In this document: positions 1 to 64,000 of the stretch, piece after piece
Layout of the letters: every line of letters begins with the position of its first letter
Position numbering within the stretch: position 1 is the stretch's first letter
Assembly: GCA_026390575.1 (NCBI GenBank)
Contig: JAPLFR010000007.1
Location: forward strand, 1 to 64,000
DNA from: Ignavibacteriales bacterium
GTDB taxonomy: Bacteria > Bacteroidota > Ignavibacteria > UBA10030
Length of the DNA stretch: 64,000 bases
Reading direction: 5' to 3'
Notes under the pieces: model-generated
Told to the model about the DNA's origin: nothing
Database searches by the model: none
What the model saw: the letters and a program-made list of their open reading frames with translations, nothing else
Position numbers and translations under genes: made by a program

Positions 1-86
1 ATGTACCAAAATGGAGTAGGGATTTTTACCTTATCAATCTTGATCTCGGTTGGCGTTTCGTATATTTTAGATATTTTAGTATACAT
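1..86 (-). CDS. Partial cassette gene (C25), cut by window edge
   Basis: Minus-strand frame opening at an ATG at 84-86 and staying open to base 1; the visible 28 residues begin MYTKISKIYETPTEIKID. It starts about 27 bp inside the attC core at 113-119, the usual place for a cassette gene. No family is recognisable and no clear ribosome binding site is seen. The rest of the gene and its own attC lie outside the window. Confidence 0.45.
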   Translation of the reverse strand, partial: MYTKISKIYETPTEIKIDKVKIPTPFWY

Positions 87-112
87 TTGTTATTCTAAAA
101 TGTTCCATTGCT

Positions 113-269
113 GGCTAACGGACTGGCGCTAAGCTGCGGCGCTGATAAGTTTCAATTTGCTGAAAACGAAACGAGTTCATGCTACCAACAGAATTATTAA
201 GAACGAATACTTTGCTCGCCATGTAAATTGTACCACGCTCATTCCGTCAGCTTGAGCGCCTGGTTAGGC
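113..269 (-). other. attC site of cassette C24
   Basis: 157 bp bounded by GGCTAAC (113-119) and GTTAGGC (263-269). Inner arms GGCGCTAAGCTG and CAGCTTGAGCGCC pair, with one unpaired G on the plus strand. Short attC type. Confidence 0.93.
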
Positions 270-278
270 AGCACAAGA

Positions 279-1148
279 TTATATTTTAAATAATTTACGT
301 GCTTCGAAATGTTCAATTATGCTTCCAATGGTTGATGAGAAAAGCTCGGGGGAACCAGTTGCGTTATGGATATCGATACTCAATTCACCATAGATTGTTC
401 TAAACGATTTAAACCTATCTTTGAAATCAATCGGGAGAGATTGAATATACATTTCTAAAGCCTCATCAGCTGACTTTGAATCATGAGTTTGTGAAACTGC
501 CCACTGTTCTATAAGTGTTCGCAATAGAAATATACCCGCTAATGTTTGACCTGATTGATGAGCAACTATGGCAGAAGAAAAGAATCGCTTAATTGATTTT
601 GGAATTTCGGTTGGGACTGTAATATGTTCAATAGGGGCACGACCGCACAAAATCAATTTAAGACCTTCCCGTCTGACTAAAAAAGCTTCTGGAACTGATT
701 TGCACGATTGACAAAGAAAGGTGAAGGCAAATACTTGAACAGTGATTCCATTTGAAAAAGAATAAATTTTATCAGTTGACGAATATCCTGCAAATAATTC
801 GTCAGATGAACGAGGATTAAATGCCTCAACTCTATTACACTTATGACAAAACAACTTAACGTCAGGCGTAACAAAAGGTATTCTCATATTAGTTGTATTA
901 CCGACTTGTTGAGAGCCAGTTGAGCCTGTAGACCAATTTAATCGAGTTCTTGAAATAAAATACTCATCGGCTCTTGCCTTCGCCTCTTTAGGAGCCAATA
1001 GCAATTCCAAATCCATTGGGAATTCAGCGATGACATTTTCACTTTGATATAGATGCTTGTTTTGAAACAAGGATTTCAAACTTAATGTAATTGAATGCGA
1101 GAAGTCGTCTTCTAATCTGGCGACGATTTTGGATGTTGTGTCTAACAT
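279..1148 (-). CDS. Zinc-ribbon protein with DUF4145-like C-terminus (cassette C24)
   Basis: A 289-residue soluble protein. Two CxxC pairs (C101/C104 and C146/C149) form a likely zinc ribbon separated by about 40 residues. The C-terminal third (about 195-289) contains AGIFLLRTLIEQWA and later IDIHNATG, which resembles DUF4145, an all-helical HEPN-related domain often found with restriction or other defence proteins. Start ATG at 1148 is supported by AAGGAT about 8 nt upstream. Single gene of cassette C24; its attC follows 10 bp after the stop. The family assignment comes from motif recall, not a search; function is unknown, and a nucleic-acid-related or defence role is inference. Confidence 0.8.
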   Translation of the reverse strand: MLDTTSKIVARLEDDFSHSITLSLKSLFQNKHLYQSENVIAEFPMDLELLLAPKEAKARADEYFISRTRLNWSTGSTGSQQVGNTTNMRIPFVTPDVKLFCHKCNRVEAFNPRSSDELFAGYSSTDKIYSFSNGITVQVFAFTFLCQSCKSVPEAFLVRREGLKLILCGRAPIEHITVPTEIPKSIKRFFSSAIVAHQSGQTLAGIFLLRTLIEQWAVSQTHDSKSADEALEMYIQSLPIDFKDRFKSFRTIYGELSIDIHNATGSPELFSSTIGSIIEHFEARKLFKI

Positions 1149-1164
1149 GTTTTATCCTTGTGCT

Positions 1165-1323
1165 GCCTAACGGACCGGCGCTAAGCTGCGGCGCTGATAA
1201 CTTTCGTAATTCACAGAACGAACTGAGTTCATGCTGATAATTAAATTATTAAGACTAAAAACCTATGCGCGCCAAGCGTAACGTACCCAGCTGGCAACCG
1301 TCAGCTTGAGCGCCTGGTTAGGC
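1165..1323 (-). other. attC site of cassette C23
   Basis: 159 bp, GCCTAAC (1165-1171) to GTTAGGC (1317-1323), arms GGCGCTAAGCTG / CAGCTTGAGCGCC. Short type. Confidence 0.95.
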
Positions 1324-1330
1324 AGCCACA

Positions 1331-1879
1331 TTATTGTTCAGGTTCCGGTTGAAAATTCGGTTGATGTTTTCCAACAATTGATCCGAATTCTGAGAGAATA
1401 GAGCCAACATCACTGGCAAATTGCATCCGTTTATTAACATCAAAATCAGATTCAAGTGTAGTATTTAGTTTGCTTACTATTTGTTTCATCTTAACAATTG
1501 TTGGATGATCCGATGAAAAAATACAACTCAAGTGATGAAGTGATTGTTTAAGTCCACGAGCAATAAATTCTTTATTGCCATTGCGAAATATTACGTCTAT
1601 CGTCCACATAAGATCATGCCCGACCCAAAAGATATTGGCAACATTTTGCCAGTTAGCTGGCTTATCGGGAATTGTGCTATCGGGAATGCTTAGATTGGCT
1701 GGCTTAGATTTATTGGATAAGTCAAATTGTACATTGCCAATTGTGGCAGAGGTAAGCTTTTCTCTCACCGTGGCCAAAAATACACTTATATCTTTTTTTA
1801 GATATAAGAAGATAATAAAGATAACCAATGGCCAAGAAATATCTTTTATGAATGTTAAAATAGGAATTACATGTTCCAT
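1331..1879 (-). CDS. Membrane-anchored protein of unknown function (cassette C23)
   Basis: 182 residues. One hydrophobic segment near the N-terminus (about residues 5-27, IPILTFIKDISWPLVIFII) is followed by basic residues and a soluble, mostly helical domain, so the bulk is probably cytoplasmic. No family recognised. ATG at 1879 has an AAGGGA-like site about 11 nt upstream. The stop lies 8 bp from the attC core. A plus-strand frame also crosses this region but runs into the neighbouring attC and is taken as chance. Confidence 0.75.
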   Translation of the reverse strand: MEHVIPILTFIKDISWPLVIFIIFLYLKKDISVFLATVREKLTSATIGNVQFDLSNKSKPANLSIPDSTIPDKPANWQNVANIFWVGHDLMWTIDVIFRNGNKEFIARGLKQSLHHLSCIFSSDHPTIVKMKQIVSKLNTTLESDFDVNKRMQFASDVGSILSEFGSIVGKHQPNFQPEPEQ

Positions 1880-1908
1880 AGAATTGTATCCCTTTCTTTT
1901 GAGTGGCT

Positions 1909-2066
1909 GCCTAACGGACCGGCGCTAAGCTGCGGCGCTGAGAACTTTCAACATGCACCTAAGGAAGTGAGTTCATGCTGAAAAAGAAATTGTTAAGAAT
2001 AAAACCTATGCTCGCCATGTTTAACGTACCCGGCTGGCAACCGTCAGCTTGAGCGCCTGGTTAGGC
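1909..2066 (-). other. attC site of cassette C22
   Basis: 158 bp, GCCTAAC (1909-1915) to GTTAGGC (2060-2066), arms GGCGCT/AGCGCC. Short type. Confidence 0.95.
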
Positions 2067-2073
2067 CGCAATA

Positions 2074-2577
2074 TCAATTTAACGTATACAAACATCCAAC
2101 ATCAATAAATATCTTCAGATAAGGCCTATCAGAATCTTTAAATATTGTTTTAGTACAATAGCCGCCACAGAAAAATAATCGGAACTTAGAACTAAGAACG
2201 GCATCAAATCCAATATTTAAATTAATTTCTTCGGCTAGTTCTCGAGAAACAAAAAACAAATCTAAGGAATAATCAAATAAATACTGGATGCGGGCAATTG
2301 GAGTTATTGTGGAATTGGGAAAAAGATAAAAACTTAAAGATCCACCAACACTTGGATACATGAAATATCCTAAAATTTCTAAGTTTAGTTCAACTGAAAC
2401 AAATTTGGTTAATGAATACATAATACCGCCATGAAAAGCGTCTGTTCGCAAGCCGCCAATGGCATTAAACTGTCCTTGTGGGCGAAGGATAGAATCTGCA
2501 TTAGACGATTGTGCAAAGCCACCAGATGTTGAAATGGCAACAAATATTGCGAGAACGATAATTATTTTTCTTATCAT
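2074..2577 (-). CDS. Exported small beta-barrel-like protein (cassette C22)
   Basis: 167 residues with a signal peptide (MIRKIIIVLAIFVAIS then GGFAQ, cleavage near residue 22). The mature part alternates hydrophobic and polar residues, as in an outer-membrane or lipocalin-like barrel (for example GGIMYSLTKFVSVELNLEI). No family recognised. ATG at 2577, no clear Shine-Dalgarno. Single gene of its cassette. A periplasmic or outer-membrane location is inference from the signal peptide and strand pattern. Confidence 0.72.
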   Translation of the reverse strand: MIRKIIIVLAIFVAISTSGGFAQSSNADSILRPQGQFNAIGGLRTDAFHGGIMYSLTKFVSVELNLEILGYFMYPSVGGSLSFYLFPNSTITPIARIQYLFDYSLDLFFVSRELAEEINLNIGFDAVLSSKFRLFFCGGYCTKTIFKDSDRPYLKIFIDVGCLYTLN

Positions 2578-2589
2578 GTTTTTATTGCG

Positions 2590-2747
2590 GCCTAACGGAC
2601 CGGCGCTAAGCTGCGGCGCTGATAACTTTCAACATGCAGCCAGCGAAGTGAGTTCACGCTGATAATTTTATTATTAAGAACGAAACCGTTACTCGCCATG
2701 TTTAACGTACCCAGCTGGCAACCGTCAGCTTGAGCGCCTGGTTAGGG
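2590..2747 (-). other. attC site of cassette C21
   Basis: 158 bp, GCCTAAC (2590-2596) to GTTAGGG (2741-2747). The GGG variant matches the other end of its cassette (CCCTAAC at 3183-3189), as expected for an intact cassette. Confidence 0.95.
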
Positions 2748-2755
2748 CGCACAAA

Positions 2756-3154
2756 TTAATTTATTGTAAATGTAATTGTATCTGAATAAATATCTTGTGT
2801 CATCGTTTGTAATAGCATATGGACAGAAAATGAACCCGCATAAGGGAAATATAAGGTATCTATATAAGTTCTCTTTGCTGGAATAGGTGGATAACCCGAT
2901 AACCAATAAGGAATCACAGTTAATCCCGGACCGCCAATAACGAACATGTCCGGAGTATGCATTGTTGTTGTGTCTGTATATGCATTAAATGTACCAGTTA
3001 AAATGATATTGCACGGCGATGTACCCGAGGTAGCATTTGCTCTCAATGATAAGGCTCTTGTCGGTTGATTAATACTGGGGTTGGTAGCGTTATCTTTACA
3101 AGCAAAAGAAACAATGATGAAAACCATTACGATCGCTTCTTTTACAATTTTCAT
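2756..3154 (-). CDS. Small lipoprotein (cassette C21)
   Basis: About 132 residues. Lipoprotein signal peptide MKIVKEAIVMVFIIVSFAC with the lipid-carrying Cys at the end of the hydrophobic stretch. The mature part (SPCNIILTGTF.. YAGSFSVHMLL) resembles an immunoglobulin/PKD-like beta fold. The ATG at 3154 is preferred over an in-frame GTG at 3163 because AAGGTGGGA lies just upstream of the ATG. No homologue recognised. An envelope anchor or adhesin role would be speculation. Confidence 0.7.
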   Translation of the reverse strand: MKIVKEAIVMVFIIVSFACKDNATNPSINQPTRALSLRANATSGTSPCNIILTGTFNAYTDTTTMHTPDMFVIGGPGLTVIPYWLSGYPPIPAKRTYIDTLYFPYAGSFSVHMLLQTMTQDIYSDTITFTIN

Positions 3155-3182
3155 ACTTCCCACCTTTGCTATTGTTTGTGCG

Positions 3183-3338
3183 CCCTAACGGATGGCGCAT
3201 AAGCTGCACCGCTGATAACTTTCAATATTCACAAAACGAAACGAGTTCATGCTAAATGGTTACTATTAAGAACAAGACCTATGCTCGCCATGCTTAACGT
3301 ACCACGCTCATCGTGTCAGCTTGATGCGCTGGTTAGGC
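3183..3338 (-). other. attC site of cassette C20
   Basis: 156 bp, CCCTAAC (3183-3189) to GTTAGGC (3332-3338). Arms are the GCGCAT/ATGCGC variant, changed on both sides. Confidence 0.93.
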
Positions 3339-3351
3339 GGCTATCTCCATT

Positions 3352-3867
3352 CTAAAATAATTTATCTTTCTGAAAGAGCCTTAACCGTGTCGAGTCATCT
3401 AGGCTGTTAAGATACTTCTTCAATTGAACTGTGTCACCTTTTTGACTTAACAGTTCTCTCTTGAAATGGTAACCTTGAATGTTTGATGGATCAATTGTAA
3501 TGGCATTGTTAAGATCTGCCAATGATGCGTTAGGATCAGCTCGGTGCAACATTCGGTCCAACGCTCTGCCTATGTATGCAATCGCCAGAGACTTCGCAGT
3601 CAATTCTATGTACTTTGATAAATCTGCCTCTAGGGGCACTGGATTGGATGTTTTGTTAGCTATAAGGGCTCTTTCAAGGTGTGCCTGAGCATTGGTAGAA
3701 TCAAGCTCAATCGCATGATTGAAATTGCTAACGGCTTGATCGTATTTATGGTTTATCACATCAGTCCGGCCAGCCTGGAGAAAATCATCACTACTGCGCG
3801 AACATCCCGAAGCAATTATAACTGCAAGCGCAAAGAATAATTGAGAAATAATGATTTTTAGTTTCAT
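3352..3867 (-). CDS. TPR-repeat lipoprotein (cassette C20)
   Basis: 171 residues. Lipobox IIASGC near residue 22 marks a lipoprotein. The mature region carries tetratricopeptide-like repeats: AGRTDVINHKYDQAVSNFNH, followed by AIELDSTNAQAHLERALIAN and AITIDPSNIQGYHFKRELL. TPR lipoproteins usually hold protein complexes together at the envelope. ATG at 3867 has AGAGG about 7 nt upstream. Single gene of its cassette, with no partner in the neighbouring cassettes. Confidence 0.82.
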   Translation of the reverse strand: MKLKIIISQLFFALAVIIASGCSRSSDDFLQAGRTDVINHKYDQAVSNFNHAIELDSTNAQAHLERALIANKTSNPVPLEADLSKYIELTAKSLAIAYIGRALDRMLHRADPNASLADLNNAITIDPSNIQGYHFKRELLSQKGDTVQLKKYLNSLDDSTRLRLFQKDKLF

Positions 3868-3907
3868 GATAACCTCTTGTGGTGATAGATTAAAATGTTT
3901 ATTAGCC

Positions 3908-4065
3908 GCCTAACGGACCGGCGCTAAGCTGCGGCGCTGATAAATTTTAAGTTGCTGAATACGAAATGAGTTCATGCTGAAAAAGAAATTAATAAGACTA
4001 AAACCTATGCGCGCCATGCTTAACGTACTCAGCTGGCAACAGTCAGCTTGAGCGCCGGGTTAGGC
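3908..4065 (-). other. attC site of cassette C19
   Basis: 158 bp, GCCTAAC (3908-3914) to GTTAGGC (4059-4065), arms GGCGCT/AGCGCC. Short type. Confidence 0.95.
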
Positions 4066-4073
4066 GGCTACAG

Positions 4074-4805
4074 TTACTTTATGAATAACATAGCCTTAGA
4101 AAGAGATATACTCTGAGTCTTAAGGATATAAAAATAAATTCCACTACAACAACCATGTGCATTCCAGATGAGGGAATGAGGTCCCATTGGTAATTCTTTG
4201 TCGATCAATTTGTTGATAACTCGTCCATGCACGTCGCAAACGATCATGGAAACATGAGTTCGCGCTGGTAAATAAAATGAAATTTGAGTGGATGGATTAA
4301 ATGGATTGGGATAATTTTGATAGAGAATATAATTTGAAGGTAGCGATATTGGATTATCGACATTTGATGGAATCTCATTAATAAGCATGATAGTCATCAA
4401 TGGTCTGTTCAACGAATTATTGTAAAATACGAGTGAATCCGATTGAGCTGCATTGTTAACGGAAAGTTTCGTGACCGGAGGCATATACTGAAAAATAAAC
4501 AACGCGGAATCAGATGGAAGTATAGTAGTCCGGGAATTTATTCTAAACTGATACCTAAGATTCCCAATCTTCTTGACGCTGTCATGAGAGCTTACAGAGA
4601 AAAGATAATTTCGATAAGAAGAACTGAATATTTGTACTGAGTCTATCGATAGTGTGCGAGTGCCGGAATTGTACACATGTATAGTATCAATAAACTTTGG
4701 ATAAAACGGATATTTCGATGGAAAATTGAGCGTGTCTTTTGATAAAGTTACGATTTGCCCAAAAGACACTGTTGTATACAGGAGGATAGCAAAAGCTGTT
4801 TTCAT
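4074..4805 (-). CDS. T9SS-sorted secreted protein (cassette C19)
   Basis: About 243 residues. Signal peptide MKTAFAILLYTTVSFGQ. The middle part has an Ig-like/DUF1573-like pattern (DTIHVYNSGTRTLSIDSVQI). The C-terminal ~80 residues are a T9SS type A sorting domain: LYQNYPNPFNPSTQISFYLP, then VHGRVINKLIDKEL, ending CSGIYFYILKTQ..AMLFIK. The protein should cross the outer membrane by T9SS and stay on the surface or be released. The ATG at 4805 places the signal peptide at the N-terminus; an in-frame GTG at 4820 is the alternative. Encoded in a mobile cassette, so its export depends on the host T9SS. Confidence 0.85.
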   Translation of the reverse strand: MKTAFAILLYTTVSFGQIVTLSKDTLNFPSKYPFYPKFIDTIHVYNSGTRTLSIDSVQIFSSSYRNYLFSVSSHDSVKKIGNLRYQFRINSRTTILPSDSALFIFQYMPPVTKLSVNNAAQSDSLVFYNNSLNRPLMTIMLINEIPSNVDNPISLPSNYILYQNYPNPFNPSTQISFYLPARTHVSMIVCDVHGRVINKLIDKELPMGPHSLIWNAHGCCSGIYFYILKTQSISLSKAMLFIK

Positions 4806-4835
4806 TTTATTCACATCCACAAAATTAATGTAGCC

Positions 4836-4993
4836 GCCTAACGGACAGGCGCTAAGCTGCGGCGTTGATAAGTATCAACATGCACCCAAGGAAGTGAGTT
4901 CATACTGAAAGAGAAATTATTAAGACTAAAATCTATACTCGCCATGCGTAACGTACCCAGCTGGCAACCGTCAGCTTGAGCGCCTGGTTAGGC
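4836..4993 (-). other. attC site of cassette C18
   Basis: 158 bp, GCCTAAC (4836-4842) to GTTAGGC (4987-4993), arms GGCGCT/AGCGCC. Short type. Confidence 0.95.
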
Positions 4994-4996
4994 CGC

Positions 4997-5296
4997 TTAC
5001 TTTAATTTCAATTTGGGAATGTCTTTAAGCATATGTAAAATGGAATCTGGTAATATATGCTGCAATGAATCATTCCAAAATAATGTTTTCTGGTTTGGTA
5101 TCGATTTGCCGCCGACCATTGGCATATGATCTCGATTTCCCTTTTCAATGGGAGTTATTTGTATAAAGTAATACTGCCCATTGAATGGAACTTTAGTAAT
5201 AATATTCAATGATGAAGTGTCTTTCTGTTTTTCCTCACCAGTACATAAAGAAATGCTATTAATAAGTGTTACAAGAACAAAAGCGATATACTTCAT
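4997..5296 (-). CDS. Small exported protein (cassette C18)
   Basis: 99 residues with an N-terminal hydrophobic signal (MKYIAFVLVTLINSISLC). The Cys at 18 could be a lipidation site, although SLC is a poor lipobox. The remainder is polar and Lys-rich at the end (KDIPKLKLK). AAGGAT lies about 8 nt before the ATG at 5296. No family recognised. Only 3 bp separate the stop from the attC core, so the cassette is tightly packed. Confidence 0.7.
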   Translation of the reverse strand: MKYIAFVLVTLINSISLCTGEEKQKDTSSLNIITKVPFNGQYYFIQITPIEKGNRDHMPMVGGKSIPNQKTLFWNDSLQHILPDSILHMLKDIPKLKLK

Positions 5297-5318
5297 AATT
5301 TATCCTTTCAGTAAGCGG

Positions 5319-5476
5319 CCTAACGGACTGCGCATAAGCTGCGGCGTTGATAAGTTTCGTGATGCAACCAACGAAATGAGTTCATGCTGTATTTTTTTTT
5401 GTTGTTGCACCCGACCGTTACTCGCCATGTTTAACGTACTCAGCTGGCAACCGTCAGCTTGATGCGCTGGTTAGGC
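5319..5476 (-). other. attC site of cassette C17
   Basis: 158 bp, GCCTAAC (5319-5325) to GTTAGGC (5470-5476), GCGCAT/ATGCGC arms. Nearly identical to the attC at 16807-16961, apart from a T-rich stretch in the loop. Confidence 0.94.
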
Positions 5477-5619
5477 CGAAATTATAATTGGTGAACCTTA
5501 CCTGAATTAAAATACAAATCTTTGCAAAGACTTTATCAACTTTAATTTTTCTGACACGGGCAACTTTTTGATGACCGCGATACTTCCCTCAACCACAAAA
5601 AACACACACCGCACGTGCG
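5477..5619 (-). other. Gene-less cassette C17 body
   Basis: 143 bp without a convincing gene. It is almost identical to the body of cassette C4 (16962-17132), which has about 28 extra bases in the middle. Read on the minus strand it starts with GCACGTGCGGTG and ends with a short frame encoding PVSEKLKLIKSLQRFVF then stop, shared with C4 and similar to the tail of C5. It could be a decayed gene, a tiny peptide, or a regulatory or RNA cassette. Confidence 0.75.
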
Positions 5620-5850
5620 GCCTAACGGAACGCGGCTAAGCTGCCGCGTGACCTGCCTGCGTGCCGTAGGCACTACGGCAGGCAGGCCAATTTAAATTAA
5701 CCACAAAACGAAACGAGTTTACGCTAATAACCAAATTTAATTTACTCACCCAACGAGGTACTGAAAAGTTAATTAAATAAACGTCAACCCACCATTCGCA
5801 ATGTAAATTGCTCCCACGCTCATTCGGTCAGCTTGAGCCGCTGGTTAGGC
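5620..5850 (-). other. attC site of cassette C16, with hairpin insertion
   Basis: 231 bp, GCCTAAC (5620-5626) to GTTAGGC (5844-5850), arms GCGGCT/AGCCGC. It is a long-type site with about 35 extra bases at 5652-5686 that form an inverted repeat (CCTGCCTG .. CAGGCAGG). Confidence 0.92.
5652..5686. repeat. Palindromic insertion in attC
   Basis: Inverted repeat CCTGCCTG..CCGTAG / CTACGGCAGGCAGG with a 3-nt loop and a 4-nt bulge, lying between GTGACC and AATTT of an otherwise normal long attC. Its ends match the perfect palindrome at 23810-23829, so it probably belongs to the same short palindromic repeat family. Confidence 0.75.
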
Positions 5851-5866
5851 GGTGCTGGTCGATGAA

Positions 5867-6853
5867 TCACAGAGCAACGATCCAAGATTTCCAACTTTCG
5901 ACGCTGAATCCATAATCTTTATTAGCAAGTTGTACAAGCAAACGATGGGCAACCTGTCGCTCATTCGCACGATTTGCTTTTAGATAAGCCAACAAGAGAT
6001 TACCGCCACCTCGTAATAGCGGTATAGCAAGTTTAGGCGACACTCGGGTATTCGTAAGGATTTCTAAAGTTCCAGTGAATGCGAAGAGATTCGTTCCATC
6101 TAGCAACGAACGAAGTGAAGAAATCACTGGATACCAATCAACTGTACGCGGTGATGTTTTGGCTTGTCCTAGTAAGATACTATTTGCGATTCCTGAGACT
6201 CGACCATCAGGATCACGAAGGGCATCAGAGAGTTCCCACCAAGTTGAATCTACATCAAAAAAATTTGCAAGAACAGCAGATGCAAGAAGACGGTTTTTAT
6301 GATTCCCATCGGATCGCAATGCTCGAAAGGCAATTTGCTGGTCAGCAATGCTATTATATTGTTCAATAGTATTCCAAACTTCTCGAACGATAGCAGAATC
6401 GGCAAAATTACTAACCAAAGAATAAATCGTGTCTACCGATCGTGAGGGATAGAATTGCAAAGCCATGAAGAAATCGTTTTGGTGAGAATTGAATAACTCA
6501 AATGCCTTTGACCACTTTTGAATGAGTGCTAAAGTATCTCGAAAAGGTTCTTTGTATTTAACAAGAGATGAATAACTGGGTTCAACAACAGTGATGATAG
6601 TATAAGGTTTGCCACCATCAAAGAATACACAAACACTAGCGTCAGGAAAACCTAGCTTGAATCGAAGATCAGCTGCACATGCTCCGAATGGCTTATCGGG
6701 TTCAAGTGCTGAGAGAGTGTCGAGTAGCTTCTGAGGAGACCAAGAACTTAATCCGATGAATTCAACTTGACCCTTTGACGTTTGCAATACTTGGGAATAT
6801 GAAATGCTAATCGTGAAGCAAGCAATTGCGAGAACAAGTTTTAATGATTGCAC
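5867..6853 (-). CDS. Exported HEAT-like protein (cassette C16)
   Basis: 328 residues. Signal peptide MQSLKLVLAIACFTISISYS. The C-terminal half is helical with HEAT-like repeats (NRLLASAVLANFF, DALRDPDGRVSGIANSILLG, PLLRGGGNLLLAYLKAN). The N-terminal part (about 20-110) is a mixed fold with two Cys. The first codon is GTG at 6853, backed by AAGGAG about 9 nt upstream, so GTG rather than a later ATG is the likely start. Probably periplasmic or secreted; function unknown. Confidence 0.78.
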   Translation of the reverse strand: MQSLKLVLAIACFTISISYSQVLQTSKGQVEFIGLSSWSPQKLLDTLSALEPDKPFGACAADLRFKLGFPDASVCVFFDGGKPYTIITVVEPSYSSLVKYKEPFRDTLALIQKWSKAFELFNSHQNDFFMALQFYPSRSVDTIYSLVSNFADSAIVREVWNTIEQYNSIADQQIAFRALRSDGNHKNRLLASAVLANFFDVDSTWWELSDALRDPDGRVSGIANSILLGQAKTSPRTVDWYPVISSLRSLLDGTNLFAFTGTLEILTNTRVSPKLAIPLLRGGGNLLLAYLKANRANERQVAHRLLVQLANKDYGFSVESWKSWIVAL

Positions 6854-6880
6854 TTTATTACTCTCCTTTCCACCAGCACC

Positions 6881-7076
6881 GCCTAACGGACCGGCGCTAA
6901 GCTGCGGCGCTGATAATTTTCAAATTGTTGAAAACGAAACGAGTTCATGCTGATAACCAAATTAAATGTTCCCAACCAACGAGGTACTGAAAAGTTAATT
7001 ATAAAAACTTAAACCCACCATTCGCCATGCTTAACGTACCCGGCTGGCAACCGTCGGCTTGAGCGCCTGGTTAGGC
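6881..7076 (-). other. attC site of cassette C15
   Basis: 196 bp, GCCTAAC (6881-6887) to GTTAGGC (7070-7076), GGCGCT/AGCGCC arms. Long type with AACGAGGTACTGAAAAGTTA in the loop. It supplies the stop codon of the C15 gene. Confidence 0.94.
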
Positions 7077-7691
7077 GGGCGTTGATTTATATTGCTCTCC
7101 GAGAGCGATCAACTGACTTTGGATATGAAAAACGATCTCTTCCATCTTCAACTCATCAATGAATATATTGTTATTGTATTTAAACCACTTAAGTACCTCG
7201 CATTTGTCAATATCTTGTAATGCAATACCATTGTGATGAACAATTGAACGACGCAAAATTCTTAGGTCACCCATTACAGTGACAAGTAATGCTTCTTTTT
7301 TTAATCCAAGAGAATTCGCAATTTCAGATCTGTAGTAGTCCTCCCAGTATTGATATATGCTAACAATACACATATTGCCAATAAACTTATAATTGTTCCC
7401 TCCTTTATCATTACGCTGCTTGTATTCACCTTGAGTGCATCGATGCAAAATCACCGAACCGGGGAGATTAGGATTGCCTTTTCCGTACATGAAATCAATA
7501 GAATCAAGGTGCTCAATTGTCATTAATTCGGGAGAATCTTTAAAGAGCGATAGAGATTTTTGTTGACCCTCGATAAATTCTTTCCTAACAGTATAAAATC
7601 CTCTGATCGAATCGAGATAAACACCGTAAATAGAATGAACAACGTCAAGAAATTGTTCGATCGAAGCATTTATATTTTCAAATGTTTCCAT
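7071..7691 (-). CDS. Possible HEPN-fold protein (cassette C15)
   Basis: About 206 residues, soluble and helical. The segment GDLRILRRSIVHHNGIALQD (near residue 150) fits the R-x4-6-H signature of HEPN-type nucleases and their relatives, and flanking helices are consistent, but the assignment rests on this motif alone. The ATG at 7691 is preferred; an upstream in-frame ATG at 7763 lies inside the neighbouring attC. The stop codon TAA is part of the attC core (GCC TAA C). No Shine-Dalgarno is visible. If HEPN, an RNase or RNA-binding role in defence or toxin-antitoxin biology is possible. Confidence 0.72.
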   Translation of the reverse strand: METFENINASIEQFLDVVHSIYGVYLDSIRGFYTVRKEFIEGQQKSLSLFKDSPELMTIEHLDSIDFMYGKGNPNLPGSVILHRCTQGEYKQRNDKGGNNYKFIGNMCIVSIYQYWEDYYRSEIANSLGLKKEALLVTVMGDLRILRRSIVHHNGIALQDIDKCEVLKWFKYNNNIFIDELKMEEIVFHIQSQLIALGEQYKSTPA

Positions 7692-7709
7692 ATATGATAA
7701 ATCTAGCCC

Positions 7710-7943
7710 GCCTAACGGACTGCAACTAAGCTGCAGCGTGACCAATTTTCTATTTGCACCCACCGAAACAAGTTCATGCTATAAACCAAATTAATACGTA
7801 TCAAAGTTATAGGTACTAAGAACTGAATAATAAAAATGATAACCCACCACCAGCCATGCTTAACGTACTAGCCCGCCGACAATTGCTTTTTAGAAATGCC
7901 GGCGGGCGACGCTCATCTCGTCAGCTTGAGTTGCTGGTTATGC
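7710..7943 (-). other. attC site of cassette C14, with hairpin insertion
   Basis: 234 bp, GCCTAAC (7710-7716) to GTTATGC (7937-7943). Arms GCAACT/AGTTGC are a unique, fully compensated pair. Long type plus a 37-bp palindromic insertion at 7871-7907. Confidence 0.92.
7871..7907. repeat. 37-bp palindromic insertion in attC
   Basis: GCCCGCCG (7871-7878) and CGGCGGGC (7900-7907) flank ACAATTGCTTTTTAG. The same 37-bp element sits in the attC at 9547-9740 (9668-9704) at the same relative place. Confidence 0.85.
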
Positions 7944-8188
7944 CAAACAACTTTCAATGTACTTCCAGTGGTCGAAACACAGAGACCGATATTCTCAATA
8001 TGCACTCAACGCAATAGATTGTTGCGCGTGCGGTGCGCTTTTTAATAACTGCACCCCACTTTCCAAGAACGATGCCATTTTTGAAAACGTAACTCTACTT
8101 TTTATATCCACCTCGATGAGCGGAAGTGAACCCTCAAAGTATTTTGGAACTTGCCCTGAAAAACAATTTTATGCGCACCGTGCGCGCG
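7944..8188 (-). pseudogene. Cassette C14 body: IR-bounded module, no intact gene
   Basis: Contains a 164-bp module (8024-8187) bounded by GCGCGTGCGGTGCGC (8024-8038) and GCGCACCGTGCGCGC (8173-8187). It aligns without gaps to a 164-bp module in C5 (16642-16805). C5 has an open frame through the module, but the matching frame here is broken by stops. A plus-strand frame of 83 codons runs into the next attC and is not convincing. Either a decayed relative of the C5 gene or a non-coding element whose ends matter more than its coding capacity. Confidence 0.55.
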
Positions 8189-8347
8189 GCATAACGGACT
8201 GCGGCTAAGCTGCCGCGTGACCAACTTTCAAAATACACAAAACGAAACAAGTTCATGCTGAATACTTTATTATTAAGAACCAGAACCTCTGCTCGCCATG
8301 CTTAACGTACCCACGCTCATCCGGTCAGCTTGAGCCGATGGTTAGGT
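8189..8347 (-). other. attC site of cassette C13
   Basis: 159 bp, GCATAAC (8189-8195) to GTTAGGT (8341-8347), arms CGGCT/AGCCG. The GGT variant matches ACCTAAC at the far end of its cassette (9547-9553). Confidence 0.93.
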
Positions 8348-8360
8348 GGCGTTTGCATGG

Positions 8361-9497
8361 TTATTCATCATAGTCGGCAGATTTTAAAAATCTAGAAAAT
8401 TGACGCAAATGTTCGCCAAGCTGTTTGTCGACTTCAACAGAGGTTCCTTCCCGACGGATAAGCCCAGACTTAGAAAATTTCTTTACTAGTTCAACGCGTT
8501 CCTCTTGAACATACACACGACGATATGCGTCTTCGTTACTAACTGAAACAGCGCTAGGTGAATGAACAATCATATTTCTTAAATTAGATCTATCTGGTTG
8601 ATCAAGGGCAGATCGAAGTTGAGACTTATTAGAAATCATTTTTATCAAAGAACGGATGGGTTCTATACCATCAACAAGAAAAGAATCAAGAAAGATGGAG
8701 TCCGTATCGACAATAGAAGACTTATAAATATCCTTATATTTTTCGACCAAAGAAACCCTCTTTCGTTTTTTTCGCCTGTCGGCAGCATCCGAAAATGGTA
8801 AAACAATACCAAACGCGACAAACAAAATGAGAATTATTAAAGCTATTGGATAAGCGAGAATGCGGACAAGTTGCATTAATAGACCACCCCTAAATGAATC
8901 AGTCCAGAAATTAGACTCAGTCTTTTCTTGGAAGGATTTTGTGATTTGGATGTTATCCATACCAGCAATCTTACCCATAGGTAGAAGAGACGGAGATTTT
9001 GAAGCATCGTGAATAATTAGGAGCTTGAGAGAAATAAACTTATCTCTTTCGAGAATAACTTTTTCAAAAAATACTGAGTCAGGTGCGTGAATGGTTGGCT
9101 TTAAATCAGTACGGAGGTAGTCAGAATTTGATTCGAGTGGATTTGCCTCAATAATACGTCCATCGGTTATTCGGAATCCCCATGGTTTTGTTTGATCAAA
9201 CATCGGTTGTGTTATATCTACTTGGCCGACGTTTGAAACCTTTATAGTAAAGATGCGAAGATTAAGTCCCTTTTGACTAATATTATCCCCGTCAAATAAA
9301 ATCGAAAGTTTCCCGAGTTGTTCTCTGACCTCAAGAACATTTGCTTCACTGACTATGTCAAATTGAATGGCGGGCTTTTTCTCATAGACCAATGCGATGT
9401 ATACCGCGACAATAATAGAAACCACGCCAACAATTGAACCTACAAATGACCAGGCAAATTTTCTGTCTAGCTGTGCAAATTCTTTCCAAAACGACAT
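8361..9497 (-). CDS. Two-pass membrane protein of unknown function (cassette C13)
   Basis: 378 residues. TM1 at about 16-37 (FVGSIVGVVSIIVAVYIALV), a ~170-residue region that should be extracytoplasmic, TM2 at about 210-235 (LVRILAYPIALIILILFVAF), a basic stretch RRKKRKR, then a cytoplasmic helical C-terminus. Layout suggests a sensor or signalling-like protein, but no domain is recognised. Strong Shine-Dalgarno AGGAGG before the ATG at 9497 supports the start and suggests efficient translation once transcribed. One of the larger cassette genes. Confidence 0.78.
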   Translation of the reverse strand: MSFWKEFAQLDRKFAWSFVGSIVGVVSIIVAVYIALVYEKKPAIQFDIVSEANVLEVREQLGKLSILFDGDNISQKGLNLRIFTIKVSNVGQVDITQPMFDQTKPWGFRITDGRIIEANPLESNSDYLRTDLKPTIHAPDSVFFEKVILERDKFISLKLLIIHDASKSPSLLPMGKIAGMDNIQITKSFQEKTESNFWTDSFRGGLLMQLVRILAYPIALIILILFVAFGIVLPFSDAADRRKKRKRVSLVEKYKDIYKSSIVDTDSIFLDSFLVDGIEPIRSLIKMISNKSQLRSALDQPDRSNLRNMIVHSPSAVSVSNEDAYRRVYVQEERVELVKKFSKSGLIRREGTSVEVDKQLGEHLRQFSRFLKSADYDE

Positions 9498-9546
9498 AGT
9501 TAGCCTCCTTTGATTAATTTCTTATATCGATGCTCTTTCAAACGCC

Positions 9547-9740
9547 ACCTAACGGACTGGCGCTAAGCTGCGGCGTTGATAAGTTTCAAGTTGCTGAAAA
9601 CGAAATGAGTTCACACTGATAGCCTTCAATATGTACTAAACCGTTACGAGCCATGCTTAACGTACAAGCCCGCCGACAATTGCTTTTTAGTAAAGCCGGC
9701 GGGCGACGCTCATTCCGTCGGCTTGAGCGCCTGGTTAGGC
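9547..9740 (-). other. attC site of cassette C12, with hairpin insertion
   Basis: 194 bp, ACCTAAC (9547-9553) to GTTAGGC (9734-9740), GGCGCT/AGCGCC arms. Short type plus the 37-bp palindromic element at 9668-9704. Confidence 0.93.
9668..9704. repeat. 37-bp palindromic insertion in attC
   Basis: GCCCGCCG (9668-9675) pairs with CGGCGGGC (9697-9704). Differs only at a few loop bases from the copy at 7871-7907. Confidence 0.85.
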
Positions 9741-9745
9741 AACCG

Positions 9746-10537
9746 CTATTTTTCAGTATTTAATAATTTGTATTTACTAAGTTTATACTTAAAAATTGGG
9801 AATAATTCTCCAAAAATAGAAACCACATTTTTTCTTGCTGATGTTTCAAATGTAAGGAGCAAAGGTTTTATTTTTGTGAGTTGACCCTTCCACAGCAAAG
9901 ATAATATTCTAGGATGGATAACAGGATGGTCATGTTCCTGAAGGAAAGTATAAGAATTAAGTTCTATATAACGTTCTTCATCAACTAGGTCTACAAAACC
10001 TGATTCTTCTCCTCTATGGAGAAAGCGATGACGCCGAGAAATATGTGGATCTAATGTTTTCCTCAATTGTCGGAGTGACTTGACCAAGTCCGAACCTGCT
10101 ATCCATTTATGTTGCGTAATTATCTCGAATGTACAAAACCGTGGCGACAAACCAAGTTCGTATACTTCAGCTGAAAGCATGAGCATGCAATCAAGAATAC
10201 TTGCCATCGAGGTTGTGTAAACAAAGAAATGATAATCTGTCCAGTCTCTGCGCCCATTAGAATTATCTTTTGTTAAAAAACCTTTGGGTGAACGATTAAT
10301 TAGATATTGTGAATAACGAATTCTATCGAAAACCTTTATTAGGTTTGATGCATTATTAAAAACGTCAGTAACATACAGTTCACCTTGGTTTAATCGAGAG
10401 CGATTTGTTCTGCGCCATTCCTTATATTTTTCTTCATCCTCCGGAATACCTGATGCACCTGCCTTAGTGATTGGATGAAATATATCAAGTAATAATTTAA
10501 AAAAAGGTTGAGCAACTATTTCAGTTGATTTATCCAT
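9746..10537 (-). CDS. Possible Cthe_2314-like HEPN protein (cassette C12)
   Basis: 263 residues, soluble and helical. RRHRFLHRGEE (near residue 170) is an R-x4-H motif preceded by a long helix (LVKSLRQLRKTLDPHI), as in HEPN-fold families. It also has DWTDYHFFVYTTSMASILDCMLML as a core helix. Resemblance to the Cthe_2314-like HEPN group is from recall only. ATG at 10537, no clear Shine-Dalgarno. Single gene of its cassette; no adjacent MNT partner, so a toxin-antitoxin pair is not evident. Confidence 0.72.
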   Translation of the reverse strand: MDKSTEIVAQPFFKLLLDIFHPITKAGASGIPEDEEKYKEWRRTNRSRLNQGELYVTDVFNNASNLIKVFDRIRYSQYLINRSPKGFLTKDNSNGRRDWTDYHFFVYTTSMASILDCMLMLSAEVYELGLSPRFCTFEIITQHKWIAGSDLVKSLRQLRKTLDPHISRRHRFLHRGEESGFVDLVDEERYIELNSYTFLQEHDHPVIHPRILSLLWKGQLTKIKPLLLTFETSARKNVVSIFGELFPIFKYKLSKYKLLNTEK

Positions 10538-10550
10538 GTTTTTAGCGGTT

Positions 10551-10747
10551 GCCTAACGGACTGCGGCTAAGCTGACCGCGTGACCAATTTTAATGTTACA
10601 CAAAACGAAATGAGTTCATGCTGATAACAAAATTAAATTTACTCAACCAATGAGGTACTAAAAAGCTACTTATGAAAACTTAAATCCACCATTAGCCATG
10701 TAAATTGTTCCCACGCTCATCCGGTCAGCTTGAGCCGCTGGTTAGGC
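10551..10747 (-). other. attC site of cassette C11
   Basis: 197 bp, GCCTAAC (10551-10557) to GTTAGGC (10741-10747), arms GCGGCT/AGCCGC. Long type. Confidence 0.94.
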
Positions 10748-10812
10748 GGCGCATAGTGTATTGTTTTTGACAAATATTACGATCTACACAATTACAAACA
10801 AATGGTTAAGCA

Positions 10813-11127
10813 CTATTTGTGCAATAAATGATACGTGAGTTCAAGAATCGCAACCTCAAGCAGGAAAATAAATATTGATATAGGCCAACCGTGAACTTCT
10901 GCCGTGAGATAACAGAATATGCCAAATCCAAAAATGAATACTGGATATGCGTAACCATCTACACGAGTACGTATCTCTTTTTGGAGACTAAAGTTTCTTT
11001 TTGATTTCTCATTCAACTGGCGGTTACAATCATCGCAAATGTAACTTGTGAAAACCATTTCTCGATTACAGACATCACACTGTAACTTACCTTTTACTTG
11101 AACTGGAATTTCAGTTTGCGAAGCCAT
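10813..11127 (-). CDS. Zinc-ribbon membrane protein (cassette C11)
   Basis: 104 residues. N-terminal zinc ribbon CDVCNREMVFTSYICDDCNR (two CxxC pairs, about residues 17-36) in the cytoplasm, then a basic linker and two membrane helices (about 60-78 and 82-100). No enzyme motif. ATG at 11127 without clear ribosome binding site. About 65 bp of AT-rich sequence separates the stop from its attC. Function unknown. Confidence 0.72.
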   Translation of the reverse strand: MASQTEIPVQVKGKLQCDVCNREMVFTSYICDDCNRQLNEKSKRNFSLQKEIRTRVDGYAYPVFIFGFGIFCYLTAEVHGWPISIFIFLLEVAILELTYHLLHK

Positions 11128-11174
11128 CTGATTTCGTCCAATCGTGTGAATACGATCCTTGTATTATTTGCGCC

Positions 11175-11332
11175 GCCTAACGGACTGGCGCTAAGCTGCG
11201 GCGCTGAAAAGTTTCAACATGCACCCAGCGAAGTGAGTTCATGCTGAAAAAGAAATTATTAAGAACGAAACCTATGCACGCCATGATTAACGTACCCAGC
11301 TGGCAACCGTCAGCTTGAGCGCCTGGTTAGGG
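11175..11332 (-). other. attC site of cassette C10
   Basis: 158 bp, GCCTAAC (11175-11181) to GTTAGGG (11326-11332), GGCGCT/AGCGCC arms. Short type. Confidence 0.95.
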
Positions 11333-11389
11333 CGCAAGCACCAACGACTCTTGAATTAAAAGTTTTGTGCCAGAAAAGAGAAAAATATT

Positions 11390-11668
11390 ATGAGACGAAT
11401 AGATTATCATGTTGCAATGAAAGATGATATTACAATTAAAGAATTGGTTGGGTTACTTAAATGGATAATAAATAGTCCAATCTGGGCTTATCCTCGCACA
11501 TCCAAATTCAACCAATTACCCGAAAACATAAAACGCCATGTAGAGATAAAATATCATCAAATAGATGAGCCGAAATTGAAAAAACTGTCCGGTTCATTTT
11601 ACAATAAGGACAATGCATTGACAAGCGAAACCGACGAGAAGCAAACACATGCCAGAATTGTACCATGA
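11390..11668 (+). CDS. Possible reversed cassette gene (C10)
   Basis: 92 residues on the plus strand, opposite to all other cassette genes: MRRIDYHVAMKDDITIKELV and then PIWAYPRTSKFNQLPENIKR. Purine-rich AGAAAAGAG lies about 10 nt before the ATG. No minus-strand frame of comparable length is seen in this 538-bp cassette. A second overlapping plus-strand frame (11649-11876) ends on a stop formed by the next attC and may be a frame-shifted continuation or chance. Being antisense to the array, it would need its own promoter. No family recognised. Confidence 0.5.
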   Translation: MRRIDYHVAMKDDITIKELVGLLKWIINSPIWAYPRTSKFNQLPENIKRHVEIKYHQIDEPKLKKLSGSFYNKDNALTSETDEKQTHARIVP

Positions 11669-11870
11669 GTTACTTTTATCATACTTTACCTTTTCTATGG
11701 GCATAATATCTCAATTCCTATCAAACTCTAAGTATGACGGAACAAATTTCCAGAGAATCAATGAACCGACAATATTCAAAAACAATCCGACAACATTTAG
11801 GATGATTGAAATACAGGGTTGCATATTTTTACCCTTTCAATTAAGAGGCACAAAACTTTGTTTGCTTGCG

Positions 11871-12028
11871 CCCTAACGGACTGGCGCTAAGCTGCGGCGC
11901 TGAAAAGTTTCAACATGCACCCAGAGAAGTGAGTTCATGCTGAAAAAGAAATTATTAAGACTAAAACCTATACACGCCATGCGTAACGTACCCGGCTGGC
12001 AACCGTCAGCTTGAGCGCCTGGTTAGGG
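11871..12028 (-). other. attC site of cassette C9
   Basis: 158 bp, CCCTAAC (11871-11877) to GTTAGGG (12022-12028), GGCGCT/AGCGCC arms. Short type. Confidence 0.95.
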
Positions 12029-12093
12029 CGCACATAAATGAAATAGAAAACCATATTGCAAAGAAGGCACAATGAAACTTAAATACCTTGACT

Positions 12094-12591
12094 TTATTTG
12101 CAAATCCTTTGATCCAATCGTTTTGCATATGTTTGCAGGTCGATGGAATCAGAAGTGCCAACCATACGAATATGAACGACTATTGACTTACGAACGAATG
12201 CAAGGTCTCCATTATCGTTCAATGGAACTCCAAGAAGTTCAGGTGTTAATGCGTGAGAAATAACTTGAGCACATTGTTCACCGATTGTTTTAACCGATTC
12301 TACAGATCGTTTGTACAAATCGTCTTCTTCACTCTGGCCGAAACCAGATACAATGATTGAAAAAGATTTCTTAGCCGTATCATTGTCAGAGCAAATAAAT
12401 AACGCAATACCACCAGCAATTTCACCTTTGAAGGCAAGTTGCTGGTAAATGCTCACCTCAGGTTTTGGCAGTTCAGAAAACATTGCCGGGACTTCATCAC
12501 GGATTTGTCCACCTGCAAATCCAACTGGTAAATCGCCGGGCTGAATAAGAAGCGATTCAAGCTGATCGTAGGTAAATTGTAACTGAGGCAT
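12094..12591 (-). CDS. Conserved-looking soluble protein (cassette C9)
   Basis: 165 residues, no signal or membrane segment. Mixed alpha/beta, with strands such as GGIALFICSD and KSIVVHIRMVG. Strong AGGAGG about 8 nt before the ATG at 12591. About 65 bp separates the stop from the attC. No family recognised from sequence. A short plus-strand frame over the same bases is treated as a shadow. Confidence 0.75.
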   Translation of the reverse strand: MPQLQFTYDQLESLLIQPGDLPVGFAGGQIRDEVPAMFSELPKPEVSIYQQLAFKGEIAGGIALFICSDNDTAKKSFSIIVSGFGQSEEDDLYKRSVESVKTIGEQCAQVISHALTPELLGVPLNDNGDLAFVRKSIVVHIRMVGTSDSIDLQTYAKRLDQRICK

Positions 12592-12623
12592 TATTATTCC
12601 TCCTGTGAATTATTTTGCGTGCG

Positions 12624-12820
12624 CCCTAACGGACTGCGGCTAAGCTGCCGCGTGACCAATTTTCAAATTGCACCAAACGAAATAAGTTCATGCTGATAAC
12701 CAAATTCATCTGCACTCAACCAACGAGGCACTGAAAAGTTAATAATAAAAACGTCAACCCACCATTAGCCATGTTAATTGCTCCCACGCTCATACGGTCA
12801 GCTTGAGCCGCTGGTTAGGC
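12624..12820 (-). other. attC site of cassette C8
   Basis: 197 bp, CCCTAAC (12624-12630) to GTTAGGC (12814-12820), GCGGCT/AGCCGC arms. Long type. Supplies the stop codon of the C8 gene. Confidence 0.94.
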
Positions 12821-13258
12821 AGCCTGAACTTCTATTCCTTTTGATTTCGCTAAATCAATTATTTTCAGTTTGATTTCTCTGAGATGTTGAAATGTTAAAT
12901 TGCCAAGATAAACATTGGATGGCTCGCCGGATTTCGCATAGATTTTTAAATTGAATAGACTTACTTCGATTTTTGCGATGTTCTCCCATCTATGCAAAAT
13001 ATTCTTCGGTGTACTAATAGGTCCCTCGATACCGGTCTCATCAAACGAAAATAATTTTGGTTTATAAAACCAACGGTAACCAATTGCAAAGACAATTGCA
13101 CCGAAACCAATAAGTATACCTATATATCGAAAGCTATTATCGGACAATATTGCTTGTACAATATTTGAAATACCTATAAGTCCTAATAATGATCTCTGAA
13201 TGAATCTGTTAATAGGTTTTGCAGGTTCAGGTTGTAGATCAATACTGAATTTCTCCAT
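12815..13258 (-). CDS. Small membrane protein with PH-like C-terminus (cassette C8)
   Basis: 147 residues. Two hydrophobic segments (about 26-44 and 49-66) are followed by KLFSFDETGIEGPI .. RWENIAKIEVSLFNLKIYA, a pattern seen in bacterial PH-domain (YcxB/YdbT-like) membrane proteins. ATG at 13258 is chosen over an in-frame TTG at 13270 because GGAG lies 8 nt upstream of the ATG. The TAA stop is inside the attC core. Function unknown; family resemblance moderate. Confidence 0.72.
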   Translation of the reverse strand: MEKFSIDLQPEPAKPINRFIQRSLLGLIGISNIVQAILSDNSFRYIGILIGFGAIVFAIGYRWFYKPKLFSFDETGIEGPISTPKNILHRWENIAKIEVSLFNLKIYAKSGEPSNVYLGNLTFQHLREIKLKIIDLAKSKGIEVQAA

Positions 13259-13286
13259 TGGATTCTCCAATAATTATTTTCAGGCT

Positions 13287-13480
13287 GCCTAACGGATTGG
13301 CGCTAAGCTGCGGCGTGACCAAGCCTCAAATTGCACCAAACGAAACGAGTTTACGCTGAAAACTGAATTAATTACACAAAAAGAACTTAATACTATAAAC
13401 TTACTAATGAAACCAATACCCGTTGCTCGCAATGAATTTTGTAGCACGCTCATTCCGTCAGCTTGAGCGCCTGGTTAGGC
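13287..13480 (-). other. attC site of cassette C7
   Basis: 194 bp, GCCTAAC (13287-13293) to GTTAGGC (13474-13480), GGCGCT/AGCGCC arms. Long type. Supplies the stop codon of the C7 gene. Confidence 0.94.
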
Positions 13481-14023
13481 GGTGCGATTTCTAACTTTAA
13501 AATCTGTGAAATGATTAAAGACATCACCAATACATGTAGTCGCATAAAGGATGTAATTCACAATTCTGTTTAATTCAGAAAGTTCTGCATATTCATACTG
13601 AAACTTTAATCCAGAAGATGCTTTTGATGTTGTCTTCCTTCTGCGAACTTTTTGTGTGGTTGGTTCTAAGTCCCATTGCGAATGTATTAATTTGTTACGC
13701 AACTCTTCTGCCTTTAAACAAACGGAAATAAGTTCAGACAACGCGACTTTTGGGTCATGTTTTCCAAAATTAAATTCTGTATCTGAAAGTCTAAGTTTCA
13801 TAAGAGAAGAAAAAAGATTGATTCGATTTTTAAACGACATTTCGGCTACTATTGATTCAGCCTCGTAATCGTCAACGGTAAGTAAAGATGCGATTGCTAC
13901 AAGTAGCTGAACATCCAGAGAAGAAAAAGCTATAATAGCTCTTCCAAGTATTAGTTCATATTCATCTGGAATAAATGGCCCTGGCGATTCATTGTTTTTA
14001 TATGAATCATACTGGATAAACAT
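13475..14023 (-). CDS. Possible HEPN-fold protein (cassette C7)
   Basis: 182 residues, helical. LKAEELRNKLIHSQW (about residues 108-122) gives the RN-x3-H signature typical of HEPN-related proteins, and the helix IIAFSSLDVQLLVAIASLL fits the first long helix of such folds. Lys/Arg-rich loop QKVRRRKTTSK. AAGGAA lies about 10 nt before the ATG at 14023. The TAA stop is part of the attC core (GCC TAA C). Enzymatic activity cannot be judged from this motif alone. Confidence 0.74.
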   Translation of the reverse strand: MFIQYDSYKNNESPGPFIPDEYELILGRAIIAFSSLDVQLLVAIASLLTVDDYEAESIVAEMSFKNRINLFSSLMKLRLSDTEFNFGKHDPKVALSELISVCLKAEELRNKLIHSQWDLEPTTQKVRRRKTTSKASSGLKFQYEYAELSELNRIVNYILYATTCIGDVFNHFTDFKVRNRTA

Positions 14024-14051
14024 AATTATGATTCCTTATTTCTATCGCACC

Positions 14052-14247
14052 GCCTAACGGATGGGCGCTAAGCTGCGGCATGACCAAACCTCAACATGCA
14101 CCCAACGAAACAAGTTTACGCTGATAACTAAATTATTTGTACCCAACCAACGAGGTACTGAATAGTTAATTATGAAAACCTAAACCCACCGCACGCAATG
14201 CGTAACGTACCCACGCTTATTCCGTCAGCTTGAGAGCCTGGTTAGGG
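14052..14247 (-). other. attC site of cassette C6
   Basis: 196 bp, GCCTAAC (14052-14058) to GTTAGGG (14241-14247). Arms GGCGCT/AGAGCC contain one mismatch, the only clearly imperfect inner arm seen. Long type. Confidence 0.92.
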
Positions 14248-14256
14248 CGCAACAGA

Positions 14257-16386
14257 TTATTTTATAAGCAAAAGTTTCCTTGTTTGTACAAAACTTCCTG
14301 CTTGTATTCGATATATATACACACCACTTGCTAATTTACCCCCATTTAGAATTTTCTCATATCTTCCTAGATTCAAATCCTCGTTCACTAGCGTTGCCAA
14401 CTCTCTACCTAGTAGATCAAAGATTTTCAGTGTGACGAATTCGGAATGTGGAATTTGAAACCTTATTAGCGTGCTTGGATTGAATGGATTCGGATAATTT
14501 TGTGCAAGAAAGAACTTCGTCGGTTCCAATAATGTTTCTTCTACATCGTTTACGTTACTTACACTTTTAAAAAGGCCATGTCTCCAAGTACCGATGTACA
14601 GAGAACCTGATAATGATAAAGCCATACATTGTGTTCGAAGATCGGTCAAGCCTGAATTGATCTGAATCCATGAAATTCCACGGTCTGTCGATTTGTACAC
14701 TCCGTCGTAGCTCGTTGAGACATATAGATCACCTTTAGGATTCTCTACGATGGAAACAATTCCTTGCTGAGCCAATGTTCCCCCTAATCCGGTCCATGTT
14801 AGTCCATCGTCAGTAGATTTGTATATACCAGACGTACCTGCCAAGATTGTTCCATTCATCAGACGATACAAACACGCAACGGAGTTTGATCCTAAACTGA
14901 TCGGAGTCCAAAAATCACCATTATTGGTCGAGCGGAAAACCTGCCCATTAAAACTTCCTGCCAGTAAGGTGCCGGAAGGAGAAGAGATCATCGAAAAAAT
15001 TGTTAGACTTGTTAAACCATTATTAACAGCAACCCACGAACTACCTCTGTCAGTTGAACGAAATATGCCCCCCCAGTAATCTCCCGCAAAGATGGTACCA
15101 GATAATCCCTCCGTAATTGTAAATATTGAGGAAATGTTTAATCCCGTTGAAGATAGCTGCCATGAATTGCCTGTGTCGGTTGATTTAAAGACCTTTTCAC
15201 CCCCTGCATAGATATCTCCATTTATCGACCGGTAAAAACATCGGGTGATCGTATTAGAATTTCCAACCTCCATCTTCGTCCACGTCTGCCCACCATCGGT
15301 TGACCGATGGATATCAGTTTCTTCAGTAAAAGAAAATAGACTGCAAAATACTACATTAGCATTAACTGCGAATACTGCTTCAATATCGGCACTGTGAATA
15401 CCGGTACAACTCTTTATCCAAGTATCACCATTGTCTGTTGATCGAAAAATACCGGCATAATAATTGCCAGCGAGAATGCAGTTTTCATCAGGAATGATCA
15501 ATGCCCTCACATCTCCACTTGTGTAGGGTGGTGAAGCCACGACATCCCAAGTTGTTCCGTGATTGGTAGATCTGAACACCTCGCCCCAACCGCCATTATT
15601 AGTTCCAGTAAACAAGATACCCGTGCTAGATATTACAGATGACGACACATTTCTCATATCATAAACATAATTCGATCGCGGAGTCCATAGATCACCGTTA
15701 TTTGTGGAGACATAAACAGACGGGATTTGGGATACAAAGGCAAGCACACCCCCTATTCCGTCTTCAGCGAATGAAGTCGGCGGAAGATCACTCACTTTTT
15801 GCCAAGTCGAACCATCATCAGTTGAGCGATAAATACTGGGATTAATAGCTGTACAGTAGTCACACGCTGGAGCAATGCTTCCGAAAATAGTTCCGTTGCT
15901 CAGTTTGTATAATATTAGAGCTTTACAATAGCCAAGTTGTTGAGTTCGATTTATCCATGTATTTCCAGTGTCGTCAGATGTATAGACTCCATTATAGTAT
16001 GTTCCAACAATTATTCGACCTGTTCCTGTGACACAGAGTGATTGTACACCTAAACTCTGTAAAGGTGTTTTGTTCCAGTTGTTACCTCCATCAATCGAGC
16101 GATACAGGTTCGAGGCTCCGGCGAACAGAAAACCATTTGATGTGACTGCCAAACAGTTGATATCGTTTCCGGTAAGCCCAATCGAGTTCCATGACTGGCC
16201 TCCATTGGACGAACTATAGATACCTTGATTTGCTGTACCAGCTAGGATTCTGCCAGACGAATCCTTAGCGAATGAAAGTATGAACCCGGAATCATAAGGG
16301 CCATTGGTCTGCTGCCAGAAGTTGGTTTGCGATAAACTCATCGGTGAAAAGAATAATATAATTGAAATAATGACAAATATTTTCAT
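14257..16386 (-). CDS. T9SS-sorted Asp-box beta-propeller protein (cassette C6)
   Basis: 709 residues, the largest cassette gene here. Signal peptide MKIFVIISIILFFSPMSLS. About 13 BNR/Asp-box repeats of about 40-50 residues follow (YRSIDGGNNW, FRSTDNGDTW, HRSTDGGQTW, YKSTDDGLTW and others), the hallmark of sialidase- or photosystem stability factor-like propellers. The C-terminal ~85 residues are a T9SS sorting domain (AQNYPNPFNPSTLIRF, ending VQTRKLLLIK). Expected at the cell surface or outside. No sialidase catalytic Arg triad was identified, so an enzymatic role is not claimed; adhesion or glycan binding is possible. Confidence 0.9.
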   Translation of the reverse strand: MKIFVIISIILFFSPMSLSQTNFWQQTNGPYDSGFILSFAKDSSGRILAGTANQGIYSSSNGGQSWNSIGLTGNDINCLAVTSNGFLFAGASNLYRSIDGGNNWNKTPLQSLGVQSLCVTGTGRIIVGTYYNGVYTSDDTGNTWINRTQQLGYCKALILYKLSNGTIFGSIAPACDYCTAINPSIYRSTDDGSTWQKVSDLPPTSFAEDGIGGVLAFVSQIPSVYVSTNNGDLWTPRSNYVYDMRNVSSSVISSTGILFTGTNNGGWGEVFRSTNHGTTWDVVASPPYTSGDVRALIIPDENCILAGNYYAGIFRSTDNGDTWIKSCTGIHSADIEAVFAVNANVVFCSLFSFTEETDIHRSTDGGQTWTKMEVGNSNTITRCFYRSINGDIYAGGEKVFKSTDTGNSWQLSSTGLNISSIFTITEGLSGTIFAGDYWGGIFRSTDRGSSWVAVNNGLTSLTIFSMISSPSGTLLAGSFNGQVFRSTNNGDFWTPISLGSNSVACLYRLMNGTILAGTSGIYKSTDDGLTWTGLGGTLAQQGIVSIVENPKGDLYVSTSYDGVYKSTDRGISWIQINSGLTDLRTQCMALSLSGSLYIGTWRHGLFKSVSNVNDVEETLLEPTKFFLAQNYPNPFNPSTLIRFQIPHSEFVTLKIFDLLGRELATLVNEDLNLGRYEKILNGGKLASGVYIYRIQAGSFVQTRKLLLIK

Positions 16387-16407
16387 ATGGTTTTCTTTCG
16401 CGTTGCG

Positions 16408-16565
16408 CCCTAACGGACCGGCACTAAGCTGCGGCGTTGAAAAGTTTCGTCATGCAACCAACGAAACAAGTTCCACAACGAAAGTTTTCGCATTTGCACT
16501 CGACCGTTACTCGCCATGTTAATTGCACCCAACTGGCAACCGTCAGCTTGAGTGCCTGGTTAGGC
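16408..16565 (-). other. attC site of cassette C5
   Basis: 158 bp, CCCTAAC (16408-16414) to GTTAGGC (16559-16565). Arms GGCACT/AGTGCC, a compensated variant found only here. Confidence 0.93.
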
Positions 16566-16595
16566 TGAAATTATAATTGATGAATTGTAGTTGAA

Positions 16596-16796
16596 TCAAA
16601 ATACAAATTTTTGCAATAACTTTATCAACTCTAATTTTTCTGACACGGGCGGTGCGTTTAATCTTTGCACAAAACGTTCAAAGAACCACTGCCACTTTTG
16701 AAAACGATACTCGAAAAGTTCTATCCACGCCGATTGGTGGAACAATACTTCCAAATTATTTTTAAATACCAGCAATGAAATAAATTCATTACGCAC
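16596..16796 (-). CDS. Small ORF in IR-bounded cassette C5 (doubtful)
   Basis: 66 codons from a GTG at 16796. Aromatic-rich (HQSAWIELFEYRFQKWQWFF) and ends in PVSEKLELIKLLQKFVF, a tail also encoded, with few changes, in the otherwise gene-less cassettes C4 and C17. It lies largely within a 164-bp module whose ends are inverted repeats (16642-16656 and 16792-16805). No ribosome binding site seen. The conserved tail argues for translation at some time; the broken relative in C14 argues for a dispensable or non-coding module. Confidence 0.42.
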   Translation of the reverse strand: MRNEFISLLVFKNNLEVLFHQSAWIELFEYRFQKWQWFFERFVQRLNAPPVSEKLELIKLLQKFVF

Positions 16797-16805
16797 CGCA
16801 CGTGC
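16642..16805. repeat. 164-bp module with inverted-repeat ends (copy in C5)
   Basis: Ends GACACGGGCGGTGCG and CGCACCGCACGTGC are imperfect inverted repeats. Same length and gap-free similarity as 8024-8187 in C14. Cassettes C4 (17038-17131) and C17 (5553-5618) keep the ends but have shorter interiors. Confidence 0.65.
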
Positions 16806-16806
16806 A

Positions 16807-16961
16807 GCCTAACGGACTGCGCATAAGCTGCGGCGTTGATAAGTTTCGTGATGCAACCAACGAAATGAGTTCATGCTGGATATTTGCATTTGCACCCAGC
16901 CGTTGCTCGCCATGTTTAACGTACTCAGCTGGCAACCGTCAGCTTGATGCGCTGGTTAGGC
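16807..16961 (-). other. attC site of cassette C4
   Basis: 155 bp, GCCTAAC (16807-16813) to GTTAGGC (16955-16961), GCGCAT/ATGCGC arms. Near-duplicate of the attC at 5319-5476. Confidence 0.94.
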
Positions 16962-17132
16962 CGAAATTATAATTGGTGAACCTTACCTGAATTAAAATAC
17001 AAATCTTTGCAAAGACTTTATCAACTTTAATTTTTCTGACACGGGCATACTGCACACCACTTTTATTACAAACAAAACTTTTTGATGACCGCGATACTTC
17101 CCTCAACCACAAAAACACACACCGCACGTGCG
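16962..17132 (-). other. Gene-less cassette C4 body
   Basis: 171 bp, near-identical to cassette C17 (5477-5619) except for about 28 additional bases around 17047-17075. The only long frame runs through the attC and has no family. The short conserved frame SMPVSEKLKLIKSLQRFVF is present. A possible decayed gene, micro-peptide or non-coding cassette. Confidence 0.75.
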
Positions 17133-17291
17133 GCCTAACGGATCGGCGCTAAGCTGCGGCGCTGATAATTTTCAATATACACAAAGCGAAACAAGTTCAC
17201 GCTGAAAAGTTTATTATTAAACATCCAAACCTCTACAAGCCATGCTTATCGCACCCGGCTGGCAACCGTCAGCTTGAGCGCCTGGTTAGGC
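17133..17291 (-). other. attC site of cassette C3
   Basis: 159 bp, GCCTAAC (17133-17139) to GTTAGGC (17285-17291), GGCGCT/AGCGCC arms. Short type. Supplies the stop codon of the C3 gene. Confidence 0.95.
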
Positions 17292-17804
17292 GGGCACAAG
17301 GATAAACATATTTTCTATAATACATTTTTTATCAAGAGACTCAAAACTATGCTCACATTGACAATCGGGAGTGATATAAACAGACAACCTTAAATTGTGA
17401 GATTCAAAATATAGAGAGTACCCTATATCTTCTTCGACATATTTTGGAACTCCGTAGCAATTGACAAATTCTTGAACTGATGAACCAACACCAACGCCCT
17501 CTGCTGTTTTAAAAAAGGAATCTTGAATGTAGACAGATTTTGAACTTGAGGAGCGCGAGAAATGGTGGCCTGATATTGTAATAATCCAAAGTGTATCAAT
17601 AACTCTATCACCTTGATCTGATATTTGATCCCGAGGCAATACTTCAAGTTGATTATTCCCTATCTGACTTTTTATTTCTGCGAGAGTTCCCATGAAATTA
17701 ATGCCATCAATTTCTCGTCTGGCCAAATCAATTTGATTTCCCTGATGTATTAAATTTGAACACCCTTGAAAAATCAGAATGAAAAATAGGAATTTATTTA
17801 TCAT
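17286..17804 (-). CDS. Lipoprotein of unknown function (cassette C3)
   Basis: 172 residues. MINKFLFFILIFQGC is a short lipoprotein-like signal with Cys15. The mature part has EGVGVGSSVQEFVNCYGVP, a pattern common in small periplasmic proteins with SmpA/OmlA-like or copper-binding-like folds, and a C-terminal Cys cluster (CQCEHSF, CIIENMF). ATG at 17804, no clear Shine-Dalgarno. The TAA stop comes from the attC core. No confident family. Confidence 0.72.
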   Translation of the reverse strand: MINKFLFFILIFQGCSNLIHQGNQIDLARREIDGINFMGTLAEIKSQIGNNQLEVLPRDQISDQGDRVIDTLWIITISGHHFSRSSSSKSVYIQDSFFKTAEGVGVGSSVQEFVNCYGVPKYVEEDIGYSLYFESHNLRLSVYITPDCQCEHSFESLDKKCIIENMFILVPA

Positions 17805-17820
17805 AAGTAATTTTGTGCCC

Positions 17821-17976
17821 GCCTAACGGACCGGCGCTAAGCTGCGGCGTTGATAATTTTCAATATGCTGAAAACGAAATGAGTTCACCCTGATAGCCTT
17901 CAAAATATACAAAACCTATGCTCGCCATGCGTAACGTACCCGGCTGGCAACCGTCAGCTTGAGCGCCTGGTTAGGC
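17821..17976 (-). other. attC site of cassette C2
   Basis: 156 bp, GCCTAAC (17821-17827) to GTTAGGC (17970-17976), GGCGCT/AGCGCC arms. Short type. Confidence 0.95.
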
Positions 17977-18007
17977 CGCACCCCATATTATTTAACATAA
18001 ATAAAGT

Positions 18008-19873
18008 TCAATTGTGGTAAACAGCATGCAATCCTGCTTCAACAATAAACGGACTTACGTCACCACGACCTGGTGTTGGGAAATTAAGACTGTCCTTTAG
18101 ACCGCGGTTATGCGGAAAAGTAATAAGCATGCGGTCTGTCGCTCGAGTTATTGCAACATAAAAAAGGCGACGCTTTTCATCAAGTTCAGCTCCCTGAGAA
18201 GTCCCAGGTAACCAAGCAGCTTCTAAACCAGGAAGAACAACATTTTTCTTGGTTAGCCCCTTTGATCCATGCATCGTAAGAAATAGAATTGATTGATTAT
18301 TTTCGGTCGGAATTGCAGATTCGGGAAAGATTAGATCACAAAACAAAGAAACGATATCCTCTTTATCCGGCTCATCTAACTTTCTGATCAATTCCGCCAA
18401 ATGAACTTTAATAATAGCACAATCTTTGCTCAACTTAGAAGAAATACACGGCGCAATTATGTCCACATCTCGCGAACTAACATCATCTATCAATTGACAG
18501 AATTCACGCAATTGCGATAAAACTGGTCCAGAAAAAACACCTTCAGCTCTAAGAGACTGCACAGCCGAAACAACAGAAATGTCGCGTTCAACAATTCTTT
18601 GGATGATAGATTGCTTATGTCTTGGTTTAACTTGATTGAATTCATTTAGTAAAAGCCTCTCAAGGAATCGCTGATTTGGAGTGCAAATTAAATGCAGAAT
18701 TCGCTCAAGCCATAAACGATTCGGTAAAACATCAATTCTCTTTTTAATGCAAGGAATATGAGGTGAAAGTCTATCGAAATATGAATCGAGGACACGCCGA
18801 TTTGGAAATAGACAAACAGTACCGTCTTTTGATCCTGAAATTGTAGGCATCTGTGTAATACATTCACGCAAATAAGTTATCAGGAATTCGAGTTCAGTTT
18901 TCGAACTCTTAAATCGAAATGCAAAGATTTGTCCATTGTCTTTCGTTGGAAGCATCAAACGAGGATTTGGATGCATAGATCGTTGAAATGTATTTGCTGA
19001 ATTTAAAATTGATAGCCGACAACGATAACATTTAACTAAAGAGACTTGATCGAGGACTGTATTCATATAAAGATTGCGAAGACCATCGGGTGAGCCACCA
19101 CGTCCGCTATAAAGACTCTGATCATCATCGCCTACTACGACAACTGATGTTGCATAATTTGCAAGAAATGCGATTAAGGATTGCTCAGCCTTATTAAAAT
19201 CTTGGTATTCATCTATGAAATAATGCTTGATTTCACTAATCCAACTAGGTAATGTAGGCAAAGATTGAGCTAGCGAATGAGCTTCTGGTATAGTCTGATC
19301 CCAATCGAAAACACGGAAAGCGCGAAATAAATTTTTTGCAGCTTGTAATATATTTGGAATTGGAGCATCAAGAGTAGAAGGATCAAGGGTGTTGCGCCAT
19401 GCAGTTTTAATGGTTTCTAATTTTGAACGCAATTGTGCATGGGTTTTACAATCAGCACTACTTACAAATGGAAATAGATCGGATAACAAAGTAGTGGAAA
19501 CATCAGAATGATTATCGGCAGTATTAGCAAAATATAATTCTCCATCATATCTAATTCGATATCCCTGGTGACGAAGTAGACGACAAGCAAAGCTATGAAG
19601 TGTTGATATCCTAGGTGGTTGTAACTCGTACGATTCCTTACCGAACGTCTCAATGTAGTCTTGAATAAATGCATTACTAATTTCTTTGATGAAAGTAAGA
19701 TAGCAAATACTGTTTTGATCGACGCCTTTTGCATTTAATGCCGCCGATCTTTTCAATAAGGAGAATGTTTTCCCTGTACCGGGGCCTGCAAGAGAAATTA
19801 GCCAACCTGTAGCATGATTCTCAAAAGCTTTGGTACGTTCATCAGGATTATATATAGTATCAAGATTTGCCAT
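18008..19873 (-). CDS. UvrD/Rep-family superfamily 1 helicase (cassette C2)
   Basis: 621 residues. Walker A AGPGTGKT at 29-36, motif Ib ISTLHSFA at 89-96, Walker B FIDEYQDF at 219-226, motif III VVGDDDQSLYSGRG at 247-260, motif V LTMHGSKGLTKKNVV and motif VI RRLFYVAITRATD near 585. These make it an ATP-driven 3'-5' DNA translocase or helicase of the UvrD/PcrA type. It is shorter than housekeeping UvrD (about 720) and lacks a recognisable C-terminal nuclease domain, so it is closer to helicases of accessory or defence loci. ATG at 19873 with no Shine-Dalgarno. It occupies the second cassette from attI, directly behind a Cas4-like nuclease cassette. Confidence 0.93.
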   Translation of the reverse strand: MANLDTIYNPDERTKAFENHATGWLISLAGPGTGKTFSLLKRSAALNAKGVDQNSICYLTFIKEISNAFIQDYIETFGKESYELQPPRISTLHSFACRLLRHQGYRIRYDGELYFANTADNHSDVSTTLLSDLFPFVSSADCKTHAQLRSKLETIKTAWRNTLDPSTLDAPIPNILQAAKNLFRAFRVFDWDQTIPEAHSLAQSLPTLPSWISEIKHYFIDEYQDFNKAEQSLIAFLANYATSVVVVGDDDQSLYSGRGGSPDGLRNLYMNTVLDQVSLVKCYRCRLSILNSANTFQRSMHPNPRLMLPTKDNGQIFAFRFKSSKTELEFLITYLRECITQMPTISGSKDGTVCLFPNRRVLDSYFDRLSPHIPCIKKRIDVLPNRLWLERILHLICTPNQRFLERLLLNEFNQVKPRHKQSIIQRIVERDISVVSAVQSLRAEGVFSGPVLSQLREFCQLIDDVSSRDVDIIAPCISSKLSKDCAIIKVHLAELIRKLDEPDKEDIVSLFCDLIFPESAIPTENNQSILFLTMHGSKGLTKKNVVLPGLEAAWLPGTSQGAELDEKRRLFYVAITRATDRMLITFPHNRGLKDSLNFPTPGRGDVSPFIVEAGLHAVYHN

Positions 19874-19885
19874 ATTATTGGTGCG

Positions 19886-20043
19886 GCCTAACGGACCGGC
19901 GCTAAGCTGCGGCGCTGATAACTTTCAAGTTTCTGAAAACGAAATGAGTCCATGCTGATAAAGAAATTATTAAGATTAAAACCTATGCGAGCCATGCTTA
20001 ATGTACCCAGCTGGCAACCGTCAGCTTGAGCGCCTGGTTATAC
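19886..20043 (-). other. attC site of cassette C1
   Basis: 158 bp, GCCTAAC (19886-19892) to GTTATAC (20037-20043), GGCGCT/AGCGCC arms. The GTTATAC end matches the attI-side core GTATAAC at 21574-21580, showing that the two genes between form one cassette. Confidence 0.95.
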
Positions 20044-20053
20044 CGCTTGCTTT

Positions 20054-20560
20054 TCATTGAAGCTTAAAGGTTAACAATAATATTATTGAATATAACGTAA
20101 TAACTATAGGAACGATAAATTCAAAAAATGCTCTTGCAACTGATGTTGGTGTAGCAATTGTAGCCCATTTCTTCTGTAGAATTGAGAATCGTAAACCATC
20201 TTCCATGGTCATGCTATCTTTGACAGGTTGTTTTCGTGATTCTTTAATTGAATTCGTAACAGCAGATAAAAAAGCTAGACGCCAAGCAATAAAATCGGAA
20301 AGAGCATAGATGAGAAAAGCTATGAGATAAAATAAGATGATTAAAACGAACAGAGTGATTAATCCACTCTGTTCATTAACAGTAAATTTAATTCCTAATG
20401 CTGTGATTTCTTCTGGCAATATTCCAATTTTGACAACTAATAATCCCAAGATAGAAACACCAAGTAAGGATCGACGCTCTTTCCGTGTCACTTCACTAAG
20501 CGGATCTTTGATTTTAACAATCGGAAATTCGTCAAATATGCTCTCTTCTTCCTTTTCCAT
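20054..20560 (-). CDS. Membrane protein, second gene of cassette C1
   Basis: 168 residues. Charged N-terminus, then three hydrophobic segments (about 32-52, 67-92 and 142-166). TRKERRSLLGVSILGLLVVKIGILPEEITALGI is typical of a widespread family of unnamed membrane proteins. AGGA about 8 nt before the ATG at 20560 overlaps the TAG stop of the upstream nuclease gene, so the two are translationally coupled. Role unknown. Coupling to a nuclease suggests an anchor, or a membrane effector as in some phage-defence pairs; that is inference. Confidence 0.8.
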   Translation of the reverse strand: MEKEEESIFDEFPIVKIKDPLSEVTRKERRSLLGVSILGLLVVKIGILPEEITALGIKFTVNEQSGLITLFVLIILFYLIAFLIYALSDFIAWRLAFLSAVTNSIKESRKQPVKDSMTMEDGLRFSILQKKWATIATPTSVARAFFEFIVPIVITLYSIILLLTFKLQ

Positions 20561-20568
20561 AAGGATTC

Positions 20569-21546
20569 CTAATTATGATAGGTAGGACCAGGCGATCTTT
20601 TTTTGTTTTTGTAATATGGATAGATAACTGTATTAAAAAGACCTGACTTATGATTGCACAAAGCTCTTGTGCTACAATGAACACACTTCTCAATGTTAAT
20701 GTTGCTATCATTGAAATCCAACACACATCCTTCTTTTAACGATTGCACCTTATGAAAAACATCGGCTAGTTCAGAGATCGCAGCATTAGTTTTTGTAATT
20801 TGAAATATTTGAGCGTGAGAAGTTTTTACGTAATTATAAGTTCGGGCTCTTTTCATTAACCAATGAAAATATATTATATAACCATATGAAATATCTAATG
20901 ATTTAATCCCTTGAATATAGCCATGTATTTGGATCTTATGATTCGGGAAGGGATTTGTTAGATCATCTTCTCGCCAAGTGTGTTTCTCTTCTACAACAAA
21001 TTTTGACTTATCAGGATGCTCAAAGATATAATCAGGTATCCCTGAAAGCGTCTTTTTCTCATTAAAGAAGGGTTTCTTCTTTTCAGCACTATGACCTTGA
21101 AATATTATTGTTGAGTTTAGCAGGTCACCGTAGATACCGCGGTGAATGAACTTATCAGTCTTTTCGAAGTCTAGGTTTTTGTCCTGTGCTTCTCTTGTAC
21201 GTTTATTGCGAATATTGAGAAGATAGTTTTCAAGATACATTTTATCATGCAATTCTTCTCCAAGAATCATGTTGTCAGTTTTACATGAATCATAAGTTTC
21301 AGATATAGAATAACTGGCGGGACAAAATGTATAAGAAGAAAGATCGGATACACTTAAATGTTTTGAATGATTGGATTTAAGGATAGGATGATTTCTCATC
21401 TGTTTCTCTTTTCGCAGTAATCTCAACAATCTTGAGGTGTCATATCGACCTATCGGGAGAACCTTTGATATATAATCTTCTCGGAAAGGCGATCCTTTAT
21501 ATCCAAGCTGATCAACAAGCCATCTAACTTCATTTAAATAATCCAT
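20569..21546 (-). CDS. Cas4-like 4Fe-4S PD-(D/E)XK nuclease, first gene of cassette C1
   Basis: 325 residues. Nuclease core: GIPDYI with D172, the E-x-K strand VVEEKH (E186, K188) and motif QIHGY (Q206, Y210). Iron-sulfur ligands: C75 in YTFCPASY, and C288, C291 and C297 in KCVHCSTRALC. This arrangement (one Cys before, three after the nuclease core) is that of Cas4/AddB-type exonucleases. Residues 1-60 form an extra helical, basic N-terminus. No cas1/cas2 or CRISPR array is present in the window. ATG at 21546 lies about 28 bp inside the cassette start, next to attI, where integron expression is normally highest. Length exceeds typical Cas4 (about 200). Confidence 0.88.
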   Translation of the reverse strand: MDYLNEVRWLVDQLGYKGSPFREDYISKVLPIGRYDTSRLLRLLRKEKQMRNHPILKSNHSKHLSVSDLSSYTFCPASYSISETYDSCKTDNMILGEELHDKMYLENYLLNIRNKRTREAQDKNLDFEKTDKFIHRGIYGDLLNSTIIFQGHSAEKKKPFFNEKKTLSGIPDYIFEHPDKSKFVVEEKHTWREDDLTNPFPNHKIQIHGYIQGIKSLDISYGYIIYFHWLMKRARTYNYVKTSHAQIFQITKTNAAISELADVFHKVQSLKEGCVLDFNDSNINIEKCVHCSTRALCNHKSGLFNTVIYPYYKNKKRSPGPTYHN

Positions 21547-21640
21547 TGATATTATATTCTTTTAAAGCAAGCGGTATAACTATGATTAGACGGATAAGTC
21601 CAAACAGGTCATGTTATTTAGAATAATCTGCGTAATATAC

Positions 21641-21664
21641 ATTACATGGATCAGTCCATGTAAT
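21641..21664. promoter_or_regulatory. Perfect palindrome in attI region
   Basis: ATTACATGGA and TCCATGTAAT, 10-bp arms with a TCAG loop. Could be an operator for a dimeric regulator of intI or Pc, or a single-strand hairpin. Confidence 0.6.
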
Positions 21665-21681
21665 AGTAGTTTTCATGGATA

Positions 21682-21699
21682 TGTATACTATTGTATACA
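21682..21699. promoter_or_regulatory. Second palindrome in attI region
   Basis: TGTATAC and GTATACA, 7-bp arms with a TATT loop, 17 bp after the first palindrome. Candidate operator. Confidence 0.5.
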
Positions 21700-21714
21700 C
21701 CACGACTACTCTCT

Positions 21715-21743
21715 TACTTATTAAAAGTATACTTTGGTATAAT
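21715..21743 (+). promoter_or_regulatory. Candidate intI promoter
   Basis: A perfect TATAAT at 21738-21743 with a weak -35 (TACTTA, 17-bp spacing), about 135 bp before the intI start. Bacteroidota often use a different -33/-7 consensus, so this is tentative. Confidence 0.35.
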
Positions 21744-21877
21744 ATTTGTGATTTCAGCGCTCCATTCTCTAAGCTCTTCCCATTGACTCCCATTTTAACT
21801 ATCTTAACGGAGCTACGCTTTCGCCAATATACAATTTCATCTTATTGTTGTCAACATCAAATCAATGGAGGGATTTT

Positions 21878-22837
21878 ATGCGGCAACCTAAATTACTCGA
21901 TCAAGTTCGTCAGTGCATACGCCTGAAACATCTCAGTAAACGTACCGAAGAAGCATATGTCTATTGGGCTCATCAATTTATTATCTTTCATCATAAACGA
22001 CATCCAATGACAATGGCAGAACCGGAAATTCGTCAGTTTCTTTCTCATCTTGCTATCGATAAAGAAGTCGCTCCCTCCACACAAAACCAGGCGTTCAACG
22101 CATTAATATTTTTATATGGATCAGTTCTTAAAAAAGAATTAGGAAATATCGGTGATATCGAGCGCGCTAAACGTGAGAAATACATTCCTATCGTATTCAC
22201 AAAAGAAGAAGCACGCAGCATCTTATCCAAATTGACTGGTGAATATAAACTCATCGCAGGTTTACTCTACGGATCTGGTCTCCGCTTGATGGAATGTGTC
22301 AGACTCCGTGTTCAGGATATTGATTTCGCCGCAAATCTTATCGTTGTAAAGGATGGAAAAGGAAATAAAAGCCGTGTTACCGTCCTTCCGGCGAAGTTAA
22401 AAGAATCTCTTCGCCGTCAGATTAGCAATGTTCAGTCATTGCATCAGTTTGACTTGCAACAGGGATATGGTGAAGTACTTCTGCCGAATGCCTACAAAAG
22501 AAAATCGCCGTTGAGTGCTAAAGCGTTAGGATGGCAATTTCTTTTTCCTTCAAGAAACCGATCCGGCGATCCCCGTTCCGGAATGATCATGAGACACCAT
22601 TTGGATGAAAGTGGAGTGCAGCGTTCTTTAAAAGAAGCGATAAGTAAAACAGAAATTGTCAAACAAGGAAGCCCTCATTCTTTCCGTCACTCCTTCGCTA
22701 CTCATTTACTGGAAGATGGTCATGACATCAGAACTGTTCAAGAACTTCTTGGCCATAAAGACGTGAGGACAACAATGATCTATACACATGTATTAAACAA
22801 AAAAGGTCTTACCGTCCGCAGTCCATTGGATACATAA
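21878..22837 (+). CDS. intI: Integron integrase IntI
   Basis: 319 residues, usual length for IntI. N-terminal SAM-like core-binding domain ([18 protein letters not shown]). Catalytic residues of tyrosine recombinases: R136 in [16 protein letters not shown], a Lys in the beta-hairpin near 161-164, H267-x-x-R270, H293 in [11 protein letters not shown] and nucleophile Y302. The integron-specific extra patch lies between the boxes (about 202-235, [20 protein letters not shown]), which separates IntI from XerC/D and phage integrases. ATG at 21878 is chosen because GGAGGG lies 6 nt upstream; an upstream in-frame TTG at 21845 is less likely. Divergent from the cassette array. Catalyses cassette excision and insertion between attC and attI. 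It appears intact. Confidence 0.96.
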
Positions 22838-22852
22838 GTTTTTCACAGTAGA

Positions 22853-22871
22853 ATCCGATCACCGATCGGAT
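22853..22871. repeat. 19-bp palindrome after intI
   Basis: ATCCGATC-ACC-GATCGGAT: the same 8-3-8 layout as the REP copies that follow, but another sequence. Could act as an mRNA 3' stem for intI; no T-run follows. Confidence 0.45.
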
Positions 22872-22982
22872 CATTTATCCATCGCTGTTCGATCTTATTA
22901 TCACCCTCCTGCCACAGACAGAAACTTCACGCCTTCTCTTAACTGTCCGATGTGATCATCGGGCTCTACACCTATCTGTAGC

Positions 22983-23259
22983 GTCCGACTCGTAGTCGGA
23001 CATATTTGCGATTACCTCTTGTACTTTCGTTCAGCTGAAAGCTGGACTCTGCACCTTCATTTGCGTCCAACTGCGAGCTGGACTCTACACCTTTATTTTC
23101 GTCCAACTGCGAGCTGGATTCTACGCCCACTTGTAGAGTCCGACACTCTGTCAGCCGGAGGCCTAATGATGTAACACTCGTAGAGTGTTCCTTTTTTAAA
23201 ATTCGTCCAGCTACGAGCTGGACTCTACACCTTTATTTTCGTCCAACTGTGAGCTGGAC
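22983..23259. repeat. REP array, left of RAYT gene
   Basis: Six 19-bp palindromes (8-bp arms, 3-nt loop) begin at 22983, 23029, 23065, 23101, 23205 and 23241. Consensus GTCCAGCTNCGAGCTGGAC. The first is a GTCCGACT variant. The 36-bp step is exact between 23029, 23065 and 23101 and between 23205 and 23241. Spacer consensus is TCTACACCTTTATTTTC. No gene lies in 22838-23260. Confidence 0.9.
23141..23210. repeat. 70-bp direct repeat, left copy
   Basis: Perfect match over 70 bp to 23830-23899. Contains the stem AACACTC-GTA-GAGTGTT (23173-23189) followed by a T-run (CCTTTTTT). The two copies flank the RAYT gene. Confidence 0.9.
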
Positions 23260-23260
23260 T

Positions 23261-23791
23261 CTACTCATACAAGGCAAATGCTTTTTCTGTCCTCTCTGAA
23301 ATTTCACAGAAATCCTCTTCCAACCATCCGCGCTTTACAATTTCGTGAAAATTATGAAAGGGATAATCCTTTGGTGATATGCCGAGATGTTTCTGAGAGT
23401 TATAAAAGAGATATTTCAAATGATTCTCAAAATCTATATTTGCATATGATTCACGGATACAATGGTCCAATGTTCCTCGCTGCCAAAACGGAATATTATT
23501 CTTCCCAATCAATTCTTGAACTTTCTTTGATGAATGTGTTTTAAAGGATTGAAGAAATTTCGAGAGTGTTTTGATATTCTCGATCTCAACAAGAAGATTT
23601 ATATGATCCGGCATAACGGTATATGCAACAAGTTCCTTGATGATTTTTGAATAATATTTCAGATCTTCAATAATGGAAGCTGGGATTCCATCATCATGAA
23701 GAATTTTCCTGTGCTGGAAAGTGCAAAATGTGAGAAAATATATAGAAAAGCTTTCTTTCCAGCGCGGCGGTTTATTAGTCATGCGTTTCAT
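23261..23791 (-). CDS. REP-associated tyrosine transposase (Y1/RAYT) with altered HUH motif
   Basis: 176 residues of the Y1_Tnp (IS200-like) family. N-terminal strand SIYFLTFCTFQHRKI, then AYTVMPDHINLLVEI at 57-71. The metal-binding HUH motif normally reads HxH but here is H63-I-N65. The candidate catalytic Tyr lies in HLKYLFYNSQKHLG (about 127 or 130). RAYT proteins cut single-stranded REP hairpins and are thought to spread them. The gene sits between two arrays of one REP family and inside a 70-bp direct repeat, as expected for its cognate substrate. The loss of the second His may reduce metal binding, or Asn may replace it. ATG at 23791. Confidence 0.85.
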   Translation of the reverse strand: MKRMTNKPPRWKESFSIYFLTFCTFQHRKILHDDGIPASIIEDLKYYSKIIKELVAYTVMPDHINLLVEIENIKTLSKFLQSFKTHSSKKVQELIGKNNIPFWQRGTLDHCIRESYANIDFENHLKYLFYNSQKHLGISPKDYPFHNFHEIVKRGWLEEDFCEISERTEKAFALYE

Positions 23792-23809
23792 ATTGTCCTC
23801 TGTAGAGTC

Positions 23810-23829
23810 CCTGCCTGCCGGCAGGCAGG
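23810..23829. repeat. Perfect 20-bp palindrome upstream of RAYT
   Basis: CCTGCCTGCC and GGCAGGCAGG with no loop. Its arms match the ends of the insertion in the attC at 5620-5850. Confidence 0.8.
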
Positions 23830-23899
23830 CGACACTCTGTCAGCCGGAGGCCTAATGATGTAACACTCGTAGAGTGTTCCTTTTTTAAAATTCGTCCAG
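23830..23899. repeat. 70-bp direct repeat, right copy
   Basis: Perfect copy of 23141-23210. Confidence 0.9.
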
Positions 23900-24056
23900 T
23901 TGCGAGCCGGACTCTACGACTTTATTTTCGTCCAGCTACGAGCTGGACTCTACACCATTATTTTCGTCCAACTGCGAGTTGAACTCTACACCTTTATTTT
24001 CGTCCAGCTACGAGCTGGACTCTACATCTCCATTTTCGTCCAGCTGCGAGCTGGAC
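23894..24056. repeat. REP array, right of RAYT gene
   Basis: Five 19-bp palindromes at 23894, 23930, 23966, 24002 and 24038, each exactly 36 bp apart. Several are perfect (GTCCAGCT-ACG-AGCTGGAC, GTCCAGCT-GCG-AGCTGGAC). Spacers are TCTACNNCNTTATTTTC-like. The array ends 10 bp before the next gene stop. Confidence 0.92.
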
Positions 24057-24066
24057 TCTACGTACA

Positions 24067-26085
24067 TCAAAATCGAACTTCTATTTGCATGCTCACAACG
24101 CTCTGGCTGTCTCCGCTGATTTCATCGAGACCGGTACCTATTGACTTAATACCTTCCTTGACCGTTTGTGCATACTTTGCAGCTATGTCCATTTTTGAAA
24201 AGAGCTGATATCGCAGAATAAAATACCAGCGCATGCCTCGTCCAAAGAGCGCTGGATTGGAGTACGCTCCCGGAACTTCATCTTCAAACTCATAGATCGA
24301 TGAATCGTATGAATCCGTCCCGAAGACAGAAAGTCGCGCTTGTATTGTCAACGGATGAAATATATTCCACTTCATTGTTTGGGATATCAGCACTCCCTGC
24401 TCTACGCTCTGCATTCCGCCATAGTTTATATTCACCCATTCGACTCTGCTTACTAAACGCAGCGACGGTGATGAAATGAATGCAGTTGTAAGCCGGTAAT
24501 TTTGCTGAACGCGGGAAATTGTCCCCTTTAAAATCCTTCCGTACAAATCGTTTTCATTCATCGCGGACGGCAGGTCCTTCCTTTTGAAGCGGAATGAAAT
24601 TTCAAATTGTTCCGTTACTGAACATTCTGCAAGTGCAAGAAAATCATTGCCGTGCGATGGTGCCGGCAAGAGGTACGTTGGCTGTGGATGTTCAAACTGA
24701 TCGTAATACGTTGATAAGCTCAGCCAGGAAATCGGCTGCGCACGAATTCCGATATACACGCCATTCTCATTTTGCACTTGTCCTGATGACTCGCCAAAAG
24801 CATTTCCGTGAACACTTTGGAATGCCGATGGATAATCCCTGGCTGTAATCGTCAAAGCAAGTTCTGCGGCAGGTTCATAGGTCAAGCCTGCGATGACGGC
24901 ACGTTCGTTTGCGCGATCAAAGGCGCATTCAGAAAATACATCTACATTGCTCCTCGTAAATGAAACATCCATTCCTCGCACCCATAATTCGGAAGCACGT
25001 TCGCCGTTTTTGCCGATGAGCATGATTGGATTCGCAAATCGAGTACGGTAAAAGGAACCTCCAATCTTTAATCCATCTAAAAGATATGTCACTGCGCGGC
25101 ATCCGGTGAGTGTCTCTCGTGATGCGTTACGTTTACGTTGTTCGCTTTCGGTACGGAATAATCCACTTTTGTAGAGAGACGACAGAGAGCCGAGTGAATC
25201 TATTGTCGCATTTAGTGTCTTACTGGAATAGAGAACCTGGAGCTGCACCTTGTCTAATCCAATCGAAGCGCTGATGCCGTGAAAGAAAGAATTCTCGTCG
25301 GATGAAAGGTATGGGTGAATTCCGCCGCCATTCTTCCTTGCCGGTGCAATGACATCGCTTCCCTTCCCAAACGCTGATGAACGCCAAAAGATCAATCCTT
25401 CTGCGGCTTCCATCTGATAATCCCCAATGATGAAATGTGCTGCAAGTGACGGAATGGAAAAGCCGGCGAAATAGGTTGAAAAATTTGTTACGTTTCGTTC
25501 GCCGGGGTCTTTTTTAGTCAACATCCCAACTTCCAGTTCTGAAACCAAGGATGATAAAGGCGATCTTTTCTTACCGATGGAAAGATGAAATCTGTTGAGT
25601 ACCTTTACCGGCGAGCCGGGATATGCGCCGTTGATAAATCCTTGCCGCTCTTCAATTTCTGTTGATGTCCTGCTGAGAAAAGAGGCGCTTATGGTTGGCC
25701 CGTTCTTCATCCTTCCAATTCTCACATACCTGCGAATGAAAGAAAGCAATTCAGGTGATACCCCTTCGACCTCTAAAAGTTCATCGAGAGAAGTAAATCG
25801 TTTATGTTTTCGTCTATCAATAATCCGGGCCGCAAGAAGATTTGACATAGCAGGAATTCGATGCAGTTCTTCTGCTGAAGCTGTGTTGAGGTTAAGCGGA
25901 TCGTCTTCAAGCTGAGCCGCTTCGTCAGCAGCAGGAGAATTTTCATCTGCTTGAATTGTCGTCTCCAGTATTTTTTCCCATTGAATGTCTTCCCAGCTAT
26001 TCGTTGTGTCTGCCCAATACTGCTCTTGCGCGCTGACAAGAGATGCAATGATCGTACTGAATAAGATAAATGTAATAGCACGCAT
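24067..26085 (-). CDS. Helix-hairpin-helix outer-membrane protein
   Basis: 672 residues. Signal peptide MRAITFILFSTIIASLVSAQ. Residues ~63-122 carry tandem helix-hairpin-helix motifs like ComEA (LNLNTASAEELHRIPAMSNL and LDELLEVEGVSPELLSFIRR). The rest (about 125-672) is strand-rich, ending in an aromatic residue (MQIEVRF), as for a large outer-membrane beta-barrel. ComEA-type HhH proteins bind DNA in the periplasm during natural transformation; joined to a barrel, DNA uptake or binding at the outer membrane is an attractive guess. The family is common in Bacteroidota/Chlorobiota as a hypothetical HhH protein. Confidence 0.82.
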   Translation of the reverse strand: MRAITFILFSTIIASLVSAQEQYWADTTNSWEDIQWEKILETTIQADENSPAADEAAQLEDDPLNLNTASAEELHRIPAMSNLLAARIIDRRKHKRFTSLDELLEVEGVSPELLSFIRRYVRIGRMKNGPTISASFLSRTSTEIEERQGFINGAYPGSPVKVLNRFHLSIGKKRSPLSSLVSELEVGMLTKKDPGERNVTNFSTYFAGFSIPSLAAHFIIGDYQMEAAEGLIFWRSSAFGKGSDVIAPARKNGGGIHPYLSSDENSFFHGISASIGLDKVQLQVLYSSKTLNATIDSLGSLSSLYKSGLFRTESEQRKRNASRETLTGCRAVTYLLDGLKIGGSFYRTRFANPIMLIGKNGERASELWVRGMDVSFTRSNVDVFSECAFDRANERAVIAGLTYEPAAELALTITARDYPSAFQSVHGNAFGESSGQVQNENGVYIGIRAQPISWLSLSTYYDQFEHPQPTYLLPAPSHGNDFLALAECSVTEQFEISFRFKRKDLPSAMNENDLYGRILKGTISRVQQNYRLTTAFISSPSLRLVSRVEWVNINYGGMQSVEQGVLISQTMKWNIFHPLTIQARLSVFGTDSYDSSIYEFEDEVPGAYSNPALFGRGMRWYFILRYQLFSKMDIAAKYAQTVKEGIKSIGTGLDEISGDSQSVVSMQIEVRF

Positions 26086-26190
26086 AGTTATTTGATGATG
26101 TGATGCACTGTTTATTCTTTAAAAGGATTATTGTTCTTTAATTAGTTGTCCACTTCCCCTTCCCGACACGTTGTTACATTGTGTCGGGAT

Positions 26191-26388
26191 TGGGGTTGTC
26201 CAAATAGAAAGAAAATGTCACCCCGAACTTGTTTCGGGGTCTAATTCTTACAAAAAACAGATGCTGAAACGAGTTCAGCATGACAATTCCGGACTTTTTA
26301 GACAGCCTCTTAAAAGGTGGTGTACTTTGTTCTATTACATTCCGTATTTATTAGCATAAAAGATGGTTTTGAGTAACAACAGTTATTT
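26191..26388. repeat. About 198-bp interspersed repeat, copy A
   Basis: Aligns nearly end to end with 39797-39995. Contains two inverted repeats: CCCCGAA-CTTG-TTTCGGGG and ATGCTGAA-ACGAG-TTCAGCAT. The 297-bp gap 26086-26382 holds this plus a TCCCGACAC/GTGTCGGGA stem (26161-26189). It overlaps the last codons of the following gene. Confidence 0.85.
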
Positions 26389-27249
26389 ATCAAGTTTGAA
26401 AGAAAGTTCGATCTGATGAGTCCAGCCGAGATCGGGATGGCTGTACCCTGCATATCCAAACTCAAAAAATAAATAACTGACAGCAATTCCCAGCGAATAT
26501 TTGTCCGGATTGTTTGCCGCTCCCGCGCGGAGCGCAAGCGCAGAAAACACAATTTGCTCAACGCCCATTTTTACGCTCGCAGGAAAGCGAATATCTTTTT
26601 CCATTTCAATGGAAACTTGAAAATCATGAAACAAAGACCAGCAAGCTCCAAGCGCGCACACGCGCGGAATCTTCTCGCTAATTTTTCCAAGAGTCGCTTC
26701 TGTTATATTATGTACACTAAAACCAACATCGACGCTTTCCAGCACATGCGCAATGAGTCCTGCATCTATGGAATAATTGCCGTCAGTACCATAGCGAGCA
26801 ATGTCGAGCCGGTGATATTCGAAACTGAGCCCGGCGGAAATATTTCTATCAATTGTTTTAGCAAGCGCCAGTCCAAATTCTGTTTCCGTGTACAAATCGA
26901 AACCGAATTTCCCTGTTGTAAATCCAATCGTAGCAAAGGAAAGCGGCGCCGCCGCGGCAAACGCCGTCGTCTTCAGTTCCGGTAATCCGAATTGTTCTGG
27001 AACGATAAATGCGGAGCATTGAAAAGCAGCGACACGCGTAAGACCTGCCGGATTATAGTTGATTGCCCAGCAATTATCTGACACAGCAGCGAAGGCATTT
27101 GCCATTCCAATCGCCTTCGTACCACGTCCATTATTTTCCATTGCAAAAAGACCCGGATGGTTGATAAACAAGCAAACGATCATGACGCAGCCGAACCTTT
27201 TTACTTGCTGAGGCAGTAGAATTTGGGTATATTTTCTCTGCATAAACAT
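26383..27249 (-). CDS. FadL/PorV-like outer-membrane protein
   Basis: 288 residues. N-terminal signal region (CVMIVCLFINHPGLFA, about 22-35). The mature start NGRGTKAIGMANAFAAVSDN then NYNPAGL is the signature of the UPF0164/PorV-PorQ/FadL superfamily barrels. Shorter than PorV (about 390), so it may be a reduced member. Divergent from the PorD-like gene; their starts are 14 bp apart, so the promoters must overlap the coding starts or lie within. The last codons lie in the interspersed repeat, so the 3' end may have been remodelled by it. Confidence 0.78.
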   Translation of the reverse strand: MFMQRKYTQILLPQQVKRFGCVMIVCLFINHPGLFAMENNGRGTKAIGMANAFAAVSDNCWAINYNPAGLTRVAAFQCSAFIVPEQFGLPELKTTAFAAAAPLSFATIGFTTGKFGFDLYTETEFGLALAKTIDRNISAGLSFEYHRLDIARYGTDGNYSIDAGLIAHVLESVDVGFSVHNITEATLGKISEKIPRVCALGACWSLFHDFQVSIEMEKDIRFPASVKMGVEQIVFSALALRAGAANNPDKYSLGIAVSYLFFEFGYAGYSHPDLGWTHQIELSFKLDK

Positions 27250-27263
27250 GGAATGAGCCCCCT

Positions 27264-28175
27264 ATGAAAAAAATAAAAATCGCAGCCCTGGTTTTCACGC
27301 TCTTGGTAGTTGTGACACCTCTCCTTGTTTCTCAAGAACTCAACTGCACTGTCACCGTCAATATGGAATCTATCCAATCCGCTCAGCGCGGTTATCTGCG
27401 CACATTTGCTCAAGACATCGAGCGATACATGAATAACACGCGCTTTTCCAATGAAGACCTCGATGGAGAAAGAATCCAATGCAGTTTGGATGTTTTCTTT
27501 TCAACGGCGACAAACGACAACCGCTATCAAGCGCAGGTTGCCATATCAAGCCAGCGTCCAATTTATATCGGCAACGATAAATCTGACCGCACATCACTTG
27601 TTATTCGAATTTTGGACAATAATTGGAGCTTCACGTATACTCCTAATCAGCGCATGAATCATGACGAAATGATTTTTGATCCATTTACAGGATTTCTTGA
27701 TTTCTATGCGTATCTCATTATTGGATATGACCTGGAGACGTACGTCCCTATGTCCGGATCTCCCTGTTTTCAGAAGACACTCAATACAGTACAAATGGCA
27801 TCTAACTCAACGGTCGGTAAAGACTGGCAGCAATCTTCTACCAGTTACAGCAAGTTTGGTATTACAGACGAACTCTCCAATGTAAAGTATAATGCTTTCC
27901 GCACCGCATTCAACAATTATCATTTTGACGGCATCGATTTGCTCGGTACAGAACGGCAAAAAGGACTCGATAATATGCTCGCAGCTATCGAGGAAATCAA
28001 CAATGTCCGCATCCGCCAAAATGCTTCCAGCGTTATCGTGAAACAATTTTTTGATGCTAAGTACAGAGAAATAGCTGAAGCATTCCTCGCGTATCCTGAT
28101 CGCGGTGTCTACGAAAAACTATCGACGTACGATCAGGAACATCGTTCTACGTATCAAGAATGGAAGCTGAAATAG
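27264..28175 (+). CDS. PorD-like (DUF4835) T9SS-associated protein
   Basis: 303 residues. Signal peptide ending LLVSQ. ELNCTVTVN near the mature N-terminus, LDVFFSTATNDNRYQAQVAI, the central YAYLIIGYDLETYVPMSGSP and the C-terminal KFFDAKYREIAEAF match the DUF4835 family, annotated as PorD in T9SS-bearing bacteria. Probably a periplasmic accessory of the secretion apparatus that exports the YPNPFNPST-tailed proteins in this window. Length is typical. Converges on the next gene with 10 bp between stops. Confidence 0.75.
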   Translation: MKKIKIAALVFTLLVVVTPLLVSQELNCTVTVNMESIQSAQRGYLRTFAQDIERYMNNTRFSNEDLDGERIQCSLDVFFSTATNDNRYQAQVAISSQRPIYIGNDKSDRTSLVIRILDNNWSFTYTPNQRMNHDEMIFDPFTGFLDFYAYLIIGYDLETYVPMSGSPCFQKTLNTVQMASNSTVGKDWQQSSTSYSKFGITDELSNVKYNAFRTAFNNYHFDGIDLLGTERQKGLDNMLAAIEEINNVRIRQNASSVIVKQFFDAKYREIAEAFLAYPDRGVYEKLSTYDQEHRSTYQEWKLK

Positions 28176-28185
28176 TAGTTCGCCG

Positions 28186-30297
28186 CTATTCCTGCACGAG
28201 CTGTATCGTCTGTATCGAATCGCCTATTTGAAGACGATCAACAACTTCCATCCCTTGTACTACTTTTGCAAAGATCGTGTAGCGTCCATCGAGATGCGGT
28301 GTTGAAATATGCGTGATAAAGAACTGACTCCCTTCCGTATCCTTTCCGGCGCTTGCCATACCGCAGCTTCCTCGTTCATAATTCACGGTTGATATTTCTG
28401 TGCGCATTGTATATCCGGGGCCGCCCCAGCCATCGCCCCGAGGATCACCACCCTGGACTACAAAATCCGGCACAACACGGTGAAAATACAAACCGTTGTA
28501 GAATCCTTTTTTGATCAATTTCACAAAGTTCAGCACCGTGAACGGCGCATGTTCTTTCATCAACTCAAGCGTGAGTTCACCGCGATGCGTGACAATGCGG
28601 ACGCGCTGCTGCGGCTTGATACTTTCCAAAAGGTTCCAGTCTCCTTCAGTGCGATTTGTAATCGTTTGCCGAGGCAATCTGTCTGAATACTCTTTTCCGG
28701 TCAGACGGTGCAACGATGCTGCGGCTTCAGCGGCAATTGCCCGTACTGAATCCAATAATTCCTTTTCTAAAAAAGGAATCGCGCGCTCATTGTTCATATT
28801 GCCGAGTGCTTCAAGTATGGCCTGCTTTGCTTCCGCATCGTCAGAATGAGTAAGATTCCCAAATGCCGAGACAAATTCATCAACAATCTGATCGGCAAAC
28901 CCGGCACGTTTGAAATTCTTGAAAACCATCGTGTCAGCAAAGAGATTAGCAACAACCGTCGTGATTCCCATATCATTTTTTGCCAGTGCGCTTTTTGCAT
29001 CTGTAAAAATATCTTTTGGCAATGTTGAACTTTCCATTGAATCAAGTCCAAGATTCTTAAGAATCATGGGATTGAGCATTGGTTTGATAAAATCCCAAGC
29101 CGCCATTACAACGCGATTCGATTCGTGATGAAGATTATGACACAGGATAGTGAGATGCTGTTTCGTTCTTTGCTGTGCTATTCCCTCCAGCAGTTTTGCC
29201 TTCAGACGCGGAGAAGTTTGACTATCGGCAGCCCACGTGAGAAACGACTCAAGTTCTTTTGGAAAATGTTTTCCCAGTGCAACAAGGGCCTCTCCGCGCA
29301 CAGCTTCATTTTCAGTGGTATCCTTTGCAATACCGCATACTCTTACCCGTAGAGATTCCGCTAAATATGATTGTTCACCAAACGGAGACGGCGAAGCGCT
29401 GAAAGTTTGCAATGCTGTAATTTTAATGTGATCGTTCTTCGCCGAAAGATACTCGGGATATTTTAACAACATTTCATTCGCCGTGGAAAGAGCTACACGC
29501 GCGCGTACAATCTGCACCCACACATGCCAATCATTCAAATTCGCTTCAGTATTTTCAAGCGTATCTAAGATTTCCTGCGCATCTTTCGATTTCGATCTTC
29601 CGAGCAGTGTTGCACCATGCATGCGAATATCTGAATGAGAATTATGAGCCAACGCAATCAGTTCTTCCTTATGTTTCGATATTTCCAGATCGATTAATCC
29701 GTTTGGCGCCGACCTCCAGAGTGCAAAGAGCGCGGCCGAGCACTCTTCCTGCGAGTTTCCGCTCGCATATTCGAAGCACTTCCAAATGGATCGTTCTGTT
29801 CTTATCTGACGGATTGCAAAACGGGCGATGCACATTGCAAACTCTTTTGGCTGAAATTTCATCGGCTCCCGCTCGCTGAAATTAAGTAATGAATCCAGGG
29901 TTTTTAGAGAGCCGCATTTTCCTAACGCCTCCAATATTCTTGCAAGAACAGTTGTATTATTTTCTGAAGACATCACGGAAAGCAGTTCATCAGCTGCTCT
30001 TTCTGTTCTTAGTTGTCCCAATGCAAGTGCTGACGCTGCACGGACATTCTTGTCGCTGTCTTTCAACGACATTGCGAGCGCTTCCACCGTTGAAGAATCC
30101 TGCATGTTTGCAAGCGCAATCGCAGCACAGTATCGGAGGTGAACATTTTGATCTTTTAGGTAGGTGGCAAGTTTCCCTTCACCTAAAAAGCGCTGATCTT
30201 GCAGTTGAAGAATTTCACGTTCTTGCGGTGATAACGGCTGCGCGTGTTGAAGAGAATATACGCCTGCAATAAGAATGATCAATGCTAATTTCTTCAC
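28186..30297 (-). CDS. HEAT-repeat protein fused to cyclophilin-type prolyl isomerase
   Basis: 703 residues. Signal peptide MKKLALIILIAGVYSLQHAQ. HEAT repeats fill about 45-540 (YCAAIALANMQDSSTVEALA, VRAASALALGQL, KQAILEALGNM, and others). The C-terminal ~145 residues are a cyclophilin domain: GFYNGLYFHRVVPDFVVQGG, CGMASAGKDTEGSQFFIT, HLDGRYTIFAKVVQGMEVVD. The catalytic Arg (FHR) and the QFFIT strand are present, so it should be active. Exported; likely a periplasmic folding factor with a protein-binding solenoid. Confidence 0.92.
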   Translation of the reverse strand: MKKLALIILIAGVYSLQHAQPLSPQEREILQLQDQRFLGEGKLATYLKDQNVHLRYCAAIALANMQDSSTVEALAMSLKDSDKNVRAASALALGQLRTERAADELLSVMSSENNTTVLARILEALGKCGSLKTLDSLLNFSEREPMKFQPKEFAMCIARFAIRQIRTERSIWKCFEYASGNSQEECSAALFALWRSAPNGLIDLEISKHKEELIALAHNSHSDIRMHGATLLGRSKSKDAQEILDTLENTEANLNDWHVWVQIVRARVALSTANEMLLKYPEYLSAKNDHIKITALQTFSASPSPFGEQSYLAESLRVRVCGIAKDTTENEAVRGEALVALGKHFPKELESFLTWAADSQTSPRLKAKLLEGIAQQRTKQHLTILCHNLHHESNRVVMAAWDFIKPMLNPMILKNLGLDSMESSTLPKDIFTDAKSALAKNDMGITTVVANLFADTMVFKNFKRAGFADQIVDEFVSAFGNLTHSDDAEAKQAILEALGNMNNERAIPFLEKELLDSVRAIAAEAAASLHRLTGKEYSDRLPRQTITNRTEGDWNLLESIKPQQRVRIVTHRGELTLELMKEHAPFTVLNFVKLIKKGFYNGLYFHRVVPDFVVQGGDPRGDGWGGPGYTMRTEISTVNYERGSCGMASAGKDTEGSQFFITHISTPHLDGRYTIFAKVVQGMEVVDRLQIGDSIQTIQLVQE

Positions 30298-30401
30298 AAC
30301 TTCTTACTCCTTGCTTGTATTGATAATTTACACGCTATCATCTGCAGAACATTGTTTGTTGTTTGAAGTGCAAAATTTACATGATGTAAGTTGATAAATA
30401 G

Positions 30402-30523
30402 CCACGACGTTTACGTCGTGGTAACACCAGAATAATTTTATTGGCTTTAGCCACATTATGAATCTTTTTGGGCTAAAGCCCAGATTTTATTGAGACATCA
30501 ATTCCACGACCTGAAGGTCGTGG
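30402..30523. repeat. Cluster of inverted repeats (intergenic)
   Basis: Three stems lie in the 264-bp gap: CCACGACG-TTTA-CGTCGTGG (30402-30421), GGCTTTAGCC with GGCTAAAGCC (30443-30480), and CCACGACC-TGAA-GGTCGTGG (30504-30523). The outer stems carry the same 5' arm CCACGAC. Layout (stem with TTTA loop, then stem with TGAA loop) recurs at 34545-34605. Probably a REP-like pair. Confidence 0.7.
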
Positions 30524-30561
30524 CAATATTTTAGTTTTCTGTATGGCATCAGTAACAAGTT

Positions 30562-31389
30562 TCATCTTTTTTCTGACTGATGAAGACCAAACAAACGAAC
30601 TGCATTCGCTGTTGTCATGCGAGCTACTTCTTCTTCAGAGATGCTCAGCGCTTCTGCAATCTTCCGCCCGATCAAGACGATATATGCCGGCTCATTTCTT
30701 TTTCCCCGAAACGGAACCGGCGTCATATAAGGAGAATCTGTTTCGAGCAATATGTTACGAATTCCAATCTGCTTCACAACTTCGAGACTCTCTGATTTTT
30801 TAAATGTAACAATACCGGGATAGGAAATACAAAAACCAAGTCCGTGTACATACGCAGCTTGTTCTGCCGTGCCTGAAAAGCAATGAAATACTCCGCGTTT
30901 TGGTTCCTCGCTGTTTTCTTTCCAATGCGGATTCATATGCACGGTTTGTTTCACGAGAGAAAAAACATCTTCCGTTGATTCGCGCATGTGCACAACAACC
31001 GGCAAGTTTCTTCGTACGGCAATTTCCATTTGTTCGGCAAAGTATTTTTGCTGCAGCTCAGGCGGAGAGAAATCATAATGATAATCCAATCCTATCTCAC
31101 CAAGAGCAACTACTTTCGGATGATCGCAGAGTTTTTCAATCTCTCTTAAATCCTGGGAAGCCGCCTTGGATGCCTCGTGCGGATGTATACCAACGCACGC
31201 GAAAATATTCTCGTGCTGATCTGCAAGCAGGACAGCCTCCCGGCTGGATTTCAAATCCGTACCCGGAACAATGATCTTGCGTACGCCAGCATCCTCCGCG
31301 CGCGACAGGACGGCCGCAAGGTCGTTTGCGTAATCGGTAAAGAAAAGATGGGCATGAGAATCAATGTAGTCTGGAACCATAGTTTGCAT
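30562..31389 (-). CDS. tatD: TatD-family metal-dependent DNase
   Basis: 275 residues, typical length. YIDSHAHLFF (HxH), GEIGLDYHYDFSPPELQ with the metal-bridging Glu, VVHMRES, FHCFSGTAEQA and LLETDSPYMTPVPFRGKRNEPAYI are the standard TatD motifs. Cytoplasmic 3'-5' exonuclease of the amidohydrolase superfamily, linked to DNA repair and quality control. Start is either ATG 31389 or ATG 31380; the second has GGATG just upstream and begins closer to the usual N-terminus. Confidence 0.94.
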   Translation of the reverse strand: MQTMVPDYIDSHAHLFFTDYANDLAAVLSRAEDAGVRKIIVPGTDLKSSREAVLLADQHENIFACVGIHPHEASKAASQDLREIEKLCDHPKVVALGEIGLDYHYDFSPPELQQKYFAEQMEIAVRRNLPVVVHMRESTEDVFSLVKQTVHMNPHWKENSEEPKRGVFHCFSGTAEQAAYVHGLGFCISYPGIVTFKKSESLEVVKQIGIRNILLETDSPYMTPVPFRGKRNEPAYIVLIGRKIAEALSISEEEVARMTTANAVRLFGLHQSEKR

Positions 31390-31597
31390 CCGCTGTGCAA
31401 CTCGTTGATAAAATAATACATTTTTCTTTCGATTGTTTCAAGATACTTCGTTATTTCAAAGAGCGGTTAAACATTGGAATTCTTGGCTCTCTTGCGTATA
31501 TTTTAAGTAAGAGAGCTTATGAGTAGATGAGTGATTGGTCCATAGAGTTCATGGTTCAATTGCTTACAGGCTTGACAGTTCGTTTAAATAATTGCAA

Positions 31598-32335
31598 ATG
31601 ACCAGTTACCAGTTACCCGATCGGCGGATATATGAGCAAACGTTTGTGCGTTCGCTTTTTGATTCCATTGCACATCGGTACGATTTTCTTAATCACGCAC
31701 TGAGTTCTGGTATTGATATTATTTGGCGGCAAAGAGCAATCCGGCTGCTTCAACCAATACGACCGAAAAAAATTCTCGATGTAGCCACTGGTACTGCCGA
31801 TCTTGCACTTGAAGCAGTTCGGTTAAATCCTGAACAAATTATCGGCATCGACATTTCACAAAAAATGTTGGAAAGAGGCCGCCATAAAATTCGATTGCGG
31901 AAACTGGAGCACCTTATCACGCTCGAATCCGGTGAAGCCGAACATCTGCACTTCGAGTCCGGTTCATTCGATGTCGTGATGGCTGCATTCGGCGTGAGAA
32001 ATTTTACAGATCTTGAGCTTGGACTGAAAGAGTTTCATCGCGTGTTGCGTCCAGAGGGCTGTGCAATGATTTTAGAATTTTCTAAACCAAAACGTTTTAT
32101 AATAAAGCATATGTTCCACGTGTATTCACAGTATATCCTCCCTCTGCTTGGAGGAATCGTTTCACGCAATCGTTCGGCATATCAATATCTTCCAAGCACA
32201 GTGGCAGAGTTTCCGGATAGCGAAGAGTTTTGTGCTCTCCTGCGTTCTGCGGGATTCACAGCTGTGACATGTTCTCCACAAACTTTTGGCATCGCTTCTA
32301 TCTATATTGCAAAGAAAGAATCATCATCTACATGA
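31598..32335 (+). CDS. menG: Demethylmenaquinone methyltransferase
   Basis: 245 residues. Class I SAM-dependent methyltransferase of the UbiE/MenG family: VRSLFDSIAHRYDFLNHALS at the N-terminus, SAM-binding ILDVATGTADLAL, PEQIIGIDISQKML, AFGVRNFTDLELGLKEFHRV and RPEGCAMILEFSKP. Performs the last step of menaquinone synthesis. ATG at 31598 preferred over the TTG two codons upstream. Its stop overlaps the mqnD start (ATGA), so the two are co-translated. Confidence 0.95.
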   Translation: MTSYQLPDRRIYEQTFVRSLFDSIAHRYDFLNHALSSGIDIIWRQRAIRLLQPIRPKKILDVATGTADLALEAVRLNPEQIIGIDISQKMLERGRHKIRLRKLEHLITLESGEAEHLHFESGSFDVVMAAFGVRNFTDLELGLKEFHRVLRPEGCAMILEFSKPKRFIIKHMFHVYSQYILPLLGGIVSRNRSAYQYLPSTVAEFPDSEEFCALLRSAGFTAVTCSPQTFGIASIYIAKKESSST

Positions 32336-33171
32336 ACCAGAACAGAATTATTCGCGTTGGTCATAGTCCAGATCCAGACGATGCATTTATGTTTTACGGC
32401 TTGTCTTCCGGTAAGGTCAAACTGGATGGCATCGTCATCGAACATATGCTGGAAGATATCCAATCTCTGAACATGCGTGCCATCCAGGGCGAACTTGAAG
32501 TGACCGCCATCTCTGCTCATGCCTATCCATCTGTTGCCGACAAATACTGGATTATGAAAACAGGCGCCAGTATGGGCGAAGGATATGGGCCGGTGCTCAT
32601 CTCAAAGGAATATAATTCTCTGGAAGAACTGAAAGGCAAGAGAGTTGCTACACCCGGTAAACTGACAACTGCATCGCTCATCTTTAAAATATTTTCAGAT
32701 GGAATTGAAAATGTTGATATTCCTTTCGATCAGATTATGGAACGCGTCAATGCTGGTGAATTTGCGGCTGGCGTAATAATCCACGAAGGACAAATTACAT
32801 ATTCACAACAAGGATTTAAGAAGATTATTGATTTCGGTGAATTGTGGAAGTCGCGCTTCGGTGATTTGCCGCTCCCGCTCGGGCTTGATGTCGTACGGAA
32901 AGATCTTGGTGAAGAGCTGGCACGAAAGCTTTCGTTTGGATTGAAGGAAAGCATCCATTACGGCTATACACATCAGGCGGAGGCAATTCCGTACGCATTG
33001 CAATATGGACGCGGTATTGATACCCAGCTTGGTGAACGCTTTGTGAAAATGTACGTCAGCGAACTCACGGTAGATATGGGCGAACGCGGCAGAAAAGCTT
33101 TGGAAACACTGTTCCGGCTTGGCGCAGAGCGCGGCCTTATTTCTCCTGTCGGCATTATTCAACTATTGTAA
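32332..33171 (+). CDS. mqnD: 1,4-dihydroxy-6-naphthoate synthase (futalosine pathway)
   Basis: 279 residues from the ATG at 32332 (an upstream open frame is discarded). VGHSPDPDDAFMFYGL, ELEVTAISAHAYPSVADKYW, GYGPVLIS, GKRVATPGKLTTASLI, GVIIHEGQITYS and LPLPLGLDVVRKDLG are diagnostic for MqnD. It converts cyclic de-hypoxanthine futalosine to 1,4-dihydroxy-6-naphthoate, so menaquinone is made by the futalosine route rather than MenFDHCEB. Overlaps menG by 4 bp. mqnA, mqnB and mqnC are not in the window. Confidence 0.95.
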   Translation: MNQNRIIRVGHSPDPDDAFMFYGLSSGKVKLDGIVIEHMLEDIQSLNMRAIQGELEVTAISAHAYPSVADKYWIMKTGASMGEGYGPVLISKEYNSLEELKGKRVATPGKLTTASLIFKIFSDGIENVDIPFDQIMERVNAGEFAAGVIIHEGQITYSQQGFKKIIDFGELWKSRFGDLPLPLGLDVVRKDLGEELARKLSFGLKESIHYGYTHQAEAIPYALQYGRGIDTQLGERFVKMYVSELTVDMGERGRKALETLFRLGAERGLISPVGIIQLL

Positions 33172-33430
33172 TACGTTCTTATACGATAACTCAGGATGCG
33201 CAAAAAAGAATATATGAACTGGGGGAAATCCCAACAATCAAATATCAATTTCTAAACAAAATAAATAAATCACAAACTACAAATATGAAATAGCATACAG
33301 ATGAATATTTGAAATTGGAATTTGTTTGTAATTTGAATTTTGTTAATTGTTATTTTTGTAATGAAGAAGGTATGTGAAATATTACTGATAATACATATAT
33401 TCTCTTTATCACTTTTAATCCATAATTGAT

Positions 33431-34354
33431 TTGATAGGTCTCTTTAAAATATTTGACGCTCACGTTCACTTCTACTCGAACTCTTTTTTTAAGTTTCTCG
33501 TGAAGCAGAAACCTAATCGCGCAGACGTCAATAGCGAGCTTCGAAATCTTGCGTCGAAAGGACACATCGAAATCCCCGGTGAAGATCCCGAGCAGCTTGC
33601 GAAGCGTTGGATTGACATCATCGACAAATGGAAATTGGAACGGTTGAATCTCTTTGCCAGTATTCCCGGAGATGAAGACTCGATCGTCAAAGCAGTGAAA
33701 GCATTCCCGGCTCGCTTTTCGGGAATGTTCGTCATCGATCCCAATTCTAATTTGCTGATGGAGAATGCGACCAAGCGGATGCAGCAAGATAAGTTGAAGG
33801 GAGTACTGCTGTATCCTTCGCTGTATCAAATTAACGTCAACGATGAGTGGCTCTATCCTCTCTATAACCTCATTCAGGAATGCGGCGGCATGATCTTTGT
33901 GCAATTTGGCAAATTGACTATGCGTCCGCGAGAGTACGCCGGCATTCCTACGATAACGAATAACGAATTTGCGAATCCTAAAGATTTGATACCCGTCGCA
34001 AAGAAATTTGCCGGCATCAAATTCATCATACCGAGTTTTGGTTCTGGAATGTTTGAAGAGACATTAGAAATCGGAAGAGCATGTCCAAATGTTTATGTTG
34101 ATACAGCCGGTTCAAATTCTTGGATTACCGAACATCCTACAAAGCCCGATATGCGCCGTGTGTTTCAGAAATTCTTAGAGGTCTATTCAGCAAATAGAAT
34201 CTTATTTGGATCAGCTTCAGGTCTTCTCCCCCGCGGTTACCGCTACGATATTGTGGATAATCAGCTTAAGTTGGTTCAGGAAATGCGTGTTCCAATACCG
34301 GATATAAAAAAAATATTTTATGAGAATATGGCGGGATTAATAGACAACGTGTAA
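33431..34354 (+). CDS. Amidohydrolase-2 family protein
   Basis: 307 residues. FDAHVHFY (HxH metal ligands) at the N-terminus, FVIDPNSNLL, GVLLYPSLYQINVNDEWLYP, NVYVDTAGSN and RILFGSASGLLPRGY match the TIM-barrel amidohydrolase 2 family (PF04909). The usual His in the VQFG strand (normally HxG) and the Asp near the FGSASG strand (normally GSDxP) are replaced, so metal binding may be partial and activity is doubtful. The first codon is a TTG at 33431 and no ATG is close. The 259-bp gap before it is AT-rich with no feature seen. Confidence 0.72.
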   Translation: MIGLFKIFDAHVHFYSNSFFKFLVKQKPNRADVNSELRNLASKGHIEIPGEDPEQLAKRWIDIIDKWKLERLNLFASIPGDEDSIVKAVKAFPARFSGMFVIDPNSNLLMENATKRMQQDKLKGVLLYPSLYQINVNDEWLYPLYNLIQECGGMIFVQFGKLTMRPREYAGIPTITNNEFANPKDLIPVAKKFAGIKFIIPSFGSGMFEETLEIGRACPNVYVDTAGSNSWITEHPTKPDMRRVFQKFLEVYSANRILFGSASGLLPRGYRYDIVDNQLKLVQEMRVPIPDIKKIFYENMAGLIDNV

Positions 34355-34544
34355 TATTATTATGTAGCCTTCTTCCAATCAATTTATTTTGACAATACAA
34401 TTCTTTGAGAGCTTGACGCCAGTATAAAAAGATGACTCCTCAAACGCTTACTCCCTAAAGCGAGCTCAAGAATACACGCAACGACCTAACAGATTTTTAT
34501 AAATGGAAAACAATTGAGGTTGACCAAAAAGTACCGAAAACATG

Positions 34545-34605
34545 GTAGTCGAAGACTTTAGTCTTCGTTTATTATCTGAAAACGAAACCTGAAGGTTTCG
34601 ACTAC
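34545..34605. repeat. Inverted-repeat pair (intergenic)
   Basis: CGAAGAC-TTTA-GTCTTCG (34550-34567) and CGAAACC-TGAA-GGTTTCG (34583-34600), with GTAGTCGAA / TTCGACTAC as outer arms. Same plan as 30402-30523. The rest of the 517-bp gap 34355-34871 shows no gene. Confidence 0.7.
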
Positions 34606-34871
34606 TGTTAATTTTACACTTTTTAGTCAGCCACGTGAGATCACTATCAATATAGATACCGAGGTAGGGCAGACAAACACGTATTGAATGCTTCAGCTCA
34701 AGATCGTTTTTCCTTTTAATAATCTACCGACAAATCCCACCTCTCTCATTTATGAAACTGGAACTTTTATCATCTCATGTCTGTTTTATCGAGTAATAGC
34801 AATCGAAGAAACAGTACACAACTTATTTTTCTCTCACATTAAAGTTATTCACATCTCAAAGGAATTTCCCT

Positions 34872-35654
34872 ATGAAACTCGCATTTCTCACGCTTGTTCT
34901 TGCAAGCTTTGTTGTAGCACGCGCTGAAGTTATCGGTAAGGCCGTAGAATATACTGCAGGCGGTGTGACCCTGAAAGGCTACCTCGCTTTTGACAATTCA
35001 GTCAAAGGCAAACGGCCGGCTGTCATCGTCGTCCATGAATGGTGGGGCGTCACTGAGTATCCCAAGAAACGCGCGGATATGCTCGCGAAATTGGGCTATG
35101 TAGCATTCGCTGCCGATATGTACGGTGATGGCAAGATTGCCGAGAATCCGACCGACGCTCAAAAGTATGCCGGTGAATCGATGAAAGATTTTTCCGCGTT
35201 AAAAGGAAAATTCTCGGCTGTGATAGAACTTTTAAAGAACAATGAACTCGTTGATCCGAACAACATCGCAGCGATCGGCTATTGTTACGGCGGCGGTGTT
35301 GTATTGAATATGGCGCGTGCTGGAATGGATCTGAAGAGTGTCGTGAGTTTTCACGGCAATCTTGCTGCGGTCGAATCTGCACAAAAAGGAAAAGTGAAAA
35401 CGAAAATTCTCGTGTGCAATGGCGGAGCCGACAAATTCACTTCGAAGGAAAGTATCGACAACTTTAAGAATGAAATGAAATCTGCCGAAGTAGATTTCAC
35501 ATTTAAATCGTATAGAGGAGCACTGCACGCGTTCTCCAATCCCGCGGCAACAGAGCTTGGCAAAAAGTTCAATATGCCTATCGCTTACAACGAACGAGCT
35601 GATAAGAAGTCATGGGCAGAGATGCAGAAATTTTTAAAGACAACGTTGAAGTAA
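34872..35654 (+). CDS. Exported dienelactone hydrolase family protein
   Basis: 260 residues. Signal peptide MKLAFLTLVLASFVVARA. Alpha/beta-hydrolase: VIVVHEWWGVTEY, AADMYGDG, nucleophile elbow GYCYGGG (Cys in the dienelactone hydrolase manner), and C-terminal YRGALHAFSNPAA with the catalytic His. The Asp of the triad is likely in CNGGADKFTS. Substrate unknown; dienelactone hydrolase-like esterases act on lactones and esters. Followed by a terminator. Confidence 0.92.
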   Translation: MKLAFLTLVLASFVVARAEVIGKAVEYTAGGVTLKGYLAFDNSVKGKRPAVIVVHEWWGVTEYPKKRADMLAKLGYVAFAADMYGDGKIAENPTDAQKYAGESMKDFSALKGKFSAVIELLKNNELVDPNNIAAIGYCYGGGVVLNMARAGMDLKSVVSFHGNLAAVESAQKGKVKTKILVCNGGADKFTSKESIDNFKNEMKSAEVDFTFKSYRGALHAFSNPAATELGKKFNMPIAYNERADKKSWAEMQKFLKTTLK

Positions 35655-35681
35655 TCATTCCAATTTCGATACATATCACAC

Positions 35682-35718
35682 AAAACCCTCGCCTGAACAG
35701 CGGGGGTTTTGTTTTTGT
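35682..35718 (+). terminator. Rho-independent terminator
   Basis: AAAACCCTCGC and GCGGGGGTTTT around a CTGAACA loop, then GTTTTTG. 27 bp after the dienelactone hydrolase gene. Confidence 0.85.
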
Positions 35719-35751
35719 TGATGTATCGGAGAGCAGAAAATTTCTATTACA

Positions 35752-36282
35752 CTACCAGCCCATGCGTTTTCGATGACTGCTTATCTGAGCACTATGATGT
35801 CTGGCATGCCATACGTACTGTTGAAGCAAAGCGTCCACTGACAAAACACCATACCAAGCGTGACGCCATTGTCTATTGAAGGAACTGGAGTCCAGTGACT
35901 CAAATGCATCTGCCCAGCGATTACGGATTGCTACGAACAGAGCCAACGACAAGTTAATGGATGGAGATTTTGCGTCTGGCAATTCTGCCCACAACCCTTG
36001 TTCTGCCACCATCACATCTGGTACATCCATCGTAAGAGCGTACTTCAGCCGGGGATATGCATTAACGTCCGATTCAACCAAATGATGTACGACCTGGGCA
36101 AGAGTCCAACCGCCAGGACGATATGTGCTGAGGAGTTGATCCTCAGTAAGATTTTTGACAGCTTCATTTAAAAGATTCGGAGCGGTTCTGAACTGTCGAA
36201 TATGTTCAGCTCGAAGTTCAGGCGTTGGTTGGACAAAAATAAATCTCCCGATGGGATATTTCAATTCTTCTTCTGTCGGCAT
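35752..36282 (-). CDS. DinB/YfiT-like metal-dependent protein
   Basis: 176 residues from the ATG at 36282, chosen because GAGAGGA lies about 9 nt upstream; a longer frame overlaps the next gene. Four-helix DinB superfamily with the three metal His: WTLAQVVHHLVESD and the C-terminal VWHARHHSAQI. YPIGRFIF at the N-terminus is the mark of the YfiT/BstA subgroup (bacillithiol transferase-like). Function here unknown; possibly a thiol transferase. Confidence 0.88.
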   Translation of the reverse strand: MPTEEELKYPIGRFIFVQPTPELRAEHIRQFRTAPNLLNEAVKNLTEDQLLSTYRPGGWTLAQVVHHLVESDVNAYPRLKYALTMDVPDVMVAEQGLWAELPDAKSPSINLSLALFVAIRNRWADAFESLDSSSFNRQWRHAWYGVLSVDALLQQYVWHARHHSAQISSHRKRMGW

Positions 36283-36323
36283 AAATACAATCCTCTCACA
36301 TTTTACAACTGATGATACCAGGA

Positions 36324-37472
36324 TCACTTCCCAAAAAGAAATATCAAGGGACGCCAGACCCGTGAAGCCCATGCGCGTTCACTATGCTCTGCTTTGGGAT
36401 CAAAAAAGGAAATAAAGTCGGTTCCCTCGTTATATCCCCCTTTTTTCATGAGTTCTATTATCTCGTCCATTCCCGGTTTCAGGCTTCGCTCGCCATTATA
36501 ACCGCCGCAATCGAAATAGATTTTTACATCGTGCGTTTTCTTTTTTTCCGCTCGGACAAGATTCAGTACCGACGCTGCGCGGCTATCAAAGACACTGGAG
36601 AGACACCCCGCTTTTGAAAACACTTCCGGATGCCACCATACAAACAGAAAAGAAATTAATCCACCCATCGAAGAACCCATGACGGCTGTATTTTGTCTGT
36701 CGGGTTTTGTTCTGTACGTTGAGTCGATGAGCGGTTTGACCTTGCTGATTACAAATTTTGCGTACGCCTTTCCCATGTCTGTGTCGGAATATTCAGAGAT
36801 ACGATCTCGTGAATTATAGATGCCGACGACGATAATCTCTTCCATTGTACCGGCCCGTATCAAACTATCGGCAACCTCATCGACGTGCCAGTCATAGCCG
36901 ATGAACGATGTTCGCGGATCTATGATGTTCTGACCGTCATGCATATAAAGAACCGGATATCGTTTTGATTTCTGTTTCTCGTACGACGGCGGCAACCAGA
37001 CAATCACATCGCGGGCATATTGTAATCCATCACCGCGCAGCTGACGATGATATTCCACCGCTCCTGTGATTCCTCCGTGTAACGGCTGAAACACAATGCT
37101 TTGCCAGTTGGTCGGCTGAAGAACAACATGATCTTTCCCTTCAACGATTTTACGACTATTTTCCGGTGCCTCCATAGAATGATACAGTGCCTGGCTATCC
37201 CACGATCCAAGGGTGATCTTATATTCGAGTTCCTGTCCCTTCGTAAAAGTGAACGACCGGCTCCACGTCGAATCATCGATCTTCTTCAGCGCAATTCCAC
37301 CAGGATTCCAATTCCCCAGCATTGGATGATTCCCTGCTATATAGACGATAGCATCTTTTGGCGTCATCGGCGGCACGATCACAGTGAAGGTAATCTGTAC
37401 ATTCTGAGACTGACATTCCATGAACATTAAGAACCAAATAAAAGAAAAGACGGCGAATCGCAGAAACAGCAT
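36324..37472 (-). CDS. Exported esterase with N-terminal CBM20-like domain
   Basis: About 382 residues. Signal peptide MLFLRFAVFSFIWFLMFMECQSQ; ATG at 37472 chosen (AGAAG upstream). Residues ~25-130 form a starch-binding CBM20-like domain (VYIAGNHPMLGNWNP, FTKGQELEYKITLGSWD). The C-terminal domain is an esterase-D/feruloyl-esterase-like alpha/beta-hydrolase (PF00756): YPVLYMHDGQNIID, GSSMGG with the nucleophile Ser, and HSERAW with the His. Lies near the starch locus; may deacylate polysaccharides or act as a Fes-like or glucan-related esterase. Confidence 0.88.
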   Translation of the reverse strand: MLFLRFAVFSFIWFLMFMECQSQNVQITFTVIVPPMTPKDAIVYIAGNHPMLGNWNPGGIALKKIDDSTWSRSFTFTKGQELEYKITLGSWDSQALYHSMEAPENSRKIVEGKDHVVLQPTNWQSIVFQPLHGGITGAVEYHRQLRGDGLQYARDVIVWLPPSYEKQKSKRYPVLYMHDGQNIIDPRTSFIGYDWHVDEVADSLIRAGTMEEIIVVGIYNSRDRISEYSDTDMGKAYAKFVISKVKPLIDSTYRTKPDRQNTAVMGSSMGGLISFLFVWWHPEVFSKAGCLSSVFDSRAASVLNLVRAEKKKTHDVKIYFDCGGYNGERSLKPGMDEIIELMKKGGYNEGTDFISFFDPKAEHSERAWASRVWRPLIFLFGK

Positions 37473-37542
37473 AGTTCTTCTCACGTATTGATATTTATTA
37501 TTTCTGAGCTCCTGCAATTTTTTTCGTTAGGATAACCTGAGA

Positions 37543-38427
37543 TTATATTTGTCCAACCCACCAGCCCGGATCGTTCGTTCGAAACGCATGTCTTATTGCA
37601 TGTCTATGATCTTCAGCTAAGGGGCCGGCTTCAAGAAAGGAACAATTTTGCAGCACATGGTTTAATTGAGTAGTACCAACAATACACGAACTGACTCCGG
37701 GTGTAAAAGCTGTGAATCGCAAAGCTAATTCTTGCCAGCTCAGATCCCGTCTATCTAATTTCATGGTATTCCATCGCCACCAGTACTCTTCGGCATACTC
37801 TCCTTTTGGACACTCAGCATAACGCCATGGTGCATTGGCCACAGGACGTTTTGAAATGACGCCTAAACCGCGAGCTAAGGATCGAGTAAGAGCACCATCG
37901 ATAACACGCTGATCACAAATATTCAATGAATGTTCTACGCTTTCAAATCGGCCGGAATCCACAGCCCAATCCAGAGCTTCATTTTCACCTGAATATGCCG
38001 CGACCCGTACTTTGCCTGCCCGTACCGCCTCTTCCAATGCACGCACTGAGCTACCTTCCTTTAATGTAGTGCGCGGACACGAATGCAAATGAACAATATC
38101 AAGTACATCTGTTTGAAGACGACGAAGCGCCTCATCAATACCGGCATGGACACAGTCGTACGTCCAATCGGTATATCCGGGAATGTCGTATCCGACTTTT
38201 GTCGAAAGTACGATCTCATGTCGCCGATGTTTTAAATGTTTTCCGATCCGTTCTTCCGACATTCCGTACCCGCGAGCTGTATCAATGAGTGTAATTCCTC
38301 GATCCACCACTTCATTGAGTAATCGCCCGGCATCAACATCCGAGAAGGTTGCCGCACCTAATTGCCCGGCTCCGTACCCCAGCACCGACACTCGCAATCC
38401 TGTTGTTCCAAAGTCACGATAGATCAT
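37543..38427 (-). CDS. Aldo/keto reductase
   Basis: 294 residues. MIYRDFGTTGLRVSVLGYGAGQLG, catalytic tetrad segments DTARGYGMSEERIG (Asp, Tyr), VLSTKVGYD (Lys), DIVHLHSC (His), and TPGVSSCIVGTTQLNHVLQN for the NADPH site. NAD(P)H-dependent oxidoreductase of the AKR superfamily, resembling L-fucose/galactose dehydrogenase-like members. Starts 11 bp after the ROK kinase stop; likely same operon. Confidence 0.92.
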   Translation of the reverse strand: MIYRDFGTTGLRVSVLGYGAGQLGAATFSDVDAGRLLNEVVDRGITLIDTARGYGMSEERIGKHLKHRRHEIVLSTKVGYDIPGYTDWTYDCVHAGIDEALRRLQTDVLDIVHLHSCPRTTLKEGSSVRALEEAVRAGKVRVAAYSGENEALDWAVDSGRFESVEHSLNICDQRVIDGALTRSLARGLGVISKRPVANAPWRYAECPKGEYAEEYWWRWNTMKLDRRDLSWQELALRFTAFTPGVSSCIVGTTQLNHVLQNCSFLEAGPLAEDHRHAIRHAFRTNDPGWWVGQI

Positions 38428-38438
38428 GCGAATTTCGT

Positions 38439-39413
38439 TTAGTTCTTCTGCTTCAACAATTCATCCCAAGCCAATGCACTTGCGCCTAAGACGGCGCTGT
38501 TGCCTTCAGGCAATCCTGATGGGAGCAGCTTGACTTTATTCTTAAAGATTTTAAATAGACGCTCTTCCATCGACTGTTTCGTTGGTTTGAAAATTAAATC
38601 GCCGGCTTTCGCTAATCCGCCAAAGAGGATGATTGCTTCAGGACTGAGATGGGCTACCGAATCTGCGAGCTTCATACCGAGAATCTTTCCCGTGAATTCG
38701 AATGCTTCAAGCGCAAGCTGATCACCACGCCTTGCAGATTCATAGATCATCTTCGACGTTAATTGTTCAAAAGTGATATTTCGTAATTCACTCGGCGCTG
38801 TGCGTGTGCTCATTAATTCCTGTACTGTGCGGCATATACCGGTTGAAGAAGCATAGGCCTCAAGACATCCCTTGTTACCGCAGCCGCATACACGTCCATT
38901 GGGGTCGACAATTGTATGACCGACTTCACCAGCAAACCCGTCTGCGCCATAAAGGAGTTTGCCGTCGACAATGATTCCACTGCCTAAACCTGTCCCCAGC
39001 GTGATCACGAGGACATGTTTCATTCCTTGAGCGGCACCAAACACCACTTCGCCCATCGCGGCAGCGTTTGCATCGTTGGTAATAACCACCGGTACTTTCA
39101 TATGCTCTTTTACTATTTCAACAACCTTCGTCACACCTTTCCACAGCAAATTCGGCGGATACTCGACCGTACCGCGGTAATAATTTGCATTCGGTGCACC
39201 AATCCCAACTCCCAGCATTTCATACTGCGCGCTGATGTTGTTCAGAAGGGCATCTGCATTCTCATGAAATCTCTTGAAGAATATCTCCGCCGGTTCATGG
39301 GCGTTTGTGAGCATGGACTTTTCCACAACCACTTTTCCAAGACGGTCGACAAATCCCAAGACAGTGTTTGTTCCACCAATATCAACACCGAGAGTGACTT
39401 CAATTTTTCCCAT
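38439..39413 (-). CDS. ROK-family sugar kinase, probable glucokinase
   Basis: 324 residues. ATP-binding DIGGTNTVLGFVD, VVITNDANAAAMGE with the catalytic Asp, LGTGLGSGIIV, and the ROK zinc motif GHTIVDPNG followed by CGCGNKGCLEAYAS. Phosphorylates glucose (or a related hexose) with ATP; given the neighbouring amylase and maltose-type transporter genes, glucose from starch is the likely substrate. Cytoplasmic. Confidence 0.92.
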   Translation of the reverse strand: MGKIEVTLGVDIGGTNTVLGFVDRLGKVVVEKSMLTNAHEPAEIFFKRFHENADALLNNISAQYEMLGVGIGAPNANYYRGTVEYPPNLLWKGVTKVVEIVKEHMKVPVVITNDANAAAMGEVVFGAAQGMKHVLVITLGTGLGSGIIVDGKLLYGADGFAGEVGHTIVDPNGRVCGCGNKGCLEAYASSTGICRTVQELMSTRTAPSELRNITFEQLTSKMIYESARRGDQLALEAFEFTGKILGMKLADSVAHLSPEAIILFGGLAKAGDLIFKPTKQSMEERLFKIFKNKVKLLPSGLPEGNSAVLGASALAWDELLKQKN

Positions 39414-39796
39414 ATTTTTGTTCCTTATTTTTTGTAAACAACTGCTCGTTTATCTGAAAGGCGTACTATGTATATCCAGTGTCTTTCCATTCTTGACATT
39501 AATATATTTGATACAACAAGATAATTTATTTTTTTGTAATTAGCGTGAGACGGAGGTGATCAATCAATGCTGGATTCTCGATAGTGTTCATATTATCCCA
39601 AATTATGCGATAGAAGTTTCCTCACCACTTTGAAGTACTGTAAGTCCTTTTTCCTAAGGAACTTACAGAAATTGGTCTGGAATTCTATAAACCCATTGAA
39701 TATAAAGAGTTATTCATGTCGTCATTGATCTAATGCATAATTTGGGATTATATTTATATTTTGATGTAACGCACCGTACCATAAATCGGGACGGTT

Positions 39797-39995
39797 TGGG
39801 GTTGTCCAAAAAGAAGAAAATGTCACCCCGAACTTGTTTCGGGGTCTATATTTTTACAAAAAACAGATGCTGAAACGAGTTCAGCATGACAACTCCGGAC
39901 TTTTTAGACAGCCACATGAAGGGGTGGTGTACTTTGTTCTTTTTCATTCCATGTTTATTAGCATATACGCTGGTTTTGCGTAACATCAGTTATAT
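39797..39995. repeat. About 199-bp interspersed repeat, copy B
   Basis: Near-match to 26191-26388 with both stems kept. Occupies the 3' part of the 599-bp gap 39414-40012, in which no gene is seen. Confidence 0.85.
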
Positions 39996-40012
39996 TGTCC
40001 AGATGATCTCTT

Positions 40013-41824
40013 TCAATTATCTGGTAATGGACTCAAGACAACAAAACCTAACGATGATAATTGCATCTCAATCTGTCCACTCGTCATTAGAATATTCTTG
40101 TTTGTAAATAAATCTTTCCACTTACTATTCAAATTCGTCTGAAGCTTCAGCTTCGTGTTTACTGGTGCCGAGCCAAAATTAATAACCACGAGCACTGAAT
40201 CTTCCCCTTTGATCCGAATGAAGGATAATACTTTTTTGTTCTCAGAATTTTGTACCGCCGAATATGATCCGCTCACCAATGCCGGATGCTGTCGGCGAAG
40301 TAACGACAAGGTTTCATAGAGCGTTCGAAACTCAGCATTCTTTGACCAATCGATATCTGTTTTTTCGAACAATCCCAATCTCTTCGTGTTCCCAACTTCT
40401 TCGCCATTATAGATTAAGGGAATTCCTGGATACGTAAAAGTAAGTACGGCAGTCGCTCGTGCCCCTTGAGGAGTGAATTTTTCTACTGCAGGTCCGTCAT
40501 ACGCATTTTTATCATGGTTCGTATTGAACCGCATCCGCAGCGAACCTTTCGGAAATTGATATGATTCCGATTTCAGGAGATCATGTAAGATCGTTGCCGG
40601 TGTCGTGCCGTTAATCACTTTCTCGAGAACGTCATAAACATTCCACGAGTACGTCAGATCAAACGCTTTGATATGATGTTCCGGAAGCGTTCCTTCTGAC
40701 AGCATAATGACAGGTTTGATTGCATCGAGTTCTTTCACTGCAGCTTCCCAGAAGTCTGTCGGTACCAGTTCGGCCACATCACACCGGAATCCATCAATTC
40801 CGATATCGCGAACCCAGTACTTCATCATGGTGATCATATACTGCCGCAATCCCGGATTATCATAATTCAGATCTGCAACATCTGCCCAATCCGGATTCGG
40901 CGGAATGATTTTCCCGGATACATCGTGCGTGTACCATTCGGGATGGCTCCTGAGCATTGGATTATCCCATGCTGTATGATTTGCGACAAGATCTATGATG
41001 ATCTTCATTCCCTGCTGATGAACTGAATTCACGAGGGATTTAAAATTATCCAATGTTCCAAATTCGGCATTGACGGCGTAGTAATCCTGGACAGAGTAGG
41101 GACTGCCCAGTAATCCTTTTCGATTTATTTTTCCGGTTGGATGAATCGGCATGAGCCATACAACTGTTACCCCCAATTTTTTAAGCTCTGGAATTCTTTC
41201 TTCGAGCGCTTTCAAAGTCCCCGCTTTTGAAAATGAGCGAAGATAGACTTCATAGATCACAGCATTTTTTACCCACTCTGCGCTTTTCTTTGCATCCATC
41301 GAACCATATTTTGTTCGGAACAATTGATCAAGTTCATTCGTGGGAACGATTGTCACCGGCTTGTAAATGCCACCGGGGCCGCTGTTATCATTTACCCGTA
41401 CAACAATTTCATTCGTCCCAACCGTGACTGCTTGATCGATGGGCATATTAAACGACTCACTGTATCCGTAATGTACTCCCACCATTATTCCATTCACCCA
41501 TACAACCGCATCATCATCCACACCACCAAAGAAAATCGAAAGAGGCTGGGAAACGTCTTTTACTTCTATCTTTCGTGCAAACCAACCTACGCCATCATAG
41601 GTTTCTAAACCATGATATCGCTCCCAATAGCTAGGTACATCTACCTCGGTCCACGTACTTCTATCACAGCTTTGAGAAAACCATTCTTCAGCAATTCCCT
41701 TATTCAATGAATCGACTTTAAACAACCAACGACCATCAAGTGCCAATGGTTTCTTTTGCATCGCATACACTCCTGCCGTAAAGACTAACATCAACGCAAC
41801 AAATCTAACAGATCTTTGATTCAT
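40013..41824 (-). CDS. GH13 alpha-amylase-type enzyme with N-terminal sugar-binding domain
   Basis: 603 residues from ATG 41824; a longer frame to 41869 would overlap the transporter gene. Signal peptide MNQRSVRFVALMLVFTAGVYA. Residues ~25-165 form a galactose-binding-like jelly roll as in GH2 enzymes (WFARKIEVKD, VVWVNGIMVGVHYGYSE). GH13 barrel: VYEVYLRSF-like start, IIDLVANHT, nucleophile D349 in GFRCDVAEL, acid/base E377 in MLSEGT, and NTNHDKN with D438. Retaining alpha-glucosidase, likely periplasmic, trimming malto-oligosaccharides. The jelly-roll plus GH13 pairing is uncommon. Confidence 0.92.
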   Translation of the reverse strand: MNQRSVRFVALMLVFTAGVYAMQKKPLALDGRWLFKVDSLNKGIAEEWFSQSCDRSTWTEVDVPSYWERYHGLETYDGVGWFARKIEVKDVSQPLSIFFGGVDDDAVVWVNGIMVGVHYGYSESFNMPIDQAVTVGTNEIVVRVNDNSGPGGIYKPVTIVPTNELDQLFRTKYGSMDAKKSAEWVKNAVIYEVYLRSFSKAGTLKALEERIPELKKLGVTVVWLMPIHPTGKINRKGLLGSPYSVQDYYAVNAEFGTLDNFKSLVNSVHQQGMKIIIDLVANHTAWDNPMLRSHPEWYTHDVSGKIIPPNPDWADVADLNYDNPGLRQYMITMMKYWVRDIGIDGFRCDVAELVPTDFWEAAVKELDAIKPVIMLSEGTLPEHHIKAFDLTYSWNVYDVLEKVINGTTPATILHDLLKSESYQFPKGSLRMRFNTNHDKNAYDGPAVEKFTPQGARATAVLTFTYPGIPLIYNGEEVGNTKRLGLFEKTDIDWSKNAEFRTLYETLSLLRRQHPALVSGSYSAVQNSENKKVLSFIRIKGEDSVLVVINFGSAPVNTKLKLQTNLNSKWKDLFTNKNILMTSGQIEMQLSSLGFVVLSPLPDN

Positions 41825-41843
41825 GGCAACATTCTTTCCTGTC

Positions 41844-43364
41844 TTAACTTTCAGTTTTTTCATCGACATCGTCTACACGAAGCACAAGGAGTCCGGCAAT
41901 AACCATGGAAGCACCGCCTAGGAGAAGTGCATAGATCGCATCTCCGCCAAACAAATGCTTCACGTACCATCCCAGGATTGCAGCAGCAGTAATCTGGGGA
42001 ATGACAATAAAGAAATTGAAGATACCCATATACACACCCATTTTTTTAGCCGGTAAGGAACCGGCAAGGATTGCATAGGGCATTGCCAATATGGATGCCC
42101 AGGCGAGCCCGATTCCTAATTCAGATATAAGGAGAAGTGTTGGATTCTTTATGACATAAAACGAAAAGAGCGCCAATCCTCCACAGAAGAGACTGATCAT
42201 ATGAACGGTTTTCCGATTTGTTTTTTTAGCAATCCAAACAAGAACAAATGCCATCACGGCAGCAAAACCATTGTAGACCGCCATCAATACGCCAACCCAA
42301 TCTGCTCCTCTATTATAGAGTTCAGATGTCGGATCGGTGGCACCATAAATATGATGAGTAACAGCAGGTGTGGTATAGATCCACATAGCGAAGAGAGCAA
42401 ACCAAGAAAAAAACTGCACAAGTGCCAATTGCTTCATGGTCTTCGGCATCTGATAAAAATCGTTAAACACCGTTACCGTCCCCCCTTGCGTCTTTCCCTG
42501 TTGGGTAAGGAAACCAACAACCAACTGTAGAATACCGAAGATTATAGAGCCGACAAAAAGAACATAGAGACCATAATCAGTCTGTTGAAAATAGAAATAG
42601 AGAATTGCAGAACCGATGAGACCGATGATGAACCATACCAACCCATCACGTAAGAATCTGTTTGCGGAAATAGATGAACCGGTATCGGTTCCGGTTCTTG
42701 ACCGGGCATCACTATCGGACTCCGTGAATTTTGCCAATTCTTCCGGCGAATATTCTTTAGTGCTGATGACTGTCCATAAGACAGCGCACAGGAAAACCGC
42801 TCCGCCAAAATAAAATGAATACTTCACCGAAGCCGGAATTTCTCCTGCAGGCGCAGTATTTGCAATACCGAACCAGTTCGTCATGACATAAGGAAGTGCG
42901 GATGCCACGATGGCGCCGGTTCCTATAAAAAAGCTTTGCATCGAAAAACCGATCGTCCGCTGCTCGGAGGGAAGCATATCACCGACAAATGCGCGGAATG
43001 GTTCCATCGAAACATTGATCGATGCATCCATAATCCACAGCATACCAGCCGCAACCCAGAGCACTGGTGAATTCGGCATCGCCAGCAACGCAAGAGAAGC
43101 AAGGATTGCTCCTGATAAGAAATACGGCCGTCTTCGTCCTAACCTTCCCCATGTTTTATCACTCATATGGCCGATAATCGGCTGAATGATCAATCCCGTG
43201 ACAGGTGCTGCAATCCACAGGATAGGAATATCATCGATCTTCGCACCGAGGGTCTCAAAAATTCTGCTGACATTGGCATTTTGCAGTGCGAAACCAAATT
43301 GGATGCCAAGGAATCCAAAACTCATATTCCAGATTTGCCAGAAATGCAGTCGGGGTTTTTTCAT
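41844..43364 (-). CDS. SLC45-like MFS sugar transporter
   Basis: 506 residues, 12 predicted membrane helices. N-terminal FGFLGIQFGFALQNANVSRI, GHMSDKTWGRLGRRRPYFL (the RxGRR loop between TM2 and TM3), and INVSMEPFRAFVGDMLP are typical of the glycoside/SLC45 maltose or sucrose permeases in amylase loci of Bacteroidota. Probably a proton symporter for maltose or malto-oligosaccharides across the inner membrane. Immediately upstream of the GH13 gene. Confidence 0.92.
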   Translation of the reverse strand: MKKPRLHFWQIWNMSFGFLGIQFGFALQNANVSRIFETLGAKIDDIPILWIAAPVTGLIIQPIIGHMSDKTWGRLGRRRPYFLSGAILASLALLAMPNSPVLWVAAGMLWIMDASINVSMEPFRAFVGDMLPSEQRTIGFSMQSFFIGTGAIVASALPYVMTNWFGIANTAPAGEIPASVKYSFYFGGAVFLCAVLWTVISTKEYSPEELAKFTESDSDARSRTGTDTGSSISANRFLRDGLVWFIIGLIGSAILYFYFQQTDYGLYVLFVGSIIFGILQLVVGFLTQQGKTQGGTVTVFNDFYQMPKTMKQLALVQFFSWFALFAMWIYTTPAVTHHIYGATDPTSELYNRGADWVGVLMAVYNGFAAVMAFVLVWIAKKTNRKTVHMISLFCGGLALFSFYVIKNPTLLLISELGIGLAWASILAMPYAILAGSLPAKKMGVYMGIFNFFIVIPQITAAAILGWYVKHLFGGDAIYALLLGGASMVIAGLLVLRVDDVDEKTES

Positions 43365-43579
43365 GCTGATCCTGTTCTAGTATTTTTGTTGGAACAATAT
43401 AATTTCAATTGACTTACTGATATTTCTCGCACATTTCAAATCCCAGAATACAAAAATCAAAAAACAAATAAATTCCAAATATCAATATCTCATTTTGCTG
43501 ATCCGTCATGTCTGGAATATAACACTTTTGAATTTGTTTGAAAGTTGTGCTATGGTTATTTGAAATATTATCCTCGATT

Positions 43580-46009
43580 TTAATTTTGAACTTTGAACAC
43601 TCGCCATCCAATCGCAGGAACCAAGACACTCGCCCGGTTATTCTTAAGATTCGCTTTTTCACCACTGATAATATCAACAAGGTCACGTGAACGATACAGT
43701 TCCGGAATGAGGAGGTCAACCGTTTGTGTACGCTCGTTTTTATTCAAGACAACGAGCATTCGTTCATTACAATCTGAACGCATATATGCATAGACCGTCG
43801 TATCAGCTCGAAGCGTGAGGAAATCGCCGTACCGCAGCGCCGAATGCTGGTTGCGCATTTTCACGATTTTCTTTGTTTCGTTCAACATTCGTTTCTCAAA
43901 GATGGAAAGTTGATCCCCGAAACGCATCATCCGGCGGTTGTCCGGATCGTCGGCACCTGTCATTCCAAATTCGGAACCATAATAGATCACGGGCAATCCT
44001 GGTATTGTGAACATGTAGGCATAGTACAATTCTGCTTTCTTATAGCTCGAAGGATGATCAACAGTCGGCGGATTATTCCATGCCATCTCACGCGTATCCA
44101 CTCCTTGATTTCGTACCTTCCCATCAGCGTACGCCATGTAACGCACTTTGTCATGGCTGTCCATAATGTTGCCCATAACATTATTATAACCGAAGGTATC
44201 GAACGATTTCTTTATATGAAAATCGATTGCTGAAAAAGAGCGGTCCTTTTCGAGAAATACCGGAATGGCAAAATACGAAAGATTAAAATTGAACTGCGCG
44301 CTGAGCTGACCATTGTTTACATACGATCCAATGAGACCATACTCACCAAATGTCTCGCCAATCTGATATACTTTCTTGTGCATCGGCATCTCGATTTGTT
44401 CCTTGAGTTTCCGTGTCAGCGTTCGCCAGAAACTATTGGGAACATGCTTCACTGCATCGTGACGGAACCCATCCGCCCCTGTCTCTTTGAGCCACCAGAT
44501 TGCATTATCAGAGACAACGTTCAGCGCTTCCGTTGACTTTGTAAAATCAAACGAAGGCATATATGGTTCGAACCAGGTGGTGAGGCGCTGTTCATCCCAG
44601 AGACGTAAATTCTTCCTCCCATCGGGTAAGTCCAATGATCCAAACCATTCAGGATGTTTTTGATAAAACGGATGCTCGATATGAACATGATGAGCAACAA
44701 AATCCAGCAGCACCTTTAAGTGGTGCTGGTGAGCGAGTGAAATAAGTTCCTTCAACTCTTTCATCGAGCCGAACTTCTCTTCCACTTTTGTATCGCTGAT
44801 CGGCCAATACCCATGATAGCCGCTGTACCATCGATGGGGAGCCGGGTATTCACGATAGGCTTCATTCGGATTATCATTCACCGGAGAGATCCAAAGAGTA
44901 TTCACTCCAAGCGAATCAAAATACCCTTCCTTAATTTTATTCAAGATTCCCTTGAAATCGCCGCCGTGATAATTTGCCGGATAAAAGATAGAATCATGAA
45001 CAACAGGTTTATCGTTTGTTTTGTCGCCATCAGCAAAGCGGTCAATCATAATAGAATAGATTGAACCATCATACCAGGACCATGGAGAGATCGAACGTCC
45101 GGCAGGAGTTCCATTGTAAAGAACCACCTGCTGTATATTGCTCGTTTTGCCTTTACGGGAGACAAAGACTCGAAGCGTTTTGTCTCCTTTGAGTTCTTTT
45201 TTTGTCAATTGAACGGCTATCGTGTTTGCTTCAAGTGTAATCTTCTTCCTATCTATTTCTTGATTATCCAAAAGAGCAAAAATTTCTTTTTCACTGAACG
45301 ATGACAGATCACCTGTGCTTTCATAGATAAAGGATATCGATACTCGATCTTCCGAATTATTATATGATCCGATGTGGAGGAATGGTTGAGCTGTATCTGT
45401 CTCACTAATTCGCAAGACTGAATTGAAATCATCAAACCCTGTCGGTGTTTTTTCGGAATTCGCCGGATCGACAATTTCCTTCCCATCGACGATAAGCTTA
45501 TAGATGTAGTTACCAGGATCCAACGGCAATATTAATTCATACGTACCTATTCCCTTCATATCTATCAGCTGATCCCTTTCTTTATTCCAATTATTAAAAC
45601 TCCCCGTCACACGTACATACCCCACCTTCTTCATCGGTGTATAAGAGAACGTATGCAGCTGCTGAGATGAACGTACTCCCAGGACGATGATAGGAATCTG
45701 ATACTTTACTGCGCGAAGAGTGAACTCGATAAGAGTCGCCCCGAGAAAATTATTTATCGGCTTGAAAACAACTGTGTTTTGTTCTTTCTGATAGATCGCC
45801 TGAATATCTTCATTTGCACTGAATTGCAAATCGTACGTTTTTGCGTAGAAGAGATCACTCACGAGAATGGTATCCGTCCGCCCATAGTTTATTTTTACGG
45901 GCTGAATGAGATCTGTAATTTCCTGGGCGTACCCCTGTCTAGATAAACCGAGCAAAACAATCAGGAGAATACAAGCAAATGTTCGTTGTAATTTCATAGT
46001 TCTACTCAT
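43580..46009 (-). CDS. GH13 neopullulanase/cyclomaltodextrinase-like enzyme
   Basis: 809 residues (or 805 from the ATG at 45997). Signal peptide ending QGYAQ. An N-terminal extension, a CBM48-like glycogen-binding fold at about 120-195 (VRVTGSFNNWNKERD, GNYIYKLIVDGKEI), another beta domain, then the GH13 barrel from about 320: IMIDRFADGD, LLDFVAHHVH, GFRHDAVKHV (nucleophile), YQIGETFGEYG (acid/base), MDSHDKVR. Predicted to cleave alpha-1,4 and perhaps alpha-1,6 links in the periplasm. A 215-bp AT-rich gap after it shows no feature. Confidence 0.92.
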   Translation of the reverse strand: MSRTMKLQRTFACILLIVLLGLSRQGYAQEITDLIQPVKINYGRTDTILVSDLFYAKTYDLQFSANEDIQAIYQKEQNTVVFKPINNFLGATLIEFTLRAVKYQIPIIVLGVRSSQQLHTFSYTPMKKVGYVRVTGSFNNWNKERDQLIDMKGIGTYELILPLDPGNYIYKLIVDGKEIVDPANSEKTPTGFDDFNSVLRISETDTAQPFLHIGSYNNSEDRVSISFIYESTGDLSSFSEKEIFALLDNQEIDRKKITLEANTIAVQLTKKELKGDKTLRVFVSRKGKTSNIQQVVLYNGTPAGRSISPWSWYDGSIYSIMIDRFADGDKTNDKPVVHDSIFYPANYHGGDFKGILNKIKEGYFDSLGVNTLWISPVNDNPNEAYREYPAPHRWYSGYHGYWPISDTKVEEKFGSMKELKELISLAHQHHLKVLLDFVAHHVHIEHPFYQKHPEWFGSLDLPDGRKNLRLWDEQRLTTWFEPYMPSFDFTKSTEALNVVSDNAIWWLKETGADGFRHDAVKHVPNSFWRTLTRKLKEQIEMPMHKKVYQIGETFGEYGLIGSYVNNGQLSAQFNFNLSYFAIPVFLEKDRSFSAIDFHIKKSFDTFGYNNVMGNIMDSHDKVRYMAYADGKVRNQGVDTREMAWNNPPTVDHPSSYKKAELYYAYMFTIPGLPVIYYGSEFGMTGADDPDNRRMMRFGDQLSIFEKRMLNETKKIVKMRNQHSALRYGDFLTLRADTTVYAYMRSDCNERMLVVLNKNERTQTVDLLIPELYRSRDLVDIISGEKANLKNNRASVLVPAIGWRVFKVQN

Positions 46010-46059
46010 GCATTGCTACGATGACAGTTTTTTTTGTGCGACGAAAGTGGACCATGCGA

Positions 46060-47328
46060 TTATAGTGTACCAGCTTTTCGTTTTTCCTTTACCATGGTCC
46101 AAAACAATGCGGACAGCGCTAACGACACACCGCTAATAATGAATATAATGTTTTTATCGATAGAATTTTTAATAATGGTACCGACGAACAAACTTACCAA
46201 TAACTGCGGCAGGACGACCGATAGATTAAAGATACCCATAAAAAATCCTGTCCGGCTCTGATCGATCTTTTCCGTCATAATAGCAAATGGCAAACTGACC
46301 ACTGCTGCCCAGCCGATACCTGCAACTGCCATCAAGATGTAGAGCATGGAGGGAGTCGTTCCCAAAAAGACAATGCCGAAATATCCCAGAGACATGATCG
46401 CCACACATGTCATATGTGTCTTTACCCGGCCGATTTTTTCCACGATGGGTTCAAGAACGAACGCTGGAAGAATAAATCCAATAGTGTTAAGAATAGCAAA
46501 AGCAATTGCGATGATCTGACCTGAGTGTGCATTGATAATGCTTTGATCGATGATGCCGTTAAAATACTTTTGCTGAATGAATGCTATGATATACACGAAC
46601 ATGGTTTGAATGCCGATCCATGAAAAGCCATGGGCAAAATAGATACGAAACAGTTGTCCCCATTCAGTAGCCGTCGCGGTCTTGTTCTTCGTTTCAGCAT
46701 CCGTCGCAACTTTGAGATCCTTATTCTCCGTAATGAAGAACATAGGCACAAATGAGAACAGGAATACGAGCGCCACGCCAGCATAAATCAGAACATAATT
46801 ACCAAGTGTTGCGCCGATGAGGTACGCAAGCACGCCAAAGAATCCCGAAATGGTCTGCATCCAGGTATATCCTTTCGTGCGCGGGTTTCCTTCCGGCGTT
46901 ACGTCAGCGATGATCGAACGTGTCGGATTGAAACTGATATTAATTGCAAGATCGAGTGTCAGGGCAACAACGATTGCCACGGCCAACAAACTCTTCACGC
47001 CGAGTTGGGCAGTGATCACATCGATGTTCGGTAATGCAATAAGCATTCCTGCGGCAAGCACACCGCCAATCAAGACAAATGGACGGCGGCGTCCGCCCCA
47101 AAACCAAACCTTATCGCTGATTAATCCGATAATCACCTGGCCGAAAATACCGGCAAGCGGTCCAGCTGCCCAGACAAATCCGACTTCATCAATGTTAAGA
47201 TTGTATTTTGTCGTCAGCAGCCAGCTCAGCGCAGAAATCTGGATGGAAAGTGCGAATCCCATTGCCGTTGCCGGCAGACTGAGTAACACGTAAAAGGATT
47301 TTGTTAATTGTTCCTGAATGCGTCGCAT
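46060..47328 (-). CDS. Second SLC45-like MFS sugar transporter
   Basis: 422 residues, about 12 membrane helices. LISDKVWFWGGRRRPFVLIG and INISFNPTRSIIADVTPEGN place it in the same family as 41844-43364, but it is about 85 residues shorter and clearly diverged. Likely imports another sugar length. Between GH57 and GH13 genes with small gaps, so operonic. Confidence 0.92.
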   Translation of the reverse strand: MRRIQEQLTKSFYVLLSLPATAMGFALSIQISALSWLLTTKYNLNIDEVGFVWAAGPLAGIFGQVIIGLISDKVWFWGGRRRPFVLIGGVLAAGMLIALPNIDVITAQLGVKSLLAVAIVVALTLDLAINISFNPTRSIIADVTPEGNPRTKGYTWMQTISGFFGVLAYLIGATLGNYVLIYAGVALVFLFSFVPMFFITENKDLKVATDAETKNKTATATEWGQLFRIYFAHGFSWIGIQTMFVYIIAFIQQKYFNGIIDQSIINAHSGQIIAIAFAILNTIGFILPAFVLEPIVEKIGRVKTHMTCVAIMSLGYFGIVFLGTTPSMLYILMAVAGIGWAAVVSLPFAIMTEKIDQSRTGFFMGIFNLSVVLPQLLVSLFVGTIIKNSIDKNIIFIISGVSLALSALFWTMVKEKRKAGTL

Positions 47329-47348
47329 GACTGTTTCCTTTGATAGTT

Positions 47349-49643
47349 TTATTTCACGCCGAAAGTATCTTTGATTCGTATCTGCTCGCCCGGCTTCACC
47401 GGACTCATGAATTCACGGTTATTTGCCGCGAATTCTTCACTCGGCACCCAAACACCCTCCTCACCGCTGTTCGTATATTTATATTCCACTTTGATGTTGG
47501 GCGGTAATAACAATTCAACAGTCCAGATGCCGTCGCCTTTTTTCTCGTCGCCATGCGTTCCATCGTCGTACATTTTGATAAGATTGGGCGTCCAATTGCC
47601 AAGTACACCAAGATTACCGACGATGTAAATTGATTTTGGAACTTGCATGAGTGCCGCGTCGACTTGAAAGAGTACGGTGACCATATCCTTTTTACTTTGA
47701 GCCATCGTTCCTTGCGATTGGCTGATTCCATCTGAATGATCAGCAATGAGAGGTGGAAATTCTCGTGACGGCATTTCGACACCGGTCTCTTGCGCAAAAT
47801 TATAAACATTCTTCAGCAATGTAATAAATCCACGATCGAACGGCTTATCCCCTCCCGGCGCAGTCTGATCATTGCCGTACCACCAGAACCAGTCAGATCC
47901 TTCAGCGGCATACATCGATTCCCATGCTTTGTAAGCAAACCACTCGGATGTTCCCTTCTTTGGGGCGGGAGCATTTGGATGAGGCGGCTTGATTCCCGAT
48001 TGCTCGAGATCATTTCGTGCCGTGAGAAGATATTCCCACGCCTGATTTTCTTCTTCTTCACCAATCCATGTGTCAAAATTTGCATTGATCCATGAACCCG
48101 GCCAGAGCCATTGCAGTTTTGGGAGTGAGTGCATCGGATGCGGCGGAATGTTTCGCGCCGGATTTCCTTCAAGATACTCCGTTGGTGTCACTGTCTTGAT
48201 CTGGCCAGCTGCATCAAGTTCTGTCAACTTCCGGTACATTGCATTGAGAAATTCTTTTCCATCATTATCGTACCGATATGACTCCCATGCATTTTCACCA
48301 TCCAGAATAACAGTGAGCAATCGATCTTCAGTGCCACCGTGAGGTGCATACTTTAAAACGCTTTTTACAAAATCGTCTGCGGCTTCTTCGCCTTTGAAGG
48401 TTTGATATGTGAATCCAATCTTATCCGAGATTTCCGTATCGCGAAATACGACAGCTGCAGTTGCGGAAGTCTTCGTCTCATCAAGTACAGCATATGGGAA
48501 ATATTTCGGCTGGTTGTTTGGTGTCGATCGAGCTAAGACCTTTTCATCCGTTGCTATCCATTGAATACCATATTTCTGAAAGATGGGCAGAATATCATTC
48601 GCCGCCGACCCTTCAGCCGGCCACATTCCAGATGGCGGCACACCAAATTGCTGTGTGTAGTATGCAACTGCTTTTTCTACTTGAGCATCGGCATCTTGCG
48701 GATAATGGAAACGAGAAGGCACCGGATCGTTCGGCTGACAGATTTTTTCTAGATCGGTGTCATAAATTAACGGCAAAATCGGATGATAAAAGGGCGTCGT
48801 AATGATCTCAATTTGACCCTTGTGTGAGTTTTGATGGTACATCAATTGTTTGTGAATTGGAATAATCGCCGAGAGTATCTTGTATGTCTCTGCAATCATC
48901 CTATTGCAATCTTGTTCTGTGATAGTTTTCTTCAGCGTATATGTTCCATCAGATTGTTTCTTGATGAGATCTCGCACATCGACCGTCATACCATTCGCGA
49001 GCGCTACACGCTGTTCAAAGAAATCCGGATCAAAATACGCCAAATAGAACCAGAATTTTATCTCACGCCGATCCTGTTGCGACAGACTGCCTGCCCCGGT
49101 TTGGAGATATTTTTCCTTCAGCGCCTTGTACTCCGGAAAGCGATTCATCATAACGCCGCTGACACCAAACGCATTCCATGGATCGCTCAATAACAACGCA
49201 AGTTCATCGCCGGTGAACTCTTCCGTTGGTTTCAACGCCAAATCAATCCACGGATCTGTCTTCCCTTCCCATGCATCTAAAAATCTTTTCGCATCGATGC
49301 GGTTCTTTTTCACATCCACGAATGGTTTCAAACGTTGTACATAATAATCGTCCAATTGATACAGCAGAGATGATGTGAGATTGACCGTGCAATGGATCTT
49401 TGGATACTTGCCCACCAGCGCTGCCATATCATAATAGTCTTTTGTCCCATGTGTTCTCACCCAAGGGCCCTGTAATTGATCCTTCGCCGGATCAAGATAG
49501 AGCGGCTGATGCTGATGCCAGATGATATTGAGGTACAAAGATTTCCCTGGCTTTGGATCAGAATTTTGAGACGGTGCTCTGAACACAAGAAGGACACTGC
49601 AGAAGAAAACCAGAGTCTTCCAATTGAAGATCGATCGAATCAT
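47349..49643 (-). CDS. GH57 amylopullulanase-type enzyme
   Basis: 764 residues from ATG 49643 (GAGAG upstream). Signal peptide MIRSIFNWKTLVFFCSVLLVF. GH57 motifs: IIWHQHQPLY at the start, MWPAEGSAANDILPIF with the nucleophile Glu, ILDGENAWESY with the acid/base Asp. The C-terminal ~110 residues resemble a CBM20/48-type module (YIVGNLGVLGNWTPNL). Hydrolyses starch or pullulan. Starts 17 bp after the GH13 stop upstream. No sorting tail, so probably periplasmic. Confidence 0.92.
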   Translation of the reverse strand: MIRSIFNWKTLVFFCSVLLVFRAPSQNSDPKPGKSLYLNIIWHQHQPLYLDPAKDQLQGPWVRTHGTKDYYDMAALVGKYPKIHCTVNLTSSLLYQLDDYYVQRLKPFVDVKKNRIDAKRFLDAWEGKTDPWIDLALKPTEEFTGDELALLLSDPWNAFGVSGVMMNRFPEYKALKEKYLQTGAGSLSQQDRREIKFWFYLAYFDPDFFEQRVALANGMTVDVRDLIKKQSDGTYTLKKTITEQDCNRMIAETYKILSAIIPIHKQLMYHQNSHKGQIEIITTPFYHPILPLIYDTDLEKICQPNDPVPSRFHYPQDADAQVEKAVAYYTQQFGVPPSGMWPAEGSAANDILPIFQKYGIQWIATDEKVLARSTPNNQPKYFPYAVLDETKTSATAAVVFRDTEISDKIGFTYQTFKGEEAADDFVKSVLKYAPHGGTEDRLLTVILDGENAWESYRYDNDGKEFLNAMYRKLTELDAAGQIKTVTPTEYLEGNPARNIPPHPMHSLPKLQWLWPGSWINANFDTWIGEEEENQAWEYLLTARNDLEQSGIKPPHPNAPAPKKGTSEWFAYKAWESMYAAEGSDWFWWYGNDQTAPGGDKPFDRGFITLLKNVYNFAQETGVEMPSREFPPLIADHSDGISQSQGTMAQSKKDMVTVLFQVDAALMQVPKSIYIVGNLGVLGNWTPNLIKMYDDGTHGDEKKGDGIWTVELLLPPNIKVEYKYTNSGEEGVWVPSEEFAANNREFMSPVKPGEQIRIKDTFGVK

Positions 49644-49660
49644 GAACGAATCTCTCTCTT

Positions 49661-52600
49661 CTATTTCATGAGTATTATTTTTTTTGTATCTGTCATCGTG
49701 CCGGCATCGAGACAAATAAAATACACGCCGGAGCTTGCCAGTCCGCCTTTATGCGAACGGCCGTCCCACTGGAGCCGATGCACACCTGCTGAATAGGTAC
49801 CATTGGCAAGAACCGCGATTTCTTCTCCAAGCACATTATAGAGACGTACGCTGACCTTTCCATCTTTTGGAAGATCGAACACAATAGTAGTACTGGGATT
49901 AAATGGATTCGGGTAATTTTGATACAGCTTCAATGCTGTCGGCAATGAACCACCGGTATTTGTTTTCACAGAGGTTAATACCGGCACGGATAATTTTTTC
50001 GCCGAATCAGATACGATCAGTACTGCGGAACCGTAAGCGGGAATGTTCATAAAAAAATTTGCCACTCCGCCCGTGAAGGTTATTTGATATGTCGAGTCAT
50101 TGTACACATCGCTTGCGTAAAATGTTTTTCCATCCTGCGGGTCTGGCAGCAACACATTCGGCGTTCCGGTTGCAGTCAGCGTTAACGAAACCGATGCATT
50201 TCCAGAACTAAAATTGCATAACGAAATTGCATTTCCATTCTGATATTTTCGCAAAATACCGTACACATTACCATTTCCAGTTTCCATACGTTCGTATGTT
50301 TGAGTTATAAACGCCGGAAACGTACCGCGAATCCACGCGAGTCGCTGGTAATGCGGAGTAAGTATCGATGCTCCCTGGAAATTCCATCCAATCGTACTGC
50401 GGTTTCGGTCTTCCTTCGCACCGGAAATTCCGTATCCCCAGCCAACTTCTTGCCCGTTCCAAATCATCGGGAAACCAGGTACGGAGAATATCGCAGTTGC
50501 CATCGGCTTCGTACGGTTGAAAGTTGTCGTTGCATCAAGCGAAGTGCCATTGGAATAGAAATATGCTATGCGATCTTCGTCCTGCGATTCCATGAATCTC
50601 ATAAAGAGTGAGTTGGGACCGGGGAAGTATCCTCCGTTGTTAATATCGGAATTAAGATTATTTACAGCAGACGATGTGAATCCAAAACTCCTGATTTGAT
50701 TGAAATACAATTTAAAATCATATGCTGCATCAAGGCCACCGCCTGCATCGGCATAGATATATTGAGTGCCTCCACCGGTGCCGTCATCTTCGCCAAGAAG
50801 CAGAATGTCTGGTTTGATATGTTTCAAAGCTTCGCGAACCGGATCTCCCATATATGCCTCGCCATAACGGCGATGCGGTCCCCAATACACGTCGAACCGA
50901 TAGCCATCGAGATCCAAAACCTTGATCCAGTATTTATACGCGTTAATCATTTCAGTACGCGCATCGATATCTTTCCAATTGTAATTTAATAACTGATCGC
51001 TGAAGCCGCTGTAATAATTAAAGCCGTCGGCATCGAGCGATTGACCGAGACCGTTGTCGTTATGAGGAATGATCGAATGTTCATACCACGTCCAATACCG
51101 CGAATCTTCATGAAATAAATGTGCATCGAGAGACCACGGATGAAATCGGCTCGTATGATTCGGTGTCACATCGAGAATCACTTTTATTCCAAGTGCATGC
51201 GCCTGTAATATAAAATTTTTAAAATCGTTATTCGAACCGTACTCCGGTGCAACAGTATAGAAATCCACTATATTATACCCCGGCCCGTAATGCTGATCGA
51301 TCGGGTAGGCATTCTTCATCACCGGCATCATCCAGATAACATTGAATCCCATATCATGAATGTATTGAAGACGTTGCGCCGCCGCAGGAATTGTTCCCGT
51401 TGATGTGAACGCTTTCGGAAAAAGGAAATAGACGCGTGCACGTTTCGCCCATTCCGGATTGCTGACAATTGTCGGACTCGTGCAAGAACCACCGTCGTCA
51501 ATGATAAAATACGAACGCGTCGTATCTGCCAAACCGGAAGAGTTGGACGCAACTAAATAAAAATAATATTCACCGGGTTGTGTTGGCTTTGTCAAGACTA
51601 TGGTTGAACCATGCTGGCCATTGAGCAGCAATGGAGTTTTAGGATCGTCTATCCACGTAAACGTCAGTGTCTGCCCATCCGGATCAGTACTCCCGGCAGC
51701 GCTCAACGTCACTTGACTTGATGTAGAAGAACTCACTGATGCCTTTGCATATGGCGTGTGATTTAAACGTAACGTAAACAATACTGAATCGGAACTCACA
51801 AAAACTCCGTTCGTATCAACAATTGCTTTGAAACTATTTATCCCTTCGACCAATGTATCAACAATGCTGAACAATCCATTTGAAGCAAAGACGGTTACTG
51901 TGTCTTTCGAATTGTGAACAAGCTTGACACTATGAATCGATGTATCCATCACGCTGCCGCGAATCATTCGATTCGGATTGTAGGTACCATATCCTCCCTG
52001 TGTTGTGATCTGAATAAAACCTGCTTGCGTTGTAAAGTTGACAGTATCAGCATTTGTACCGCCTGCCGAAGAACTCGCAGAGACGATCACAATATGTTTT
52101 CCGTTTAACAACGGAGTCGGGACTTGAAAAGTAAGCTGTTTCGAAACCGCATCATAGTGATTTCCAAGTTTAGTATATTGATTTCCATCAATGGAAACGA
52201 TAATGGATGAAGTATCGATCGATGCGTCAACCTTCGGAAAAAGAAATGCCGTAATAATTGGTTTACCGGTCCTCACAAGCGGCTGGCGCTGGTTCGGAAG
52301 AATTTGATAGATTGTCGGATCCTTGGTATAGATATAAGTGTTGTTATTATCGCTGGGATTTTGATGAATGTTTAATGGATCGTTCTGCCATCCGCTTACT
52401 CCGGAATAAAATTTATACTGCCACGCGCCGACAATACCGACAGAAGGTGGCGTAGGATTTCCGCCGACCTTTAAACGAAAAGTTTTTTCCCACCAATTGT
52501 TCCCTACAAATTGCATCGGTGTTGCGGAGTTATTCCACCCGTTGAATTCACCTACAAGAAAAACGGTCGGGCTCGACGCAGCATTGCACCGAAACGCTAC

Positions 52601-52672
52601 ATCAACGCTGTCTTGAGAATGCACAAAGGAAAACAACAGCATAACTTCTGCTACCAAGATAACTTTTTTCAC
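49661..52672 (-). CDS. T9SS-sorted multidomain GH13 amylase
   Basis: 1003 residues, starting at GTG 52672 with GAGGGG upstream. Signal peptide MKKVILVAEVMLLFSFVHSQ. N-terminal CBM48-like domain (FLVGEFNGWNNSATPM), two Ig/PKD-like domains (about 130-390), and a GH13 barrel (about 405-800) with VILDVTPNHT, GYRFDVYWGP (nucleophile), LLLGEDDG (acid/base) and ESQDEDR. The C-terminal sorting domain begins LYQNYPNPFNPSTTIVFDLP. Predicted surface-attached amylase that opens starch outside the cell. Confidence 0.94.
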   Translation of the reverse strand: MKKVILVAEVMLLFSFVHSQDSVDVAFRCNAASSPTVFLVGEFNGWNNSATPMQFVGNNWWEKTFRLKVGGNPTPPSVGIVGAWQYKFYSGVSGWQNDPLNIHQNPSDNNNTYIYTKDPTIYQILPNQRQPLVRTGKPIITAFLFPKVDASIDTSSIIVSIDGNQYTKLGNHYDAVSKQLTFQVPTPLLNGKHIVIVSASSSAGGTNADTVNFTTQAGFIQITTQGGYGTYNPNRMIRGSVMDTSIHSVKLVHNSKDTVTVFASNGLFSIVDTLVEGINSFKAIVDTNGVFVSSDSVLFTLRLNHTPYAKASVSSSTSSQVTLSAAGSTDPDGQTLTFTWIDDPKTPLLLNGQHGSTIVLTKPTQPGEYYFYLVASNSSGLADTTRSYFIIDDGGSCTSPTIVSNPEWAKRARVYFLFPKAFTSTGTIPAAAQRLQYIHDMGFNVIWMMPVMKNAYPIDQHYGPGYNIVDFYTVAPEYGSNNDFKNFILQAHALGIKVILDVTPNHTSRFHPWSLDAHLFHEDSRYWTWYEHSIIPHNDNGLGQSLDADGFNYYSGFSDQLLNYNWKDIDARTEMINAYKYWIKVLDLDGYRFDVYWGPHRRYGEAYMGDPVREALKHIKPDILLLGEDDGTGGGTQYIYADAGGGLDAAYDFKLYFNQIRSFGFTSSAVNNLNSDINNGGYFPGPNSLFMRFMESQDEDRIAYFYSNGTSLDATTTFNRTKPMATAIFSVPGFPMIWNGQEVGWGYGISGAKEDRNRSTIGWNFQGASILTPHYQRLAWIRGTFPAFITQTYERMETGNGNVYGILRKYQNGNAISLCNFSSGNASVSLTLTATGTPNVLLPDPQDGKTFYASDVYNDSTYQITFTGGVANFFMNIPAYGSAVLIVSDSAKKLSVPVLTSVKTNTGGSLPTALKLYQNYPNPFNPSTTIVFDLPKDGKVSVRLYNVLGEEIAVLANGTYSAGVHRLQWDGRSHKGGLASSGVYFICLDAGTMTDTKKIILMK

Positions 52673-52705
52673 TTATCACCCCTCTAATAAAGAGTCAAAT
52701 TTAAA

Positions 52706-54529
52706 TTAAGGCAATGGTATCTTCTCCGGATTTTCCACTTCTATCCAGTCAACTTGCCGGGTAACAAACGGCGCAGCGAACATTCTTCCTCCGAATCCAA
52801 GTATTCGATACGTCATCATCGGTGTATTGCTCACATGGAGAAGTTTCAATCGATCTGCATAGATATCGAATCCGCGCTGTTGAGCGCTTTTTGCGATGAA
52901 TACATCTAAAGTCTTTTTTTGTTTGAATCGACGGGCAGCCGTAGCTGCCGTTCGCATCGAAGAGGTAAACGCTGAATCGGTCATTCGAGCAGGTAATTCT
53001 TTTTTGACAAGCTCGAAGAATATATACTCATCTTTTACTTGAAGCGGGCCTTGACGTTCTCCTGCCTGCATCTTCCATGCGAGCATTCCGAGAGGATGAC
53101 GTGTGTTGATTGCAAATTCCTCGGAAAGTCCGCCGTTTTGTGCTGTAAGCGTGTCGCTTGATCTTTTACGAATTACAGATTCTATTGAAGCTCCTGCACG
53201 CACCTCAAGAAGCGCTTGTTCCATCGAGCGAACATCCTTGGTATGAAGCTCTCGAATTTGAACGCGTGGATATTGCATTTTTGGATTTGTTTCCGAGACA
53301 TATTGAAATATATCCTGATCGGACACCTGAACGGTTCTCTGTATATCCATTTCTTCATATTTTGCAAGTATCTGTTGACGCCACATGTCGAGTTCTTTGC
53401 TCACCGACCACCGCTCATCGAGCTTCCGGGAAAGCGCTTCTTCGGCAAGTAATTCTTGTCCTACGAGAACACGGATATGGTTGTTCAACTGCGCGGCAAT
53501 ACCTGTTGTCCGGCTTGGATCGATCTTAAAGATTTTTCCACGTAATCTCGACAGTACATCCTCCACAGACCAACAGGAAGAACCAACCACAACCATGGAA
53601 TCTCGAAGAATTGATTGACAACGAAAGTACAGTACTTCTAAGAGCGAATCTGTTATCATTTTCTCAGACGCTGGAGATTCATACCTCCATACATCCGTAA
53701 GGGCCTTTGCCAATATCTTAAACGGCCGGGGAAGCGAAAAGCCAATTTTCGTTTTGAGAATATCTTGAAGATATTCATCCAACCGTGCTTTTTCCTTCCT
53801 GAGCCGGAGCTTCGTTTCAATCCGCTCAAAGAGAACCTGGTCCTGCATGGAAATATAAAATGGATTCGGTAAATCCTTATCTACATGTAAGATATAAAAT
53901 CCAGTCGACGCTTCAACAACGGGAGAACATTCTCCCTTCTTCAAACGAAATGCTGCTTGTTCGATAGTAGCTTCCGCTTCACCCCAGAATAACGTTGCCG
54001 TGTCCCGAAGAGCTGCCATCGTCGTATCAATATGAAAGCGATTGAACTGTTTGCAGTTCTTTAATTGTTTTCTGACAAACGCTGCATCGGTAGTATCTTC
54101 AAAGTAAAGAAACGAGAGAAAGAGCTGGCGTTTTGCGTCAATGGTGGCTTTTTGAATCTCTTCTTTGGATACTTTAATCTTGCCGCTTATTTCTTCGCGA
54201 TAGAGTTGGTCGCGTGACAACATTTTTTTAATTCCGGCAATCGCCTGCTGATAACCACTATCCAGATCGATATGGCGCGTGAGCGCTTCCTGGGCTAATA
54301 ATTTTTCAGCAACTAAAGAGTATAGAAAAACAAGTTTAGATTCTTCTGTGTTATTGGCACGGTTTCGGTACTGCCCGGGAAGAAGTTCATATCGTTCCAG
54401 GAATTCCTGTTCCGATACATACATCGTTCCCGCCCGCGCGATTGAGGAACTTTGATGTTCTTCCGGCTGCGATCTACCAACACAGATAAACAAAAGACAT
54501 AAAGCAATATTCAGGGGATATTTAATCAT
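52706..54529 (-). CDS. SurA/PrsA-like peptidyl-prolyl isomerase
   Basis: 607 residues. Hydrophobic N-terminus MIKYPLNIALCLLFICVGRS. Two parvulin-like regions: about 120-225 (FLSFLYFEDTTDAAFVRKQL .. GFYILHVDKD) and about 405-505 (RVQIRELHTKDVRSMEQALL .. NGGLSEEFAINTRHPLGMLA). Long helical chaperone segments surround them. Likely a periplasmic chaperone for outer-membrane or secreted proteins of the locus. Ends 33 bp before the GH13 gene start. Confidence 0.85.
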   Translation of the reverse strand: MIKYPLNIALCLLFICVGRSQPEEHQSSSIARAGTMYVSEQEFLERYELLPGQYRNRANNTEESKLVFLYSLVAEKLLAQEALTRHIDLDSGYQQAIAGIKKMLSRDQLYREEISGKIKVSKEEIQKATIDAKRQLFLSFLYFEDTTDAAFVRKQLKNCKQFNRFHIDTTMAALRDTATLFWGEAEATIEQAAFRLKKGECSPVVEASTGFYILHVDKDLPNPFYISMQDQVLFERIETKLRLRKEKARLDEYLQDILKTKIGFSLPRPFKILAKALTDVWRYESPASEKMITDSLLEVLYFRCQSILRDSMVVVGSSCWSVEDVLSRLRGKIFKIDPSRTTGIAAQLNNHIRVLVGQELLAEEALSRKLDERWSVSKELDMWRQQILAKYEEMDIQRTVQVSDQDIFQYVSETNPKMQYPRVQIRELHTKDVRSMEQALLEVRAGASIESVIRKRSSDTLTAQNGGLSEEFAINTRHPLGMLAWKMQAGERQGPLQVKDEYIFFELVKKELPARMTDSAFTSSMRTAATAARRFKQKKTLDVFIAKSAQQRGFDIYADRLKLLHVSNTPMMTYRILGFGGRMFAAPFVTRQVDWIEVENPEKIPLP

Positions 54530-54561
54530 TCGAGTGGTCTATCGCGGGGGAGAACAATCAA

Positions 54562-54592
54562 AAAGTAAGGCGGGAATTTCTTCCCGCCTTCT
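54562..54592 (-). terminator. Rho-independent terminator
   Basis: Minus-strand stem AAGGCGGGAA-GAAA-TTCCCGCCTT then ACTTTTTG, 15 bp after the stop at 54607. Separates the receptor/T9SS-protein unit from the enzyme unit. Confidence 0.88.
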
Positions 54593-54606
54593 CTTTGAAT
54601 TATTCG

Positions 54607-56712
54607 CTACTTCAAGAACATCAGCTTCTTTGTTGCGACGAAATTGCCAGCAGTAATCTGATAGAAGTAGATTCCTGAGGATAATTTTGAAGCGTCGAAC
54701 ACAACAAAGTGTTTTCCAGCTTCCTGTTTTTCATTTACTAATGTCCCAACCATCTGACCCAATAGGTTGAAAATCTTCAATGACACCGTACTCGCTGACT
54801 GGATTTCATAGTCAATTCGAGTGGATGGGTTGAATGGATTTGGATAATTCTGTTCAAGCCTATATGTCAACGGAACGACCTGAGCATTGTTAACTCCCGT
54901 TACAACCGGACGATGGGTAGTATAATCCCATGCATCAAAGCGCACAGGATCAATGCTGCCAAATTGCGAAGGAAGGGTGAATGTGGGATTCAGATCACTG
55001 ACGTTTTCTATGTGATTATTCCCAAAGCCCCCTTCGTTATCGCAGCCAAAAATGCCAAATTTAAATTCCTGGCCCACCAGGCTTCCAGTGGTATCAGCCC
55101 ACTGCAACGAGTAGATTGTATCGTGTGCAATTAAATCGCCATGTGTTCCATCATCCCACATCTTGCAAGTGTCTTTCAGACGACGGTCTGGGCCCCAAGC
55201 ACCACCGATATCCCAACCGCCAACTGCGGGGCCATTCATCCAGACACCGCCAAGAATTACGCTGTCAGGATCACTCATATTATAATTCGTAATGTTCCAT
55301 GCATCCAAAATTGATCCCTTTTTCAATTGATATATTGCAGGGCGGACATCGCAAGTGAATGTAACGAGTACGTTTTGTTTCATAGTTTTCATACTACGGA
55401 ATCTCGGCATACGATGTTCTTCAGTTGTCGAATAAATCGTATCATAAACCGCCATCGAGGTACCAGCTGTAATAATCTGGCGTTTCTCTGCTGTAGCTTG
55501 TGCACCCGGATGTGAAAAATTGTAATAGTTCTCTCTCACTTCTCCGCTCTTTGGAGTTCGATAATATTGATAATAGAGGGCTGTACCAAGTTTTGTTGTT
55601 ACGTTATATGTCCCCGTGTATTTTGAGGATGTTCCCATCCTTGTCATCCTTTTTTCAACAATCCCTGTAGCACTATTATTATATCCGGTTCGCACAACAA
55701 GTGTATCACCATAAGCAAATCCATTTTCTGTAATTGCCTCGGCAAGATCTGCCCGGAAAGTCATGGCGATAACGTCCGTGCCAGAGAATGGTGGTATCGG
55801 AGTGTTTTGCCACCATTTCCAGAAGAGGGTGGTGTCATCCATTGTAGGTTTGAAAAGTAGAAACCGATTCGTTCCTCCCGGTGTTACATCAGGAGCAGCA
55901 CCAATATTTGTCTCATATAATGGGACTGAAGCTGAATCATCTGCAAGGAGATGGATGACAAATTTATAAAAAATGGTGTCTGCCGCAGCACTTTTCGGAA
56001 ATTTAACCACTCCGGACCAGAAGTTTGTCCCGTCATACGCACTTTGACCACTATTGCCATGGACATTTTCTCTTGTAAGGAAAATTGTCCTATTCATAGA
56101 TAAAGGCGGCATACTACCCCGCACACCCATCTTCTGTCCCTTTTGGCTGAATCCTTCATCTGACTGCATATTGATACGGAATATCACAGCCACACTGTCT
56201 GCCGAAGGAACATACGGTTTCCAGAATTGAATATTGGTTGTCCGCCCGTTAACATACTGAAGAGGAACTGTAGTATCTTTATTGCCTGTATAAGGTCCAA
56301 GATTAAGTCTTCGGTTACCTATATCAGAGCCTGAAAAATTACCGTCTGAGCTATTACTTTCCCAACCATTATCGGTAGCTGTAATTGACTCTTTTGGATT
56401 TGTAAAAAATTTGTAAGCTGTTACAGAAGTATCGCCGCGATTAAGCAGAAACTTTACTGTTGCAATCCAGAAATCTCCACCAATGTTTACAGCTCGGGCA
56501 CCGGTTAAATCGGTCCATGTCAACGGTAATCGGTTGCCTCGAACCTGCAAAGTCGAAGTAGGGTAGAGTGTATCAGGTACTGTGGATGAATTGATCAGGA
56601 AATTCACAGTCACGGTATCTGTAACTACGGTTATTTTGGGGATCTGTGCATTTACTGTAAACACACAGATCAGAATGCTCATAAGTGTAAAAATAATAAA
56701 CCTGGTTCTCAT
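54607..56712 (-). CDS. T9SS-sorted protein with tandem CBM-like domains
   Basis: 701 residues. Signal peptide MRTRFIIFTLMSILICVFTVNA. Repeated beta-sandwich domains of about 120-150 residues (VNFLINSSTVPDTLYPTSTL, VIFRINMQSDEGFSQKGQKM, MTFRADLAEAITENGFAYGD, VTFTCDVRPAIYQLKKGSIL), each starting with a similar V-x-F-x2-(N/D) strand and resembling CBM20/SusE-like starch-binding modules. The C-terminal sorting domain has LEQNYPNPFNPSTRIDY. Likely a surface starch-binding protein. AGAAGGA lies just before the ATG at 56712. Confidence 0.85.
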   Translation of the reverse strand: MRTRFIIFTLMSILICVFTVNAQIPKITVVTDTVTVNFLINSSTVPDTLYPTSTLQVRGNRLPLTWTDLTGARAVNIGGDFWIATVKFLLNRGDTSVTAYKFFTNPKESITATDNGWESNSSDGNFSGSDIGNRRLNLGPYTGNKDTTVPLQYVNGRTTNIQFWKPYVPSADSVAVIFRINMQSDEGFSQKGQKMGVRGSMPPLSMNRTIFLTRENVHGNSGQSAYDGTNFWSGVVKFPKSAAADTIFYKFVIHLLADDSASVPLYETNIGAAPDVTPGGTNRFLLFKPTMDDTTLFWKWWQNTPIPPFSGTDVIAMTFRADLAEAITENGFAYGDTLVVRTGYNNSATGIVEKRMTRMGTSSKYTGTYNVTTKLGTALYYQYYRTPKSGEVRENYYNFSHPGAQATAEKRQIITAGTSMAVYDTIYSTTEEHRMPRFRSMKTMKQNVLVTFTCDVRPAIYQLKKGSILDAWNITNYNMSDPDSVILGGVWMNGPAVGGWDIGGAWGPDRRLKDTCKMWDDGTHGDLIAHDTIYSLQWADTTGSLVGQEFKFGIFGCDNEGGFGNNHIENVSDLNPTFTLPSQFGSIDPVRFDAWDYTTHRPVVTGVNNAQVVPLTYRLEQNYPNPFNPSTRIDYEIQSASTVSLKIFNLLGQMVGTLVNEKQEAGKHFVVFDASKLSSGIYFYQITAGNFVATKKLMFLK

Positions 56713-56865
56713 AATTCCTTCTCCTCTTTATCTTGAATAAAAATAAATGTGTTTCTTAAAACAATTATTTCCACCTCTATCCATTAACAATTTCAATTTC
56801 ATGCCCCCTTTCTTGATTGATAATATTTCGGAGATTTACTCATAAATGAATTATTTTTCAGAAAA

Positions 56866-57900
56866 TTAGAAAAGTACCGCTACTGAAATCGTATTTATAT
56901 TACCAAATCGACCAAACTGTTGGTAAGCATAATTTACTTCCAATCCCATGGATCCCAATTCTGAATATTTCAAGCCACAGCCAAGTGTTAATCCTTCTTC
57001 TGAATCTGTTTGAAAAAGGGATTTGTACCCGCCGCGCAGGCTCACAAGATTCAAGAGTGTCACTTCAGCTCCAAGATTAATCACTTCCACATTATCACTA
57101 GGACGAAGTGCATCACATTCAATTGTGACTAAGGCGGTTTCGTTCTTCACGAGATCCATAGCCAACCCCACCCGGAATATAAGCGGTATAGGCCAGGGAT
57201 CTGTCACCAAATTTGCGAGGTTGAGTTTATTGGAACCCGCATTGCTTGGATCTGTATCTATGACTTTTCGTAAATCGCGTCCATCCATTTTCATATCGCC
57301 GCCAAAATTTGCAATGGACATACCCAAGCGCATATCATGAAATCCCGTCACAAAGAGCAATCCGATATCGAAGGCTATGGTGCTTGCAGATTCATTCCAA
57401 ATAGATTGGCTGATATATTTTGCAGAACCTCCTATCGAAAACCGATCGGTTAAATTCCGGGAGTATGACATTGCAACGGCAAGATCCTGGGCAGACCATC
57501 GCTCTCCCGTTCCTTCCGGATTATTTTCCGTGGTGACCATCTCTTCGCCGTAAGCAAGCTGCGTAATACTTATTCCAAAAGCATTGGATCCATCAACGTC
57601 GATCATTGCTCCTAACCAACGAAGTTTTGAACCCACAAGCCAGTCAGTTGTTGAGACAAGCACCTGTGTCTTATGAGACTGAGAAAACGCACTTGGATTA
57701 TAATAAATAGAACTTACATCATACGCAGAAGCCACCGACGTTCCACCCATTCCTAATGCATGTGCTCCAATTGATATTCCCAAAAATTGTGCAGCGGTGG
57801 TACTGACCTTTGCTTGAGCTATCGATTTTGAATATCCGAAAAACACAAGACAAGCACACAGAGAGAGAGTTGTAAAGACTTCATATGTTTTCTTTATCAT
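56866..57900 (-). CDS. PorV/PorQ-family outer-membrane protein
   Basis: 344 residues. Signal peptide about 1-28. AAQFLGISIGAHALGMGGTS, then VASAYDVSSIYYNPSAFSQ is the family signature. ATG at 57900 chosen over the GTG at 57912 because GGAG precedes it by 8 nt. PorV shuttles sorted cargo to the T9SS attachment complex, but many FCB genomes carry several family members in polysaccharide loci. It starts 12 bp after the large exported protein gene, hence the same transcript. Confidence 0.88.
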   Translation of the reverse strand: MIKKTYEVFTTLSLCACLVFFGYSKSIAQAKVSTTAAQFLGISIGAHALGMGGTSVASAYDVSSIYYNPSAFSQSHKTQVLVSTTDWLVGSKLRWLGAMIDVDGSNAFGISITQLAYGEEMVTTENNPEGTGERWSAQDLAVAMSYSRNLTDRFSIGGSAKYISQSIWNESASTIAFDIGLLFVTGFHDMRLGMSIANFGGDMKMDGRDLRKVIDTDPSNAGSNKLNLANLVTDPWPIPLIFRVGLAMDLVKNETALVTIECDALRPSDNVEVINLGAEVTLLNLVSLRGGYKSLFQTDSEEGLTLGCGLKYSELGSMGLEVNYAYQQFGRFGNINTISVAVLF

Positions 57901-57912
57901 GGCCGTCTCCAC

Positions 57913-60900
57913 TTACTTGATAATCGCTAATTTACCAGTTTTCGTTCCAATCGACGATTCTATCACATAGAAGTAGACGCCAAACGCTACATCTAGATTT
58001 TCTTTTGTCTTTAAATTCCACGAGACGTGTCCATCTTCAATATTGCCGCTCTGTGTAAGAGAAATAACATGGTCTCCTCGCGATGTGTAGATAAGGATTT
58101 TTGCTGATGCCGGCAAATGAATGAAGTCAATCCGGCGGAGACGACCGCTTGTGACGCTGGGCGGTAAAGGCGATTCCAGTGTTGAGGATGCTACATAAGG
58201 ATTTGGCACAACGCGAATCCTTGAGAGTGCATCCTGTGTCAATGTGGAAGGATCTGACTTCGGTTTTGTGGTGATAAAAGCAAGCGTATCACCTTGAGAG
58301 AATGGTTTCGTTGTACAGATCCGGAGTGTATCATCGGTATGATATGGGATCACTTTCCCATCCTCGGAATCAAAGAATAATTCCCAGGTATATTCATACT
58401 CGCCGCGCGGATCTTTTTCATACAGGAAGATGTCATCTTTCGGTGCTAAGCGACCACGTTTTAGGAAGTTCAAGGTTGTATAACTGAACTTAAGATAGGT
58501 CTTCTCGGTTTTATTATAAATCCGAAAATTTGTCGGGATTGCATCAGAATATAAAATCGGATCTGCATAGGATGTATCAATGAATTTTGTAGAGTCGAAT
58601 TGAAATTCGTAATCACAAGGCTTTCTATAGCCGCGCATCAAGGGATTTCCGTTATCGTCATATAGGTCCGTTAAAAGCATATTGAAACTATATTTCGTCT
58701 TGTTGGTTATCCACTTCGTTGTTGAATCGTCTTTTGCGACCGACCAAGGATTATTGAAAATAAGTTCTACACCATCAAAAACATCCGCATCTTTGCTATC
58801 TGTTGTATAGGGTGTTCCCCGGATATATTTACTTTGATAGACCGGATAATACTGGTACTGAATAGTATATTTCCCGGCTGGAAGTGATCCTCCGTAGAAT
58901 CCGTGAATTTGGCCTGTCTTGATGTTCAATTTATATAATGATTCAGGTATCAACACTCCTTGGTCACTATAGACTTTGATTGTCCCCGGGATCAAATATT
59001 TGTGCTGTAGTGTTACAACAATAGTGTCTTGGGAAATAAATTTTTCCGTTTGATACTCAAGATCTCTCACACTGTAATTTGTTGTTATACGGTCCCATTC
59101 AGTAGAGTCCGCCAAATCGATGAGGCCATTATTGTTGTTATCGACACTATCTACTTGTGTATCGAGAAACTCGACACGGTAGCGATGACCAGTAGTTTTT
59201 GTTTCATCTATCACTTTATAATAGGCGTCGCCGGTTCCAACACCTGAAAGATGGTCGAGTAATATACCATCCTTTGGCCGAATATAACCAAGAGTTTTTG
59301 CATTCGGTACAACCACCGCACAATTCTGGCCTACACTTACCGTTCCCTGAGGAGAGATCGAAGCACTAATTTTATTCTCTGCCGGAAGAATTTCCAAATA
59401 TTCATTCCCGGTATTATAGGCAACCAACGCATAATAGTATGTTCTACCGTTTTGTACCGAACTATCGACGTAGCTGTGTTCGATGCCGGTATTATTGCCC
59501 AGGTAGAAGGCAAACCCGGAAATATCTTCAAACAATTGACCTGAAGTATGGAAATATCCTTTGACACCATCATTGAGATCCCACTGTTTTATTGGACGGC
59601 GTCCTTGGGGCGAACCATATCCATCGGTAATCGTGTGAATATCATTAAACGTAGGATCCGTTGAACGATACAGTTTATATCCTTCAAATGTTTTCGTCTG
59701 TAGAAGAGGATCGATTGTCTCTTCCGCAACCCGGTCCCAGTACAATGTAACTTTTCCATCTCCCGGAACTGCTGTAAGAGTGGGTAAATCCGGTGGCAAC
59801 GGAAATAGATAGTTCGCATCATAAATTTTTTGAACTGTTCTTTTGTTCTTTAACAGGTCTGCCACATCAACATCATATCCCTGGTTTTTACCCCCGCCGT
59901 ACACCAACGCAAGAGAGAAGCGCTCTGTTTTCTTTGCCTGCAGAGGAAAATATCCTGAGCCGTAAATAAAATCTCCATCGGCACCATCGACAGGCCTGTT
60001 ATTTTGGATCACGTTGGGAACATCGAAGAACCCGGGTGCCAAATACAACCACATTGTGTCTTTGTCACCCATTTTAAAATTACCTGCGGGTGAAAAATAA
60101 AAGAAGCTCGTCAGTCCAATTTGATCCGATTCATTCACATCGGTTTTATCGATATGCCATTCCCCAGGCGAACCTGTATCATAACCATTGTCATCGTAAC
60201 CGGACGTCGGTAGGCCGTCGCCTTCTCCATAATCTCCGGTATTTGGACTGCCGTCTCTTCCATTGTCATCATGAAGAACGTTCCAGTTCTTATTGTTATC
60301 GATTCTATCATCACGCCGTTCATCAATCATGCTATAAGGATCGCTACCCATTCCTGTAAAATAATCCACATACGCTACAGGGCGCAGCATGTCAAACAAC
60401 ACTGTTCCTTCTTTGGTTCTTTTCACTTGTTCATAATGCAAGAAATAGTTTTCATCGATAAGGCCATCGTAATCGTTATCAACACCGTCATAAGCATTGG
60501 GATTAATAGTACCATCACTCAATTTATTCCCTTCACTCACCCATGTTTGCCCTGGATAAATCCATCGAGTTAGTCCATGGGTTGTGATCTGAACTGAATC
60601 GGCAGAAGGAATCGTATAAATATATCGGCTATAATCATCCCGAATCAGAACAATTTGTTTTCCTGATGTCAGAAGAGTGGAATCAAAACTTGCCGAAGTG
60701 AATCTAGGGGCAAGCCTTCCTGAGGATGAAGAATCTGCATCGCCATCATTATCGATACCGTCATAAGGATTTCCCGGGCTTTCAAGAAAAGCATACCCGA
60801 CAAGTCCGGCTCCACTGCAAGGGGTTGGCTGCCAAAATGGATTCTTCATGCACTGCCCTCTTATCGCTTTAATATCACCAGTGTAAGTAATATTCTCCTT

Positions 60901-61749
60901 TACATCAAAAAATGACCAATCATCGTTGTATTCGCCATAGTCTTCCACCGATGTAACGCCAACATAGGTTCCCACGAGCATTCCAAAAACAGCTCGATCA
61001 TAATTCGTAGTTCCGGTATTCGTGATTTCATACAGCCAAAAGATATTATCTTGGGCAAGAGGTTGCGAACCCCATTGCATGGCGCGTACTTTCATGACAA
61101 AGCCAAGCCCTTTTCTCGTTAAATCCGATGCATTGGGTCTGAACTGTATTCCCTTCGGATTGTTTGACGGATCACTAAATCTTTCATCATTATTGTCATC
61201 CATCACGAAGTAAGTTTCCAGATCAGCAGTCGGTTTCTTTTCTTTATATCCATTCCAAAATCCTGCCCACCCCGGATCTTTTGTATCTTGAACCTTATCC
61301 GGCCAAGTCGGAGGCCACGAACTCTTATCATCACTCATTGCAACTTTAGACGGTTGCCGACTGGGATTATAATATCCATTCTCAGGCTCAAATGTCCAAT
61401 ATTTTCCTGTACGCGGATCTGTATCTAATAAAAGAGTCGGACGATTGACGGGAACTGTAACAACTTCATGAAAAACAGAAACCGAATCGTACTTCACTTC
61501 AGCGCCCACCAAGGGGCTGACATCACCGAGGTATCCATTATTCGGATATTTCCAAGCGCCCCTATGCCCTTGTTCCTGTGGCTGGCCAATGACACCCCAG
61601 TTGCCAAATACTGTCTGAACCTGGTTGCCGTTCATTATGGCCCATTGACGATATTGACGCCCGCTTGACTGCTGTGCTTGAACAATGATATCTGCATTGT
61701 TCAAGAAAACAACTGATGAAAAAAGAACCAATCGAATGATTGTCTTCAT
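57913..61749 (-). CDS. Large exported surface protein with EF-hand-like repeats and C-terminal sorting-like domain
   Basis: 1278 residues. Signal peptide MKTIIRLVLFSSVVFLNNADIIVQA. Asp-rich calcium-loop-like repeats (DGIDNDGDADSSS, DGVDNDYDGLIDENY, DDRIDNNKNWNVLHDDNGRDG, VDNNNNGLIDLADS). Fibronectin III-like segment near 665-790 (VPGDGKVTLYWDRVAEE .. YYYALVAYNTG). C-terminal IRVVPNPYVASSTLE and GVYFYVIESSIGTKTGKLAIIK resemble the T9SS tail. Lies 3 bp after the TonB-dependent receptor gene and 12 bp before the PorV-family gene. Such receptor/large protein/PorV trios recur in FCB genomes, by recall; function unknown. Confidence 0.85.
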   Translation of the reverse strand: MKTIIRLVLFSSVVFLNNADIIVQAQQSSGRQYRQWAIMNGNQVQTVFGNWGVIGQPQEQGHRGAWKYPNNGYLGDVSPLVGAEVKYDSVSVFHEVVTVPVNRPTLLLDTDPRTGKYWTFEPENGYYNPSRQPSKVAMSDDKSSWPPTWPDKVQDTKDPGWAGFWNGYKEKKPTADLETYFVMDDNNDERFSDPSNNPKGIQFRPNASDLTRKGLGFVMKVRAMQWGSQPLAQDNIFWLYEITNTGTTNYDRAVFGMLVGTYVGVTSVEDYGEYNDDWSFFDVKENITYTGDIKAIRGQCMKNPFWQPTPCSGAGLVGYAFLESPGNPYDGIDNDGDADSSSSGRLAPRFTSASFDSTLLTSGKQIVLIRDDYSRYIYTIPSADSVQITTHGLTRWIYPGQTWVSEGNKLSDGTINPNAYDGVDNDYDGLIDENYFLHYEQVKRTKEGTVLFDMLRPVAYVDYFTGMGSDPYSMIDERRDDRIDNNKNWNVLHDDNGRDGSPNTGDYGEGDGLPTSGYDDNGYDTGSPGEWHIDKTDVNESDQIGLTSFFYFSPAGNFKMGDKDTMWLYLAPGFFDVPNVIQNNRPVDGADGDFIYGSGYFPLQAKKTERFSLALVYGGGKNQGYDVDVADLLKNKRTVQKIYDANYLFPLPPDLPTLTAVPGDGKVTLYWDRVAEETIDPLLQTKTFEGYKLYRSTDPTFNDIHTITDGYGSPQGRRPIKQWDLNDGVKGYFHTSGQLFEDISGFAFYLGNNTGIEHSYVDSSVQNGRTYYYALVAYNTGNEYLEILPAENKISASISPQGTVSVGQNCAVVVPNAKTLGYIRPKDGILLDHLSGVGTGDAYYKVIDETKTTGHRYRVEFLDTQVDSVDNNNNGLIDLADSTEWDRITTNYSVRDLEYQTEKFISQDTIVVTLQHKYLIPGTIKVYSDQGVLIPESLYKLNIKTGQIHGFYGGSLPAGKYTIQYQYYPVYQSKYIRGTPYTTDSKDADVFDGVELIFNNPWSVAKDDSTTKWITNKTKYSFNMLLTDLYDDNGNPLMRGYRKPCDYEFQFDSTKFIDTSYADPILYSDAIPTNFRIYNKTEKTYLKFSYTTLNFLKRGRLAPKDDIFLYEKDPRGEYEYTWELFFDSEDGKVIPYHTDDTLRICTTKPFSQGDTLAFITTKPKSDPSTLTQDALSRIRVVPNPYVASSTLESPLPPSVTSGRLRRIDFIHLPASAKILIYTSRGDHVISLTQSGNIEDGHVSWNLKTKENLDVAFGVYFYVIESSIGTKTGKLAIIK

Positions 61750-61752
61750 AAG

Positions 61753-64000
61753 TTAGAACTCCAGATTCATGCCAAATTCAAAACGACGCGGTTCAGAATA
61801 TTTTGTTCCATCCGTGAACCATTGATCAACAGTATTGACATATAATTTAACAGACCTTGCCTGCATCTCGTTAATCCAATCATAATCAGCACGCCCCGTG
61901 GAAGCATAAACGCCTTTTTGATTTCGTGTATCAAAAACATTGAAAATGCGTGTAAAGAATATGAGCTTCAGAGGATTAAGATTCAACTCATAATATGCAC
62001 GGAGATCACAATTAAACGTTGATGGCTTTATTTGACTATTTGTTACTATCGTCGTTCCGGTACTTGGATTCGAAAGATCAGGTGTATAAGGCGATCCAGA
62101 ACCATATTGAAGGATGGAACTGACACCCCAGGAAGTCATTGTATAGTTTAACGACACATTTAAGGTATGCCGTTGATCCCAATCTAAAGGTACCATTTGA
62201 ATATCCGGAAGTCCTCCTCCTGCTATCCTATTCTTAGCCTGTTGGGGGTCAGACGCAGTTCCATCGGCAACCTGATAAGTATAATCAACTCGTGCTGTTA
62301 TTCCTCCAGAGAATTTCTTGTCTACCGTCAGTACGATTCCTTTGACAGTCCCGAAATCACTATTTGCATATTGGGCATATTGTCCTCCTCCACTTACATC
62401 AAAAATTGCAGTTTGTGTGAGGCCTCGAATATCTCTCATATATATTGTCGCATCAAATGCGACGTCTTCAGATAATTGCTGCTGGACACCAAGTTCTGCG
62501 CTTACCGTCTGTTCTGGTTTCAAATCAGTATTACCCATGATACCAATTATACCGGAAGAATTTTGGCTAATTTTGAATCTGGGGTTTTCATAAAGCCGTT
62601 CGAATCCCGGCAGTTGGAAGAAATGACCATAGGAAAAATGAACAATGCCTCTATCTGTAATAGGGAAAGATACACCTAATCTTGGACTGACAGCATATTT
62701 TGAAGTTGCCGATTTGTACCAATATTGTTCCCGTTGCTGAAGCGTTGTAGAACCACCCTGCTGGCTCACATCAAGATGATCACTTCGTACCGGACTGTCA
62801 ATGCTTGGATCGTTCACGGTATACATATAATGCAACGGATCGCTGGTATCCGGATGCGCATCATTCAGTACAAGCCCATCTGGTTGAAAATAATCGAACC
62901 GAACTCCAACGTTAACAATAACGTTCTTATACTCCATCTTATCCTGTAAGTAGGCAGAAAATTCTTTTGGATGATGTTCATAGTAATCGTGATAGGGAGA
63001 ATTAATATCTAGAATCATCGTTCGAATATACGGCCTGAGAATGGCAGGATCGAATCCTGTTTGTGAACTCGCCGACTTCAATTCGATATGTTCATTTGTA
63101 ATGTCATGAGAACGATACTCAACACCGAACTTTACCATATTCATTTCATCCATTTGACTAGTCAGATCAAATTTGATAAGCGCGGTTTGAGTAGAACGAT
63201 GGTCTTTGTTGGGATCAGTACCGCCGACCATAAAAGAATAAGCAGGTGCAACTGATAAGTTGGGATCTACATAATGAGGTCCGTACGGATCGACTACTTC
63301 ATTCTGTACATGATCACCGTTTGAGAGTGTAGAATCTTGGTATTGCAGATCATAGAGATAATACTTGTAATCTTTTTTAAAGATTGATCCCCCAATCGTG
63401 TAGAACGTACTCGAACTGAGGCTATGATTAAATTGAAAAATAATTGTATTGCTTAAGTTATACTGATTCCCTACTCCATCCGGATTATAGAAATAATCCC
63501 GACGATAATTACCAAATGCATCAAGGCCTTTCTTTTTTGTGTCATCGTAGATATAATCAACAGAAAACTTCATCAATGAAGAAATATGCCATGTGAGTTT
63601 CGCTTGTGCATAATATCGCTCACTCCAGTTCATTGGAACGATCGAACTATCTCCCTTTCCATCAGAAAAAACAGATTCCAATTGGTCATTTGTTAATTTT
63701 GGAATATTCCACGGATTAAATCTTCGATATCCTTTTTCCCAGCCATTAAAATAGATGTATCGAGCATTAGTAAAAAAAGTGAGATCGTCTGTCAAAAGAG
63801 GTCCACTTAAGTTCCCTTCGATATTTCTTATATTATTAGCTTTAAAACTATTCCCCGGGAAAATACTATCATTCGTCAGGGCATAGTCCCCTCCATAAAT
63901 TCCTAATCCTCCGGAAAATTTCGAGCCTCCTTCTTTGGATGTAATGTTCACAATACCCGACATCGCTTGGCCATACTCTGCATTGAATGCACCTGATATA
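61753..64000 (-). CDS. TonB-dependent receptor (5' end outside window)
   Basis: The frame stays open to the right edge; the visible part is about 749 residues. The plug-domain motif FNAEYGQAMSGIVNITSKEG is near the edge, then a 22-strand barrel pattern ending in aromatic FEFGMNLEF. LGVSFPITDRGIVHFSYGHFFQ and AELGVQQQLSEDVAFDATIY are typical barrel sequences. Energy-dependent outer-membrane import, here probably of malto-oligosaccharides given the neighbours. No SusD-type lipoprotein follows; instead the large exported protein does. Confidence 0.93.
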   Translation of the reverse strand, partial: ISGAFNAEYGQAMSGIVNITSKEGGSKFSGGLGIYGGDYALTNDSIFPGNSFKANNIRNIEGNLSGPLLTDDLTFFTNARYIYFNGWEKGYRRFNPWNIPKLTNDQLESVFSDGKGDSSIVPMNWSERYYAQAKLTWHISSLMKFSVDYIYDDTKKKGLDAFGNYRRDYFYNPDGVGNQYNLSNTIIFQFNHSLSSSTFYTIGGSIFKKDYKYYLYDLQYQDSTLSNGDHVQNEVVDPYGPHYVDPNLSVAPAYSFMVGGTDPNKDHRSTQTALIKFDLTSQMDEMNMVKFGVEYRSHDITNEHIELKSASSQTGFDPAILRPYIRTMILDINSPYHDYYEHHPKEFSAYLQDKMEYKNVIVNVGVRFDYFQPDGLVLNDAHPDTSDPLHYMYTVNDPSIDSPVRSDHLDVSQQGGSTTLQQREQYWYKSATSKYAVSPRLGVSFPITDRGIVHFSYGHFFQLPGFERLYENPRFKISQNSSGIIGIMGNTDLKPEQTVSAELGVQQQLSEDVAFDATIYMRDIRGLTQTAIFDVSGGGQYAQYANSDFGTVKGIVLTVDKKFSGGITARVDYTYQVADGTASDPQQAKNRIAGGGLPDIQMVPLDWDQRHTLNVSLNYTMTSWGVSSILQYGSGSPYTPDLSNPSTGTTIVTNSQIKPSTFNCDLRAYYELNLNPLKLIFFTRIFNVFDTRNQKGVYASTGRADYDWINEMQARSVKLYVNTVDQWFTDGTKYSEPRRFEFGMNLEF

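Follow-up and report, generated by a model that had tools for sequence, protein, structure and literature searches.

Analysis of a 64,000-nt window (bases 1-64000 of contig C7, one of the 16 contigs of the 3.82-Mb Ignavibacteriales genome G000) revealed what is very probably a chromosomal integron of the sedentary kind, some of whose cassettes encode cargo proteins of the type IX secretion system (T9SS). The reconstruction combines several elements: (i) an integrase gene and an array of attC sites with a common structure, (ii) cassette borders that enclose genes with T9SS sorting domains, (iii) PorU and SprA encoded in the same genome, and (iv) the recurrence of such cassettes in related genomes.

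Integrase and attC array

21878..22837, plus strand: integron integrase gene intI, ATG at 21878; TIGR02249, 442 bits (cut-off 265)
113..20044, minus strand: array of 24 attC sites with cassettes C1-C24, supported by structure, covariation and covariance model R1

The cassette array is divergent from the integrase gene; base 1 of the window is also base 1 of the contig, and the array runs beyond the contig end there. The attC sites are 156-235 nt long, and one shared structure with R''/R' and L''/L' pairing fits all 24 of them, 96.8% of 504 cells being standard pairs. Both sides are changed with the pair kept in 30 cells, compared with 7.8 +/- 2.1 in shuffled alignments and 0 to 7 in slid controls. 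Column 17 of the alignment is unpaired within the stem and fits the expected extrahelical base. Judged from their sequences, the attC sites are real and the window contains a chromosomal integron. The only possible trace of attI next to intI is a weak core-like stretch near position 21801. An Rfam search of window positions 1-24000 gave no match.

The covariance model R1, built from these attC sites, has 76 matches across the G000 genome, and contigs C1, C15 and C16, like C7, terminate in attC arrays. A strict attC finder recovered 21 of the 24 known sites and misses other attC types; it produced no hit in the 42 kb of the window outside the array or in 210 kb of shuffled sequence.

Two cassettes with predicted type IX secretion cargo

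16408..16566, minus strand: attC of cassette C5, forming the upstream border of C6; 142.8 bits
14257..16386, minus strand: C6 ORF, 709 aa, with a signal-peptide-like N-terminus, 13 Asp-boxes and a C-terminal sorting domain (T9SS type A)
14269..14496, minus strand: stretch encoding the C6 sorting domain (TIGR04183)
14052..14248, minus strand: attC of C6, adjoining the stop codon; 144.2 bits
4836..4994, minus strand: attC of cassette C18, forming the upstream border of C19; 176.2 bits
4074..4820, minus strand: C19 ORF, 248 aa, with a plausible signal peptide, a body lacking detectable relatives and a C-terminal sorting domain (T9SS type A)
4095..4313, minus strand: stretch encoding the C19 sorting domain (TIGR04183, 24.4 bits in the genome search)
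3908..4066, minus strand: attC of C19; 170.2 bits

The host genome encodes the sortase PorU (964 bits) and the translocon protein SprA (774 bits), so the cognate export system is present, and it contains 101 matches to TIGR04183. Together with the attC borders and the TIGR04183 matches of both products, these components support the identification, made in a preliminary description of the window, of C6 and C19 as true integron cassettes with putative T9SS cargo.

The same description assigned signal peptides and full sorting domains to both products. For C6 both assignments hold: the N-terminus is clearly signal-peptide-like and is called by a crude export rule, and the sorting domain scores 44.0 bits against TIGR04183 (cut-off 23) and 30.6 bits against PF18962 (cut-off 27). 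The C19 product shares the NYPNPFNPST motif with C6, but it barely exceeds the TIGR04183 cut-off (23.1 bits) and falls below that of PF18962 (22.8 bits). Its N-terminus, MKTAFAILLYTTVSFGQ, is a plausible signal peptide by eye, whereas the crude rule makes no call from either the start of the ORF or an internal ATG at 4805. These marginal values for C19 count against the T9SS cargo interpretation of the integron.

The C6 protein, a putative Asp-box beta-propeller, contains exactly 13 boxes of the S-x-D-x-G-x-x-W-like type, as originally described, with a spacing of mostly 38-51 residues. It matches Sortilin-Vps10 (86 bits) and BNR (27.6 bits), and its sequence matches to solved BNR proteins are weak. 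Relatives of C6 are abundant and were found in 61 of 61 genomes (its own and 60 relatives). The C19 body had no match in the 60 related genomes, and C19 had none among solved structures. Single-sequence structure models of C6 (mean pLDDT 32.6) and C19 (mean pLDDT 38.6) were of no use.

The stop codons of C6 and C19 lie 8-9 nt before their own attC, and their starts lie 21 and 15 nt, respectively, past the preceding attC. These intervals leave no space for a promoter of their own; thus, any expression of the two genes must depend on transcription from upstream or from inside an attC.

Cargo cassettes in related genomes

The R1 search covered the 61 genomes, 33 of which have R1 matches. Array regions came from five congeners and also from members of other families within the same order, attC sites were located by R1 and the structural finder, and all open frames in the array loci were searched with a locally built sorting-domain profile. 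In the sampled loci, 25 of 76 sorting-domain frames stop at most 40 nt before a same-strand attC, whereas in 2000 trials with stops placed at random the number averaged 1.2 and never exceeded 6. Two further candidates (L224 and L247) were added from repeats. TIGR04183 confirmed 24 of these 27 candidates, all with the stop within 40 nt of attC, in eight genomes and five families; L169:8122-8514, L224:5811-6221 and L247:2232-2720 were dropped for lack of confirmation. The confirmed cargo cassettes are distributed as follows:

G000: 4
G003: 6
G004: 5
G036: 3
G040: 2
G010: 1
G088: 2
G343: 1

The preliminary description proposed this search and regarded an absence of sorting domains from related cassettes as a sign of mis-assembly; such an absence was not seen. 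Mis-assembly or mis-binning could have placed chromosomal cargo genes into the array, since arrays are rich in repeats and all four contigs mentioned above end in them. The 24 confirmed cases in eight genomes and the uniform stop-to-attC spacing of 5-30 nt speak against this origin. Moreover, G088 is a single 4.5-Mb contig, and its presence among the positive genomes makes mis-assembly an unlikely cause. This explanation is thus largely refuted, and we regard it as highly improbable. Such spacing is also common among the non-cargo ORFs of G000, 29 of 53 stopping within -20 to 40 nt of attC.

Genes ending 80-187 nt before attC (L005, L104, L105, L106, L121, L137 and L164:10252) were not counted as confirmed; the four of them run against TIGR04183 (L005, L104, L121 and L137) all pass. 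One of these, in Calditrichia bacterium JANQQU010000033.1 (L005), scores 46.4 bits and lies 123 nt before attC. A 6.3-kb stretch between attC sites on contig C8, with two sorting-domain ORFs plus others, was also left out.

A cassette gene may also be a relic. According to this explanation, which we consider somewhat unlikely, the sorting domains are remnants, the cassettes are silent storage, and C6 and C19 are neither expressed nor exported. It agrees with the lack of promoter space in both cassettes, with the position of C19 as the nineteenth cassette from the integrase, and with the decayed appearance of some array members, for example L202:7809-8018 of G088, which is included among the 24 confirmed cases and is probably a remnant, with an open frame of just 69 aa. 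Most confirmed cases, however, are intact long frames with a start codon, a signal-like N-terminus and a complete sorting domain, and C6 retains its 13 regular Asp-boxes across 709 aa.

Abundance and origin of the cargo

Within the genus (G000-G005), cargo was found in 11 of 189 attC-to-attC intervals. Approximately 5.6 would be expected from the proportion of sorting-domain genes in each genome, with a density of 0.87 genes per kb assumed; the excess is roughly two-fold and borderline (p = 0.03). A looser criterion gave 15 of 189 (p = 0.0005). The strict counts per genome are as follows:

G000: 4/61
G001: 0/29
G002: 0/2
G003: 4/30
G004: 3/51
G005: 0/16

The smallness of this excess over background and the three genomes with a zero count weigh against the T9SS cargo interpretation of the integron. 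The cargo cassettes could reflect neutral sampling: approximately 3% of host genes encode T9SS cargo, hence some cassettes do so too, with no special link between integron and cell surface. We give this explanation about even chances. It fits the counts in G036, the other well-sampled genome (3/81 against 2.85 expected), and those in G000 (4/61 against 1.85), which are not far above the genomic share. It also fits the wider phylum, where the integrase was found above cut-off in 105 of 395 genomes: among 77 integrase regions picked from these matches, many of which stop at contig edges, two hold confirmed cargo cassettes (three genes). In the phylum survey, the expected strand yielded approximately 167 candidate intervals and the control strand 43; the relaxed attC finder has a background, so these cassette counts are rough. 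An enrichment of exported proteins in cassettes was unsupported by the crude export rule, which called signal peptides in 25 of 49 cassette ORFs and in 12 of 23 chromosomal ORFs. Against neutral sampling stand the excess within the genus and the recurrence of the same cargo in cassettes of different families.

Predicted propellers, each with 6-14 Asp-boxes, make up 10 of the 27 candidates. A protein of approximately 310 aa (the L085/L120/L164/L168 type) recurs in cassettes of G000, G004, G036 and G040, which belong to families f1, f5 and f6. The body of L085 has nine matches in 14 genomes, four of them in attC-bordered cassettes of the same three families.

A tree was built from 52 of the 76 sorting-domain frames (at least 80 bits and at least 65 aligned residues, excluding the group at 80-187 nt). 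In this weakly resolved tree, the cassette-borne domains are intermixed with the chromosomal ones: 14 label changes were counted against a shuffled mean of 17, and values as low as 14 occurred in 51 of 500 shuffles. Such scattering is in line with neutral sampling, whereas the nearest neighbors of the C6 domain are cassette-borne domains of G003 and G004. Several independent captures of cargo are no more than hinted at by this poorly resolved tree.

Cargo cassettes are therefore regular members of these arrays, but they are modestly, if at all, more common than the gene make-up of the hosts predicts. The original proposal of a cassette pool adapted to this phylum finds no more than partial support: the borderline genus excess speaks in its favor, while the near-background count in G036 and the similar frequency of signal peptides in cassette and chromosomal ORFs tell against it. 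A stronger version, in which the integron of Bacteroidota-type hosts is a device for shuffling surface display and IntI captures, rearranges and exchanges export-ready T9SS cargo cassettes from a pool restricted to the lineage, appears unlikely to us. The pool considered in this version comprises the Asp-box propellers, the L085-type family, C19-like orphan bodies with a sorting domain, and even, in G036, a stand-alone lipoprotein consisting of an SprA segment (L154).

Proposed mechanism

For the sedentary integron with T9SS cargo cassettes, we propose the following scheme. IntI would recognize attC by its folded bottom strand, and each cassette could be cut out or inserted as a whole. Every cargo cassette would consist of one ORF with a signal peptide at its 5' end, a sorting domain at its 3' end and a stop directly before attC; thus, a whole export-ready gene could move in one piece. 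Once transcribed, its product would be exported by Sec, recognized through the C-terminal domain by the T9SS, passed through SprA, cut by PorU, and then anchored or released. The integron and T9SS steps of this scheme are established knowledge of the two systems. The cargo would originate from the many T9SS proteins that the hosts encode, and a few families, such as the Asp-box propellers and the 310-aa type, may have been captured repeatedly or be circulating. Delivery of cassette-encoded proteins to the surface, as envisaged in the preliminary description, is what we infer from this scheme. A surface trait of this kind requires the T9SS of the host, so such a cassette would be useful only in the part of bacterial diversity that has this system.

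Comparison with known systems and implications

The locus resembles sedentary chromosomal integrons of the Vibrio, Xanthomonas and Treponema type in having IntI, an array divergent from its gene, numerous long attC sites that resemble one another and have covarying stems, and mostly single-ORF, promoterless cassettes. It differs from them in that cassettes carry a C-terminal T9SS sorting domain; the best-described integrons reside in hosts not known to have a T9SS. The predicted cargo resembles other T9SS type A proteins (TIGR04183 / PF18962) in its N-terminus (signal-like in C6, plausibly so in C19), its C-terminal NYPNPFNPST...YFY domain and the PorU and SprA of its host; it differs in that its gene lies within an attC-bordered cassette.

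Signal peptides have been reported in 10-30% of integron cassettes (PMC8618304) and in 11-14% of cassettes from macroalgal biofilm and seawater (PMC10963911). The cassettes described here are similar in encoding exported products; the parts of these two papers available to us describe signal peptides and name no C-terminal secretion-system address. Complete integrons were already recorded in the Bacteroidetes/Chlorobi group, namely in Chlorobi, Ignavibacteriae and Salinibacter, with IntegronFinder 2.0 (PMC9024848); that record concerns the same host group and, in the part available to us, does not discuss cassette cargo. The integron and the T9SS route are each standard; for the link between them, T9SS cargo in integron cassettes, we found no report in the open-access literature searched.

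This link connects integron capture with type IX secretion, two well-studied systems. The cargo cassettes could serve as marker genes for tracking cassette exchange in a phylum whose integron cargo is little described. A cassette bearing its own secretion address could confer a surface trait in a single step, though only on recipients that possess a T9SS, and this need would set a functional host range of the cassette beyond attC/IntI compatibility.

A cassette-borne protein with a match to SprA

Among the compared genomes, G036 carries on its contig C68 a cassette that encodes a 348-aa lipoprotein-like protein (L154:3075-4121) and is bordered by the following attC sites:

L154:2916-3047, attC site
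L154:4148-4279, attC site

Residues 146-344 of this protein match positions 388-588 of SprA/Sov, SprA being the T9SS translocon (101 bits). A stand-alone relative is encoded in genome G054 (L248:5707-6765), with no attC in its vicinity.

Surroundings of the integrase gene

The two integrase-proximal cassettes (18008-19873 and 20569-21546) encode a UvrD/GajB-like helicase and a Cas4-like PD-(D/E)XK protein, with E-values of 5e-38 against PADLOC GajB for the helicase and 8e-11 for the Cas4-like protein; the two genes are possibly defence genes in neighbouring cassettes. In the region adjoining intI (22965-24000), numerous 36-nt repeats of the GGACTCTAC type flank a Y1 transposase ORF (23261-23791; PF01797), and together they look like a REP/RAYT-type unit.

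Other cassettes and a possible duplication

The 263-aa product of cassette C12 (9746-10537) is a Cthe_2314-like HEPN family member (PF18730, 31.7 bits). The attC of C16 contains a GCCTGCCTGCCG...GGCAGG-like palindrome (5655-5690), and similar sequences occur, seemingly in-frame, inside ORFs elsewhere in the same genome (L087:9202-9456 and L088:16374-19064).

Three short cassettes without a convincing ORF, C17 (5318-5626), C5 (16408-16813) and C4 (16807-17139), are closely alike in their inner sequence (83-96%), and their attC sites are also similar. Very similar TPR lipoprotein cassettes are found on two array pieces of this one genome (window 3352-3867 and L085:8649-9191), and their presence on both pieces suggests cassette duplication.

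What the first reader, a model, noticed from the sequence alone, without database searches (positions are those of the whole stretch)
5553..17131. A family of modules with inverted-repeat ends inside four cassettes
C5 (16642-16805) and C14 (8024-8187) hold modules of exactly 164 bp with GCGGTGCG / CGCACCG-type ends and gap-free similarity. C4 (17038-17131, 94 bp) and C17 (5553-5618, 66 bp) keep the ends with shortened interiors. This looks like a miniature mobile or structured element specialised for cassettes. C5 has an open frame through it, while C14 has stops.
Basis: seen in the sequence. Interest (0 to 1): 0.7.

Follow-up and report, generated by a model that had tools for sequence, protein, structure and literature searches.

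The report
Integron cassettes with displaced terminal arms
Four small gene-less cassettes in a bacterial integron start with a short arm whose mirror copy (intact in two of them) lies about 80 bases before the cassette's end; related cassettes in sister species carry restriction-modification genes between the same kind of arms, so the 'module' is probably the cargo space of an unusual cassette type and not an inserted transposon.

Summary
The modules are real. C5 (16642-16805) and C14 (8024-8187) have paired 14-15-nt arms (0 of 2000 shuffles) and homologous interiors (67% identity with gaps, not gap-free). C4 and C17 keep the left arm, but their right arm no longer pairs.

The modules lie in a chromosomal integron on the minus strand. 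Each begins 1 nt after R' and ends 77-80 nt before R''. Ordinary cassettes here have ends that pair for 13-15 nt including R (Vibrio median 9; literature 9-11). The four cassettes with the least such pairing in this array are exactly the four module cassettes; in C5 and C14 the missing stem is found displaced inward, as the arms.

The same layout (R' + 1 nt + arm ... arm + 72-80 nt + R'') occurs in a fifth cassette of this genome and in three sister species. Their arms differ in sequence but still pair. Two relatives carry restriction-modification genes, two carry lipoprotein or small genes, and one sits at attI beside intI. I found no target duplication or other sign of insertion.

Best reading: arm-bordered payload compartments whose arms extend the attC hairpin of the free cassette circle. 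That function is inferred. The two-tier layout looks like a new variant of a known kind.

The parts
16559..16812 (-). C5 cassette body, from R' (TTAGGC) to R'' (GCCTAAC)
16792..16805 (-). C5 left arm GCACGTGCGGTGCG, 1 nt after R'
16643..16656 (-). C5 right arm CGCACCGCCCGTGT; 12/14 complementary to the left arm
16657..16791 (-). C5 payload, 135 nt, homologous to the C14 payload; no supported gene
16566..16642 (-). C5 class I spacer between right arm and R'', 77 nt
16409..16565 (-). attC of C5
7937..8194 (-). C14 cassette body, from R' (TTATGC) to R'' (GCATAAC)
8173..8187 (-). C14 left arm GCGCGCACGGTGCGC
8024..8038 (-). C14 right arm GCGCACCGCACGCGC; 13/15 complementary to the left arm
8039..8172 (-). 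C14 payload, homologous to the C5 payload, reading frame broken
7944..8023 (-). C14 spacer between right arm and R'', 80 nt (class II, weak similarity)
7711..7943 (-). attC of C14 (contains an inserted hairpin)
16955..17138 (-). C4 cassette body; left arm at 17118-17131, right-arm remnant GCCCGTGTC at 17038-17046, spacer 16962-17038
5470..5625 (-). C17 cassette body, near-duplicate of C4; left arm at 5605-5618, right-arm remnant at 5553-5561, spacer 5477-5553
21878..22837 (+). integron integrase (IntI)
   Evidence: TIGR02249, 442 bits; PF00589 and PF13495

Best explanation
C5, C14, C4 and C17 belong to a family of integron cassettes ('arm cassettes') whose payload compartment is bordered by two complementary 13-15-nt arms. 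One arm lies 1 nt after R', the other 72-80 nt before R''. When the integrase excises such a cassette as a circle, the two arms flank its attC, so the bottom strand can fold into the usual attC hairpin plus a second, outer stem, separated from the R stem by a one-sided 72-80-nt bulge. Ordinary cassettes of this genus do the same without the bulge: their ends pair directly for 13-15 nt. The arms are therefore most likely the displaced outer stem of the cassette's own recombination site, and the 'module' is the cargo between them: here about 135 nt or less of decayed or non-coding DNA, in relatives restriction-modification or lipoprotein genes. Shown: architecture, covariation, variable cargo, attI-proximal position of one relative. 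Inferred: that the outer stem acts in recombination of the circle. C4 and C17 are read as decayed members.
For: Cassette ends pair beyond R in ordinary cassettes (own 6.8 of 10 against 3.6 for mismatched partners, 0/20000 permutations; median 13 nt over 100 parsed cassettes of the genus; Vibrio and relatives median 9; literature 9-11, PMC2727003). The four cassettes with the least extension in the array are exactly the module cassettes. Arms of eight members covary: 92% of cells paired, 7 of 14 positions changed on both sides, 0/500 shuffles for the covariation score, slid partners 19-51% paired; 100 of 103 paired cells are Watson-Crick. Spacer length 72-80 nt in two sequence classes. Different cargo between the same ends: N6 methylase plus specificity-subunit-like protein in L080, methylase fragment plus MvaI/BcnI endonuclease in L130, lipoproteins and small ORFs in L087 and L131. 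L131 is the cassette beside intI. DNA folding of the circle junction places the arms outside the R stem in C5 and C14.
Against: No recombination data. The one-sided bulge of near-constant length has no explanation and no fold of its own. C4 and C17 have lost arm pairing yet were duplicated, so the outer stem is not essential. Class II arms are nearly identical, so only about five independent arm types support covariation. L130 lies outside an array, lacks a recognisable attC at the contig end and has non-matching R boxes. L009 has a class I right end without a matching left arm.
Confidence: 0.55

Rival explanations
1. Historical accident: an ancestral cassette whose ends paired directly lost most of its attC and was fused to another attC. 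The 72-80-nt spacer is the remnant of the first attC and the arms are an inherited relic without present function.
For: The class II right arm is followed by an R''-like GCGCAAC. Spacers of C14, L080 and L130 show weak attC similarity over model positions 100-127 (E 0.01-0.12). C4 and C17 tolerate loss of the right arm.
Against: The similarity is marginal, class I spacers show none, spacer length is kept in two sequence classes, and arms keep pairing while changing sequence, which a relic would not.
Confidence: 0.2
2. Structured RNA or promoter cassette: C5/C14 encode a non-coding RNA closed by the arms, or the cassettes act as promoters for downstream cassettes.
For: The 164-nt transcripts fold better than shuffles (z -4.5 and -3.5). 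ORF-less cassettes with promoter or antisense activity are known (PMC6557892).
Against: Without the arms the interiors fold little better than shuffles (z -2.0, -1.2, and +1.2 for L035), so the arms carry the signal. In relatives the arms are kilobases apart with genes on the opposite strand, which an RNA closing stem does not explain. No Rfam match in the window.
Confidence: 0.12
3. Miniature inverted-repeat transposable element inserted into cassettes.
For: Inverted-repeat ends; C5/C14 similarity stops at the right arm; the interior varies; cargo versions exist.
Against: Always 1 nt after R', no target duplication, arms differ between members in a compensating way, no transposase recognised in the 1.3-4.1-kb versions, no full copy of the C5 or C14 module outside cassettes in the whole genome. 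A real palindromic repeat of this genome behaves differently, with 17 scattered matches.
Confidence: 0.07
4. Common descent of one pseudogene cassette with chance inverted repeats.
For: C4, C5 and C17 are clearly related cassettes. The C5 frame has no relatives.
Against: Arms in C5, C14, L073 and L035 are each beyond 2000 shuffles and differ in sequence while pairing.
Confidence: 0.04

Closest known systems
Integron gene cassettes and their attC sites (chromosomal integrons; R''-L''-L'-R' architecture)
   Same: Bounded by R' and R'', followed by a canonical attC of this integron, in cassette arrays, one member next to attI and intI; pairing beyond the R boxes is known in general (9-11 nt, PMC2727003).
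   Different: A second complementary stem displaced 72-80 nt from R'' on one side and 1 nt from R' on the other, bordering the payload; R stem itself only 8-9 nt.
ORF-less gene cassettes (for example Treponema promoter cassettes, PMC6557892)
   Same: Short cassettes without a supported gene.
   Different: Terminal arms with covariation, and gene-bearing relatives; promoter activity untested.
Delta-attI-type unusual cassettes (PMC12901181)
   Same: Cassettes with a non-canonical arrangement at the 3' end.
   Different: Those replace attC with part of attI; here a full attC is present.
MITEs and other miniature inverted-repeat elements
   Same: Short unit with inverted-repeat ends, several copies.
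   Different: No target duplication, fixed position in cassettes, covarying arms, no genome-wide dispersal.

Membership tests
Integron gene cassette | bounded by R' and R'' with a following attC | tested here: met
   attC models hit all four
Integron gene cassette | integron integrase in cis | tested here: met
   TIGR02249, 442 bits at 21878-22837
Integron gene cassette | inserted at attI by the integrase | tested here: inconclusive
   relative L131 is the cassette adjacent to intI; insertion itself was not observed
Integron gene cassette | excision as a circle | not testable with these tools
   needs junction PCR or reads
ORF-less cassette | no supported open reading frame | tested here: met
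   no family above cut-off, no relatives, frame not conserved
ORF-less cassette | promoter or antisense activity | not testable with these tools
   needs a reporter assay or RNA-seq
MITE | terminal inverted repeats shared between copies | tested here: inconclusive
   repeats present in C5 and C14, but arm sequences differ between members with compensation
MITE | target-site duplication | tested here: not met
   flanks inspected; at most 1 nt, by eye
MITE | dispersed at unrelated sites | tested here: not met
   whole-genome searches give full copies only in cassettes
Structured non-coding RNA | conserved structure within the payload | tested here: inconclusive
   payload z -2.0, -1.2, +1.2; only two homologous payloads with intact arms, so covariation could not be tested

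The most novel reading that the evidence does not exclude
Arm cassettes are a distinct two-tier recombination substrate: an outer, cassette-specific DNA stem with a fixed 72-80-nt one-sided bulge stabilises the folded attC of the free circle, and the arms mark off a payload compartment that can be exchanged (restriction-modification genes, lipoproteins, non-coding DNA) while the ends are kept, as a frame within the cassette.
Probability: 0.25. Interest if true: 0.7.

Novelty: new variant of a known kind. Interest (0 to 1): 0.45.

Why it matters
How integron cassettes acquire their ends and their gene is an open question. A cassette family with recognisable, covarying arms and changing cargo gives a natural series (decayed, small, gene-bearing, attI-proximal) in which payload turnover can be followed. 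If the arms act in recombination, the functional site of a cassette circle extends well beyond R''-R', which cassette finders that model only R''-R' would miss.

Tried and rejected
Transposon/MITE: no target duplication, fixed position, covarying arms. Coding gene: the C5 frame has no relatives, and C5/C14 indels break the frame. Spacer as a second hairpin: the C5 circle fold suggested it, but the pieces fold no better than shuffles, z -0.5 to +1.5. Spacer as decayed attC: only marginal scores; kept as a rival. Spacer as a copied promoter: its best matches elsewhere were inside a glycosyltransferase gene and two short intergenic stretches in G004 and G001, not a consistent promoter. Occurrence in viral contigs: class II none; class I one chance match in an apparently coding region without attC. 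Other genera: the C14 module was found in no other genome of the 98 searched in the order; class II ends matched strongly only in G001 and G004, with a 14-nt inner stem shared with genus g9. Payload exchange between class I and class II backbones (C5 against C14): attractive, but spacer homology between the classes is not excluded (z 2.3, 9/300), so not claimed.

Full report
SETTING. The window holds a chromosomal integron. An integron integrase (TIGR02249, 442 bits) lies at 21878-22837 on the plus strand, and 24 attC sites lie on the minus strand between 114 and 20043. The array runs up to the contig start, and further attC runs occur on contigs C1, C15, C16 and C8 of the same genome and in all five other genomes of the genus. 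One cassette encodes a protein with a T9SS sorting domain, so the host is probably of the Bacteroidota group (inference).

OBSERVATION. The four modules exist as described in position and size. C5 and C14 have arms of 14 and 15 nt with two mismatches each; no dinucleotide shuffle out of 2000 gave an equal internal complement. Their interiors are homologous (score 86 against 21.8 +/- 3.7 in shuffles), but not without gaps: 113/168 identical with 8 gap columns, against 37-48% on the best ungapped diagonals. C4 and C17 are two copies of one cassette; their left arm is intact, their right arm no longer pairs.

THE RULE THAT THE MODULES BREAK. In each ordinary cassette of the array the sequence just after R' is complementary to the sequence just before R'' of the same cassette. 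This pairing is private to each cassette (own 6.8 against 3.6 of 10 for mismatched partners, 0/20000 permutations). Over 100 parsed cassettes of the genus the median pairing is 13 nt including R, often 15. The same measure on 201 cassettes of Vibrio and relatives gives a median of 9, in line with the published 9-11 nt (PMC2727003). So pairing beyond the R boxes is known, and the greater length is a variation. The four cassettes with the least extension in this array (R plus 1-2 nt) are exactly C4, C5, C14 and C17. In C5 and C14 the missing stem is the arms, with the right arm displaced inward by 77-80 nt.

A FAMILY. The same layout (R', 1 nt, arm, payload, arm, 72-80 nt, R'') was found in L073 in another array of this genome, in L035 of G002, in L080 of G004, and in L087, L130 and L131 of G001. 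These were found by similarity of their ends or by their short R stem, not by looking for paired arms. Over the eight members with intact arms, 92% of cells pair, 7 of 14 positions change on both sides, no shuffle reaches the covariation score, and sliding the partner by 1-3 columns drops pairing to 19-51%. Because the four class II members have nearly the same arms, about five independent arm types support this. Two spacer classes exist: class I (CAGAAAAATTAAAG..., in C5, C4, C17, L073, L035) and class II (AACAAGTAATGAGCGG..., in L080, L087, L130, L131 and, more weakly, C14). Spacer length is the same in both.

CARGO. Between class II arms lie different genes. L080 has an N6 DNA methylase (PF02384) and a protein with a weak, below-cut-off match to a restriction specificity subunit, both on the strand opposite to the cassette. 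L130 has an N6_N4 methylase fragment and a MvaI/BcnI endonuclease (PF15515, 5e-37). L087 and L131 have lipoprotein-like and small ORFs, read by eye. L131 is the first cassette beside an integron integrase 60% identical to the one here. So the unit that moves is most likely the cassette, and the region between the arms is its variable content.

MECHANISM (inferred). In the circle excised by IntI the two arms flank attC. Folding the bottom strand of that junction with DNA parameters gives the R stem, the attC hairpin and the arms as a second, outer stem in C5 and C14. In the integrated array the arms of one cassette are separated by its payload, so the outer stem around attC can form only in the circle, the substrate for insertion at attI. 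Almost all paired cells are Watson-Crick (100 of 103), and kilobase cargo can lie between the arms on either strand, which favours a DNA role over an RNA role. The spacer has no fold of its own. An outer stem of conserved sequence (GTGCCGCAAAACGC / GCGTTTTGCGGCAC), separated from the R stem by an internal loop, also flanks attC in three complete cassettes of genus g9 of the same family, and this 14-mer recurs as an inner stem in class II cassettes. Outer stems beyond R' and R'' are therefore not confined to this array.

LIMITS. No recombination data exist here. The near-constant spacer length is unexplained. C4 and C17 were duplicated although their arms no longer pair. A purely historical origin (fusion of a decayed attC with a new one) is not excluded. 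The C5/C14 payload was found only in this genome, so its own function, if any, is open; it is probably decayed. The novelty statement rests on a limited search of open-access literature.

Noticed in passing
window 5650-5690, inside the attC at 5620-5850: A palindromic repeat (CTGCCTGC...GCAGGCAG type) sits inside this attC and has 17 matches scattered over the genome: a REP-like palindrome that entered an attC.
   Followed up: yes
window 7869-7907 and 9666-9704, inside two attC sites: A GCCCGCCGGC...GTCGGCGGGC hairpin inserted in the attC; five matches in the genome, of which those on C9, C1 and C8 also overlap attC model hits.
   Followed up: partly
L134, L135, L217, L218 (genus g9, genomes G025 and G028): attC sites flanked by a conserved outer inverted repeat GTGCCGCAAAACGC / GCGTTTTGCGGCAC beyond the R boxes, seen in three complete cassettes: a two-tier attC in another genus of the family.
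   Followed up: partly
window 114-20043, and arrays of the genus: Cassette ends pair for 13-15 nt including R, longer than in Vibrio (median 9), and the complementarity is specific to each cassette.
   Followed up: yes
L130 1830-4700 (G001:C141): An arm cassette with a restriction-modification cargo that lies outside a recognisable array, with no attC before the contig end; it may be a cassette inserted at a secondary (attG-like) site.
   Followed up: no
L075 (G000:C8:64500-84400): Many attC-model matches covering only model positions about 20-138, with different outer boxes: possibly a second or decayed attC type.
   Followed up: no
L009 161-1600 (G004:C34): A relic: a partial attC, a 410-aa ORF, then a class I right end without a matching left arm.
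   Followed up: partly
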